A stretch of DNA of 44,190 nt from assembly GCA_018816555.1 (NCBI GenBank), contig JAHIVT010000061.1:1-44190 (forward strand), given 5' to 3'. This document shows positions 1-44,190 of the stretch, in pieces. A program made the position numbers and the translations under genes. Numbering within the stretch: the first letter of the stretch is position 1; the number at the start of each line of letters is the position of its first letter. The DNA is from Pseudomonadota bacterium. Its GTDB lineage: Bacteria; Desulfobacterota; Desulfobulbia; Desulfobulbales; SURF-16. Under the pieces are notes generated by a model, which was not told the DNA's origin, made no database searches, and saw nothing but the letters and a program-made list of their open reading frames with translations.

Positions 1-282
1 GGATTCCAGGAAAGTGGAAACAAGATAAGTAATGTAACGAGTATAATTTTATACAAAAGCGGAATGCAACCACTCAGCCTTAAGTTGCCAAGCTAAACCT
101 CAATTAAGTTGGAATATGCCTTTACTTGAAACTACTACTATGTATTTAAATTTGGCAGCGCAGACTAATTACCTTATTTAGTGGGAAAAGCGACATTTTT
201 TGTTTAATTGCTTCAAGAAGCAAGGAGTCTTAAAGAAGGCTGTTTCAATTTCTTTCCATTTTTTCTTCTCACTCCCCCCAAC

Positions 283-2487
283 TCAGCAGAACAGCGAACC
301 GATCTGGAAAACCAGGGTGGCCAGAAGAAAGGCGAAAACGGTGTTGAAGATCATGGAAAAGGCCCCCCATTTCCAGGAACCGGCCTCACGGCTGATACAG
401 ATGACCGTGACAAAACAGGGGGCATAGTAAGAAATAAAGAGAAGAACACTCAGGGCCTTCACCGGGTTCCAGCCAGGATCCGCCCCCAGGGTCTTGGCCA
501 GCGAACCGCTCTCCTCCTGGTTGTCGCCTCCCAGGGAGTATGCTGTGCCGAGGGTGGAAAGGATCACCTCTTTTGCCGCCACCCCGCCGATGAGGGCGAT
601 GTTGGTCCGCCAGTCGAAACCGGCCAGGAAACTGACGCTTTCCAGGGCAATGCCGATACGGCCGGCAACCGAATGGCGTAAAGCCATCCCGGATTCTGCC
701 CGGTCTATGGCGGCCAGCAGGCGGCTCCGCTCCGCCGCCTCTTCCTGGGAGATGGTCATGTTGCTGCCGGCAACAATCATAGCCGGATAGGCAACCTCAA
801 CCTCCTGCCGCTGTTGGGTAAAATTTTCCTTATCCTTGGCTGGCAGGCCGGGATAGGTCATCATGGCCCAGATGATGATGGAAATGCCCAATATCACCGT
901 GCCGGCCTTTTTGATGTACTGCCAGGTTTTTTCCCAGGTATGAATGAAGAGTCCTTTCAAGGTGGGGAAACGGTAAGGAGGAAGCTCCAACACAAAAGGG
1001 GTACTCTCGCCTTTCAGCACGGTAACCCTCAGCAGCTTTGCCAGCACCAGAGCCACGGTCCAGGAGAGGATGGTAAAGAAGAACATATATTGCGCCTTAT
1101 TCTCGGAAAAAAAGGCGCCGATGAAAAGGGCCAGCACCGGCAGCTTGGCCCCGCAGTTCATGAAGGGCGCAGTCAGCAGGGTAGCCATCCTCTCCTTGGG
1201 TGAGCGCAGGGTGCGGGTGGCCATGACTCCGGGCACGGCACACCCCCCGGCAATGCCGCCGGACAGGATATAGGCCATTACCGAACTGCCGTTCAGGCCG
1301 AATATCCTGAAAATCCGGTCCAACATGAAGGCGACCCTGGCCAGATAGCCCGTATCTTCGAGAATGGCAATGCCGAAAAACATGAACATGATGAGCGGTA
1401 CAAAGCCGAGCACCCCGCCCACGCCGTCAATTATACCGGAAACGACCAGGGATTTCAGCTGCCCGTCCGGCAGCAAGTGATCCGCCATCAGGGCCAGCTG
1501 GCCGAACAGACTTTCCAGCCAGGCGACCGGAAGCTCACTGTAATTAAAAGTAAAGGTATAAAGGGCGAACAGGACAAGGCCCATAAAAAGAGGGCCAAGG
1601 AAGCGGTTGGTCAGCACCTTGTCGATGCGGTCGGAGGTATAGAGCCTGTCCTTGTCATACTTGTGGGAAATAACCCCCCTCTGCAGGATGCCCTTAATAT
1701 ACCCATAGCGGTGATCAGCCACCATGGCCTCGGGATAGGTCTCCATGGTTTCCCGGAGATGGCGGGCAACAGCCTCAACCTCCTTCTCCAGTACGGCGGA
1801 CAAAACGGCATTTTCCTTTCTACCCCGATCAATAATCTGCTGATCATTTTCCAGGTATTTGATGGCAACCCAGCGCCCGGGATAGGTATCGGTCAGAAAA
1901 TTACCACTGGTAATTTTCTCTTCCAGATCAAGCAGAGTGGAATCGATATCCTCTCCGTAGGAAATAGGCTTGGGGTTCCACTCCTTTTTTTTGGCTGCCT
2001 GGCGGACGGTTTCCTCCATGAGTTTCTGGGTGCCGAATCCGGTGCGGGCAATAATCGGCACCACCGGCACCCCGAGGTATTCGGCCAGCCGGTCTTCCTT
2101 GATCTCGATACCCCGGTCACGGGCCGCATCAATCATGTTGAGGGCAATGACAACAGGAATGCCCAGTTCAAAAAACTGGGTGGTCAGGTAGAGATTTCTT
2201 TCCAGATTAGCGGCATCAATGATATTGACGATGACCTGGGGTTTTTCAAAGATGAGAAAATCCCGTGCCACCACCTCCTCTTCGGAATAGGCGGTGAGGG
2301 AATAGGTGCCCGGCAGATCGACAATATTGATTTTCGTGTGCTCAAGCCGGTAAACACCCTCTTTTTTTTCAACCGTTACCCCGGGATAATTCCCCACATG
2401 CTGGCGGGAGCCGGTCAGGGCATTGAAAAGGGTTGTTTTGCCGGAATTGGGATTGCCGGCCAGGGCTATTCTAAATTCTGCAGTCAT
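283..2487 (-). CDS. feoB: Ferrous iron transporter FeoB
   Basis: Inner-membrane GTP-dependent Fe(II) uptake protein, 734 aa, the normal length for FeoB. The N-terminal G domain shows G1 GNPNSGKTT (residues 11-19), a GNYPGVTVE switch region, DLPGTYSL (G3) and NMID (G4). A cytosolic spacer is followed by the polytopic membrane half with the typical Gate motifs SGGIAGGCAVPGV and FMNCGAKLPV, then SYYAPCFVTV near the C-terminus. The gene is last in the Feo group but is separated from feoA by 263 bp that includes a terminator, so it probably has its own promoter or depends on readthrough. The ribosome-binding site before the ATG is weak (AAAAAGATA). No downstream terminator is evident in bases 1-282, which hold no gene I can support. 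Confidence 0.97.
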   Translation of the reverse strand: MTAEFRIALAGNPNSGKTTLFNALTGSRQHVGNYPGVTVEKKEGVYRLEHTKINIVDLPGTYSLTAYSEEEVVARDFLIFEKPQVIVNIIDAANLERNLYLTTQFFELGIPVVIALNMIDAARDRGIEIKEDRLAEYLGVPVVPIIARTGFGTQKLMEETVRQAAKKKEWNPKPISYGEDIDSTLLDLEEKITSGNFLTDTYPGRWVAIKYLENDQQIIDRGRKENAVLSAVLEKEVEAVARHLRETMETYPEAMVADHRYGYIKGILQRGVISHKYDKDRLYTSDRIDKVLTNRFLGPLFMGLVLFALYTFTFNYSELPVAWLESLFGQLALMADHLLPDGQLKSLVVSGIIDGVGGVLGFVPLIMFMFFGIAILEDTGYLARVAFMLDRIFRIFGLNGSSVMAYILSGGIAGGCAVPGVMATRTLRSPKERMATLLTAPFMNCGAKLPVLALFIGAFFSENKAQYMFFFTILSWTVALVLAKLLRVTVLKGESTPFVLELPPYRFPTLKGLFIHTWEKTWQYIKKAGTVILGISIIIWAMMTYPGLPAKDKENFTQQRQEVEVAYPAMIVAGSNMTISQEEAAERSRLLAAIDRAESGMALRHSVAGRIGIALESVSFLAGFDWRTNIALIGGVAAKEVILSTLGTAYSLGGDNQEESGSLAKTLGADPGWNPVKALSVLLFISYYAPCFVTVICISREAGSWKWGAFSMIFNTVFAFLLATLVFQIGSLFC

Positions 2488-2715
2488 TATCTTTTTATTT
2501 TCTTATTGCAGGCAGGGCGAAGAGCGGACAACAGAACACCCCTTCCGGACAAAGCGGCCTATGCCACCGGATTCCAACAAAAATCATGTCTCTTCAGTTC
2601 ATGGATTACTGTATGAGTTTTTCCGGGTATTTACAGATTGCCTCCAGGGCCTTAAAACGAAAACTTCCAGACCGCCGGCGACACGACGAATAGATATCTT
2701 TTGTACCCTCAAACA

Positions 2716-2740
2716 AAAGAGGGGAACCCGTCCCCTCTTT
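2716..2740 (-). terminator. Rho-independent terminator after feoA
   Basis: Perfect 10-bp inverted repeat: AAAGAGGGGA at 2716-2725 and TCCCCTCTTT at 2731-2740, with a 5-nt loop. On the minus strand it is followed by TGTTTG, so the U-tract is moderate. It lies 11 bp past the feoA stop and so separates feoA from feoB; it may attenuate rather than stop transcription. Confidence 0.75.
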
Positions 2741-2750
2741 GCCTTGCTGT

Positions 2751-2987
2751 CTATGGTTGTACTTCCACTTCGATGAAATCAGCCTCATTGTTGCGCAGGG
2801 AGATGACACTGCCCATCACGCGCAAGGCCACAGGGTCATATAAGGGAGCCCTGCCCTGGACGGTAATTTCCGTGCCCGGCACCAGTCCCATGTCACGGAT
2901 ACGCCTGCCCAGTTCTCCATCTTTTTTCACAGCCGTAATAACACCTTTCTGATTTTTTCGCATTTTCCGCAATATCATCCGAGACAT
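2751..2987 (-). CDS. feoA: FeoA-like SH3-fold protein
   Basis: Small cytosolic protein of 78 aa that is thought to regulate FeoB. The body reads RIRDMGLVPGTEITVQGRAPLYDPVALRVMGSVISLR in overlapping pieces: the DMGLVPGTEI and LYDPVALRVMG segments are diagnostic of FeoA. The open frame extends 30 codons further upstream, but I chose the ATG at 2987 because GGAGGGTGAG stands directly before it. The upstream gene stops at 2992, only 4 bp away, so the two are translationally close. Downstream there is a hairpin terminator and then feoB. Confidence 0.93.
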   Translation of the reverse strand: MSRMILRKMRKNQKGVITAVKKDGELGRRIRDMGLVPGTEITVQGRAPLYDPVALRVMGSVISLRNNEADFIEVEVQP

Positions 2988-2991
2988 ACTC

Positions 2992-3240
2992 TCACCCTCC
3001 TGAACATTTACATCCCGAACAATTATATTGATGAACCGTCTTCCCGCCGCTGTTCCCGCAGCAAGTTGAGCTTTCATTGGTAGACGAAACCGTCATACCC
3101 GTGTCACCTTTCTTGCCATCACTCTCCTGGCAGTCACATGAGCAGCCGGAACAGCCGGCACCGAAGAAAAATCTTCTTATCAGAAAAACGGCGGCAACCG
3201 CTACAATAAAAATCACTAACCCCGTATCAAAAAATTGCAT
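2992..3240 (-). CDS. FeoB-associated Cys-rich membrane protein
   Basis: Protein of 82 aa with one N-terminal membrane segment (about residues 6-22), then RRFFFG and a cysteine-rich tail: C30, C33, C35, C37, C60, C61, C74, C77 and C79, many in CxxCxC spacing. This matches the FeoB-associated Cys-rich family, small single-pass proteins found in feo operons and presumed to handle Fe(II) or form an iron-sulfur-type site. The ATG at 3240 is preferred over one 13 codons upstream because GCAGGGTGAT precedes it. It is the first gene of the Feo transcript. Confidence 0.85.
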   Translation of the reverse strand: MQFFDTGLVIFIVAVAAVFLIRRFFFGAGCSGCSCDCQESDGKKGDTGMTVSSTNESSTCCGNSGGKTVHQYNCSGCKCSGG

Positions 3241-3281
3241 TTTATCACCCTGCAACAATATATTAAGCAACCAAAACAAAA

Positions 3282-3295
3282 TTAGACGAACCTAA
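3282..3295 (-). promoter_or_regulatory. Possible DtxR/IdeR-type operator before Feo genes
   Basis: On the minus strand this reads TTAGGTTCGTCTAA, with TTAG/CTAA arms, and resembles half of the DtxR-family consensus TTAGGTTAGCCTAA. It lies about 42 bp upstream of the Cys-rich Feo gene, near an AT-rich TAATAT that could be a -10. The match is partial and the assignment is inference; no Fur-like GATAATGATAATC was seen. Confidence 0.3.
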
Positions 3296-3468
3296 ATTTC
3301 ACCATGTTTAAAAATTAATGAATACCCGCCCGCCTGTCAATGCTTTTTCATTATTTTTCTTCACAGAGAACATCTCCTCGAACCGGTATTGCCGCCGGAG
3401 CATGCACAAATGATCTGCCGCCCCACCCGGTGCAGATCGGAACTTTCGCGCTATCACAGCGATTACCT

Positions 3469-3732
3469 TTACTTTTCGGTGGTTGTCCTGAAAATCCTGT
3501 GATAACTCTCGCTTCGGCGGCATTCGAGCAGGATACAGGTTGCCAGGACAAGATGGATCAGCATGAACAGCTTGACGGGGAGGGTTAGAACATCACGATA
3601 CAGCAGGGCGATTATCACGTCCACCCAGATGGTGACCACGGTCACCAGCCGAAGAGGGGCAACATATTTTAAACAGATGACCGATCGTGTTCCGGCCCTT
3701 GTTATTGGCAGTAATCTCCGACAGCATCCCAT
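3469..3732 (-). CDS. Small two-helix membrane protein, unknown
   Basis: Predicted 87-aa protein. After a basic N-terminus (MGCCRRLLPITRAGTR) there are two hydrophobic stretches, about residues 28-45 (RLVTVVTIWVDVIIALLY) and 50-69 (TLPVKLFMLIHLVLATCILL), then a basic tail. A good ribosome-binding site (AGGGAGG, 6 bp before the ATG) argues that it is real. I do not recognise the family. It lies alone between the Feo group and the cytochrome c maturation pair, on the same strand, with 75 bp to the latter. It could be a chance open frame; the hydrophobic pattern and the ribosome-binding site are the only support. Confidence 0.5.
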   Translation of the reverse strand: MGCCRRLLPITRAGTRSVICLKYVAPLRLVTVVTIWVDVIIALLYRDVLTLPVKLFMLIHLVLATCILLECRRSESYHRIFRTTTEK

Positions 3733-3807
3733 GCCATCCTCCCTGAAAGACTGAGTTCTATCTTATTAGACAACCAGCTGAGATGACCGGTTCCGCCAAT
3801 CTCCCTC

Positions 3808-4425
3808 TCAACCTTTCCTTATTGAGCTGACAAGCTGCACGACATTCTGAGAATAAAAACAAAAAATCATGCCCAGCACCACCGCCCCGGTGGTGATCCA
3901 GAAGAGAATGAGATGAAGGGACTGATGCTGATAAAAAAAGAGATCAAGAACAAAAAGAATCATCCCAAGATGAATAAGAGATGAACCAAGACGGACCCAG
4001 TAGCCGCTTTTTTCAAAATGAAGCAACTGACTGCCGCCCACGGCCAGCACGAGCACGACAAGCTGCAGCATGAGCGAGGCGGCAAGCACCAGCACCAACC
4101 CTGTCTTGACCCCGAACCACAGAGAAACCCCTCCCGCAATAAGTGCCAGCACAATGGCAAAACGATTCAGCCAGGCTGCGGGCAGAAGCCGTTTGGGGAC
4201 GCATATTCCCAACAGCAGAATCAGGGCGATGATAAAAGGCGCAATCACACTGTTCATCCGGTTCATATAGGCCAGCTTTTCTGTCGGAGCAAGCTGCTGG
4301 ATCTGGGCGAGCTTGAAGTAAAACATACCATAGATACAGATTGTCGAAATGACAAAGAGCACGGCAACCGTTGACAGCAAGAGATAAAAATCCAGGGAGC
4401 CTTTTTTCTTCATAACCAGCCTCAT
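3808..4425 (-). CDS. Polytopic membrane protein next to ccsA
   Basis: 205 aa with about six predicted membrane helices (near residues 14-36, 58-76, 88-104, 107-130, 145-162 and 170-190) and little outside them. Its start overlaps the ccsA-like stop by 4 bp (ATGA), so translation is coupled. Cytochrome c maturation system II pairs CcsA with CcsB/ResB; this protein is far too short for ResB and shows no ResB motif, so it is an unrecognised partner. A histidine pair in the last helices (YQHQSLHLIL) could contact haem, but that is speculation. No motif gives a function; the operon position suggests a role in haem delivery or c-type cytochrome assembly. Confidence 0.8.
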   Translation of the reverse strand: MRLVMKKKGSLDFYLLLSTVAVLFVISTICIYGMFYFKLAQIQQLAPTEKLAYMNRMNSVIAPFIIALILLLGICVPKRLLPAAWLNRFAIVLALIAGGVSLWFGVKTGLVLVLAASLMLQLVVLVLAVGGSQLLHFEKSGYWVRLGSSLIHLGMILFVLDLFFYQHQSLHLILFWITTGAVVLGMIFCFYSQNVVQLVSSIRKG

Positions 4426-5456
4426 CCAACGAAGGTGTGTTCGCCCGGGAAAAAGAACGAACTGAGGAAAGTAAAGATCATGGCCAGAAAGCAGACAACG
4501 CCGAGAAGAGAGGTAAAATACAACATGGCGGGCTTATTGGCATAAAGCCTCGTATGCAGATAGGTGCTGTAGATTGCCCACATCATGATTGAACTGCAGA
4601 TTTTCGGGTCCCACCACCAGTTCGGCCCCCAGGCTTTGAGCGCCCAAGGGTAGCCCAGCAGCATTCCCAGGGTGAGAAGGAAATAACCGAGTTTGGCAAA
4701 ATCATAGCCCAGTATTTCTATGTCAAGATCACGCTTGACCAGCATAAACACTGAAGCTGCAAAGGTCATGGTAATGCAGGCGTAGGAGAGAAACAGCAGC
4801 GGCGGATGAAACCACATATACTGGGCATTGTAATAAAAAACCATTCTGGGATACAGGCGCATGAAAAATCCGAAGCGTTGCCCGTCCGCCATGTTCGCCG
4901 TAAACCAGGGCGCAACCTCGCCGAAGAATTTGGGCAGCGGCGCCAGGAAGGGATCAGCCTGAAAAAACAGGATGCAAACCTGCAGGGCCAGCAGCAGATG
5001 CAGTGCCGCGCGGAACCGGTGGTTTTTAAGCCGCAGATGGCCGATAAGCGCCATGACGGCATAGCACATGAACCAGAAATAATATTTCTCGTTTTCAAGC
5101 CAGAGGGGCAGCATATACCGGGGAGGTGCATCCAGCCGATATAAGGGTAGGCCATATTCCGCTCCCTGGTTCATGGCGGTGAGCTGTTGATTGAGCATTT
5201 CGGCAAACGGCGGCGGCAGTTCAAGGGCAATCCGCTCATATATCTGATAATGAAACCAGCAGATCCCCAGAAAACCGGCAACGAAAAGCAGAACGACCAC
5301 GGCCAGCAAAAAAGAGGTTGCCCGCGGCAACAGCGGTGCAGACCGGCAGAGGTTGTTCGCTCCGGAAAGGCCGAGCAGGCCGGCAAAGACCAGCAGAACC
5401 AGGAGCAGCCCGTGACCGGTTTGACTGTAAGATGCGAGAGGTAAAAGGAGTTCCAT
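4422..5456 (-). CDS. CcsA/CcmF-type cytochrome c assembly protein
   Basis: 344-aa inner-membrane protein of the haem-handling family (cytochrome c assembly domain). The tryptophan-rich haem-binding loop is seen as WGPNWWWDPK at residues 276-285, and a second family signature, HPPLLFLSY, lies upstream at the start of a helix. Such proteins hold haem at the periplasmic face and help attach it to CXXCH apocytochromes. The ATG at 5456 is used: GCAGGA stands 7 bp before it, whereas the longer frame to 5489 has no ribosome-binding site. The gene is followed with 4-bp overlap by a six-helix protein. A c-type apocytochrome substrate with CVSCH is encoded at 37433 in this window. Confidence 0.85.
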   Translation of the reverse strand: MELLLPLASYSQTGHGLLLVLLVFAGLLGLSGANNLCRSAPLLPRATSFLLAVVVLLFVAGFLGICWFHYQIYERIALELPPPFAEMLNQQLTAMNQGAEYGLPLYRLDAPPRYMLPLWLENEKYYFWFMCYAVMALIGHLRLKNHRFRAALHLLLALQVCILFFQADPFLAPLPKFFGEVAPWFTANMADGQRFGFFMRLYPRMVFYYNAQYMWFHPPLLFLSYACITMTFAASVFMLVKRDLDIEILGYDFAKLGYFLLTLGMLLGYPWALKAWGPNWWWDPKICSSIMMWAIYSTYLHTRLYANKPAMLYFTSLLGVVCFLAMIFTFLSSFFFPGEHTFVG

Positions 5457-5699
5457 ACATTTTCCTGCAAGGGATTTTGCTCTTAACAATTCAATTTACT
5501 GACCATATCGCAACTCTGCTTGAAAGTCCATCCCACTCTTGGGTGGGCCGGCCCGCATCAGTCAGGAGGGGAATCTTTCTCCCGGCCAATTATACGCAAG
5601 GATTGCCGGCAAGGCAGTAATTGCCGTTGTGACTTTGTCCGACTTCCATTATTATCTATACGATGTTTAAGATAATATCCCTGCGGAAACGGAGACAGG

Positions 5700-6932
5700 A
5701 TGAATTTACAAGGGGAGTTTGAAGGCTCTTTTCTGACCAGTATCCTTCAACTGTTATGTGATGACCAGAACACCGGCATTCTGCAGGTATCCTGCGGCAG
5801 AAAAGAGTGCCAGGTCATGTTCAAAGAAGGGACAATTGTCTATGCCCAAAGCTCCCAGAAAAGGGCACGCCTTGGCGCCCTGTTGCGCAGAGATGGCCTT
5901 ATCTCCGCCGTGCAACTGAAAGATGCGGTGCATGCCCTGGAGAATAACAACGACTCCATCGGCAAAATCCTGCTGAACAAGGAGTACATTACCCGGGATG
6001 TGCTGCAGGAATACAGCCAGAAACAGGTTGAGGAAATCCTCTACAGTATTCTCTTCTGGAAAAAAGGCAGATTTGAATACACGGACAGTCAAATCAAGTT
6101 AGACGGCAAAATCATCACCCGCCTCAACCCCATGAAGCTGATACTGGAGGCCTCACGCCGCATTGATGAAATGTCCCTGCTGACCGCCATGATCACCAGC
6201 GATGAGTTTGTCTATAAAATGGCAGGCAGCCCAAAAAAAGGCGTGGAGGAATTCAATTTCAGCAGCACGGAACAGCATATCCTCAGCCTGATTCATGAAA
6301 CACGAACAGTAAGGGATATCATCAACCAAAGCAGTTACGATGAATTCACCGTTTACAAAACCCTTTATTCGCTGATCTCCTCCGGCCTGATTGAAAACTC
6401 CCGGGGAGAAAATGCCGACGACGACGAGATTAGCTTCAATTTTATTCTATCAATCTACACAGATATCCTGAAGGTTATCACCCGGACCCTTGCCGAGCAT
6501 TCCGGGCAGCGAATAAACCTTCTCATCAGAAAGGCGCAAGAAAATCTGCCCAGAGCCCAGGCAAAGGTGCTGCAGGACTTTCACCTGAGCAGTGCGGCTG
6601 CCGTTAACCGCAAGGCAGTCACCGCCTCCTGCCGGAAAGCAGGCGGTGCAAGAGTGCGGCAGTGCCTGCTGCTCATTGACAGCTTTAACGGTCTCTGCCA
6701 TATCCTGCTTTCACAAACCATTCCCCTGGTTGCCCAGAATGAAGTCTATGATATTATCCAGGAAATTGATAAAGTTCTCGAATATGTGCAGAGATATCCA
6801 AAGAATTCAGTAGAAAAAGACAAAATAATCAGTGACATGAAAAATGTGCTCAATGACACCATCAAGCAGGTACGGTTTACCCCCGGCAAAACAAAGAACT
6901 TGGGTTTTCTTTCCCTGTTCAAAAAAAAATAA
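5700..6932 (+). CDS. PATAN/DUF4388-domain regulatory protein
   Basis: 410 aa. The N-terminus (MNLQGEFEGSFLTSILQLL, then ILQVSCGRKECQVMFKEGTIVYAQS) is the DUF4388/PATAN fold, found in signalling proteins of delta-proteobacteria and cyanobacteria. Residues about 55-130 continue with the GALLRRDGLIS...IGKILLNKEYIT pattern, and about 190-235 resemble a winged helix (EQHILSLIHETRTVRDIINQ). The C-terminal third is helical with no recognised domain. The ATG follows GGAGACAGG. The gene stands alone, divergent from the ccsA pair and 387 bp upstream of a sensor kinase on the same strand, which suggests a signalling role. Its partner is not visible. Confidence 0.85.
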   Translation: MNLQGEFEGSFLTSILQLLCDDQNTGILQVSCGRKECQVMFKEGTIVYAQSSQKRARLGALLRRDGLISAVQLKDAVHALENNNDSIGKILLNKEYITRDVLQEYSQKQVEEILYSILFWKKGRFEYTDSQIKLDGKIITRLNPMKLILEASRRIDEMSLLTAMITSDEFVYKMAGSPKKGVEEFNFSSTEQHILSLIHETRTVRDIINQSSYDEFTVYKTLYSLISSGLIENSRGENADDDEISFNFILSIYTDILKVITRTLAEHSGQRINLLIRKAQENLPRAQAKVLQDFHLSSAAAVNRKAVTASCRKAGGARVRQCLLLIDSFNGLCHILLSQTIPLVAQNEVYDIIQEIDKVLEYVQRYPKNSVEKDKIISDMKNVLNDTIKQVRFTPGKTKNLGFLSLFKKK

Positions 6933-7319
6933 AGCATCTTCAGGCATTGCCGATCTGTTGTTGTTGCCGAAGCAACACATATTATTAAAAACCTTTTACC
7001 CTGCCGCGACCTATCAAAAGATAGCGAGAAACAAGGGCATTCCCTTCATGATTGCATATTTCATTTGACAGATCACTACGAAAAATGTGAATAATATATA
7101 TGAGTTGTGTGTTACAATGTAGCAGATCAAGAAAACAGGCAACAGCAGATTGTCTGTTTATTTTCCAGATTGGATGCTCATCATTTTAGATTTTTTTTGC
7201 TTTGATATGAAAATTCACGGGTACGGCAAACATACACCTCGTTGCGCCCGGAAATGCGGTTATACATATTCATCAGCTATCAATCTTCAGCCAAGTTTGA
7301 CTGACCCGGGACCCAGGCA
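6933..7319. other. 387-bp intergenic stretch before sensor kinase
   Basis: AT-rich and without a supported gene. TTGACA at 7065-7070 followed by AATAAT at 7090-7095 (19-bp spacing) could be a promoter for the kinase, but the spacing is long. A weak stem GTTG/CAAC near 6962-6978 lacks a U-tract, so I do not call a terminator for the upstream gene. Confidence 0.4.
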
Positions 7320-8345
7320 GTGAAAAAAAATTATATTCTCATAGGGATCTATCTTCTCATTGTGCTCTTCATGGCCAACCTGAACGCGGTGGTCGATTTT
7401 GTCCAGCACCCTGACATCCCTTACTTCGACGAAGAACATCTTATCGTCGGCGGCACCACCGGATTGCTTACCGCCATTCTCTTTGCAGCGGTTTTCATCT
7501 ACACCAACAGACTGCAGAACCAGATCGAGGCGCGCAGGAAGGCGGAGGATGAGCTCCAGCGAATCAACGAAGAACTCGATCACCGGATCAAAGAACGGAC
7601 GCAAGCCCTGGAAAAAACACATCGGCAACTGCTGCACTCCGAGAAACTGAGCGCCGTAGGCAAGCTGTCAGCCTCCATTGCCCATGAATTCAATAACCCG
7701 TTGCAGGGTATCATGAATGTCATTACCGGAGTTCATGACAGAGTACAGGCAGACGAAGAGGATGCCCTGTTGCTGGAGCTGGCTTTAAAGGAATGCCACC
7801 GGATCAAAGACCTGATCGTGCAGCTGCAGAATTTCAATCGCCCCACTACCGGCAGGATCTCCTTCATTGATCTGCATGAACTCATCGACTCCATGCTGCT
7901 GATGACCAGGGAAGATTTCAGGCTGAAAGGAATTACTGTTAAGAAAAAATATGCGGAAAACATCCCTCATATTCAGGGGGTGGATGACCTGCTCAAGCAG
8001 GTAATACTGAATCTGCTCTCCAATGCGGCTGATGCCTGTGAGGGAGGAGGAATAATCAACATCAGCACGTCAGTTCTCGATAAACAGGTCGCCTTCCGCA
8101 TTCAGGATTCCGGCAAGGGTATCAGTGCAAAGAATCTACCCCACATCTTCGAGCCTTTCTTCAGCACCAAACCCCAGGTAAAAGGGGTAGGACTCGGCCT
8201 ATCCGTGAGTTACGGCATCATTAAAAGTCACAATGGCAGGATCGAGGTAAACTCCGAAGAAGGCAAAGGCGCTGTTTTCACCGTCACCCTTCCCGTTGCC
8301 GGGTTTTCTGCTGAAAAATCTCTCAATATAATGGAGACACTCTAA
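7320..8345 (+). CDS. Membrane sensor histidine kinase (orphan)
   Basis: 341 aa with a GTG start. Two membrane helices (residues about 5-23 and 44-61) flank a short external loop of about 20 residues. Then comes a coiled coil (about 62-105), the dimerisation/phosphoacceptor box SIAHEFNNPLQG with H122, and a HATPase_c domain: N box NLLSNAADAC (N235), G1 DSGKGIS (263-269), F box FEPFFSTK, G2 GVGLGLSVSYGI. All catalytic motifs are intact. No response regulator is adjacent. The loop between helices is too short for a typical ligand domain, so sensing may be intramembrane or by a partner. The upstream ribosome-binding site is weak (CCAGGCA). Confidence 0.93.
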   Translation: MKKNYILIGIYLLIVLFMANLNAVVDFVQHPDIPYFDEEHLIVGGTTGLLTAILFAAVFIYTNRLQNQIEARRKAEDELQRINEELDHRIKERTQALEKTHRQLLHSEKLSAVGKLSASIAHEFNNPLQGIMNVITGVHDRVQADEEDALLLELALKECHRIKDLIVQLQNFNRPTTGRISFIDLHELIDSMLLMTREDFRLKGITVKKKYAENIPHIQGVDDLLKQVILNLLSNAADACEGGGIINISTSVLDKQVAFRIQDSGKGISAKNLPHIFEPFFSTKPQVKGVGLGLSVSYGIIKSHNGRIEVNSEEGKGAVFTVTLPVAGFSAEKSLNIMETL

Positions 8346-8495
8346 AGAGCTTGGCCATAAATAATTCGAACGTGCAACCAAGGCGTCTTCCTGGTAAGCG
8401 AAGCGAGACCAGGGATCCATGGATTTTCCGGGATTCCCCCTTTCGGAAGACATGATGCGCCCTTGATTGCAAACCGGAATAAGCTCTCCGGCCCG

Positions 8496-9026
8496 TCAAA
8501 GCCCCTCTCTGCCCGCCAGAAAATTCCGGTCAGCCTTGTTGACAAGATCGGGACGCGCCTCAAGCAGCAGTCGCACCGCAATTTCCGCACCGCCCTTGGT
8601 CAGCAGCAAACAGTTGGCCCAGTGGGGATGTTTATCGTGCTTCACCTTTTTTGATAATACCCGGCAGCAGGTGGCGCGGAACCGCTCACGGAACCGGTCA
8701 TGCATCTCCCTGACGATTGCCCGAAATTTCTTTTTTTTGAAGCCATCCTTCCCGTGGGGCCCCAGAAACACACCCATGGACGCCACGGCCCCGCTGAGCG
8801 CGCCGCAGGTGCAGCCCGCCCCGCCTATACCATGGCAGAAACCGGAGCCAAGCTGCAGGGCGGCCTCCGGGGAGAGATCGCCCCTAAAGCCTTGGTTGAC
8901 CGTGACGATTACCGCCTCTGAGCAGCACAGTTTATGGGTGTCATAAAAATTTGCCGCCCGCGCCACGGCAAGCTGCACCAGTTCTTCCGTCTCCTGCTCG
9001 TTTTCGCTCGTAATCTGAGCCATCAT
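8496..9026 (-). CDS. C_GCAxxG_C_C family redox protein
   Basis: 176 aa. The family pattern is clear: CC at 34-35 (HKLCCSEAV), C64 in GSGFCHGIGG, then GCTCGALSGA (C72, C74), and C120-C121 later. This family of small redox or metal-binding proteins is frequent in anaerobes. The C-terminal 35 residues (about 140-176, CLLLTKGGAEIAVRLLLEAR) extend past the core. No partner is adjacent; clpB starts its own unit upstream of the 111-bp gap that follows. The start at 9026 (MMAQ) gives 8-bp spacing to AAAAGG. The biochemical role of the family is not established. Confidence 0.88.
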   Translation of the reverse strand: MMAQITSENEQETEELVQLAVARAANFYDTHKLCCSEAVIVTVNQGFRGDLSPEAALQLGSGFCHGIGGAGCTCGALSGAVASMGVFLGPHGKDGFKKKKFRAIVREMHDRFRERFRATCCRVLSKKVKHDKHPHWANCLLLTKGGAEIAVRLLLEARPDLVNKADRNFLAGREGL

Positions 9027-9137
9027 TTCACTTGCCTTTTAACGCAAACTATCACAGGATTGTAGCGGCTACCTTACAACCCCGTGATCGCTGACTGTTT
9101 TACAACCGTGGGCCAAAGGGTGGAAACCCCACCCCGA

Positions 9138-11729
9138 TTATTTTTTCTGAAATGCCAGCCGGTCCTGGCCTGGCGCCAGATCAACCACAATGGTATCTCC
9201 CTCCTTAAACCTCCCCTCCAGGATCTCCATGGCCAGGCCATCCTGAATATAGCGCTGCATGGCCCTTTTCAGAGGCCGGGCGCCAAAGGTGGGGTGATAG
9301 CCGACATCGATAAGAAAATTCCGGGCTGCTCCGGTGAGTTCGATATTGAATTTCTGCTCGCTGATCCTCTTCTGCAGCAGGCCGAACTGGATATCGACAA
9401 TCTGTGCCAGGTCGACTTTGGACAGGGCGTGGAAGATGATGGTCTCATCGATGCGGTTCAGGAACTCCGGCTTGAACTGCCGGTGCAACATATCATCAAT
9501 CTGCAGCTTCATCTCCTCCCGCCTTTCCTCGCCAAATTCCATGATAAGCTGGCTGCCGAGGTTGGAGGTCATGATGAGAATGGTGTTCTTGAAATCCACC
9601 GTTCTGCCATGGCCATCCGTCATGCGCCCGTCATCGAGAATCTGCAGCAGCACGTTAAAAACATCGGGATGAGCCTTCTCGATCTCGTCAAACAAAATGA
9701 CCGAATAGGGTTTGCGGCGCACTGCTTCGGTCAGGTGACCGCCTTCCTCATAGCCTACATAGCCCGGAGGGGCGCCGATCAGCCGGGCCACCGAATGCTT
9801 CTCCATGAATTCAGACATATCAAGCCGGATCATGGCATGTTCGCTGTCAAAGAGAAACGCGGCCAGGCTTCTGGCCAGTTCCGTCTTGCCCACGCCGGTG
9901 GGGCCGAGAAAAATAAAGGAACCCAGGGGGCGGTTCGGGTCCTGCAGCCCGGCCCTGGCCCGGCGGATTGTATTGGCAATGGCATCAATGGCCTCCTTTT
10001 GGCCAACCACGCGCTCAGCCAGCTTTTCATCGGCATGGACCAGTTTGGCCTTTTCACCTTCCAGCAATCTGTCCACCGGAATTCCTGTCCACTTGGCAAC
10101 CACCGAGGCGATATCGGCCTCAGACACCTCTTCCTTCAGCATCTGGCGGTCCTTCTGGATTTCAGCCAGGTGCTCGTTTTCAAAGGCCAGCTGCTTTTCC
10201 AGCTCGGTAATCCTGCCATAGCGGATTTCCGCCACCTTGCTCAGATCACCCATCCGCTCCGCCTGTTTTTCCTCCACGCGGGCCTGATCGATACCGGCCT
10301 TGATATGGCGGATTTTCTGGATGATCTCTTTCTCCAGGGACCAATGGCCTTTCATGCCTTCCAGCTGTTCATTGATATCCGCGAGTTTTGCCTCAAGCTT
10401 GTGCAGCCGTTCTCGGGACGCGGCATCCTTCTCCTTTTTCAGGGCCTCACGCTCAATTTCCAGCTTGATGCGATGGCGATCCACTTCATCGATTTCCGTG
10501 GGCATGCTGTCAATCTCAATGCGCAAACTGGAGGCCGCCTCGTCAATGAGATCAATGGCCTTATCCGGCAGAAACCGGTCGGTGATATAGCGCTTGGACA
10601 GGGTCACGGCAGCGACGGTGGCAGAGTCCTTGATGCGTACGCCATGGTGCACCTCATATTTTTCCTTAATTCCGCGCAGGATGGCGATGGAATCCTCTAT
10701 TGACGGCTCCTGCACCAATACCTGCTGAAAACGCCGCTCCAGGGCCGGGTCCTTTTCGATCTTGCGGTACTCATTCAAGGTGGTGGCGCCGACACAGTGC
10801 AGCTCGCCCCTGGCCAGGGCCGGTTTCAGCATATTGGAGGCATCCATCGCACCTTCGGCGGCGCCCGCTCCCACCAGGGTATGGATCTCATCAATAAAGA
10901 GGATGATCTCGCCTTCCCGTTTTTCAACCTCCTTGAGTACCGCCTTCAAGCGGTCTTCAAACTCGCCGCGGTATTTGGCGCCGGCCACCAGCGCCCCCAT
11001 ATCAAGGGCCATGACCTGCCTATTGCGCAGGCTCTCCGGAATATCGCCCATGACGATACGCTGGGCCAAACCCTCGACAATAGCGGTCTTTCCCACACCA
11101 GGCTCACCAATGAGCACCGGATTGTTTTTCGTGCGCCTGCTCAGCACCTGGATCACCCGCCGCACCTCATCATCCCGGCCGATAACCGGGTCCAGCTTGC
11201 CCCGCTTGGCAAGATCTGTGAGATTGCGGGCGTATTTCTCCAAGGCCTGATACTTCTCCTCAGGATTGGGGTCGGTGACCCGCTGACTGCCCCTGATGTC
11301 GACCAGGGCTCTGAGGAAGCTCTCTTTGTTCACCCCGTTGGCCTTGAGCAGCTCAGCCCCCTTGGCGCCCCTTTCTCCCAGGATGCACAGGAAGAGATGC
11401 TCCTGGCTGACATACTCATCCTTCATGCCGGCCGCCTCTTTAAAGGCCTGGTCAAGCAGGATCCTGACCCGCTGGGAGGCAAAGACCTGCCCGAATCCCG
11501 AGCCGCTCACCTTGGGCAGTTGTTCCAGCAGCTTATCAACCTCGGCCGCAATGCGGGCCGGATTTGCCCCGATCTTCTGCAGTACGGGAATGATAACCCC
11601 GTCAACCTGCTGCAGCAGCACCGCCAGCAGATGCTCCGGCAGCATCTCCTGCTGGCCCTTCTGCCCGGCAAGTGTCTGGGCCGCCTGCAGGGATTCCTGG
11701 GATTTCACCGTGAATTTATCAAATTGCAT
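9138..11729 (-). CDS. clpB: ClpB disaggregase
   Basis: 863-aa AAA+ chaperone that extracts polypeptides from aggregates with DnaK/GrpE, both encoded nearby on the same strand. The N-domain ([18 protein letters not shown]) is followed by NBD1 with Walker [10 protein letters not shown] (about residue 205) and Walker [15 protein letters not shown], the coiled-coil M domain (about 400-530), and NBD2 with GPTGVGKTE (about 605) and [12 protein letters not shown]. The M domain marks it as ClpB and not ClpA/C, and there is no ClpP-binding IGF/L loop that I could see. The start is supported by CAGGAGATACGGAT before the ATG. No clear sigma-32 consensus was found upstream. Confidence 0.98.
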
Positions 11730-11829
11730 ATCCGTATCTCCTGAAACCGATCACCCGGTTCACAAAAATTTTGCCAAAAAAATATTCAATTGAGATGCGC
11801 TGGAGTTCTGCGGGTCAGCAAACAGTCGA

Positions 11830-11864
11830 CCGGCAGCCCGGGAGGACTGGGCCCGGGCTGCCGG
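11830..11864. repeat. GC-rich 13-bp inverted repeat in the clpB leader gap
   Basis: Perfect arms CCGGCAGCCCGGG (11830-11842) and CCCGGGCTGCCGG (11852-11864) around a 9-nt loop. It lies in the 377-bp gene-free gap between the unknown membrane gene (stop 12107) and clpB (start 11729), both on the minus strand. It could terminate the upstream gene, but neither side has a solid U-run. It could also be a structural element in a clpB leader. I see no gene elsewhere in 11730-12106. Confidence 0.55.
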
Positions 11865-12106
11865 CCGGCTATTTTGCTGCTGGGCCGCCATGTACATGAG
11901 CAGAAAAAGAGGAGGAGAAAAACTTGTGAGGCTTAGGAAATATAATTAAGTACAGGTTGTTTGACTGTCAAGCTGACCGTCTGATTTTCCGTATTTTTTT
12001 GTGGCAGAGCATGCTTCTTCTGCGGCAGGACGAAAGGGCACCTGCGGCAAAGGGTCAGATGAATTCTAGCGTATTTTTTGGGGAGTTGCGAATATGTTAA
12101 ATTTTG

Positions 12107-13156
12107 TCAGTCGGCATGAATACTCAGGATACGACCTCCAGAAGCCACCCGCACAGACTTAGGAAGATAACGGATCGTGCGCACCAACTTGAGGTCGAGG
12201 GCAACCAGTTGCGCCGACCCGTGATCATCAGCAGTCAGGGAAGCCAAATATAAGAACTTGTCGGACTGATACCAAATTACCACGGGAGCGGTGATCACCG
12301 TGTCCTCCTGCTGAGCGACTGTGCTGGAAGCATCGATACCCGGCAATCGGATGGCAGCTGGGTTGTCGGTTCCGATCTGCAGTTCGGCGATGTCCGGTTG
12401 ACCTCCCCCGAAATTGGACGGGATATTCGGATAGACCTCCTGGGCAAAGCCGACCAACAGCAGAGGCAAGGCGACGAACAGGTAAGTAAGAGACATCACA
12501 GGCTTTAACAGAGAGGAAGTAACAGCAGCGAAGACGAAACTGTTCAGGGATGGACTCTTGAAGTTATCCTCCCGGTCGCCGCCATAGCGCCGCACCAAAA
12601 GGAACACCAGTGGAAGCAATGCCAATATGATCAAAAAACTGGCCGAGATGATCTTCGGATGCCTGAACGTTTCGAAAAACTGGACATAGCCCGTCTTGAA
12701 GTCGGACACTATGAACTGCCACGTCCAGGCGCTCCGGGTAAATCCGGCATCCCATGTCCTGCCCCAGGGATACATATAGCCAAATAAAATCCCGGCGAAC
12801 CACGAAATTGCCCCTGTCATGAAGAGTACGGCGAGGACGATGCCGAGACATTTCGCAAATTTTCCAAGCGGCTTATGTGTCGACGATACAAAGGTGCGGC
12901 CGCAGAAGTAGATCCCTATTGGAATCGGCAGCAAAACCAGCAATAGAAAAATGGTATAGAAGACAAACAGAAAGCCGGTCATGATGTTCCGCGCCTGCAA
13001 CGAGGTGAAGTCGGAAATTCCGAGCTTCATTAAGTGCATGTTCGAAACGATCAGGCCAAGCACATAGAGGACACCGAGCACAAATGTCACCAATTTTATA
13101 GTGAGTTCAGCATCCGTCGCAAGTGTGTTCTTTTCTGTAGCGTTTCCGCCAGGCAT
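12107..13156 (-). CDS. Polytopic membrane protein, unknown
   Basis: 349 aa after choosing the ATG at 13156, which has a strong GGAAAGGAG site; the frame is open 35 codons further but without support. About five or six membrane helices are seen (near 17-36, 55-80, 100-125, 170-190 and 215-240 of this start), with a WGRTWDAGF-containing loop between. The C-terminal 100 residues appear soluble and end in LSIHAD. I recognise no family motif. It is flanked by serA upstream (115 bp) and clpB downstream with a long gap, and does not look co-transcribed with clpB. Nothing in the context gives a function. Confidence 0.75.
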   Translation of the reverse strand: MPGGNATEKNTLATDAELTIKLVTFVLGVLYVLGLIVSNMHLMKLGISDFTSLQARNIMTGFLFVFYTIFLLLVLLPIPIGIYFCGRTFVSSTHKPLGKFAKCLGIVLAVLFMTGAISWFAGILFGYMYPWGRTWDAGFTRSAWTWQFIVSDFKTGYVQFFETFRHPKIISASFLIILALLPLVFLLVRRYGGDREDNFKSPSLNSFVFAAVTSSLLKPVMSLTYLFVALPLLLVGFAQEVYPNIPSNFGGGQPDIAELQIGTDNPAAIRLPGIDASSTVAQQEDTVITAPVVIWYQSDKFLYLASLTADDHGSAQLVALDLKLVRTIRYLPKSVRVASGGRILSIHAD

Positions 13157-13271
13157 TCGTCTCCTTTCCTTTGGTTGTATTGATAAAGCTGTAAGTCGAA
13201 GATTCCGGCACCACCTACAACTTATTACTCCAGTGACGTCCTTGTATGGAAAATCCCACACAACCCCACAA

Positions 13272-14453
13272 TCAGCGGTAACAGATCCTGCGGGTGCGGA
13301 TCACATCCGGATGGCCCTCGATGATGGCGAGTACCTCGTCGGTGATACAGTCTTCCAGGTCAATGATGTTATAGCCGATGACGCCGTTGCTCTCGTTGAG
13401 GTAACTTGCGATATTGATCCCATGTGAACCGATGGTCTGGGAGGCAAAACCGATCATGCCGGGTATGTCCCGGTTGATCATGATGAGCCGGGTATGCACC
13501 GTGTCGCCGGGGATGGATTCAACATTGGGAAAATTGACGCTGTGACTGACTGAGCCATGCTCAAGATAGCCCATCAGCTCCCGCACCGCCATGGTGGCGC
13601 AGTGCTCTTCGGATTCCTCGGTGCTTGCCCCGAGATGGGGGGTGGTGATCACCCTGGGATGGTCAATAAGGGTGGTGGAGGGAAAATCAGTGATATAACA
13701 GCCGAGTTTGCCGGCATCAAGGGCGGCGCGCACGTCCTCATCCACCACCACGCCCCCTCTGGCATAATTGATCAGCATGGCGCCATCCGGCATCCGGGCG
13801 AGCAGGTCCCGGTTGACAAAACCTCTGGTCTTGTCGTTATAGGGCATGTGCAGGGAGAGGATATGGGCATGCTCCACCACCTCGGCCAGGGAACGGGCGA
13901 GAATAACCCTGGAGGAGAGCATATGGATATTGCCCAGGGTGGGATTGGGATCAAAGCCGATGGTGCGCATCTCCCGCCGCGCCCCTCCATTGGCCACCCT
14001 GATGCCGATCTGTCCGAGCCCCAGCACACCCAGAGTTTTGCCGGCCAGCTCAAAACCGCGGAAGGCGGATTTCTTGCCCTCCACCTCCTTGTTAAGCACC
14101 TCATCCGTCAACGAGGCGAGCCCCCGGCAGAATTCTATGCCGGAATGAATATTGCGGGCTCCGATGCCCGCCATGACAAAAACCAGCTCCGCCACCGCAT
14201 TGGCGTTTGCCCCGGGGGTGTTGAAGACGCAGATGCCGGCCTGGGTGGCCCGCTCAACCGTTATATTATTGACACCGGCCCCGGCCCTGGCCACTGCCAG
14301 CAGGGAAGAAAATTTGTCCGTATCTATTTTAGTGCTTCTGACAATGATACCCTGGGGATCTTGTTCGTCAGCCGATACCTGATACCGGTCTCCCAGCAGG
14401 ACCAAACCGGCCCGATCGATTTTATTAACCAGCTTGATGCGTAGCTTCTCCAT
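13272..14453 (-). CDS. serA: D-3-phosphoglycerate dehydrogenase, short ACT form
   Basis: First step of serine synthesis: 3-phosphoglycerate to 3-phosphohydroxypyruvate with NAD. 393 aa, the short class with one C-terminal ACT domain (about 315-393) and no intervening domain. Seen: substrate loop RAGAGVNNI (56-64), nucleotide-binding GLGQIG (145-150), D168 in GFDPN for NAD preference, catalytic R232 in ARGGVVVDED and H273 in TPHLGAST. The acidic member of the usual R-E-H set is not at its normal place: the segment reads ITDFPSTTLID (254-264), where related proteins have E. The start at 14453 (GGGGGGCTGGA before ATG) trims six codons. Upstream are a palindrome, a heptamer repeat array and a terminator. 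Confidence 0.93.
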   Translation of the reverse strand: MEKLRIKLVNKIDRAGLVLLGDRYQVSADEQDPQGIIVRSTKIDTDKFSSLLAVARAGAGVNNITVERATQAGICVFNTPGANANAVAELVFVMAGIGARNIHSGIEFCRGLASLTDEVLNKEVEGKKSAFRGFELAGKTLGVLGLGQIGIRVANGGARREMRTIGFDPNPTLGNIHMLSSRVILARSLAEVVEHAHILSLHMPYNDKTRGFVNRDLLARMPDGAMLINYARGGVVVDEDVRAALDAGKLGCYITDFPSTTLIDHPRVITTPHLGASTEESEEHCATMAVRELMGYLEHGSVSHSVNFPNVESIPGDTVHTRLIMINRDIPGMIGFASQTIGSHGINIASYLNESNGVIGYNIIDLEDCITDEVLAIIEGHPDVIRTRRICYR

Positions 14454-14482
14454 TCCAGCCCCCCTTCTCACTCCTCACTTTA

Positions 14483-14502
14483 GGGCGGTTCGCGAACCGC
14501 CC
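14483..14502. repeat. REP-like 20-bp perfect palindrome
   Basis: GGGCGGTTCGCGAACCGCCC, fully self-complementary, 30 bp upstream of the serA ATG and directly next to the heptamer array. It is flanked by TA and CCTAC, giving the look of a dispersed extragenic palindromic element. It could form a hairpin in the serA leader. No second copy was noticed in this window. Confidence 0.7.
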
Positions 14503-14506
14503 CTAC

Positions 14507-14583
14507 TCCTGCCTTCTGCCATCTGCCTCCTGCCTTTTGCCTTCTGCCTTCTGCCTTTTCCCTTCTGCCTTCTGCCTTCTGCC
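14507..14583. repeat. Heptamer tandem repeat, 11 units
   Basis: Eleven consecutive 7-bp units in exact phase with consensus TTCTGCC; six are exact (14514, 14542, 14549, 14563, 14570, 14577) and the others differ at one or two positions (TCCTGCC, ATCTGCC, TTTTGCC, TTTTCCC). The array is non-coding and lies between serA and the terminator of the GGDEF gene. It is direct and has no spacers, so it is not a CRISPR. Its copy number should be variable between strains by slipped-strand mispairing. Confidence 0.9.
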
Positions 14584-14597
14584 TTTGTACAAAAACA

Positions 14598-14644
14598 ATA
14601 AGGGGAAATGTCCTCGAATTTCAACGAAAAACATTTCCCCTTAT
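14598..14644 (-). terminator. Terminator of the GGDEF gene
   Basis: Perfect 14-bp arms ATAAGGGGAAATGT (14598-14611) and ACATTTCCCCTTAT (14631-14644) with a 19-nt loop. On the minus strand the stem is followed by TGTTTTTG. It begins 43 bp past the GGDEF stop and isolates serA, which must then be transcribed from within 14454-14597. Confidence 0.75.
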
Positions 14645-14686
14645 CATATCAGGAGACTATTGGGAGTGAAAAAATCTCTTACAGCA

Positions 14687-15703
14687 TCACAGACAAACCT
14701 GGCTCCGACCGTTATCCTTGGCCTGATAGAGCAATTCATCGGTGCTCTGCAGCCACTGCTCGATGCTCATGTCCGGCTGCCACTGGCTCAGTCCGATGCT
14801 TACCCCGAGTTTCTGGTTTGGTGCCGAATAGATCCCCAGATCATCAATGGCCTTGCAGAGCCTCTCGGCCAGCACCTGGGCGGATGCGAGATTGGTTTCC
14901 GGCAGGACGAGAAAAAATTCATCGCCGCCCATGCGGACCAGCAGATCACTGCTGCGCACCATGCCTTTAAAGGTGTCCGCCACCTTTATTAAAACGCGGT
15001 CGCCCTCGGCATGGCCCAGATTATCGTTTACCTGTTTGAAGCGGTCCAGATCCATGCAGGCAATGGTCAGCGGATGATGATGGCGCTTGCTGTTATCCAT
15101 CAGCGGCCCGATGCGTTCCTCAAATACCCGCCGATTGGCAAGCCCGGTCAGGGTATCGCGCCGGGCGATGACAAAGAGATCCTCGTAATCGAGCGCCCTC
15201 TGCAGGGGTTCACGCAGAACCTCAAGAGCCTGACCAATGAGAGCCGCCTCTTCGGCATCAATGACCTTACTTTGCCGCAGAACAAGCACCAGGCCGCTGG
15301 AATCCATTGACCCCAGATGCCAGTTCTGCACATAAAAATCTTCTTCATCCCAGCTACGGCCTACGTTTTCCGACTGGCAATCGAAAAGCTTCTCCGCCAG
15401 TTGAAATATCCGCTGGCGATCCGGGCCATGGCAGGAACTGTACATATAGCTGCGTTTTCTGTCCGAATTATGATAGGCCACCAGATCATGTTCCACCAGG
15501 GGCATAAGCCAGACCGAGAAGGCCTCGATCATGCTCGGCAGATCAACCGCGCCGGCAAGACGGCCATGCAGCTCATTGAGCAGCGAAAGCCGTGCCGTTT
15601 TCTTCTTGAACTGATCAAGTTCAGCCATGAGGCTGTTCATATCAACTTGACGGAAGTCGCGCCCCATATTTTCCGCTTGTGAGAAAGAGACTGATTGACT
15701 CAT
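14687..15703 (-). CDS. Diguanylate cyclase with N-terminal GAF-like domain
   Basis: 338 aa, cytosolic. The N-terminal 170 residues look like a GAF-type sensor (LLNELHGRLAGAVDLPSMIEAFSVWLMP opens as GAF domains do, given here in part: LLNELHGRLAG at 41-51). The C-terminal GGDEF domain has DTLTGLANRR (183-192), metal/substrate segment DLDRFKQVND, and the active site GGDEF at 259-263, so it should make cyclic di-GMP from two GTP. An allosteric I-site, RSSD at 250-253, sits the correct five residues before GGDEF, so product inhibition is expected. The start is supported by AAAGGAG. It has its own terminator and no obvious partner. Confidence 0.93.
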   Translation of the reverse strand: MSQSVSFSQAENMGRDFRQVDMNSLMAELDQFKKKTARLSLLNELHGRLAGAVDLPSMIEAFSVWLMPLVEHDLVAYHNSDRKRSYMYSSCHGPDRQRIFQLAEKLFDCQSENVGRSWDEEDFYVQNWHLGSMDSSGLVLVLRQSKVIDAEEAALIGQALEVLREPLQRALDYEDLFVIARRDTLTGLANRRVFEERIGPLMDNSKRHHHPLTIACMDLDRFKQVNDNLGHAEGDRVLIKVADTFKGMVRSSDLLVRMGGDEFFLVLPETNLASAQVLAERLCKAIDDLGIYSAPNQKLGVSIGLSQWQPDMSIEQWLQSTDELLYQAKDNGRSQVCL

Positions 15704-16121
15704 TAACTGACTCCTTTTTCAATGAAAACAATCCTTGAGCAGTCTCATAAGCCATTTCCATGCCACGTCAACAACTCGCATCGCCTTCCGAATCTTTCTA
15801 CGTAACAACTAATTGATATTAAGTATATTTTTGCTATTTCCCCCCGTTAACCGTCAACACCACCCGGCAAATTTTGCCTAGTGCCTGCCGAGTCGATGAA
15901 GACAAATAGGCGAAAGCAACCGGGTAAGTGTCATTTTTCTAACACCTACAGCGGCATTTTCTGCCGGACGCATAATAAATTTGCTTTCAAATCGGAATAT
16001 TACAGCAGCAACTACCTGACACAGGCAAGGGAGGATGGCGGGGAAGGAAAAACATGCCGCTCCCGGCCGGGAGCACGAGAGCGGCAAACAGAGGATTACG
16101 GGTGTGTCCGTAGACAAACCT
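15704..16121. other. 418-bp intergenic region with a GC-rich palindrome
   Basis: No gene is supported here. At 16059-16074 lies the perfect palindrome GCTCCCGGCCGGGAGC. On the minus strand it is followed within six bases by TTTTT, so it may be a weak terminator for trpS, 48 bp after its stop. The rest is AT-rich (15780-15840) and could hold the GGDEF gene promoter. Confidence 0.4.
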
Positions 16122-17087
16122 TTAATATTTCAAACCTACCTTTTCGCGGACCTGCTCAAGGGTGACAACAGCCTTTTCCCTGGCCTTATCAGCGCCCTTG
16201 GCCAAGACCTGGCGCAGATAGCCTGGGTCGGCGCTGAGCCTCTCCCTTTCCTCACGGGCCGGCCGGAAATACTCCCAGAGCAGATCAACCAGTTCGAGCT
16301 TCAGATAGCCATAGGCGGCGCCGCCGTTCACATACAACTCATGCACCTCCTTAAGCCGTTCTGCCGGGGCAAAGAGCTTGAAGATGTTATACAGATTGCA
16401 TTTGTCCGGGTCTTTCGGGGCTTCCACGGGTGCAGCATCGGTGACAATGGCCATGACCTTTTTTTTCAAGGCCTTGGCATCCAGAAAAATACCGATGGTA
16501 TTGCCATAGGATTTGGACATTTTCTGCCCGTCAAGTCCCGGCACCGTTGCCACATTCTCCTCAATGGCCGGTTCGGGCACCACAAAAGTCTGGCCGTAAT
16601 GGTTGTTGAACTTGATGGCAATGTCCCGGGCCACCTCGAGATGCTGTTTCTGATCCTTGCCCACCGGCACCAGATCAGCCTGATACAGCAGGATATCCGC
16701 TGCCATGAGCACCGGGTAGGAGAAAAGGCCGTGACTGGCGGCGATGCCCTTGGCCACCTTGTCCTTATAGGAATGACAGCGCTCCAGCAGACCAATGGGC
16801 GTAAGCGTTGACAGGATCCAGGTCAACTCGGTCACCTCCGGCACATCCGACTGCACCCAGAAAATGCATCTTTCCGGATCAAGCCCCAGGGCGAGAAAAT
16901 CGGCGGCCGCCTCCAGGGTGTCCGTGGCCAGGGCCTTGCTGTCGGTTACCGAGGTCAAGGCATGCAGATTGACGATAAAGGCATAGAGCTCGCTCCGATC
17001 CATATTGTTGATCATGGCGCGCATCATGCCGAAATAATTACCTATGTGAAGTTTTCCAGAAGGCTGGATTCCTGAGAGAATTTTCAT
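16122..17087 (-). CDS. trpS: Tryptophanyl-tRNA synthetase
   Basis: Class I aminoacyl-tRNA synthetase, 321 aa, usual bacterial length. Class signature HIGN at residues 14-17 (SGIQPSGKLHIGNYFG) and KMSKS at 189-193 (GLDGQKMSKSYGNT) are intact, along with the family segments ALGLDP and VPVGKDQKQHLEVARD. It charges tRNA-Trp in the cytosol. It is a single-gene unit: dnaK upstream ends in a strong terminator at 17175-17202, and a palindrome lies in its leader at 17128-17143. There is no T-box-like leader or leader peptide that I can see. Confidence 0.98.
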   Translation of the reverse strand: MKILSGIQPSGKLHIGNYFGMMRAMINNMDRSELYAFIVNLHALTSVTDSKALATDTLEAAADFLALGLDPERCIFWVQSDVPEVTELTWILSTLTPIGLLERCHSYKDKVAKGIAASHGLFSYPVLMAADILLYQADLVPVGKDQKQHLEVARDIAIKFNNHYGQTFVVPEPAIEENVATVPGLDGQKMSKSYGNTIGIFLDAKALKKKVMAIVTDAAPVEAPKDPDKCNLYNIFKLFAPAERLKEVHELYVNGGAAYGYLKLELVDLLWEYFRPAREERERLSADPGYLRQVLAKGADKAREKAVVTLEQVREKVGLKY

Positions 17088-17127
17088 AAAATCTGATCAT
17101 TACAATTAACATTTAATATAAGAGCCG

Positions 17128-17143
17128 CAACAGTGAACTGTTG
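17128..17143. promoter_or_regulatory. 16-bp palindrome upstream of trpS
   Basis: CAACAGT-GA-ACTGTTG, 7-bp perfect arms around a 2-bp centre, 41 bp before the trpS ATG. Its size and symmetry suit a dimeric repressor site. A TATATT that could act as -10 lies just downstream on the minus strand. The regulator is unknown. Confidence 0.4.
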
Positions 17144-17174
17144 TTTATACCCATCATGTCTAAGAAGGACAATA

Positions 17175-17202
17175 AAAAAGGGAGCAAACCTGCTCCCTTT
17201 TT
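17175..17202 (-). terminator. Terminator of grpE-dnaK
   Basis: Stem AAAAAGGGAGCA (17175-17186) with TGCTCCCTTTTT (17191-17202) and a 4-nt loop. On the minus strand it ends in TTTTTTATTG. It lies 32 bp beyond the dnaK stop. The A-run on the other side would let it work in both directions. Confidence 0.92.
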
Positions 17203-17233
17203 CATATGAAATGCGTATCTGCCCGAACAGAGG

Positions 17234-19165
17234 TTATTTCACCTCTTCAAAATCGGCATCAACAACATCATCATCGTCTTTCTTTCCGGCACCTGCTCCT
17301 GCACCGGCGGCACCGCCGCCCGAAGCTCCACCACCGGCATCACCGCCCGGATGGGCCTTGGAGGCCTGGGAGTACATGATCTCGGCAAGCTTATGGGAGG
17401 CCTGGGTCAACTCTTCGGTGGCTGCCTTGATGGCATCCGTATCATTGCCTTCAAGTGCCTTCTTCACTTTTACAATGGCACTCTCCACCTTGCCTTTTGT
17501 TTCGGCATCCACCTTATCGCCAACCTCTTTCAGACTCTTCTCCGTGGCATAAACCAGAGAATCAGCGTTATTCTTGGCCTCAACCAGGGCCTTGCGTTTC
17601 TTATCCTCTTCGGCATGGGACTCCGCGTCACGCTTCATCTTCTCGATTTCCTGTTCGGAAAGACCGCTGGACGCCGTGATCTTGATGGACTGCTCCTTGC
17701 CGGTTCCCAGATCCTTGGCCGCTACGTGCAGAATACCGTTTGCGTCCAGATCAAAGGTAACCTCGACCTGGGGCACACCGCGGGGGGCAGGCGGGATATC
17801 CGTCAACTCAAAACGACCGATACTCTTGTTATCCTGGGCCATTTCCCTCTCGCCCTGCAGAACATGAATCGATACCGCAGGCTGATTATCAGCCGCGGTG
17901 GAGAAAATCTGGCTCTTTTTGGTGGGAACCGTGGTGTTTTTCTCGATCAGCCTGGTGGTAACACCGCCCAGCGTTTCAATACCCAGGGAAAGAGGCGTCA
18001 CATCGAGCAGCAGCACATCCTTAACATCGCCCTTGAGCACGCCGCCCTGAATGGCGGCGCCGATGGCCACCACCTCGTCCGGATTCACCCCTTTATGCGG
18101 GTCCTTGCCGAAAATCTCCTTTACCATCTGCTGCACCCTGGGCATCCTGGTCATACCGCCGACCAGGATAACCTCATCGATGTCGGAAAGAGCCACCCCG
18201 GCATCTTTCAGAGCGGTCTTGCACGGACCAATCGTCCGGTCAATCAGATCACCCACCAGGGCTTCCAGCTTGGCGCGGCTCAGCTTGATATTGAGATGTT
18301 TCGGACCGTTGGCGTCGGCGGTGATAAACGGCAGATTGATTTCCGTTTCCATGGTGGTGGAAAGCTCTTTTTTGGCCTTTTCCGCCTCCTCCTTCAAACG
18401 CTGCAGAGCCATCTTGTCAACACGCAGGTCAATACCCTGGTCTCTCTTGAACTCATCGGCCAGCCAGTTGACGATGCGCATGTCAAAATCTTCACCACCT
18501 AAAAAGGTATCGCCATTGGTGGATTTAACCTCGAAAACCCCGTCTCCGATTTCCAGAATGGAGATATCAAAGGTACCGCCGCCAAGGTCATACACGGCAA
18601 TGGTCTCTTCACCTTTTTTATCAAGGCCGTAGGCCAGTGAAGCGGCAGTGGGCTCATTGATGATCCTCTGCACATTGAGGCCGGCGATGCGGCCGGCATC
18701 CTTGGTAGCCTGCCGCTGGCTGTCATTGAAATAGGCAGGGACGGTGATGACCGCATCCGTTACTTCCTCACCCAGATACTCCTCAGCGGTCTGCTTCATT
18801 TTACCCAAAACCATGGCGGAAAGTTCAGCCGGCGTGTATTTCTTGCCGTCCACTTCAACAACCGGGCCGCCGTCCTTGCCGTCCGCTATCTTAAACGGGC
18901 TGATCTCAATGGACTTCTTCACTTCAGCATCACTGAATTTGCGGCCGATCAGCCGCTTCATGGCAAAGATGGTTCTTGTCGGATTGGTAACCGCCTGCCG
19001 CCTGGCAACCTGGCCAACCAGTCGTTCGCCGCTGTCCGAAAATGCAACCACTGACGGCGTTGTCCTGTTTCCTTCCGCGTTGGTCAGCACCTTCGGCTCT
19101 CCACCTTCCATAACTGCAACGCATGAGTTAGTTGTCCCCAAGTCAATTCCTATAATTTTACCCAT
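17234..19165 (-). CDS. dnaK: Chaperone DnaK (Hsp70)
   Basis: 643-aa ATP-dependent Hsp70, full length. ATPase domain: [17 protein letters not shown] at the N-terminus, phosphate loop [17 protein letters not shown], and the [15 protein letters not shown] hinge. After the [19 protein letters not shown] linker comes the substrate-binding domain, with a lid rich in charged residues and a Gly/Ala-rich tail ending in an acidic [10 protein letters not shown], typical of bacterial DnaK. It acts with GrpE (49 bp upstream in the same transcript) and with DnaJ, which is not in this window. ClpB, its disaggregation partner, is 5.5 kb away. A strong terminator follows. Confidence 0.99.
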
Positions 19166-19214
19166 GATAAATCTCCAAAAAATCTATTTTTCAACACCGG
19201 CAATTGCCTGCTGT

Positions 19215-19781
19215 TTAGTTCTTTTTCGCCACGACAACCTTTGCCGGACGGATTAACCTGTCTTTATACTTATATCCCTTCTCGAATTCCCGCAGGACGC
19301 AATTGGGATCAACCTCACCACTTGCCTCCATGGCCAAAGCCTCATGGATATTCGGATCAAACGGAGCGCCGATGCTTTGCATGGGAACCAGTTCAAATTT
19401 TTCCAGGGCGGTCATCAGCCCTTTGTAAGTCAGCTCCACCCCGGCAAGCAGATCACCCGCATTGTTTGTTTTGCGGCCCTGCTCAATGGCCCGCTCCAGA
19501 TTATCAATGCACGGCAGCAGCTCTTTGAAAACCTGCTCTTCCGCATATTTCAAGGCCAGAGCCCGATCACGCTCCATCCGCTTCCTATAATTTTCAAACT
19601 CCGCGGCCAGCCTTAACAATTTATCTGCTGTTTCAGCCGTTTCCAATCGGGCCTGCTCAAGCTCATCAATTTCAGTAGAATCCGATCCTTCTGCGACTAA
19701 TTCAGCCGCAACCTCGACTTTTTCCGCATCCTGCTCATCGGGATTACGAATTTTGTCGACGATTTCCTCTTTTTCTGCCAC
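19215..19781 (-). CDS. grpE: Nucleotide exchange factor GrpE
   Basis: 188 aa from a GTG start. GrpE releases ADP from DnaK. It shows an acidic N-terminus, a long coiled coil (ELEQARLETAETADKLLRLA...), ENYRKRMERDR, and the C-terminal beta domain with FELVPMQSIGAPFDPNIHEAL and GYKYKDRLIRPAKVVV, all in pieces typical of the family. The frame is open for 35 more codons upstream with an in-frame ATG at 19817, but GGAAAGGAGGGG stands 3-5 bp before the GTG at 19781, and GrpE proteins do not normally carry that extension. It is first in the grpE-dnaK unit with about 155 nt of leader from the promoter found upstream. Confidence 0.96.
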   Translation of the reverse strand: MAEKEEIVDKIRNPDEQDAEKVEVAAELVAEGSDSTEIDELEQARLETAETADKLLRLAAEFENYRKRMERDRALALKYAEEQVFKELLPCIDNLERAIEQGRKTNNAGDLLAGVELTYKGLMTALEKFELVPMQSIGAPFDPNIHEALAMEASGEVDPNCVLREFEKGYKYKDRLIRPAKVVVAKKN

Positions 19782-19942
19782 CAGCCCCTCCTTTCCTATC
19801 CCGAAAGCATGCCTCATCCCGGAATAAATCCAGGGATTTTGGTTAAGTTTACATTTGATATAGCAAATAGAATTTATACCAGGCAAACGAGTTCACACCC
19901 CGGCCATCGCCGATGGCTTCTAGGGCGTCTCCGTTTTGAGCA

Positions 19943-19971
19943 ACAATAAGTATGCTCTTTTTCGTTGTCAA
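19943..19971 (-). promoter_or_regulatory. Sigma-70-type promoter for grpE-dnaK
   Basis: On the minus strand: TTGACA at 19966-19971, a 17-bp spacer, then TATTGT at 19943-19948. The -35 is a perfect consensus. No CIRCE element (TTAGCACTC-N9-GAGTGCTAA) and no clear sigma-32 motif were found near it. The leader carries a GCCATCG/CGATGGC hairpin at 19903-19917. Confidence 0.65.
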
Positions 19972-20012
19972 GTAAACAGGGAATATAGTTGAGTTTCCTG
20001 ATTATTTACCCT

Positions 20013-20067
20013 TAGTGCGCACTACTCCTTGATTTTCCGGGAAATTATCTGCTAGTCTGATTAGCAG
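20013..20067. promoter_or_regulatory. Cluster of short palindromes before the pseudo-carbonic anhydrase
   Basis: Three symmetrical elements stand in the divergent region: TAGTGCGCACTA (20013-20024), TTTCC-G-GGAAA (about 20034-20044) and CTGCTA/TAGCAG (20049-20054 and 20062-20067). They precede the plus-strand gene starting at 20116 and could be operators or leader hairpins. Their function is inference. Confidence 0.35.
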
Positions 20068-20115
20068 AATACTCTTTGTTTATGTTTATTAACGATACCA
20101 GCAGGATGTTTACCA

Positions 20116-20901
20116 ATGCGGCACAAAAAAATTCTCTCTCTCTTTGTTCTCTTAACCGCCCTCCTCTTTAATCTGCACTCCCACGCCGAAATGCGGCCGG
20201 TGCTGAAAAACAGAGCAGGCATCCCGCCGTTTGATATTCTCAAAGAAATTCTTGCCACCGGCAGCCGGATAAAAGGGGCGGAAACTGCCCCGCAAAGCAG
20301 TTCCGCCGCACCGCACATCACCTGGCTTGCCGATGCGGATGCCAGGGTGCAACCGGAATTCATCCTCTCCCATCCCGCCCAGAAAATTTACACCGTACGA
20401 AATCTGGCCAATCAGCTTGACACATCACTGGGCGCCCTTGATTACGGAGTCCTTTTTCTGCACAGCCCCATTCTGCTCATCACCGGTAATACCGACAGCG
20501 AAGCCATCCGCCTTTTCACCGGAGGGTATGCGGACCTTGAAGCAACCATTCGCAGGGAACTTGACCATCTCTATCTGCCTCTGGGCTCCTCCAAAAATAC
20601 CAAAGAGGAGGACAGAGATCATGAGCTCAGGCTGGTTGAAAAGAATGTTGACTACCAGGTCCGGCAGGCAATGGAGCGCTACAGCGACAGAATCAGCAAC
20701 AGCCGTCTGGTGGTGGTGGGAAGTGTGCTTGATATCGCCAATTACTATGGCAAGGGCGCCAATCAGCTGATCATCATCAACATCAATGGCGAGACAGACG
20801 GGGAAAAAATCAAGAAGATGCAGCTGTTACGCATGCTTGACCCAAAGCTGCTGGCCAATATCGGCCGGCCTGCAACTCTGGATCCGAAAAAGCACGAATA
20901 A
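20116..20901 (+). CDS. Exported beta-carbonic-anhydrase-like protein lacking zinc ligands
   Basis: 261 aa with a signal peptide (KILSLFVLLTALLFNL, cut likely after HSHA at residue 24). The body aligns by eye with beta-carbonic anhydrase: LADADARVQPEFI (71-83) replaces the usual CxDxR segment, IYTVRNLANQL (91-101) matches the family RN-x-AN segment, GALDYGV matches the SLEYAV helix, and GNTDSEA (124-130) replaces GHxxCGA. Thus the zinc ligands Cys, His, Cys become D73, N125, S128, while the Asp-Arg pair (D75, R77) is kept. CO2 hydration by the normal mechanism is unlikely. A binding or structural role in the periplasm is possible. It is a single gene, convergent with the aminotransferase with 5 bp between stops. 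Confidence 0.8.
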   Translation: MRHKKILSLFVLLTALLFNLHSHAEMRPVLKNRAGIPPFDILKEILATGSRIKGAETAPQSSSAAPHITWLADADARVQPEFILSHPAQKIYTVRNLANQLDTSLGALDYGVLFLHSPILLITGNTDSEAIRLFTGGYADLEATIRRELDHLYLPLGSSKNTKEEDRDHELRLVEKNVDYQVRQAMERYSDRISNSRLVVVGSVLDIANYYGKGANQLIIININGETDGEKIKKMQLLRMLDPKLLANIGRPATLDPKKHE

Positions 20902-20906
20902 GCCTG

Positions 20907-22211
20907 CTACGAGGCAAGATATTTTCTGATGTTTTCCGCGATGGTTTCAAAAATCATGCGGAAGGTGGCCTCATCCCTTTCCAGCAGCGTGACCCTGAAT
21001 CCCTGCATGGACGTGGCGAACGAGGAAAGGGGCACCACGCAGATGCCGGTTGCTCCGAGCAGATAATAGACAAAACGCTTGTCCAGGGAAACATTGGCCG
21101 GACTTACCAGCCTTTCAATTTCAGCACGAACCTGGCTGCTCTCTATCTCCAGGGTCTGCCTGTTAGTCAGGGCTCCTTCCTGGAAGGCCACGCTCATATA
21201 AAAGGCGCCGTTGGTTCGATTGACGATGACCCCGTCAATATCCTTCAAAGCCTCATAGGCGATGTTGGAGCATTTCTCATACCGCTCCACCCGTTCAGCC
21301 AGGTAGTTGTTGTACTCCGGATGGCTGACAATACGGGGATATGCCCGTTGCGGCAATGTGGTCGAGCACACTTCCAGCATCTTTGAATTGAGTATGGAAC
21401 TGACATATTTCTCAAACATCGGGTCACGATGGCCGTTATAGACCTCAATCCAGCCGCAGCGCGAACCGGGCCATGGCATCTCCTTGGAAATACCCCGCAT
21501 GGCTATGGCCGGCACCTCCCCGACGATATCGGAAATCGGCACCGTCTTTTTGCCGTTATAAACGATATTGTGGTACACCTCATCGCAAATGATAAAAAGA
21601 TCATAGCGGCGGGCCAGTTCTATCATGCCGCGCAGGATGGACTCAGGGTAAACCGCGCCGGTGGGGTTATCCGGGTTGATAATGAGAATTCCGGCAACTG
21701 CCGGGTTATATTTGATCCTTTTTTCCAGATCGTCAAGATCAGGGTACCAGTTATTTTCAGGATCAAGGATATAGGTAACCGGTCTGTCGCCGCAATGGGC
21801 CGCTTCCGCAGATGAGTGGGTGGTGTAACTCGGCGTGGGCACCACTACCCTGGCGGTCCGGCGCAGAAAGCCGAAAATTTTGGTAATGGCATCTCCCAGC
21901 CCATTGAAGAAAAGAATATCATTGGGGCCGATCTGGGCTCCGCCCCGCTTATTGCGCCGCTCGGCGATAAACTGTCTGGTCTCCAGCATGCCACGGGTGG
22001 GAGAATAACCATAGGTGGCATCCTCCATGACCAGTTCCGCCACAATCTCTTTCATCCAGGTGGGGATCTTCTCGCCCTTGGCCACCGGATCACCGATATT
22101 TTCCCAATAGGTCTTAATGCCCAGTTCCTGTAATTTCTCGCCGACACTGACGATATTTCGAATCTCGTAGGTCAGCTCGCCTGCACCGATATGCACTATG
22201 TCCGTACGCAT
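20907..22211 (-). CDS. PLP-dependent class I/II aminotransferase
   Basis: 434-aa cytosolic enzyme of fold type I. Seen: YGYSPTRGMLETRQFIAERR, the substrate/cofactor segment NPDNPTGAVY (179-188), ICDEVYHNIVYNG with the PLP-contacting D210 and Y213, the Schiff-base lysine K243 in GISKEMPWPGSRCGW, and the arginine-containing GFRVTLLERDE near the end. It resembles alanine- or aspartate-type aminotransferases (AlaC/AspC-like), but the substrate cannot be fixed from sequence. AGAGGA lies 8 bp before the ATG and a candidate promoter at 22271-22299. Single-gene unit. Confidence 0.92.
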   Translation of the reverse strand: MRTDIVHIGAGELTYEIRNIVSVGEKLQELGIKTYWENIGDPVAKGEKIPTWMKEIVAELVMEDATYGYSPTRGMLETRQFIAERRNKRGGAQIGPNDILFFNGLGDAITKIFGFLRRTARVVVPTPSYTTHSSAEAAHCGDRPVTYILDPENNWYPDLDDLEKRIKYNPAVAGILIINPDNPTGAVYPESILRGMIELARRYDLFIICDEVYHNIVYNGKKTVPISDIVGEVPAIAMRGISKEMPWPGSRCGWIEVYNGHRDPMFEKYVSSILNSKMLEVCSTTLPQRAYPRIVSHPEYNNYLAERVERYEKCSNIAYEALKDIDGVIVNRTNGAFYMSVAFQEGALTNRQTLEIESSQVRAEIERLVSPANVSLDKRFVYYLLGATGICVVPLSSFATSMQGFRVTLLERDEATFRMIFETIAENIRKYLAS

Positions 22212-22270
22212 CTATCTGTTCCTCTGCCCCGCTCAGGGAAAAAAAAAGATTAAAAATTGAACAAACACTC

Positions 22271-22299
22271 CTACTACCACACCGACAAAAGATAGTCAA
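22271..22299 (-). promoter_or_regulatory. Candidate promoter of the aminotransferase gene
   Basis: Minus strand TTGACT (22294-22299), 17-bp spacer, TAGTAG (22271-22276). The -35 is good, the -10 only fair. It lies 60 bp upstream of the ATG. Confidence 0.4.
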
Positions 22300-22371
22300 C
22301 TAACCGTTAATCTATCCCGGCATGATGCCGATGAGGTATGTAAGACCAAGATTTTCCAGGGAGGGAAGATT

Positions 22372-22578
22372 ATGGCTGACATCTGGAGATTTGCAATTAA
22401 AGACGATATGGTACGCAGCGGCAAAAAACAGCGGCAGAGGATTTCACGCAACGGCTGCAACGAACCCTTCAAGAACCGTTACTGGTGCCCCAAATGCCAA
22501 TGGTTCCAGAAAGAACCCTGTCCATTTATCAACCGCCGCGAATGCGACAATTATAAAGCCATGTGCGGGAGCCTGTGA
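22372..22578 (+). CDS. Small Cys-rich protein, unknown
   Basis: 68 aa, with a strong ribosome-binding site (AGGGAGG before the ATG) and six cysteines: C29, C39, C42, C50, C58 and C65. The WCPKCQWF segment is a CxxC knuckle, and the other cysteines could complete a zinc or iron-sulfur site. The N-terminus (MADIWRFAIKDDMVRSGKKQRQR) is basic. The spacing and basic charge suggest a small metal-bound, perhaps nucleic-acid-binding protein, but I do not recognise the family. It is divergent from the aminotransferase and convergent with the SprA-type gene. Confidence 0.75.
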   Translation: MADIWRFAIKDDMVRSGKKQRQRISRNGCNEPFKNRYWCPKCQWFQKEPCPFINRRECDNYKAMCGSL

Positions 22579-22646
22579 TATTACCCTGCCCGGGCCATGA
22601 TGCTGCATCCCAGGGAAACTCGTTATTGTCTGCCCCTCGCAGCCTG

Positions 22647-23597
22647 CTAGACGGCAAGATGAAAAACGCCCTGCCCTTTGGCAGTGGCCAGATAACGGGA
22701 AGCGGCGCGGGCTGCGACAGCAGACTTTCGGCTGTCAACCGCTGTGCCGCCGGCCGTGGTGGCGGACGAGGTACCCTCCGTCTCACCTTCCCCATTTTCA
22801 GCCGCCGCACCTTCTTGAGTGCCCTCCTGCTGCTCTTCCGGCCTCAAGCTCTGGGTATTGAGTTCCAGCCTGGCCTCGGACATGGTCAATGAAGCCGCCT
22901 GGGCAACCTTCCTGTCCTGGGGCGAGGGATTGGCAGGGGCCAAAGCCGCGGCCCTGACCCGCATCATCTTGCCAACGGTTTCCTCAGGAGTCGCCCCTTT
23001 GGAGGTATCGATCTGTACCTCGCCTCCTACCGCATAGTCACGTCCATCAGGACCCTTCTGATAGGTAAAGGAAGCCCCGCCCTTGGCCAACCCTCCTGCA
23101 GCGGCAAGGTGCGCCTGTTCATGGGCGCGTACCGCCGTATCCGCCTTTTTCAGTTCCGCAACCTGGGCCACTTCGGCCGGATTCAGCGGCTCGCCGGTAA
23201 TGCCTTTGCTGGAAGAACTGGCTGGAGCGGCGGCCTGATCTGTATCCTTCTCCTGCTCCTGTTCGTCGGCAACTGATCCCGTTCCCTCGGCCCCACCTTC
23301 TGCCGCCTCTTCAGGTCCTTCCTGTTTCCCTGGGGCAATGCCGGAAGTTTGTGCCACTGCCTGACCGGCATAGACCCTGGCACCATACGCGGCATTGTTC
23401 CCGCCGCGAAAGCCGGTGCCGGCAAGAGATCCCTCTCCTCCGGCCCTGTTCTGCCAATGCCGGCCGACATAAAACTGATCCCTTTCTTTGTCCGGTGGGC
23501 TCTGCTGGGGAGCGACACCGGCAGTGCGGGCAACATCACCAGCCACCTGCACCGGTGTCGGATACATTTTTGCGAGGATTGCGTTCAGTCCAGCCAT
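22647..23597 (-). CDS. SprA-family putative metalloprotease
   Basis: 316 aa. The first 140 residues are low complexity (Gly, Glu, Gln, Ala-rich) and probably disordered. The core begins about residue 145 (VAELKKADTAVRAHEQAHLAAAGGLAKG) with an HExxH zinc site, H159-E160-H163, followed by the conserved-looking YAVGGEVQIDTSKGATPEET and KAQAASLTMSEAR-type segments; this is the SprA-related pattern. There is no signal peptide. The ATG at 23597 is used (AAAGG precedes it); an alternative TTG lies eight codons upstream. The substrate is unknown. It is followed by a short Ala/Gly/Thr-rich tail. Confidence 0.82.
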   Translation of the reverse strand: MAGLNAILAKMYPTPVQVAGDVARTAGVAPQQSPPDKERDQFYVGRHWQNRAGGEGSLAGTGFRGGNNAAYGARVYAGQAVAQTSGIAPGKQEGPEEAAEGGAEGTGSVADEQEQEKDTDQAAAPASSSSKGITGEPLNPAEVAQVAELKKADTAVRAHEQAHLAAAGGLAKGGASFTYQKGPDGRDYAVGGEVQIDTSKGATPEETVGKMMRVRAAALAPANPSPQDRKVAQAASLTMSEARLELNTQSLRPEEQQEGTQEGAAAENGEGETEGTSSATTAGGTAVDSRKSAVAARAASRYLATAKGQGVFHLAV

Positions 23598-23720
23598 TTT
23601 ACCTTTAACGCTGTATTTCAAGTGATAATAAGTTTGACTTTAGCCATAGCCAGAAAATAACTGTGGTTATCATTTTTATTATCGGCACAACGCGAGCCTA
23701 ACTTCAATCTTTTTATAAAA

Positions 23721-23756
23721 AAAATCCCTGAAAGCGCCGGGGCTGCCAGGGATTTT
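23721..23756 (-). terminator. Terminator of gltA
   Basis: Perfect arms AAAATCCCTG (23721-23730) and CAGGGATTTT (23747-23756) around a GC-rich loop. On the minus strand it is followed by a run of T (TTTTTTTT across the stem base). It lies 31 bp after the gltA stop. Confidence 0.9.
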
Positions 23757-23786
23757 GTCTATTGCGTTACGCCTTGATCGCGAGCA

Positions 23787-25094
23787 TTACGTGCGCTGGC
23801 TGATGGGCACAAAGGGTCGGAGTTTGGGACCGGTATAAACCTGCCTGGGTCTGCCGATGCGCCAGTTCGGATCATCCCACATCTCCTTCCAGTGGGCTAT
23901 CCACCCCGGCAGACGCCCCAGGGCAAACATCACGGTAAACATATTGCTCGGAATGCCGATGGCCCGGTAGATGATGCCGCTGTAAAAATCCACATTCGGG
24001 TAGAGGTTTCTGGAAACAAAATAATCGTCTTTCAAGACAACCTCTTCAATTTCCCTGGCAATATCAAGCAGGGGATCGGAAGTGATCCCCAGAGAGAGGA
24101 GCACCTGATCGCAGGCCTTTTTGATGATACGGGAGCGGGGATCATGACTCTTATACACCCGATGACCGAAACCGACCAGGCGGAAGGGATCCTTGGGATC
24201 TTTCGCCCTGTCCAGATATTTCATGTAATCGCCGCCGCTTTCGAAAATCTCTTCGAGCATTTCAATAACGGCCTGATTTGCCCCGCCGTGCAAAGGTCCC
24301 CACAGGGCACTGATGCCGGCTGAGATGGAGGCATAGAGATTGACCTTGGCACTGCCCACCAGCCTCACCGTGGAGGTTGAACAATTCTGCTCATGATCGG
24401 CATGAAGAATGAGCAGCTTGTTTAAGGCGGCGACAACGGGCTCGTTTACCACATAGGGCTTAACCGGCGTATCAAACATCATGTTGAGAAAATTAGCGCA
24501 GTAAGAGTAATCGTGCCGCGGATAAACCAGGGGCTGCCCCATGGACTTCTTGTAGGAAAATGCGGCAATAGTGCGAATTTTTGAGATGAGCCGGGCCGCC
24601 ATCAGATCAATATTCTCCCCCGGGTTGTCACTCATCTCCGGGTAAAAATTGCAGAGAGAATTCACCATGGAGGAAAGAATGGACATGGGAGGAGCATACG
24701 GTGGAAAATGATCAAAAAAATGAATCATATCCTCGTGAATCAGGGCAAACCCTCCGAGCAGTCGGCTGAACTCCGACAGCTGTGGCGGGGTGGGAAGGCT
24801 GCCATGCACCAGCAGATACGCCACCTCGACAAAAGAACAGTTTTCCGCCAACTCCTCGATGTCATACCCACGGTAATTGAGTATGCTTTTCTCACCATCA
24901 AGAAAGGTGATGGCGCTGGCGCAGGAACCGGTATTCATAAAGCCGGAATCGATGGTCACGTAGCCGGTCTGAGCACGCAATTTTCTGATATCTATAGCCT
25001 TCTCCCCTTCCGTTCCTTCAATAATCGGCAAGGTGAAGGTTTTCCCATCAAGTATAAGTTCAGCTTTTTTAGCGGAGATAAAGTCTTCTAGCAT
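23787..25094 (-). CDS. gltA: Citrate synthase
   Basis: Condenses oxaloacetate and acetyl-CoA to citrate. 435 aa, the hexameric type II (Gram-negative) length. Seen: GFMNTGSCASAITFLDGEKSILNYRGYDIEELA near the N-terminus (in part), catalytic-histidine segments LILHADHEQNCSTSTVRLVGS and LWGPLHGGANQAV, GFGHRVYKSHDPR, and the aspartate region near NVDFYSGIIYRAIGIP. AAGGAT lies 7 bp before the ATG. A strong promoter is at 25315-25343, leaving a leader of about 215 nt, and a terminator follows the gene. Confidence 0.98.
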   Translation of the reverse strand: MLEDFISAKKAELILDGKTFTLPIIEGTEGEKAIDIRKLRAQTGYVTIDSGFMNTGSCASAITFLDGEKSILNYRGYDIEELAENCSFVEVAYLLVHGSLPTPPQLSEFSRLLGGFALIHEDMIHFFDHFPPYAPPMSILSSMVNSLCNFYPEMSDNPGENIDLMAARLISKIRTIAAFSYKKSMGQPLVYPRHDYSYCANFLNMMFDTPVKPYVVNEPVVAALNKLLILHADHEQNCSTSTVRLVGSAKVNLYASISAGISALWGPLHGGANQAVIEMLEEIFESGGDYMKYLDRAKDPKDPFRLVGFGHRVYKSHDPRSRIIKKACDQVLLSLGITSDPLLDIAREIEEVVLKDDYFVSRNLYPNVDFYSGIIYRAIGIPSNMFTVMFALGRLPGWIAHWKEMWDDPNWRIGRPRQVYTGPKLRPFVPISQRT

Positions 25095-25414
25095 AATTTT
25101 ATCCTTTTATTTTCGTCCACGCCCGCATAGCCTGTCTGCCGAAGCAGTTGCGGCGGGGAAACATGATCAGCAATATTAAGAACAGTATTTTTTTGCCGAG
25201 TCAGCAGGCACACAGGTGCAGAAACCAAGAAAAACGCCCGGGCATTGACAAGAGTGGCATTTGCGGGGTTATCGGTGATTGACGAACGGCTCCATAGTAA
25301 TTATATAAGGGGCAATTATATGCAAATTTCACCCAACTTTCAATAAGTAACATTGCTATCCATCGTATTTCACCAATCCATAACACATACTCAAACATCA
25401 TACCGGAATATAAA
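25095..25414. other. 320-bp divergent intergenic region gltA/thiE
   Basis: Contains no supported gene. It holds the gltA promoter at 25315-25343 and a long leader. For thiE I see a TTGACA at 25249-25254 without a matching -10 at normal spacing, and no thiamine (TPP) riboswitch motifs. Confidence 0.5.
25315..25343 (-). promoter_or_regulatory. Sigma-70 promoter of gltA
   Basis: Minus strand TTGAAA (25338-25343), 17-bp spacer, TATAAT (25315-25320). The -10 is a perfect consensus and the -35 is five of six. Confidence 0.8.
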
Positions 25415-26104
25415 ATGACCGCCCCAAGCCCTCTTTATCAGCAGAGACTGATACGTTTCATTGAGCAAGTCACCATTTATCCCGTTTCCTGCGAAAAGCT
25501 CGCCTGCGGCAGGACTGACGAACAATGGCTTGACGCCGTCCTGACAGGGGGCGCCCGCATCGTGCAACTGCGGGACAAACATTCTGACGACCGCACCCTT
25601 TTCGCCAAGGCGCAGGTGTTCAGACGTAAAACAGCCGAGGCCGGGGCCCTCTTTATGGTTAACAACCGGCTTGACATCGCGCTGCTGGCCGAGGCGGACG
25701 GCATTCATCTCGGCAACAGCGACCTGCCTGCCATGGAGGTGCGCAAGCTTGCACCGGACCTGCTCATCGGCGTATCGGCAAACACCAGGGAACAGGCCGC
25801 CTCGGCAAAAGCCCGGGGAGCAAGTTATTACAATATCGGCCCGCTTTTTCCCACTGCAACGAAATCAGGCCTGAGCACCTTCCTCGGCGAAGAGGCCATA
25901 ACTGACTTTTCCGCGGCATCGGACCTGCCGTTTACCGTGATGGGCGGCATTAAACTGGAGCATATTCCGCGCCTTACCGCCTTGGGGGCCAGCCGCATTG
26001 CCGTGGTCACCGCCCTGACCCAGGCGGAAAACATAACAGAGGAAACCGGACGCTGGATTGCCGCCATCAACCAAGGCAAAGACAGCGGGAGGAAACAAAA
26101 ATGA
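25415..26104 (+). CDS. thiE: Thiamine-phosphate synthase
   Basis: Joins HMP-diphosphate and thiazole phosphate to form thiamine phosphate. 229 aa: about 20 residues longer at the N-terminus than usual. TIM-barrel motifs seen: VQLRDK, FMVNNRLDIAL, ADGIHLGNSDLP, IGVSANTREQA, YYNIGPLFPTATKSG, VMGGIKLEHI. No other thiamine gene is adjacent. The stop overlaps the next gene by 4 bp (ATGA), so the Cys-rich neighbour is co-translated. The ribosome-binding site is poor (CCGGAATATAAA); an internal start is possible. Confidence 0.92.
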   Translation: MTAPSPLYQQRLIRFIEQVTIYPVSCEKLACGRTDEQWLDAVLTGGARIVQLRDKHSDDRTLFAKAQVFRRKTAEAGALFMVNNRLDIALLAEADGIHLGNSDLPAMEVRKLAPDLLIGVSANTREQAASAKARGASYYNIGPLFPTATKSGLSTFLGEEAITDFSAASDLPFTVMGGIKLEHIPRLTALGASRIAVVTALTQAENITEETGRWIAAINQGKDSGRKQK

Positions 26105-26757
26105 TCAGCCGCAAACTCGAAGAAATCAAACTGCTCATGGAGTATGCCGTACCTGCTGCGGACCGGCAGCAGGCGCTTGCCCTGCTGGAGGAATTCAGCA
26201 ACGACCGCATTGCGCTTAATCTTTTCCACGCCTTTTACAGCTATTTACCGGAAGGACTTGACGACGCCATCAACGGCCTGCAGGTTATTGCCTTGAAACA
26301 GGGCATTTTCCTGCTCTGCGCCGCCACGGGGATAGACAAGTATCTTTATCTGGTCAACCAGGAGCAGGCGGAATTTCTCGGCAGTGCCTCAAACGGCATC
26401 TGGGACAGCGAGGTGCTGGAATATTTCGGCTACCCAACCCGGGAGGAAAGCCTCCGCAGTCTGGAGGATCTTACCCGCTTCCCCGCCTACAATGCGGCCA
26501 ACGCGGATACCAATCTCTGCCCGATCTGCGCTGCGGCAAACGGAGAGTTTCATACCCTGGGCTGCCCGGTGGAAGTCTGCCCCTGGTGCGGCGGTCAGCT
26601 TACCCACTGCACCTGCCGCTTTACCATTACCGGCAAAAACAGGCTGGCAGGCGAAGACGACCTGGAGTCCTTTCATGAACTGTTGAACAGCAAGGGGCGC
26701 ATCCCGTTTGAAGCCAGCCAGCGCCCCGCCTACCCTGCCGCCGGGGAGGAGGAATGA
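26101..26757 (+). CDS. Cys-rich zinc-ribbon-like protein coupled to thiE
   Basis: 218 aa. The N-terminal 130 residues are helical and unrecognised, with no membrane segment. A cysteine block follows: C140-C143 (LCPIC), C155, C160-C163 (CPWC), C170 and C172, with H151 and H169, enough for one or two zinc or Fe-S sites of ribbon type. The tail is charged and ends in GEEE. It overlaps thiE by 4 bp and its stop is 1 bp from the convergent hflC stop. Overlap with thiE suggests linked expression, but a thiamine role is inference; I do not recognise the family. Confidence 0.78.
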   Translation: MISRKLEEIKLLMEYAVPAADRQQALALLEEFSNDRIALNLFHAFYSYLPEGLDDAINGLQVIALKQGIFLLCAATGIDKYLYLVNQEQAEFLGSASNGIWDSEVLEYFGYPTREESLRSLEDLTRFPAYNAANADTNLCPICAAANGEFHTLGCPVEVCPWCGGQLTHCTCRFTITGKNRLAGEDDLESFHELLNSKGRIPFEASQRPAYPAAGEEE

Positions 26758-26758
26758 T

Positions 26759-27691
26759 CTACTTCACTGCATTCAAATATTTGTAGAATGCCGAATCAGA
26801 GGAAAGAATCATCCTGGTATTTGGGCCGAATGTATTCTGGTAGGTCTCCAAACTTTTCGAAAAGGCATAAAATTCCGGATCCCGGTTGTAGGCCGCTGCG
26901 TAAATACCGGCAGCCTCGGCATCGGCTTTCCCTTTGATCTCTTCCGACTCCCGGGTGGCCCCGGAGGTGATGAGTTTTAACTCCCTCTCAACCTTGCCGA
27001 GGATTTCCGCCTTCTGGCCTTCGCCCAGAGATCTCTTTTCCGCCGCAATTCTCTTGCGTTCCGAAATCATCCGCTCATAGACCTTCTGGCGCACTGTATC
27101 GATATAGTTGACCCTTTTCAGCATGACATCAACCAGTTCAATGCCGTAATCAACGGTGAGCTTGGAAGCTGCCTCAAAAATCATCTGCGAAATCTTGTCC
27201 CGTCCGAGCTTGATCGGCTCAGCCTTTGCCTCTTGCGCCACCCCGGAATCAAACTGGCCCGGCTCCCAGTCGGAACTTCTGATGATCTCAACCAGGTTAT
27301 TTTTATTGACCAGGTCGCGGATTGAACTGTCGACGATATCATCCAGGAGGGTCATCGCCCGCGGCACATTATCCACCGCCTGCAGAAAACGCAGGGCATC
27401 GGAGATTCTCCATCGGGCGGTGGCATCGATATAAACAAAGGTCTTATCATTGGTGGGAATCTGGTTGGGGTCCCCATCCCATATCAGGATGCGCTTTTCA
27501 AAAAACCGCACTGACTGGATAAAGGGTGTTTTAAAATGCAGCCCGGCCTCGGTTGCGGGTTTGCCTACAGGTGCCCCGAACTGGGTGACCACGGCCTGAC
27601 TCCCCTCCGGCAGTATGAAAAACCCGTCCCAGACAGTGACTCCGCCGGCAACCACCACGGCAATTAATATGTATCGTACAAATTGATTCAC
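26759..27691 (-). CDS. hflC: HflC, SPFH-domain membrane protein
   Basis: 310 aa with GTG start; the ribosome-binding site AAGGGAGAATACC is well placed. A single N-terminal helix (residues 5-23) anchors a periplasmic SPFH/band-7 domain: FILPEGSQAVVTQFG, FFEKRILIWDG, and a C-terminal coiled coil with KRIAAEKRSLGEGQKAEI and GKADAEAAGIYAAAYNRDPEFYAF, typical of HflC. With HflK it forms a large complex around FtsH that limits access of membrane substrates. It starts 12 bp after the hflK stop. Confidence 0.95.
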   Translation of the reverse strand: MNQFVRYILIAVVVAGGVTVWDGFFILPEGSQAVVTQFGAPVGKPATEAGLHFKTPFIQSVRFFEKRILIWDGDPNQIPTNDKTFVYIDATARWRISDALRFLQAVDNVPRAMTLLDDIVDSSIRDLVNKNNLVEIIRSSDWEPGQFDSGVAQEAKAEPIKLGRDKISQMIFEAASKLTVDYGIELVDVMLKRVNYIDTVRQKVYERMISERKRIAAEKRSLGEGQKAEILGKVERELKLITSGATRESEEIKGKADAEAAGIYAAAYNRDPEFYAFSKSLETYQNTFGPNTRMILSSDSAFYKYLNAVK

Positions 27692-27703
27692 GGTATTCTC
27701 CCT

Positions 27704-28825
27704 TTATTTCGTATTTTGAGGAATTGCTTTTCGGCTGCCGGACAGATCCAGAAAAGGCAGGATTGACTGCTGACCTTTATCAATGACATAGATATCGGTG
27801 ACAGAGGGCAGAACCTGCTGCATGGTTTCCAGGTACATCCTTTGCCTGGTCACCTCTTCAGCTTTTTTGTACTCCTCTAACACGGCCAGAAATCGGGAGG
27901 TTTCGCCCTTGGCCAGATTGGTCCGCTCAATGGCATAACCATGGGATTCTTCCAGCAACTTCTTGGCGTCGCCACGGGCCTTGGGGATCAATTTGTTATA
28001 GGTCTGTTCCGCCTCATTCACCAGACGCTTCATATCCTGATCCGCTTCATTGACCTCATTAAAGGCCGGCTTGACAGGGTCAGGCGGGTTAACGTCCTGC
28101 AGTTTCACCGTCAACACCTTCACACCGCTCTCATATTTATTCAGGCTGTCCTGCAGCTCCCGGGTGGTGGCGGCTTCAATGATCTCCCGATTGCCGAGAA
28201 CATAGTCAAAATCCCGATTACCCACAATGCCTCGAATGGCCATTTCCGAAACGTCCCGCACCGCCTGGTCCACATCTCCCACCTTGAAGAGAAACAGAAA
28301 GGAATCCTGCACCTTGTACTGGACGATCCATTCACAATCGATGACATTCTTATCGCCGGTCAGCATGAGGGATTCCATATCATACCCCTGCTTGACAAAA
28401 ACCGATTTCTGCCCCGGTATTCTGGTGCGGAAACCAAACTCCAGCTTACGCACGGTTTCCACATCGACTTTGATAACGTCATCAATAAGGGGGATCTTGA
28501 AGTTAAGGCCGGACGAGGCAAACTTGTTAAACTTGCCCAACCGCAGCACTACCCCTTTCTCGCCGGGTTCAATGGTGTAAAAGGAGGAGTATATGACCTG
28601 GATGAAAAAAATGATGGCGATTACCGCCACCACCTTCATGATGCTGTTGCCGATATTGGGAGGAGGACCGCCAGGCTCTGTTTCTCTTTCATTCCGCCCT
28701 CCCCCTATGCCGCCACTGCCTTCAAAACTCTCTTTGATTTTTTTCAAAAGGGCTGCAATCATCTCTTCTGGAGTAGAGGGTCTTTTTTTCTGCCCCCATG
28801 GTGGTTGCTGATCATCTGATGCCAT
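27704..28825 (-). CDS. hflK: HflK, SPFH-domain membrane protein
   Basis: 373 aa from the ATG at 28825 (GGAACGGGG before it); the frame extends 14 codons further but without support. It has a Gly/Gly-Gly-rich cytosolic N-terminus (GSGGIGGGRNERETEPGG), one helix at about 60-80, then the SPFH domain with FYTIEPGEKGVVLRLGKFNKF and VTGDKNVIDCEWIVQYKV-like pieces (LTGDKNVIDCEW), and a coiled coil followed by EVTRQRMYLETMQQVLP. It is the first gene of hflKC, downstream of a rhomboid gene on the same strand. A four-unit repeat with a 22-bp palindrome lies in front. Confidence 0.96.
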   Translation of the reverse strand: MASDDQQPPWGQKKRPSTPEEMIAALLKKIKESFEGSGGIGGGRNERETEPGGPPPNIGNSIMKVVAVIAIIFFIQVIYSSFYTIEPGEKGVVLRLGKFNKFASSGLNFKIPLIDDVIKVDVETVRKLEFGFRTRIPGQKSVFVKQGYDMESLMLTGDKNVIDCEWIVQYKVQDSFLFLFKVGDVDQAVRDVSEMAIRGIVGNRDFDYVLGNREIIEAATTRELQDSLNKYESGVKVLTVKLQDVNPPDPVKPAFNEVNEADQDMKRLVNEAEQTYNKLIPKARGDAKKLLEESHGYAIERTNLAKGETSRFLAVLEEYKKAEEVTRQRMYLETMQQVLPSVTDIYVIDKGQQSILPFLDLSGSRKAIPQNTK

Positions 28826-28852
28826 TTTTTCCCCGTTCCTATTTAAATTGAG

Positions 28853-28884
28853 CGTTTCAACGTTCAAACGTTTGAACGTTTAAG
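28853..28884. promoter_or_regulatory. Four 8-bp CGTT units forming a palindrome upstream of hflK
   Basis: Units CGTTTCAA, CGTTCAAA, CGTTTGAA and CGTTTAAG follow one another without a gap. The centre is a perfect 22-bp palindrome at 28859-28880. It lies 28 bp upstream of the hflK ATG and 23 bp after the rhomboid stop. An operator for hflKC is the simplest reading; it lacks a GC-rich stem and a U-tract, so it is not a good terminator. Confidence 0.6.
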
Positions 28885-28906
28885 AGCGTCCATTACAACA
28901 TTTTTT

Positions 28907-29797
28907 TCACGAAAAGGCAAGCTGCCAGCATCCCAGCACAATCAGAAGAGAAACTGCCAGAAAAAATAGCTGCCTCTGCCAGGCATTGCACCATTTCAGA
29001 AAAACAGGAAAGGAAGCGACGAGCACGCCGATGCCGCATCCAACAGCCAGTCCCCAGAAATGGGCGCCCAGATCCGTTCTTTCGCCACCGCTGCCCAGCA
29101 TGGCTAACAAACTCAGGCCGGCACCAAGCGGCAGAAGAACCCCCTTGATCCTGAATTGCCTTTTGAGCTCCAGGCCGGTCAGAATGCCGATGGCGCCGAA
29201 AACCGCGGTGGAAAAACCCACGGAAAGATGCTGGCCGGTACGCAGCAGAATATTGAAAGCATTGCCGGCAGTTCCGGCAACCAGCACGAGAAACCAGCCA
29301 AGGCCGCTGCCGAGAATCTTGCAGAGAAAGTGGATGATAATGCCGCCGATGATGACATTGCCCAGCACATGCACCGGGTCGGCATGCAGGGTAAGCCCGG
29401 TAACCAGGCGCCACCACTGGCCATGATCAACGATCTGCCGGAGATCCACCGCACCGGAGGTAAACCAGGAACTGCCATCCTTCCAGGAACCGGTCACCCA
29501 GAAGAAAATCAGCAGCATCCCCATCAGCAGCAGGGTAGGAGGCTGCCTGTCCCGAAAGGAAAACAGGCCCACCGGCTCCTCTTTCGGGGGCGGCCAGTTT
29601 CTGTTCTCCTGCTCAAAAGAGGCTATGTGCCCCACCGCCGCCGCCTTGAACTGCTCGTCAACGGTTATGAGCCAATAGTCCTGTTGTTTTTCCAGCACAT
29701 GCGGGATATTGACCGCTTGCAGGACAAGGGACCAGATATAGGCCTGCTGGTATTTTTTTATCCGGGCAACAGGTACCCAGTTGTCATTTTCGGTCAC
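28907..29797 (-). CDS. Rhomboid-family intramembrane serine protease
   Basis: 296 aa. An N-terminal cytosolic domain of about 85 residues (ARIKKYQQAYIWSLVLQAVNI, DEQFKAAAV) is followed by six or seven helices. Rhomboid marks: WWRLVTGLTLHADPVHVLGN with H143xxxN147, catalytic S196 in GFSTAVFG (family usually GASG), and H246 in GAHFWGLAVG. The Ser-His dyad is complete, so it should be active. The start codon is GTG and lacks a ribosome-binding site, so the true start is uncertain. It lies between the retropepsin-like gene and hflKC on one strand. Confidence 0.9.
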   Translation of the reverse strand: MTENDNWVPVARIKKYQQAYIWSLVLQAVNIPHVLEKQQDYWLITVDEQFKAAAVGHIASFEQENRNWPPPKEEPVGLFSFRDRQPPTLLLMGMLLIFFWVTGSWKDGSSWFTSGAVDLRQIVDHGQWWRLVTGLTLHADPVHVLGNVIIGGIIIHFLCKILGSGLGWFLVLVAGTAGNAFNILLRTGQHLSVGFSTAVFGAIGILTGLELKRQFRIKGVLLPLGAGLSLLAMLGSGGERTDLGAHFWGLAVGCGIGVLVASFPVFLKWCNAWQRQLFFLAVSLLIVLGCWQLAFS

Positions 29798-29913
29798 AAA
29801 ATTTCAAAGGAGATTAGAATTGCTCTTGCCGCGCCGCAACAGCTGAAAGCGGATCAGCAACATGGAGGCTCCGGAAGCGGGGAGAAATGGAGGGTACAGA
29901 GAAATCAGCCCGC

Positions 29914-31830
29914 TTATTGAGGTTTTAATATAAGCACTCCCTCATCCGAATCAAGATGCATCTGGAATCTATTAAGAAAATTAAGCCCCAGCAGTCCGAA
30001 TTCAACCTGTTCCGCGCTATCGACCACCATGGCCCTGACATCCCGGACAATCCAGCCCTCAAGCTCAATGGAGGAAAGGGTTATCTCCCATGCCTCCTTG
30101 ACCCCGCCGGCGGTGGTCACCTTGTACCGCGGCGTGTTTCGATCGATATTCAGGCCAAGGGCAGGCAGCAGAGCAGCCGGAATGGACACCACCGATGCCC
30201 CGGTATCAATGAGAAAGGGAAAGGATACCCGACTGTTGACCGTCGCCGTGACATGTATCTGACGGGATCCAGGCGGAAAAGGGATAACGATCTCCCCTTC
30301 CTGCATCTTCTGCTGGGAAATCTGTCGAGCCAGCTGGTCCACCCTTTCAGCCATGGTGTCCGGATAAACCCGCTGCCGTAGCAATTTTTCAGCCCCGGCC
30401 CAGTCACCCTGAACCAGGGCCAGTTCCACGCCGTCAAGATAAAGCCGGGGATCATCGGCAAAAAAAGACCTGCTCCGCTCCAGCACCTGAGCCGCCATGG
30501 CCGGCTCTCCTTTTGCCAGCTCATCTTCGAGCCACAACTGATAGAGCTGCAGATGGAACTCCTGGAGGGCGGCATGATCATCATCTGAGCCGAGGCTTTC
30601 CCCTGTTTTTTCGACAAAATTCAGCGCATCGGCAAATCCCCTGACGCCAATGCGGGCGTCCACGGCAATCTTGAGCAGGCCGAGATCTCCGGTGCCCAGG
30701 ATCACCTCCCCGTTCAACAGATCGACAAGTTGATCGAATCCGCCCTGCTGATAGAGTTCATCGGCCAGTGAACGCGCTTCTGCAAGCATATTTGCCGGCT
30801 GCAGACTCTCCGGCACATCACGGGCATCAAGCTTCGGGCTAAGCAGAAAACCAGCCAAAAGAGCCTGCAACCGCTCAGCCAAACCAGCCTCCATGGCCAG
30901 CGCCCGGACAAACTGCTCTTCCTGGCCGCCGGCAAAGGTCAAATTGTAGAAATCAGCCACAGTAACCGTCATTTCCGTGCCGTCAGCCGCCGGACCGGCC
31001 CACAGATACCCGCCGCCAAGCCAACCGCCGAAGGTCCAACCCGTCACCCTGCCGTTCTGAAGCAGGACGCCGGATTCATCAGGTAAAGCGGCATGTGCCG
31101 CATGCAGCCAGTAACCCTGCTGCCAGTCGGGGTGCAGGACGAGGTCCACGATTTGCCGCTGCGACAGCAGGGAACGCCAAACGGTTTTCTGCTGATACTG
31201 CCACGGCTGGAGAAGGGTGGGCTCCAGGTCCAGGGGGCGGACAAGATGCCAGAGGCCGACTTCGTCCCCCGGACGCCACTGCCCGCCGTCAATGGCCGCG
31301 GAAAAACCAGAGGGTGCGAAACGGAAGAACCATTTCACCCCGCCGAGACAGCCCCTTACCGGCAAGGCCACCCAGGCATGGTCAACAACCACCGCAGAGA
31401 TGGCGGCAATCTCATTGTCCCATCCGTCATAAACGGAAACAACCCCCACCGGCTGCAGCCGACTTTGCTGTGCCGCCGGGGGAGGCGGCACACTCTCTTT
31501 TCCCGCCGGCAAAGAAGTTCCCGCGAGGGGGGTAACCGGTTTCTCCCTCTTCTCCGTAGGCTTGTCCAACACAGGAGGCTTGCCGTCTTGACGGGAAGAT
31601 GTTGCCGGACCCTCCGCCGCGAGTCTATGTGGCCGGTCAGCAGGGGGAAAAGGAAAAAGGATTCCCTTGAAGTAATAACCGGCCAGGCTGATGAATAAAA
31701 CCACAGCCAGTAAAGCCGGCAGCCACGTGAAACCTTGCGTTTTTTTCACTGTCAGGCCGAGTTCGGCACCGCAGTGCTGACAGAAATTTGCCCCCGGCTC
31801 ATGGGGGCTGTGACATTGCGCACATCTCAT
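29914..31830 (-). CDS. Zinc-ribbon, membrane-anchored, retropepsin-like aspartyl protease
   Basis: 638 aa. N-terminal zinc ribbon C3-C6-C17-C20 (RCAQCHSPHEPGANFCQHCG), one helix at about 36-56, a Pro-rich linker, a middle domain beginning VGVVSVYDGWDNEIAAISAVVV that resembles a degraded trypsin-like fold, an alpha-helical solenoid region (about 330-510), and a C-terminal clan-AA domain with FLIDTGASVVSIP (active D542) and the second family element GLLGLNFLNRF. Retropepsin-like domains act as dimers, so one DTG per chain fits. Topology would place the ribbon inside and the protease in the periplasm. It heads the rhomboid and hflKC neighbourhood. Confidence 0.85.
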   Translation of the reverse strand: MRCAQCHSPHEPGANFCQHCGAELGLTVKKTQGFTWLPALLAVVLFISLAGYYFKGILFPFPPADRPHRLAAEGPATSSRQDGKPPVLDKPTEKREKPVTPLAGTSLPAGKESVPPPPAAQQSRLQPVGVVSVYDGWDNEIAAISAVVVDHAWVALPVRGCLGGVKWFFRFAPSGFSAAIDGGQWRPGDEVGLWHLVRPLDLEPTLLQPWQYQQKTVWRSLLSQRQIVDLVLHPDWQQGYWLHAAHAALPDESGVLLQNGRVTGWTFGGWLGGGYLWAGPAADGTEMTVTVADFYNLTFAGGQEEQFVRALAMEAGLAERLQALLAGFLLSPKLDARDVPESLQPANMLAEARSLADELYQQGGFDQLVDLLNGEVILGTGDLGLLKIAVDARIGVRGFADALNFVEKTGESLGSDDDHAALQEFHLQLYQLWLEDELAKGEPAMAAQVLERSRSFFADDPRLYLDGVELALVQGDWAGAEKLLRQRVYPDTMAERVDQLARQISQQKMQEGEIVIPFPPGSRQIHVTATVNSRVSFPFLIDTGASVVSIPAALLPALGLNIDRNTPRYKVTTAGGVKEAWEITLSSIELEGWIVRDVRAMVVDSAEQVEFGLLGLNFLNRFQMHLDSDEGVLILKPQ

Positions 31831-31912
31831 AGGCTCTTTTCAAAGGCACGGCAAGCAGCATGCACAGGGATTGTAAACACTTCCGGCAAAGGCCATCTCA
31901 CGATCAAAACAC

Positions 31913-31946
31913 AAAAGGGCAGAGTCCTCGACAGACCTGCCCTTTT
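31913..31946 (-). terminator. Terminator of the PEP-CTERM-like gene
   Basis: Perfect arms AAAAGGGCAG (31913-31922) and CTGCCCTTTT (31937-31946), 14-nt loop, followed on the minus strand by GTGTTTTG. It lies 33 bp past the gene stop and just upstream of the next minus-strand gene. Confidence 0.82.
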
Positions 31947-31978
31947 ATCCTCTCTTTCAGACGCAAACAAGCAAAAGG

Positions 31979-32653
31979 TCAGTTTCTCCGCCAACGACGC
32001 GAAAGGACGGACAGAGCGGCAAGGCCGGAGCCGAGGAAAATAACTGCACCGGGGAGCGGGGTGGGCAGTGGATCACGCACAAGATAACTGGCATACAGGC
32101 TACTGGAGGTATTCACCGTCGGAGAATAGGGAGTATCGGATATGGTCACCCAGGACTCGAAGGCATCTTCGTTCAGATGAACGCTTGCGGCCCGCAGCTG
32201 CAGAAAATTACCGTTCGCATCATACAGCACATACATGCCCACCGCTTCCTGAAACGAACCGAAAGCGATAGTCGGCGACATGCAACGCAAAAGATTTTTC
32301 ACCCCTGCCTCATTGCGGGCATAATAGGATGCAGCATGTGTTGAATAATCGGCTGGCTTTCCCAGGAAATCAACCCCCGCATGCTGGTAAAAAAGCCACA
32401 AATCGTTGGCGTCGGCATAGCGAAAGCCTGAATCAACGAGATTTCCGCTGGAGGCGTTGCTGATAGCGGCATAGGAAAGGCCACGCGTGGCGGAAAGATC
32501 CAGCCATTCCATACCGGTCAGCGGATCAAAGGTGAGAAGGCCATCCCCGCTGCCGGGCACCAGATCCCTGGCAACGAGAGAGCCCCAGGCTGACGCACCT
32601 GGTCCCAAAATTAACGCCGCGACAACCGCCATGAGAAGTGCCGTTTTTTTCAT
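31979..32653 (-). CDS. Secreted protein with PEP-CTERM-like sorting tail
   Basis: 224 aa from the ATG at 32653 (GGAGAGGCAG before it). Signal peptide MKKTALLMAVVAALILGPGASAWG. The middle contains a repeated-looking DxxTGMEWLDLSATRGLSYAAI and DANDLWLFYQHAGVDFLG, as in exported proteins of the PEP-CTERM superfamily of unknown role. The C-terminus reads PLPTPLPGAVIFLGSGLAAL then SRRWRRN: a P-rich motif, helix, and basic end, the exosortase-type sorting signal in its VPLPGAVWLLGSGL variant. It predicts export and processing at the cell surface. No exosortase is in this window. Confidence 0.85.
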   Translation of the reverse strand: MKKTALLMAVVAALILGPGASAWGSLVARDLVPGSGDGLLTFDPLTGMEWLDLSATRGLSYAAISNASSGNLVDSGFRYADANDLWLFYQHAGVDFLGKPADYSTHAASYYARNEAGVKNLLRCMSPTIAFGSFQEAVGMYVLYDANGNFLQLRAASVHLNEDAFESWVTISDTPYSPTVNTSSSLYASYLVRDPLPTPLPGAVIFLGSGLAALSVLSRRWRRN

Positions 32654-33077
32654 CTGCCTCTCCAACATCATTATTATTGAAGGATATACATGCAAAACAT
32701 CAGAGAAAACCGCAAAAAATAATCATATACCGCGTTTGTGCACCCCCAAGGGCATTGGCGCGGCAATCACCTAAAATCCTTAGATTATTTATTACGATAG
32801 CCTAATCAGATCAGCAAGGGCAATGATAAACAGCACAAAGCAGCAAAAAAATGCGGCATGTGATTGCCGGGAAAGCATGAAAATCAATAAAAAAAAGAGC
32901 CTCTTGCAATTGGAAAACAAGACCTTTGAAGAAGAAAAGTTTAATTAATCCGATTTAGCAACCAGCTCCCCATACTGCTTTTACTGGTTACAGCTTTACA
33001 TTTACAACTGGGTAGGATAGATTTTTTTATCAGCCCTTTCCATTTCCCCCGCAGATTAACCGACAAAAAATCAAAAC
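32654..33077. other. Gene-free region, about 420 bp
   Basis: AT-rich between the PEP-CTERM-like gene and the plus-strand ABC operon; it should contain promoters for both. No sigma-54 -24/-12 pair was found. A 41-codon open frame at 32823-32948 begins close to AAGGG but the spacing is only 2 bp, so I do not call it. Confidence 0.4.
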
Positions 33078-33149
33078 ATGAGCTTATTCTGCAAAAAGCT
33101 GCAACCACAAGCCAAATCGAGCAACATGGCCGGGGTCTTGCTGCCATGA
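33078..33149 (+). CDS. Possible 23-codon leader ORF
   Basis: Reads MSLFCKKLQPQAKSSNMAGV then LLP and stops in the ATGA that starts the next gene, the same coupling used twice more in this operon. It has no clear ribosome-binding site. It could be a translational coupler or chance. Confidence 0.25.
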   Translation: MSLFCKKLQPQAKSSNMAGVLLP

Positions 33150-33481
33150 GCGGCGGACGCTGGTTTCTGCTGCAATCCGGGCTGCTTTTTGCCGCCCTGC
33201 TTGCCTTACTGCTGCTCTGCAGCCAGCGGGTCCATCGTGCGGAAACGGATCAGTTGCCGGCCCGCCTGCAGCTGATCCACACTTTGAAACTGACCGATTT
33301 CGCCCTGTGGAGCGAAGCGCGCTACACCCGCCATCCCTCCCAGGCAGACTGGTTTGCGCCGTTTCAGGATTTTCCCTCCTCGTTCGAACATTTCCCGGCC
33401 GGCTCACTGATGGGCCCCCTGCCGGCCCGCCCTGCAACGCGGATTGAATTCCACCGCCAACCCTCCGGGACAAAACCATGA
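33146..33481 (+). CDS. Small anchored periplasmic protein of the ABC operon
   Basis: 111 aa: a short N-terminus (MSGGRWFLLQS), one helix at about 8-26, then a soluble 85-residue part, probably in the periplasm (RLQLIHTLKLTDFALWSEARYTRH, FPSSFEHFPAG). I recognise no family. The stop overlaps the permease start (ATGA at 33478), so it is the first full gene of a four-gene operon and likely helps the transporter. The ribosome-binding site is weak; translation may be coupled to the short ORF before it. Confidence 0.7.
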   Translation: MSGGRWFLLQSGLLFAALLALLLLCSQRVHRAETDQLPARLQLIHTLKLTDFALWSEARYTRHPSQADWFAPFQDFPSSFEHFPAGSLMGPLPARPATRIEFHRQPSGTKP

Positions 33482-34638
33482 TGCGCCAACTGAAAATTCT
33501 CGACTTCGCCATTGCTTCCCTGCGGCGTCGTAAAGGCAAAAGCCTGTCAATTGTTCTGGTCTTTGCCTTCACCGTTGCGGCACTCAGCTCGGTGCTGCTG
33601 CTGACCCACGCACTGCGCAGTGAAGCCACCCAGCTGCTCGCCGGCGCACCTGACCTGGTTGTGCAACGGGTTATTGCCGGCCGACATGATCTGATCCCTG
33701 CCAACTATCAGGAACAAATTGAAAAAATTTCCGGAGTCAAGGGAGTAACGCCGCGGTTGTGGGGCTATTACTTCGACTCGCTCACCGGCTCCAATTTCAC
33801 CCTGCTGGGCATAGGCGACGATGCGCCGCAGGGATTGACCCTGCTCACCGGCCGGTTGCCGAAAGGCCCTGATGAATGCGCCATCGGCAGCGGGGTCGCC
33901 GAATTCCGGGGGGTAACCATTGGGGATGACCTGTATCTCATCGATCAGGATAATCTCGGGGTCGGTTTTACCATTGTCGGCCTTTTCTCCTCCCAGTCCG
34001 ACCTCCTCACCCACGACCTGATCATCCTGGAAAAGGAAAGCCTGCGGAAATTCTTCGCCTTTCCGCCCGGCCTGAACACGGATCTGGCCATCGAGGTTTA
34101 CAACCCCCAGGAGGTGGATATGGTGGCACAGAAGATCAAACGGGAATTTCCTGCTGCAAGACCGATCACCCATGGCGAGATCGTCCGCACCTATGACGCG
34201 GTTTTCAACTGGCGCAGCGGCATGCTGCTGTCAATCTTCAGTGTGGCACTGGTCGCCTTCTGTATTCTGGCCTGGGACAAGGCGACCGGGCTCAGCGCCG
34301 AGGAACGGCGGGAGATCGGCGTGCTCAAGGCCCTGGGCTGGGATACCGGGGACGTGCTGCTGCTGAAATTCTGGGAAGGGATGGTCATCGCCCTCACCGC
34401 CTTCCTGATGGGCATGACCGCGGCCCTGATTCATGTCTTCTGGCTCGGCGCGCCGCTGCTGGCCATGGTGGTCAAGGGCTGGTCAGTGCTCTTCCCTGAG
34501 TTCCGGCTTGTCCCCTACATCGACCTGCAGCAGATTTTCATCATCGCCTTCCTGACCATTGTTCCCTATCTGGTGAGTACCGTCATCCCCTGCTGGCGCG
34601 CCGCGGTCACCGACCCGGACAGCGTTATGCGGGGTTAA
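33478..34638 (+). CDS. FtsX/MacB-type ABC permease
   Basis: 386 aa. Helix at about 20-40 (SLSIVLVFAFTVAALSSVLLLTHAL), a large periplasmic domain (about 45-245, LLTGRLPKGPDECAIGSGVAE, TIVGLFSSQSDL), then three helices (about 250-270, 295-325, 350-375) with the FtsX signature AEERREIGVLKALGW (about 277-291). This is the MacB/LolC type, used to export or extract lipoproteins or peptides and not for import. It couples to the ATPase 10 bp downstream. The translation start overlaps the previous gene. Confidence 0.92.
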   Translation: MMRQLKILDFAIASLRRRKGKSLSIVLVFAFTVAALSSVLLLTHALRSEATQLLAGAPDLVVQRVIAGRHDLIPANYQEQIEKISGVKGVTPRLWGYYFDSLTGSNFTLLGIGDDAPQGLTLLTGRLPKGPDECAIGSGVAEFRGVTIGDDLYLIDQDNLGVGFTIVGLFSSQSDLLTHDLIILEKESLRKFFAFPPGLNTDLAIEVYNPQEVDMVAQKIKREFPAARPITHGEIVRTYDAVFNWRSGMLLSIFSVALVAFCILAWDKATGLSAEERREIGVLKALGWDTGDVLLLKFWEGMVIALTAFLMGMTAALIHVFWLGAPLLAMVVKGWSVLFPEFRLVPYIDLQQIFIIAFLTIVPYLVSTVIPCWRAAVTDPDSVMRG

Positions 34639-34648
34639 GGAGGCTGCC

Positions 34649-35332
34649 ATGATCAGACTGGAACAGGTTGGCAAAATCTACCATCCGGGCAAACCCGATC
34701 AGGTTATCGCCATTGATGACGTGTCATTGGAAATACCCCGGGGCGGCGTGACCGTGCTCAAAGGGCCCAGCGGCTCGGGCAAGACCTCCCTGCTTGCCAT
34801 GATCGGCTGCATGTCGCGGCCGACCCATGGCCAGATCGTCCTTGACGGCCGGGAGATCTCCCGTCTGCCGGAACGCTTTCTCACTGATATCCGCCGCCGC
34901 ACCTTCGGTTTTATCTTCCAGCAGTTCCATCTGCTGGAAGATCTTACAGTGGAGGAAAACGTGCTGCTGCCCCTCTACCCCCAGGCAGTGGGCTACCCCG
35001 AGATGAAGCGACGGGTGGCCCAGGTACTTGCCCCCCTGGGACTGGGGGCCAAACAGCGCCGCAAGGCCGGGCAACTCTCCGGCGGTGAGCAGCAGCGGGT
35101 GGCGGTGGCCAGGGCCCTGATCGGCGACCCGGAGATCATCATCGCCGATGAACCCACCGCCCACCTGGACAGCATCCTGGCTGCAGAACTGCTGGTGCTG
35201 CTCGGGGGGCTGCTGTCCGCCGGCCGCACCCTGATCATTGCCACCCACGATCCCCTTGTTTTCAACCACCAGATGGTCACCCAACTGGTATCCATGCGGG
35301 ACGGTCGGGTGCTGGAGGAGCAGACAGCGTGA
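34649..35332 (+). CDS. ABC transporter ATPase, LolD/MacB type
   Basis: 227-aa cytosolic ATPase. Walker A GPSGSGKTS (39-47), Q loop at FQQFHLLEDLTVEENV, signature LSGGEQQRVA (143-152), Walker B IIIADEPTAHLD and H-loop ATHD. It is of the short class that pairs with FtsX-like permeases, as the neighbour shows. The stop overlaps the next gene (GTGA). AAGGAGG stands before the ATG. Confidence 0.95.
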   Translation: MIRLEQVGKIYHPGKPDQVIAIDDVSLEIPRGGVTVLKGPSGSGKTSLLAMIGCMSRPTHGQIVLDGREISRLPERFLTDIRRRTFGFIFQQFHLLEDLTVEENVLLPLYPQAVGYPEMKRRVAQVLAPLGLGAKQRRKAGQLSGGEQQRVAVARALIGDPEIIIADEPTAHLDSILAAELLVLLGGLLSAGRTLIIATHDPLVFNHQMVTQLVSMRDGRVLEEQTA

Positions 35333-36342
35333 TCCTGCATCCGGGCATCCTCGCCCTGCTGCTCGGGGCCCTGCTGGTGATCATGCTGATGTCCTATGCC
35401 TGTGTCATCGGCTTTGGCGTGCTGCGCCACTGGGACCGCTCCAGTTATTCCCAGCAGCAACTCGAACTGGAACGGCGCACCTACCTGATCTCCACCATGG
35501 TCAACTACGCCCTCGGCTTCCAGGCCCTGTCACTGCTGCTGTTCATCTACACGATGGACAGCCTGCACCCGCTGTTCATCGGAGCCATGTGCGCCACCGG
35601 CACGCTGAATGCCAACCCGGTGGGCTGGAACGTCCTGCTGGTCAAAATACCCGTCTTCTTCCTGGCCTGGCTGTGGGTGATCGTCAACCACTACGACCTG
35701 CAGGTGGAGGATTCCCCCCTGGTGCGACCAAAATACGCCGCCCTGTTTGCGCTGCTGCCGCTGGTCGTGCTCGATGGCTGGTGGCAGTTCCGTTATTTTA
35801 CGGGCCTTGACCCGCAGATCATCACCTCCTGCTGCGGTTCGCTGTTCAGCCAGTCGGGAGAAGGGATAGCCAGCAGTCTGGCCGCTCTGCCGGTCGTGCC
35901 CATGGTCTGGGTTTTCTACCTCTGGCTGCTGCTGCTGCTCATTTTTGTCCTGCTGGCATTAAAATTCAACTCCTCCGCCCTGCGCTATCTGCTGGCCCTG
36001 GCCGCCCTCCTGCTGCTGCCGGTGGGCCTTGCTTCCGTTATCTCCTTCATCTCGATCTACATCTACGAGATGCCGACCCACCACTGCCCTTTTGACCTGC
36101 TGCAGGGAGGTTATCACTTCATCGGCTACCCCCTTTATTTGGCCCTGTTCGGCGCCATTCTCTGCGGCCTGGTGCCCGGCCTCATGCGGTTGCTGCAGAT
36201 TTTTGCCCCGGGCCTGGGGCAGATTTTCGTGGGAAGGGAGCGGTTCTGGCTGGCCGGCACACTGCTCTTCCTACTGCTCCTGCTCGGCCTGGTCAGCCGG
36301 CCGCTGCTGTTTGGTCCCTTTACCCTGCAGGCCTACCTGTAA
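35329..36342 (+). CDS. Polytopic membrane protein with HHCPF motif
   Basis: 337 aa with a GTG start overlapping the ATPase stop by 4 bp. About eight membrane helices. A loop between two of the late helices holds MPTHHCPFDLLQ (H251, H252, C253), a cluster that could bind a metal or haem. CC at about 169-170 (TSCCGSLF) is another potential site. The C-terminus ends GLGQIFVGRERFWLAGTLLF. I do not recognise the family; the operon position makes it part of the ABC export system, perhaps the component that senses or delivers the cargo. High Leu content is typical of such genes. Confidence 0.82.
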   Translation: MILHPGILALLLGALLVIMLMSYACVIGFGVLRHWDRSSYSQQQLELERRTYLISTMVNYALGFQALSLLLFIYTMDSLHPLFIGAMCATGTLNANPVGWNVLLVKIPVFFLAWLWVIVNHYDLQVEDSPLVRPKYAALFALLPLVVLDGWWQFRYFTGLDPQIITSCCGSLFSQSGEGIASSLAALPVVPMVWVFYLWLLLLLIFVLLALKFNSSALRYLLALAALLLLPVGLASVISFISIYIYEMPTHHCPFDLLQGGYHFIGYPLYLALFGAILCGLVPGLMRLLQIFAPGLGQIFVGRERFWLAGTLLFLLLLLGLVSRPLLFGPFTLQAYL

Positions 36343-36860
36343 TGGCTTGCCCATTTAAGAAATGAGCGATTACTATCCTCCATCTGCTGCTTTCCGACAG
36401 ATAAAAATATTTAAAGAATTATCTGTTACCTTACTATTTCAAGTAGTGTTTAATTTTCATAGATGCTACAATTTGTTAAGAAATTCACTCCCGAACTTTT
36501 CCGGCTGGAGCAGATAAGATTCTCACAATAATTTCCTCAATGAAATCAAAATGATAACCTGCTCATCTTCCATAGATCGCAACAAAAAAAACAGAATCAA
36601 CCCATTTAACAACTGCTAACCTTGACAAAAGCTTCTAGTATTAATAATAATTACTAAACAATTTATATTTTATTCCCTCATTCTCTCTTGTAACAAGAGC
36701 TGTGCTTCACCTATGAGGAGGAAGCAGACGTATCCGAGATCTGAACAAGAGCAATTAACAGAACACTTTTTTCTTCCTCTTCTGTCTTATTCTTCTTGAT
36801 CAAATAGTCTGCATTGCCAGCAATGCCAATCAATAACTATTCAACCGTTCGGAGGAGAAA
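36343..36860. other. 518-bp regulatory gap before the Sco1/MCO cluster
   Basis: No supported gene. It is AT-rich (about 30% GC in parts), much lower than the flanking genes. Apart from the candidate promoter at 36622-36651 I see a long stretch of Py-rich sequence (36770-36800). There is no terminator after the upstream operon. Confidence 0.5.
36622..36651 (+). promoter_or_regulatory. Candidate promoter of the Sco1/MCO cluster
   Basis: TTGACA (36622-36627), 18-bp spacer, AATAAT (36646-36651). The -35 is perfect and the -10 is five of six. It would give a leader of about 200 nt before the Sco1 ATG. Confidence 0.45.
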
Positions 36861-37436
36861 ATGACGAATTTCCTTGGACCATTAACATTTCTGCTGCTTT
36901 TTACTGCGGGCCTTTTCTGCCCAGGCCAGAGTGCCGCGGAGGCTAAATACCAGCGTAGCGAGGTGTCGATTTCTGTGCCGGATGTGGTGCTGATCAACCA
37001 GGACAATGAAAAGATACCGCTCAGGTCCCTGCTCCAGACCGAAGAGTCCGTTGTCATCGATTTCGTTTACGCCTCCTGCACCACGATCTGCCCGATCCTT
37101 TCCGCCGGGTATGCCAACCTGCAAGGTAAACTTGGCCCGGAAAACCACAACATCCTCCTGGTGTCAATTACCATTGATCCGGAAAACGACACACCGGCTG
37201 TTATGAAGAAACACTTGGAGCGCTACCAGGCCCGCCCGGGATGGATTTTTCTGACCGGCAGCCGCGCAGACATCAACACCGTCATGGCCGCCTTTGATGC
37301 TTATTTCCCAAACAAAATGTCGCACCAGCCACTGAACTTCATCCGGACCACTGAAAAAGGGAAATGGATCCGGATCAACGGAATGATCGGCGGCAACGAT
37401 CTGTTAAATGAAATCAAGAAAGCGAGGATGCAATGA
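36861..37436 (+). CDS. Sco1/SenC-type copper chaperone
   Basis: 191 aa with an N-terminal signal peptide or anchor (LTFLLLFTAGLF). Thioredoxin-like fold with the Sco copper site: C73 and C77 in YASCTTICPIL, and H155 in NKMSHQPLNF. VIDFVYASC and SITIDPENDTPAVMKKH are family marks. Such proteins deliver copper to cytochrome oxidase CuA or to other copper enzymes. Here no CuA oxidase is near; the multicopper oxidase 2.6 kb downstream is the obvious client. CGGAGGAG precedes the ATG. Its stop overlaps the next gene (ATGA). Confidence 0.93.
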   Translation: MTNFLGPLTFLLLFTAGLFCPGQSAAEAKYQRSEVSISVPDVVLINQDNEKIPLRSLLQTEESVVIDFVYASCTTICPILSAGYANLQGKLGPENHNILLVSITIDPENDTPAVMKKHLERYQARPGWIFLTGSRADINTVMAAFDAYFPNKMSHQPLNFIRTTEKGKWIRINGMIGGNDLLNEIKKARMQ

Positions 37437-39148
37437 AAACAATGAGAGAAGAAAGAAAAAACGGGATGCGGCGATGGGCATTGCTTGTCATGCTGCTGTT
37501 GTCATTTCTTGCAACCGGGGCCATTGCCGCCCAGGCAGAGCCAGAACTTGCAACCGCCGAAAGGCTACGTCTCGGTCAACGGATGTATCAGGAAGGCATC
37601 CTGCCCTCCGGCGAACCCATGCAGGCCTATGTCAATGGGGACGTACCGGTACAGGGGACATCATTTACCTGTGTCAGCTGCCATCTGCACAGCGGCATTG
37701 GTTCCTTTGAGGCAAATATTGCCGCCTCGCCCGTTAACGGCCGAATCCTCTTTCAGCCGCGCAAACCTTATATAAAGGGATTCGAGTATGTTCCAGCTTA
37801 CCACAAATACGCCTCGCATTTCCCGGAGAGACCGGCCTATACAGATGATACTCTTGCAGAGCTCATCACTGCAGGGATAGATCCCACCGGCCGCTCCGTG
37901 GTGAAGGTAATGCCGCGTTACGATATCAACGATGATGACATAGCGATCCTCATCGATTATCTGAAGAGCCTGTCTGATCAATTGTCCCCCGGGGTCAGCG
38001 ACACTGAGATCAAATTCGCCACAGTGATTGCCGGGGAAGTGCCCGAAGCATCCGTTGAGGCAATGATCACGCCCCTGCAGTTCCACATCAGCCGCAAAAA
38101 CAGCCTTGCCCTGGCCTACAAAAACCACCCGCGCATGGCGCGAATGGCATACAACATGATAGGCCCGGAGATTGCCGGCAAAACCTTTACCTTGTCCCGC
38201 TGGCTCCTGAAGGGGGCGCCCGATACCTGGCGTGCCCAGCTGGAAGAATACTACCGGGCTGAACCTGTCTTTGCCCTTCTGGGCGGCATCACCGATGGCG
38301 ATTGGGAGCCGGTACACCGGTTCTGCGAAGATAACCGCATACCCGATCTCTTCCCCATCGTCGACTACCCCGTCATCTCCTCATCTGACTGGTATACCCT
38401 CTATTTTTCCCGGGGAATACGCCAGGAAGGTGAAGCCGGAGCCCGCTATCTACACAGCATGTATGAACTTTTTGCCGGCCAGCCACTCGTTCAGATCACT
38501 CGTGATAGTCGCAGGGGACATGCCCTGGCGGATGGCTTCCACGAAAGCTGGGGCAACACCGGACACCCGGCTGTAATTGATATTATCCTGAAAGAAGGGG
38601 AACCGCTCACGCCGGAACAGTTGCAACAGATAATTTCCGAACACAAACCAGCCGTACTGGTTATCTGGGATGACGAAGCCCTTCTTGCCGCAATGGACGG
38701 ACTGACGGTCAGCAAGGACAGCCCCAAGTTCATCCTCGCTTCCGGTACTTATATGGGGGAAGGCCTGTGGAAGATTCCCGAACAGCTGCGGGACATGCTC
38801 TTTGTCACTTACCCATACCGCCTGCCCCAGGATGAGGTGCGTTTCGATCCCACTATTAAATCAGTGCTCCAGGGCAAACCCCTCGACACCACTGACCCGC
38901 GGATTATCCGGCAGGCATGTATCATCGGCGAGGTTCTGGATGATGCTCTGGTGAAAATGCGCGGCGAATTCTACCGTGACTACTTTTTCGACACCATCGG
39001 TATGATGGCGGACGCCTCCTTTCCGCTCTACGAGCGTCTCAGTTTCGGACACGGTCAGCGCTACGCCTCAAAGGGGTGCTATATCGTCCAACTTGGCAAA
39101 GGCGTGAAACCGCAACTCGAGCGTCTCAGCGAATGGGTAACCCATTGA
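37433..39148 (+). CDS. Monohaem cytochrome c fused to a type-I periplasmic-binding fold
   Basis: 571 aa. A signal peptide (WALLVMLLLSFLATGAIAAQA) is followed by a class-I-like cytochrome c of about 140 residues with CVSCH (C80, C83, H84) and a probable sixth ligand M160 in VVKVMPRYD. From about 190 to the end the chain resembles a leucine/branched-chain-type periplasmic binding protein (VFALLGGITDGDWEPVH, LFPIVDYPVISSSDWY, FAGQPLVQITRDSRRGHALADGF, PAVLVIWDDEALL). Such domains bind ligands or act as sensors. There is no transporter gene next door, so a haem-linked sensor or electron carrier is more likely than uptake. The Sco1 gene precedes it with 4-bp overlap. Confidence 0.88.
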   Translation: MKTMREERKNGMRRWALLVMLLLSFLATGAIAAQAEPELATAERLRLGQRMYQEGILPSGEPMQAYVNGDVPVQGTSFTCVSCHLHSGIGSFEANIAASPVNGRILFQPRKPYIKGFEYVPAYHKYASHFPERPAYTDDTLAELITAGIDPTGRSVVKVMPRYDINDDDIAILIDYLKSLSDQLSPGVSDTEIKFATVIAGEVPEASVEAMITPLQFHISRKNSLALAYKNHPRMARMAYNMIGPEIAGKTFTLSRWLLKGAPDTWRAQLEEYYRAEPVFALLGGITDGDWEPVHRFCEDNRIPDLFPIVDYPVISSSDWYTLYFSRGIRQEGEAGARYLHSMYELFAGQPLVQITRDSRRGHALADGFHESWGNTGHPAVIDIILKEGEPLTPEQLQQIISEHKPAVLVIWDDEALLAAMDGLTVSKDSPKFILASGTYMGEGLWKIPEQLRDMLFVTYPYRLPQDEVRFDPTIKSVLQGKPLDTTDPRIIRQACIIGEVLDDALVKMRGEFYRDYFFDTIGMMADASFPLYERLSFGHGQRYASKGCYIVQLGKGVKPQLERLSEWVTH

Positions 39149-39165
39149 TGGGGGAGGATGAAAGA

Positions 39166-39519
39166 ATGAAGAAATTACACCTGTTACTGCTCATTGCCTT
39201 CTTGTCGCTGCCCCTTGCCGCTCTTGCCGAAGATGATGGGGAAAAGATTTTCATTGTCCAGCAATACAGCTATGACCCTGGCGAAAGCGACGGCAACAGG
39301 GAAATCGGCCTGTCACTCTGCGGCACCCGCTGCAACGCCCTGTCCGGCAACTTTGCCAGCTACCTCAAACCCGGCGGCTGGCGCTTGATCAGGAGCGCCA
39401 GCAACCAGGAAGTAGCTCTCGAGCTTGACTACCCCTTTATTAAGGGCCGGTGCATCTGCGTCGGCGATGAATACAGGGTGAAATGGTATGACCCGGTTTG
39501 TACGGAAAACAAACCATAA
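39166..39519 (+). CDS. Small secreted protein with five cysteines
   Basis: 117 aa: signal peptide (LHLLLLIAFLSLPLAALA, cut near residue 21), then a compact domain with C52, C56 (LCGTRCN), C96, C98 (GRCICVG) and C112. CxxxC and CxC pairs suggest a metal site or disulfides. GGGGAGG lies 8 bp before the ATG at 39166; a longer frame from 39076 overlaps the previous gene and is not supported. It lies in the Sco1-cytochrome-MCO cluster, so a copper-handling or cytochrome-docking role is inferred. Not a recognised family. Confidence 0.75.
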   Translation: MKKLHLLLLIAFLSLPLAALAEDDGEKIFIVQQYSYDPGESDGNREIGLSLCGTRCNALSGNFASYLKPGGWRLIRSASNQEVALELDYPFIKGRCICVGDEYRVKWYDPVCTENKP

Positions 39520-39591
39520 AAAAAGGATTTTTCCCCGGCGCTTTGTATCTGATTTGAGGCGCCGGATAGAAACACATAAAGGTAAACAAGC

Positions 39592-39608
39592 GTCAACATC
39601 ATGTTGAC
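39592..39608. promoter_or_regulatory. 17-bp palindrome upstream of the small secreted protein gene
   Basis: GTCAACAT-C-ATGTTGAC, 8-bp perfect arms with a one-base centre, 34 bp before the ATG at 39642. This suits a repressor site. A 7-bp GC hairpin (CCGGCGC/GCGCCGG, 39535-39565) stands just before and could attenuate readthrough. Confidence 0.5.
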
Positions 39609-39641
39609 AGGGTAGTCCCATAAAACAGGAGGGAAACTGTT

Positions 39642-39923
39642 ATGAAAAAAATATCGATGTTGGCATCCGCAATTCTGATGTCTTGGATGTTGATTGCCCC
39701 GGCCATGGGGCAACAGCAGACACCGCCGGAAGAGCCGGGCAACCCAGCAAACGGCGAGGCCTCGGTCAGCCAGACTCAGGTGGATATATACAAGCAGCGT
39801 GAAGAGGCACGCCAGCGGCGCGATGAATTGCTGAAGATGAGGTCACAGACCATTGATGCAGCCGGGCAGCAGGACAGCACAGCTCAGCCGCAGGATAGCC
39901 CCACTCAGCCACCGGCCAATTAA
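39642..39923 (+). CDS. Small secreted Gln/Pro-rich protein
   Basis: 93 aa: signal peptide (MLASAILMSWMLIAPAMG, cut near residue 23), then a charged coiled stretch (YKQREEARQRRDELLKMR) between Gln/Pro-rich ends. No cysteine, no recognised domain. AGGAGG precedes the ATG with 8-bp spacing. It stands between the Cys-rich gene and the oxidase in the same direction, so it probably belongs to the exported module, perhaps as a spacer or scaffold. The function is unknown. Confidence 0.72.
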   Translation: MKKISMLASAILMSWMLIAPAMGQQQTPPEEPGNPANGEASVSQTQVDIYKQREEARQRRDELLKMRSQTIDAAGQQDSTAQPQDSPTQPPAN

Positions 39924-40021
39924 CCCTCTCATCAACAGGGAGAAAAGCAAGCACTCCGTTGCTGCGGCCAGCCCGCTGACAATATTTTGCTGTAAAAAGC
40001 CTAAATCAAGGAGGCTATACT

Positions 40022-43000
40022 ATGAATAGACTCACATTACTACGATCATTTCTGGCCATGGCCATGGCCGCGGCGGCTCTATTCTGGGACGCCGGGACAG
40101 GCCAGGCTTACCTGAAGCCTGATCAGACACCGATCGGGCCGGGGGACACCCCTGACTACCTGACAACACCTAACTGGGCCTACACCCCTCCCCTGCGCAA
40201 ATTTGTCGATTCGCTTCCCGGCCTGGGTGCTGCCAACCAAAACAACCTGAACCAGTTTATCGCGGTCGCCCACCCGGATACCGTTACCTATCCCGGCTCC
40301 GATTATTATGAAATCGAACTGCGTCAATTTACGGAAAAAATGCATTCCGACCTCAACCCGACAACCTTGCGGGGATACGTGCAGGTCAACAACGGCACGG
40401 ACATCGGGACCTGCGGCAATGCCTGTACCGCCGCCGACAATACAGTGACGCCTGATCCGGGGCCGCATTTTTTGGGCCCCATGATCATCTCCCAGAAAGA
40501 CCGGCCGGTGCGCATCAAGTTCATCAACAAACTGCCGACCGGAGCTGGTGGTGATTTGTTCGTTCCGGTGGATCTCTCCCAGATGGGATCAGGCCCTTTT
40601 GAAATTGATTACGATCCGGTGACCAAGGATCCAATGGGCCTGACCACCGGCAATTTCACCCAGAACCGGGCCACCATCCATCTCCATGGCGGCATCAGCC
40701 CATGGATCAGTGACGGGACACCCCATCAATGGATTACCCCCGAGGGCGAGAACACCGAATATCCCAAGGGCGTCAGCGCCAAGAACGTTCCCGACATGCC
40801 GGACCCTGGTCCTGGCGCACAGACCTTCTACTATTCCAACCAGCAAAGCGCACGGCTGATGTTCTTCCATGACCATGCCTGGGGCATTACCCGCTTAAAC
40901 GTCTATATCGGGGAGGCTGCAGGGTATATGATCAGGGACGACACGGAGCAGGCCTTAATCAACGCCGGCATTATCCCCTCCGGCGCCTACGAGATCCCAC
41001 TCGTTCTCCAGGACAAAACCTACGTTGACCCGGACACAATTACCAGCACCGATCCAACCTGGGCCTGGGGAACAAACCCCTGGACAGGAGCACCGGGAGC
41101 ACCGATGACACCGGTACAGGGTGATCTCTGGTGGCCTCATATCTATATGCCTGCCCAAAACCCCTATGACATGACCGGAATTGCACCGATGGGCCGCTGG
41201 GCCTATGGTCCCTGGTTCTGGCCGCCTACCACCGGTCTGCCCTACGGTCCGGTGGCCAACCCGTACTACAGTGCGGACTGTGACCCGGCCGATGCCAACA
41301 CCCCCGGCAGCTTCGCAGGCTTCTGCCAGGCACCAGAGATTCCCGGAACACCCAACCCCTCCTGGGGCGCTGAGGCCTTCCTGGATACCCCGGTTATCAA
41401 TGGAACGGCTTATCCTTACCTGGAGGTTGAACCAAGATCGTACCGTTTGCGAATTCTCAATGCAGCCCACGACCGGTTCTTCAACCTGCAGCTTTATGAG
41501 GCAGATAGCGCAGTACCGGCCGGCTGCCCGACCTGTGCTGCTGATACGGAAGTAAAAATGGTTCCGGCCTATGATTATTCCGGCGATGCTACCTGGCCGA
41601 GCACCTGGCCGACGGACGGCAGACCCGGCGGCGCACCTGACTGGAAAACAGCCGGCCCCGATTTCATCCAGATCGGCACCGATGGAGGCTTCCTGCCGCA
41701 ACCGGTAGTGCTGCAGAATCAGCCGGTTACCTGGAATATGGACGTAACCACCTTTAATGCCGGCAACGTTGACAACGGCACGGTGATTGTCGGCCCGGCG
41801 GAACGGGTGGATGTGATTGTCGATTTCTCCCAGTTTGCCGGTAAAACGCTGATTCTTTACAATGACGCTCCCGCGCCATGGCCTGCTCTTGATCCGCATT
41901 ACGATTATTTTACCGGTAATCCGGACATGACCGAAGCGGGTGGTGCTCCCACGACGCTGGTGGGTATGGGCCCTAACACCCGCACCATCATGCAGATCAG
42001 AGTTGCTGCCGGTGCAGGAGGAGCGCCATTTAATCTGGCCGCGCTACAGGAGGCTTTTGATCCTGCCGGTGGTGGACCCGGTGTCTTTCAACTGGGGCAG
42101 AAACCCATAATAGTAGGCCAGAGTGACTACAATGCAACCTATAACATGACTTTCCCGAAAACCTATCCGAACTGGGGTATTTCGAGGATTCAGGACAGTT
42201 CCATCAGCTTCAAGGACGTAAACGGTGCTGTCCAGACAGTTGCCATGAATCCCAAGGCAATCCAGGATGAAATGGGTGAAACCTTTGACGACTACGGACG
42301 TTCAAGTGCCAAAATCGGTCTTGAGATGGCGCAGACATCTGCGGGCATCCAGACCTTTATTGTCCAGAACTATGTTGACCCATCAACGGAAATTCTTAAT
42401 GAAGACGAGGTTCAGATCTGGAAGATTACCCACAATGGCGTTGACACCCATCCGCTTCACTTTCATCTTTATGATGTGCAGCTGATCAACCGGGTGGGCT
42501 GGGATGGCTTTATCAGACTACCTGACCTCAATGAGCTGGGCTGGAAGGACACGGTCAGAATCAGCCCGCTGGAGGACACCATCGTTGCCTTACGGCCGAT
42601 CGCGCCTTCCCTGCCATTTGGTGTTCCGGAAAGCATCCGTCCATTAAATCCAATGGAGCCCATCGGCTCCAGCAACGGCTTCACCAACCTTGACCCGCTG
42701 ACCGGACAGCCTCTCAACCCGCCGACCATCAATGAGATGTTCAACTTCGACTGGGAATACGTCATTCACTGCCATATTCTCAGCCATGAAGAAAACGACA
42801 TGATGCGCCCGGTTATTTTTAACTATATAGAGGTGCTGCCCGAAGCACCGACAAATCTTCTAGCTTCAAGCGGCAACACCCAGGTAGACCTCACCTGGAA
42901 CGACACTACTCCGATTGACTACTCAGACCTCAATACCTTTGGGGACAGTGCCAATGAAATCGGCTTTATCATTGAACGCTCACCCGCCGGAGGAAATTCC

Positions 43001-44065
43001 TTTACTCAAATAGGAACAGCCTTGGCCAATGCGATGAGTTACAGCGATGCCACCACTGTACCGGATACCAGCTACGATTACCGGGTCAGTGCCTATAATG
43101 CCGCCGGCAGTTCACCATTTTCCAACACGGCGACAGGCAACGCTACTCCTCCTCCCCCGGCAACAGGGGCCACTCTAACGGCAAATCCCGCCTCACCACA
43201 AACGTCCGGAACTGCGATCACCTTTACCGCCGGCGGTGCTGGCGGCAGCGGCACCTATGAATACAGGTTCAGCGTAAACGGCCCTGGAACAAATAACTTG
43301 CTGACTGAGGTACAGGCTTATTCTGCCGGCAACACCTTCCTGTGGACTCCGGCTCTGGCCGATATCGGTAACACCACCGTTACCGTCGATGTCCGCAGCG
43401 CCGGTTCAACGGCTGCCTCTGAGGCCGCAGCAAGTCTGATTTACGGCGTTATTCCTCCTCCGGCCACAGGGGCCACTCTAACGGCAAATCCGCCCTCTCC
43501 GCAGGTAACCGGAACCCAGGTAACCTTTACCGCCGGCGGTACTGGCGGCAGCGGTACCTATGAATACAGGTTCAGCGTAAACGGCCCTGGAACAAATAAC
43601 GTGCTGACTGAGGTACAGGCTTATTCTGCCAGCAACACCTTCCTGTGGACTCCGGCTCTGGCCGATATTGGGGCTGATACCACCGTGGTTGTCGATGTGC
43701 GGAGCGTCGGTTCAACGGCTAACTCTGAGGCCACAGCAAATCTGGCTTACAGAGCTGTTCCCCCACCAGCAACGGGTGTTTCTCTGTCGGTAAGCCCAGC
43801 CTCACCGGTAAAGGCAGGTAGGCGGATTCGCTTCACCGCGAACGGCTCCGGCGGCAGCGGCAGCTATGAATATCTGTTCAGGATGAGGGGCCCAAGCACG
43901 AACAACGCATGGGTTGTTGTCCAGGGCTACTCAGCCAGCGGGACATTCGTGTGGAACACGATGGCGGCTGATAGAGGATTCACCAGAATTAATGTAAGGG
44001 TGCGGAGCGTAGGCTCTATCCGCAACTCTGAAGCACAGAGCACTATACGCTACCAAATCCGCTAA
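40022..44065 (+). CDS. Giant multicopper oxidase with FN3 and tandem repeat tail
   Basis: 1347 aa, about twice a normal laccase. Signal peptide (SFLAMAMAAAALFW, cut near GQA at 28). Copper ligands: H220/H222 (IHLHGG), H283/H285 (FHDHAWG), H810/H813/H815 (HPLHFH), H916-C917-H918, H922 and M927 (HCHILSHEENDMM). All type 1, 2 and 3 ligands are present, with methionine as the axial type 1 ligand. GPAERVDVIVDFSQF and MGPNTRTIMQIRV lie in the second cupredoxin region. Residues about 939-1046 form an FN3 domain; 1047-1347 are three repeats. The arrangement resembles the OmpB/MofA-like group, implicated in metal oxidation or Fe(III) reduction; this assignment is inference. AAGGAGG precedes the ATG. 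Confidence 0.93.
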   Translation: MNRLTLLRSFLAMAMAAAALFWDAGTGQAYLKPDQTPIGPGDTPDYLTTPNWAYTPPLRKFVDSLPGLGAANQNNLNQFIAVAHPDTVTYPGSDYYEIELRQFTEKMHSDLNPTTLRGYVQVNNGTDIGTCGNACTAADNTVTPDPGPHFLGPMIISQKDRPVRIKFINKLPTGAGGDLFVPVDLSQMGSGPFEIDYDPVTKDPMGLTTGNFTQNRATIHLHGGISPWISDGTPHQWITPEGENTEYPKGVSAKNVPDMPDPGPGAQTFYYSNQQSARLMFFHDHAWGITRLNVYIGEAAGYMIRDDTEQALINAGIIPSGAYEIPLVLQDKTYVDPDTITSTDPTWAWGTNPWTGAPGAPMTPVQGDLWWPHIYMPAQNPYDMTGIAPMGRWAYGPWFWPPTTGLPYGPVANPYYSADCDPADANTPGSFAGFCQAPEIPGTPNPSWGAEAFLDTPVINGTAYPYLEVEPRSYRLRILNAAHDRFFNLQLYEADSAVPAGCPTCAADTEVKMVPAYDYSGDATWPSTWPTDGRPGGAPDWKTAGPDFIQIGTDGGFLPQPVVLQNQPVTWNMDVTTFNAGNVDNGTVIVGPAERVDVIVDFSQFAGKTLILYNDAPAPWPALDPHYDYFTGNPDMTEAGGAPTTLVGMGPNTRTIMQIRVAAGAGGAPFNLAALQEAFDPAGGGPGVFQLGQKPIIVGQSDYNATYNMTFPKTYPNWGISRIQDSSISFKDVNGAVQTVAMNPKAIQDEMGETFDDYGRSSAKIGLEMAQTSAGIQTFIVQNYVDPSTEILNEDEVQIWKITHNGVDTHPLHFHLYDVQLINRVGWDGFIRLPDLNELGWKDTVRISPLEDTIVALRPIAPSLPFGVPESIRPLNPMEPIGSSNGFTNLDPLTGQPLNPPTINEMFNFDWEYVIHCHILSHEENDMMRPVIFNYIEVLPEAPTNLLASSGNTQVDLTWNDTTPIDYSDLNTFGDSANEIGFIIERSPAGGNSFTQIGTALANAMSYSDATTVPDTSYDYRVSAYNAAGSSPFSNTATGNATPPPPATGATLTANPASPQTSGTAITFTAGGAGGSGTYEYRFSVNGPGTNNLLTEVQAYSAGNTFLWTPALADIGNTTVTVDVRSAGSTAASEAAASLIYGVIPPPATGATLTANPPSPQVTGTQVTFTAGGTGGSGTYEYRFSVNGPGTNNVLTEVQAYSASNTFLWTPALADIGADTTVVVDVRSVGSTANSEATANLAYRAVPPPATGVSLSVSPASPVKAGRRIRFTANGSGGSGSYEYLFRMRGPSTNNAWVVVQGYSASGTFVWNTMAADRGFTRINVRVRSVGSIRNSEAQSTIRYQIR
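43160..44065 (+). repeat. Three tandem ~303-bp repeats in the oxidase gene
   Basis: Units at 43160-43462, 43463-43768 and 43769-44065. The first two are almost identical across long stretches (for example from 43223 and 43526, offset 303 bp), the third has diverged. Each codes for about 101 residues opening with ATGATL or ATGVSL and holding GGSGTYEYRFSVNGPGT (GGSGSYEYLFRMRGPST in the third). The near identity indicates recent duplication. Confidence 0.93.
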
Positions 44066-44131
44066 TTGGAGGGGAACAACAAAATTGAAAAAACCGACTA
44101 AAAATTTAGAATAATATTAATCATTAGACGC

Positions 44132-44178
44132 AAACAGGAACGGCAGCCCCGCTATGCAGGAGGCTGCCGTTCCTGTTT
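44132..44178 (+). terminator. Terminator of the Sco1/MCO cluster
   Basis: Perfect 17-bp arms at 44132-44148 and 44162-44178 (AAACAGGAACGGCAGCC and its complement) with a 13-nt loop, 66 bp after the oxidase stop. The end of the stem reads TGTTT. Confidence 0.88.
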
Positions 44179-44190
44179 ATGAGGCTTCCC

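Follow-up and report, generated by a model that had tools for sequence, protein, structure and literature searches.

In Geobacter sulfurreducens, the oxidase gene ompB is found together with a mofC homologue and a SCO1/SenC gene (GSU1394, GSU1397 and GSU1398), and OmpB is stated to contain a fibronectin type III domain and EXXE motifs for Fe(III) binding (excerpts of PMC5566968). The same excerpts describe the mofABC genes of Leptothrix and report that MofC-like proteins carry a cytochrome and a periplasmic-binding domain. The hypothetical gene GSU1395 and ompB are listed together among transcripts with lowered levels (excerpt of PMC10599522), and for Rubrivivax sp. A210 a five-gene mof operon has been described whose products include a metallochaperone and an unknown protein that is exported (excerpt of PMC8218464).

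The locus presented here is a new member of this kind of ompB/mofABC cluster with Sco. The kinship is judged by published cluster composition, and on that basis the relation to OmpB and MofA that a previous sequence-only reading had seen in the Sco-cytochrome-oxidase module holds. The locus shares the oxidase, the mofC homologue and SCO1/SenC with the G. sulfurreducens ompB cluster but has, in addition to that cluster as described, a gene for a Cys-rich 117-aa protein and an upstream ABC set. The mofABC genes of Leptothrix discophora and the mof genes of strain A210, the latter with their metallochaperone and exported protein, likewise combine an oxidase with MofC; both organisms are manganese oxidisers, whereas the host of the present cluster has an anaerobe-like genome. 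A further difference to mofABC is the lack of the PPIase gene mofB, which is absent from G. sulfurreducens too (excerpt of PMC5566968): no FKBP match was obtained by Pfam for the eight proteins scanned of 33146-44065, the ATPase apart. FKBP genes precede Sco in two of the related loci (L163 and L155).

Organisation of the locus

The window, i.e. the whole stretch of DNA that was analysed (44,190 nt), is an entire contig (JAHIVT010000061.1, 1-44,190) of assembly GCA_018816555.1, Pseudomonadota bacterium (GTDB Desulfobacterota; Desulfobulbia; Desulfobulbales; SURF-16), and the contig ends 125 bp past the oxidase gene. The ORF list bears out the five consecutive plus-strand genes from Sco to the oxidase that had been read from the sequence, with an overlap of 4 bp between the Sco and cytochrome genes. 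We propose that four upstream genes (33146-36342) belong with this five-gene cluster. The features are the following, the five genes from Sco onward being taken from the ORF list.

33146-33481, plus strand: 111-aa protein, encoded by the first gene of the ABC set, with a single hydrophobic segment at its N-terminus (ORF list)
33478-34638, plus strand: ABC permease of the FtsX/MacB/LolCE type (Pfam MacB_PCD 2.4e-10, FtsX 8.4e-6)
34649-35332, plus strand: ABC ATPase, FtsE/LolD/MacB-like (NCBIfam FtsE 200 bits, LolD 179 bits, both below cut-off)
35329-36342, plus strand: 337-aa polytopic membrane protein (alignment; no Pfam family)
36622-36651, plus strand: promoter-like site TTGACA-18-AATAAT (consensus match only, 11/12)
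36861-37436, plus strand: Sco1/SenC copper chaperone
37433-39148, plus strand: MofC-like cytochrome-PBP protein
39166-39519, plus strand: 117-aa exported protein
39642-39923, plus strand: 93-aa exported protein
40022-44065, plus strand: multicopper oxidase, 1347 aa
40022-42829, plus strand: oxidase core, about residues 1-936, with all expected copper ligands
42830-44065, plus strand: oxidase C-terminal tail, containing a stretch with weak likeness to fn3 and three repeats (about 101 aa each)
about 44132-44178, plus strand: 3' hairpin, possible terminator (-37.7 kcal/mol, z -6.7)

Behind the overlap the intergenic gaps measure 17, 122 and 98 bp, and it is plausible that the five genes at 36861-44065 form one transcription unit. 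A strong internal promoter before each gene, which had been named as the finding that would speak against a single unit, was not detected by the promoter scan, and the one-unit reading stands. Of all promoter-like sites in 32600-44190 the one at 36622-36651 scores best, and its end lies 210 bp upstream of Sco. Up to the oxidase start it is followed by no further plus-strand site except an overlapping one at 36641; the scan found 11 sites in comparison to 7.1 expected by chance. Because a gap of 518 bp separates the ABC set from Sco and this promoter-like site lies before Sco, two transcripts are suggested, one for the ABC set and one from Sco onward. The hairpin behind the oxidase gene is likely the strong terminator for which it had been taken; its stability agrees with this, however a long T-run after the stem is absent and the terminator scan did not list it. 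All five proteins have a hydrophobic N-terminus (by eye) and a regular expression found no lipobox within their first 40 residues; export is therefore likely, and anchoring, the alternative in the former description as ‘secreted or anchored’, is no more than possible.

The oxidase and the small exported proteins

The oxidase matches Cu-oxidase_2 (Pfam, 1.3e-9) and has the laccase CotA as its best PDB relative (9e-36), with the copper-site motifs in the same order. Twelve residues (H220, H222, H283, H285, H810, H813, H815, H916, C917, H918, H922 and M927), which we take to be the ligands of the type 1, 2 and 3 coppers, are invariant in 13/13 aligned oxidases. Laccases of the CotA/PhsA type share these motifs but lack the large core insertions and the 400-residue tail (about 411 residues, in agreement with the first estimate), and the score with NCBIfam PhsA is 135 bits, below the cut-off of 950. 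The tail matches fn3 only weakly (Pfam, E 0.095, 13.4 bits, below the cut-off of 25). Its three repeats, seen by eye, are not common to the nearest relatives G080, G101 and G021 because the matches to these end near residue 1034-1036. The family is wide: at least 460 of 590 candidate stretches were confirmed, and the 80 loci kept from these include, by record titles, Thermodesulfobacteriota, Nitrospirota, Chloroflexota, Actinomycetota, Bacillota and several archaea. Homologues in records titled Geobacter, Geomonas, Trichlorobacter and other Geobacteraceae match the oxidase at 50-61%. A plasmid search with the oxidase returned 77 records, all below 60% identity and none covering 80%.

A function as discussed for OmpB would make the protein a surface oxidase that passes electrons to Fe(III) or Mn(IV) oxides, with MofC as the supplier of periplasmic electrons. 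The cluster composition is common to both, and in Geobacter soli the transcript of an ompB homologue was 5.7- and 4.2-fold up with FH and ITO versus FC (excerpt of PMC6013743). We nevertheless regard this function as unlikely. The likeness to OmpB is known from description, and the EXXE motifs of the oxidase are at chance level (2 versus a shuffled mean of 1.48) and were dropped as evidence for Fe(III) binding. Type 1 copper with a Met ligand usually has a high potential, which would be awkward for the reduction of Fe(III) oxides.

The 117-aa protein has four cysteine residues (C52, C56, C96 and C98, in a CxxxC and a CxC motif) that are invariant in 8/8 sequences. Its predicted model has a mean pLDDT of 78.6, and a structure search against the PDB gave no match (best E 1.5). 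Neither this nor the 93-aa protein contains a Pfam family, and hence the 117-aa protein has no match to DUF2946/CutF. In Rhodobacter capsulatus a small CxxxC protein, CutF, is likewise encoded before a multicopper oxidase, CutO, which needs CutF and protects from copper also without O2 (excerpt of PMC8456105). CutO is CueO-like, however, and CutF is a DUF2946 protein. This precedent and the CxxxC motif of the 117-aa protein speak for a defence against copper or oxygen, in which the oxidase would convert Cu(I) to Cu(II) or use MofC-derived electrons to remove stray O2; its partners in copper stress would be the ABC set, NosL and Cus proteins. That CusB and NosL are neighbours in certain relatives (CusA by eye only) and that no heme-copper oxidase was found in the genome is in line with such a role. 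It is one that we consider possible but doubtful, since the DUF2946 match is missing and the size and tail of the oxidase as well as the presence of MofC do not fit CueO systems, for which we know of no MofC counterpart and no oxidase of this size and tail.

The 93-aa protein, Cys-free and charged, is encoded directly upstream of the oxidase. Small exported proteins of this type are found just before the oxidase in 17/20 MofC-linked loci as compared to 25/950 random positions; the linked set consisted of the window and 19 loci (G021 left out; L125, L134 and L155 are the misses), the unlinked set of 49 of the 54 unlinked rows of the oxidase tree, and the thresholds were set by us after the phylum counts.

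Sco, the MofC-like protein and the upstream ABC set

Sco (Pfam SCO1-SenC, 8.2e-19) retains a presumably intact copper site, with CxxxC (C73, C77) and H155 invariant in 11/11 aligned Sco proteins, and judged by profile scores it is the one true Sco of the genome. Two additional candidates, C16 and C88, were rejected with only 25 and 22 bits for SCO1 versus 89 and 95 bits as Redoxin or AhpC-TSA. In the genome as assembled, profile searches gave 0 matches for COX1 (positive controls in 8/14 genomes) and for COX2 (9/14); a CuA oxidase is thus ruled out as the client of Sco, as the sequence-only reading had anticipated. It had also called the organism a probable anaerobe, and the genome, in which dsrA is present and a heme-copper oxidase was not found, indeed appears anaerobe-like and sulfur-metabolising. 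It is quite improbable that the cluster in this host acts like MofA, i.e. that Mn(II) or Fe(II) is oxidised outside the cell and MofC takes up the electrons, since this requires an oxidant; on the other hand, MofA, MofC and Sco match in composition, and a close cluster (L151) is found in a MAG titled Desulfuromonas sp. isolate MnB_14, Mn-Desulfuromonas-1.

The product of 37433-39148 is MofC-like, with a predicted one-heme cytochrome c domain and a type I periplasmic-binding-like domain. Both domains remain below the Pfam cut-offs (Peripla_BP_6 1.5e-6, 28.6 bits, cut-off 31.7); one CxxCH is present, and C80, C83, H84 and M160-P161 are invariant in an alignment of 12/12 MofC-like proteins. We know of no ligand of the MofC binding domain. 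The assumption that the MofC homologue of Cupriavidus metallidurans serves another giant oxidase was dropped; the adjoining 2570-aa frame has no multicopper-oxidase family match.

The sequence-only reading had overlooked both the ABC system upstream and the history of Sco. Among the compared loci the nearest Sco is the ABC-linked one of G080 (70% over 189 residues). In two genomes of the same genus, G062 and G080, a Sco gene comes after the ABC set, and one of the two has no MofC or close oxidase; in G080 the Sco-MofC-oxidase cluster is found on a contig different from that of the ABC-Sco unit and includes a Sco of its own. The 111-aa family, to which no Pfam family could be assigned, occurs in 11/24 compared loci, adjoining the permease in 10 of these 11 and lying about 2 kb off in L072. 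With NCBIfam lolCE the permease reaches 64 bits, far below the cut-off of 362. In the 337-aa protein C88, C168 and C169 are invariant (eight aligned sequences, of which two are partial), the HHCPF motif is followed by D here and by C in the five other full-length rows, and the AlphaFold model is mostly helical and of low confidence (mean pLDDT 67.9).

NosL together with NosDFY delivers copper for nitrous oxide reductase. NosL-family genes are found near the ABC set or the oxidase in 7/24 loci (Pfam-confirmed for one; further cases were seen), and by analogy copper delivery may be proposed for the ABC set. CusB adjoins the oxidase in G172 (Pfam); in G172 and G023 (HMM) it is also a neighbour of NosL and the ABC set. 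Membership in NosDFY itself is ruled out by the FtsX/MacB-type permease, by the lack of a NosD match among the scanned cluster proteins (Pfam, NCBIfam) and by the absence of NosL from the window, the sole genomic copy found being on another contig; the 337-aa membrane protein is a further difference. Among the listed titles and abstract openings of the open-licence literature, none described a linkage of NosL or an ABC transporter with such oxidases.

Linkage among relatives and a possible route of copper

Oxidase genes were classified as linked if a MofC frame ended ≤4 kb upstream and as unlinked if none was present in >2.5 kb of upstream sequence (L020, L068, L069 and L071-L073 were labelled by hand). 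Among the matches listed, 21 of 88 tree rows are linked, 54 unlinked and 13 undecidable. All linked rows fall inside one group of 39 rows (SH-aLRT 94) that also contains 14 unlinked and 4 undecidable ones, and the linkage state changes 8 times on the tree versus a mean of 19 after shuffling; note that this is a quick tree calculated without site mixtures or bootstraps. Also among the matches listed, MofC lies upstream of the oxidase in 19/80 loci, with Sco in 17 of the 19, and all five genes occur together in seven relatives (G021, L124, L125, L127, L151, L163 and L190). The expected recurrence of the five genes is therefore seen in these relatives, and in the nearest oxidase group 9/10 rows, window included, are MofC-linked, but in the wide family most homologues have no Sco and MofC as neighbours, which is the finding that had been named as speaking against the module.

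In a sample of 192 order relatives, ABC type 1 (threshold 230 bits, chosen after the scores were known) is present in 23 genomes overall, in 12/12 with a full-length MofC and in 10/12 with a close oxidase. The 12 do not include three genomes with MofC fragments only (G007, G079 and G129), of which two have the ABC type and one, G129, lacks it. In a phylum sample the 337-aa family was found in 10/12 genomes with full-length MofC and in 20/31 oxidase genomes versus 58/394; adding four genomes with a partial MofC gives a share of 12/16 for this ABC protein. The two samples overlap in some genomes, and Fisher tests on such counts ignore shared ancestry. Within the same genus, MofC and a close oxidase occur together in only 2/5 other genomes drawn.

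These counts bear on the role of MofC, which may act in copper maturation and not in respiration, reducing Cu(II) or regenerating the Sco thiols while its binding domain holds a copper chelate. The 4-bp overlap of its gene with Sco would fit, as would G050, G078 and G189, in which MofC-Sco-ABC units lack a close oxidase, and, in the order sample, the ABC type in all full-MofC genomes compared to a close oxidase in 5/12 (absent in 7/12). We hold this assumption only tentatively: in the phylum sample the oxidase is present in 8/12 MofC genomes and nearly matches the 337-aa family, and the MofC-like genes of G161 and G096 adjoin, instead of an oxidase, a gene with ten CxxCH motifs.

The reading that we favour, with little more than even confidence, is that of an exported oxidase cluster of the ompB/mofABC kind behind a copper-delivery unit, with metal redox at the surface or outside the cell as its presumed reaction. 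The ABC set and Sco would form the unit, which also stands alone in the genus, and would take charge of copper both across the inner membrane and outside it. In the periplasm Sco, possibly aided by the CxxxC/CxC protein, would insert copper into the oxidase, and the 93-aa protein may be a specific folding or export partner. The loaded oxidase would then reach the outer membrane or pass through it, its variable tail could bind a surface there, and the MofC-like cytochrome would exchange electrons with the oxidase or with copper en route to it. The most likely reaction would be redox of Fe, Mn or Cu at the surface or outside the cell; extracellular metal redox had been put forward as a hypothesis by the sequence-only reading and keeps this rank. 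The sequences show the gene content, the ligand residues and the linkage, and no heme-copper oxidase was found, whereas the order of copper transfer, the location of the oxidase and its electron partner are those that we infer. Several observations stand against the delivery model. The oxidase is missing from some genomes that have MofC and the ABC set, and most oxidase homologues are without MofC nearby (54 of 75 decidable rows among the matches listed). Further points are the signs of two transcripts, the placement of NosL and, in G080, of the ABC-Sco unit on other contigs, the missing mofB and the lack of the ABC type in G129. A more specific version, which we offer as a speculative proposal, takes the NosL-linked FtsX/MacB ABC transporter and the 337-aa Cys/His protein as an undescribed copper loader of OmpB/MofA oxidases, with a relay of Sco, MofC and the CxxxC/CxC protein, the 93-aa protein as export partner, and MofC in maturation instead of respiration.

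Sequence comparison thus appears to add four new elements to this kind of cluster, namely the ABC set in the unit, its co-occurrence with MofC, an oxidase partner of the 93-aa type and the four-Cys 117-aa protein. To our knowledge, it is open how oxidases of the OmpB/MofA type obtain their copper and which role they have without oxygen respiration. The linkage offers concrete candidates for copper loading, namely the ABC set, Sco and the 117-aa and 93-aa proteins, and because these are named the question of copper loading becomes testable.

Layout and proteins of the exported gene set

The window spans an entire contig (C110, 44190 bases) of a 4.9-Mb host genome with 97% completeness and 4% contamination, and contains two adjacent groups of genes:

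33146-36342, directly upstream of the five-gene set: small protein with one hydrophobic segment, FtsX/MacB-type permease, ATPase and 337-aa membrane protein (ABC set)
36861-44065, plus strand: Sco, MofC-like cytochrome-periplasmic-binding fusion protein, 117-aa protein, 93-aa protein, multicopper oxidase (five-gene set)

ORF calling recovered all five open reading frames where the sequence-only reading had placed them, including the 4-bp overlap of the Sco and cytochrome genes; the gaps that follow the cytochrome gene are 17, 122 and 98 bp. The promoter scan listed no promoter-like site directly upstream of the genes after Sco, and its clearest such site within 32600-44190 stops 210 bp upstream of Sco. 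A strong terminator had been claimed at the end of the set: a strong hairpin is indeed present 3' of the oxidase gene, but it is absent from the list of the terminator scan. The contig ends 125 bp beyond this gene.

Sco belongs to the SCO1/SenC family (Pfam profile search), and its CxxxC motif and one histidine are invariant in 11 of 11 aligned sequences. The fusion protein has a single CxxCH and, later in the cytochrome part, a Met-Pro that is invariant in 12 of 12; together these presumably indicate a His/Met-ligated heme. Its remainder resembles a type I periplasmic-binding protein with a score below the Pfam cut-off. Four cysteines of the 117-aa protein are invariant (8/8 aligned), and the centre of its structural model is well predicted; comparison of this model with the PDB gave no match. 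The oxidase core keeps the twelve expected copper-ligand positions (13/13 aligned), CotA laccase being the closest solved structure by sequence comparison. Aligned cores share 54-70% identity with that of the window, and the matches of the nearest relatives end near residue 1035, ahead of three tail repeats.

The claimed absence of CuA oxidases holds for the host genome assembly, in which neither subunit I nor subunit II of a heme-copper oxidase was found while positive controls worked; dsrA scored 585 bits (cut-off 393). By eye, a protein encoded at 31979-32695 (minus strand) ends in a PEP-CTERM-like sorting tail, which we take as a hint of an exosortase system, and one of two membrane proteins at 3808-5489 (minus strand) resembles a CcsA/ResC-type cytochrome c maturation protein.

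Recurrence of the set among oxidase relatives

A pattern scan of a species-genome collection confirmed at least 460 of 590 candidate stretches, and the best 80 of these were analysed. Of the 80 loci, 19 have a MofC gene upstream of the oxidase, 17 of them together with Sco; the 117-aa family and the 93-aa family (HMM) occur in seven loci each, and all five genes in six. Together with the order relative G021, at least seven relatives have the complete set. A quickly built tree of 88 oxidase cores has 21 linked rows (MofC frame ending within 4 kb upstream of the oxidase), 54 unlinked ones and 13 that are undecidable because of contig ends. All linked rows fall into one group of 39 rows (SH-aLRT 94), which also holds 14 unlinked rows. 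The refuting condition of the sequence-only reading, oxidase homologues that mostly lack Sco and cytochrome neighbours, applies to the wide family but not to the ten rows around and including the window, nine of which are linked; the five-gene set characterises a single branch, not the oxidase family as a whole. Within the genus, two of five other genomes drawn (G080 and G101, loci L125 and L124, both order relatives) have MofC and a close oxidase.

The small protein upstream of the oxidase was assessed by fixed criteria (short, hydrophobic start, free of cysteine, highly charged, ending just upstream of the oxidase). They were passed by 17 of the 20 linked loci, the window being counted among these, by 8 of 49 unlinked oxidase loci and by 25 of 950 random positions. 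Motifs like KREEARxRRDEMLKMR are repeated among its closer relatives. PMC10599522 names the hypothetical gene GSU1395, a possible counterpart, together with ompB among transcripts that are lowered, and PMC11934962 also names it.

The kinship to OmpB/MofA proposed from the sequence is supported at the level of cluster composition, clusters of this kind being described in two papers. PMC5566968 places ompB of Geobacter sulfurreducens close to a SCO1/SenC gene and a mofC homologue; it also covers mofABC of Leptothrix and MofC-like proteins that combine a cytochrome domain with a periplasmic-binding domain. PMC8218464 describes for Rubrivivax sp. A210 a mof operon of five genes, which encode the oxidase, MofB and MofC as well as a metallochaperone and an unknown protein that is exported. 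An FKBP-type isomerase gene upstream of Sco or MofC in nine loci (confirmed with Pfam in L155 and L163, recognised by eye in L159, L164, L167, L173, L182, L191 and L202) is likely the MofB counterpart, which is missing from the window.

Several further arrangements were seen. The MAG with the record title Desulfuromonas sp. isolate MnB_14, Mn-Desulfuromonas-1 contains a full cluster (L151). A Nitrospirae MAG encodes an additional multicopper oxidase, smaller at 664 aa (L182:3978-5969), between its ABC set and its Sco-MofC-oxidase cluster. A divergent MofC-like gene (32-33% identity) adjoins a ten-CxxCH gene, not an oxidase, in G161 (L028:7411-10972) and G096 (L029:8972-12537). In Cupriavidus metallidurans CH34 (L208) a MofC homologue (30.6%) lies downstream of a 2570-aa frame with cadherin-like and beta-helix domains and no multicopper-oxidase family match; Paraburkholderia (L209) is arranged similarly.

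Association with the ABC set

Among 192 other genomes of the order, 23 carry the ABC type, defined as a 337-aa protein of at least 230 bits, a line chosen after the scores were seen. The ABC type accompanies full MofC in 12 of 12 genomes (Fisher p 4e-13) and a close oxidase in 10 of 12 (p 4e-9), while 5 of the 12 MofC genomes also have a close oxidase (p 2e-4); all three values ignore shared ancestry. The ABC set stands beside Sco-MofC in G050, G078, G166, G189, G186 and G176, within about 5 kb of an oxidase without MofC in G033, G084, G013 and G096, and in one cluster with both in G021. Among 394 other genomes of the phylum, some common to the order sample, the 337-aa family in a wide sense occurs in 58. 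It is present in 10 of the 12 genomes that have full MofC and in 20 of the 31 that have an oxidase, and 8 of the 12 MofC genomes also carry the oxidase. Parts of the ABC set flank 9 of the best 80 loci, many of whose contigs are cut, and six of the nine are MofC-linked. A NosL-family gene is present in 7 of 24 order loci, one of them confirmed by Pfam, and further ones in loci beyond those 24. On host contig C26 (L205:9454-14368), NosL, a TlpA-like redoxin and an ABC ATPase are divergent from a 384-aa protein with one CxxCH and from another permease of the FtsX type; similar genes for these two recur near a NosL-ABC set in L118, L121 and L122.

DNA alignment of the window's ABC-Sco stretch with G062 gave 90.5% for the ABC set and 79% for Sco, and with G080 87% for the ABC set. 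The closest Sco among those compared is the G080 protein just behind the ABC set (70% over 189 residues), followed by that of G062 (63% over 141 residues); the Sco proteins of the MofC clusters in G021, G080 and G101 reach 58-60%. G062 has ABC-Sco and no MofC or oxidase match; in G080, ABC-Sco and a Sco-MofC-117-93-oxidase cluster lie on separate contigs. We infer that in the window a MofC-to-oxidase block was probably joined behind an ABC-Sco unit.

A putative copper-delivery unit and its clients

The most economical reading of the cluster is that of a delivery unit and a client block: ABC-Sco would deliver copper, with NosL acting in trans, and MofC, the 117-aa and 93-aa proteins and the oxidase would be its clients. 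MofC may be either an electron partner of the oxidase or a maturation factor. The order sample leans towards maturation, because MofC accompanies the ABC set also where the oxidase is lacking; the phylum sample favours neither role. In the CutF-CutO system, multicopper-oxidase activity can strictly require a small CxxxC protein encoded upstream of the enzyme, and an oxidase of this type can be of importance in the absence of oxygen (PMC8456105). In the open-licence literature searched, no description was found of the ABC linkage or of the conserved small partner proteins, the cluster kind itself being known. The sequence-only reading was right in its observation and is supported in part in its interpretation. 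Copper loading by this machinery may lead to extracellular metal redox, a step suggested purely by analogy with the Geobacter, Leptothrix and Rubrivivax precedents.
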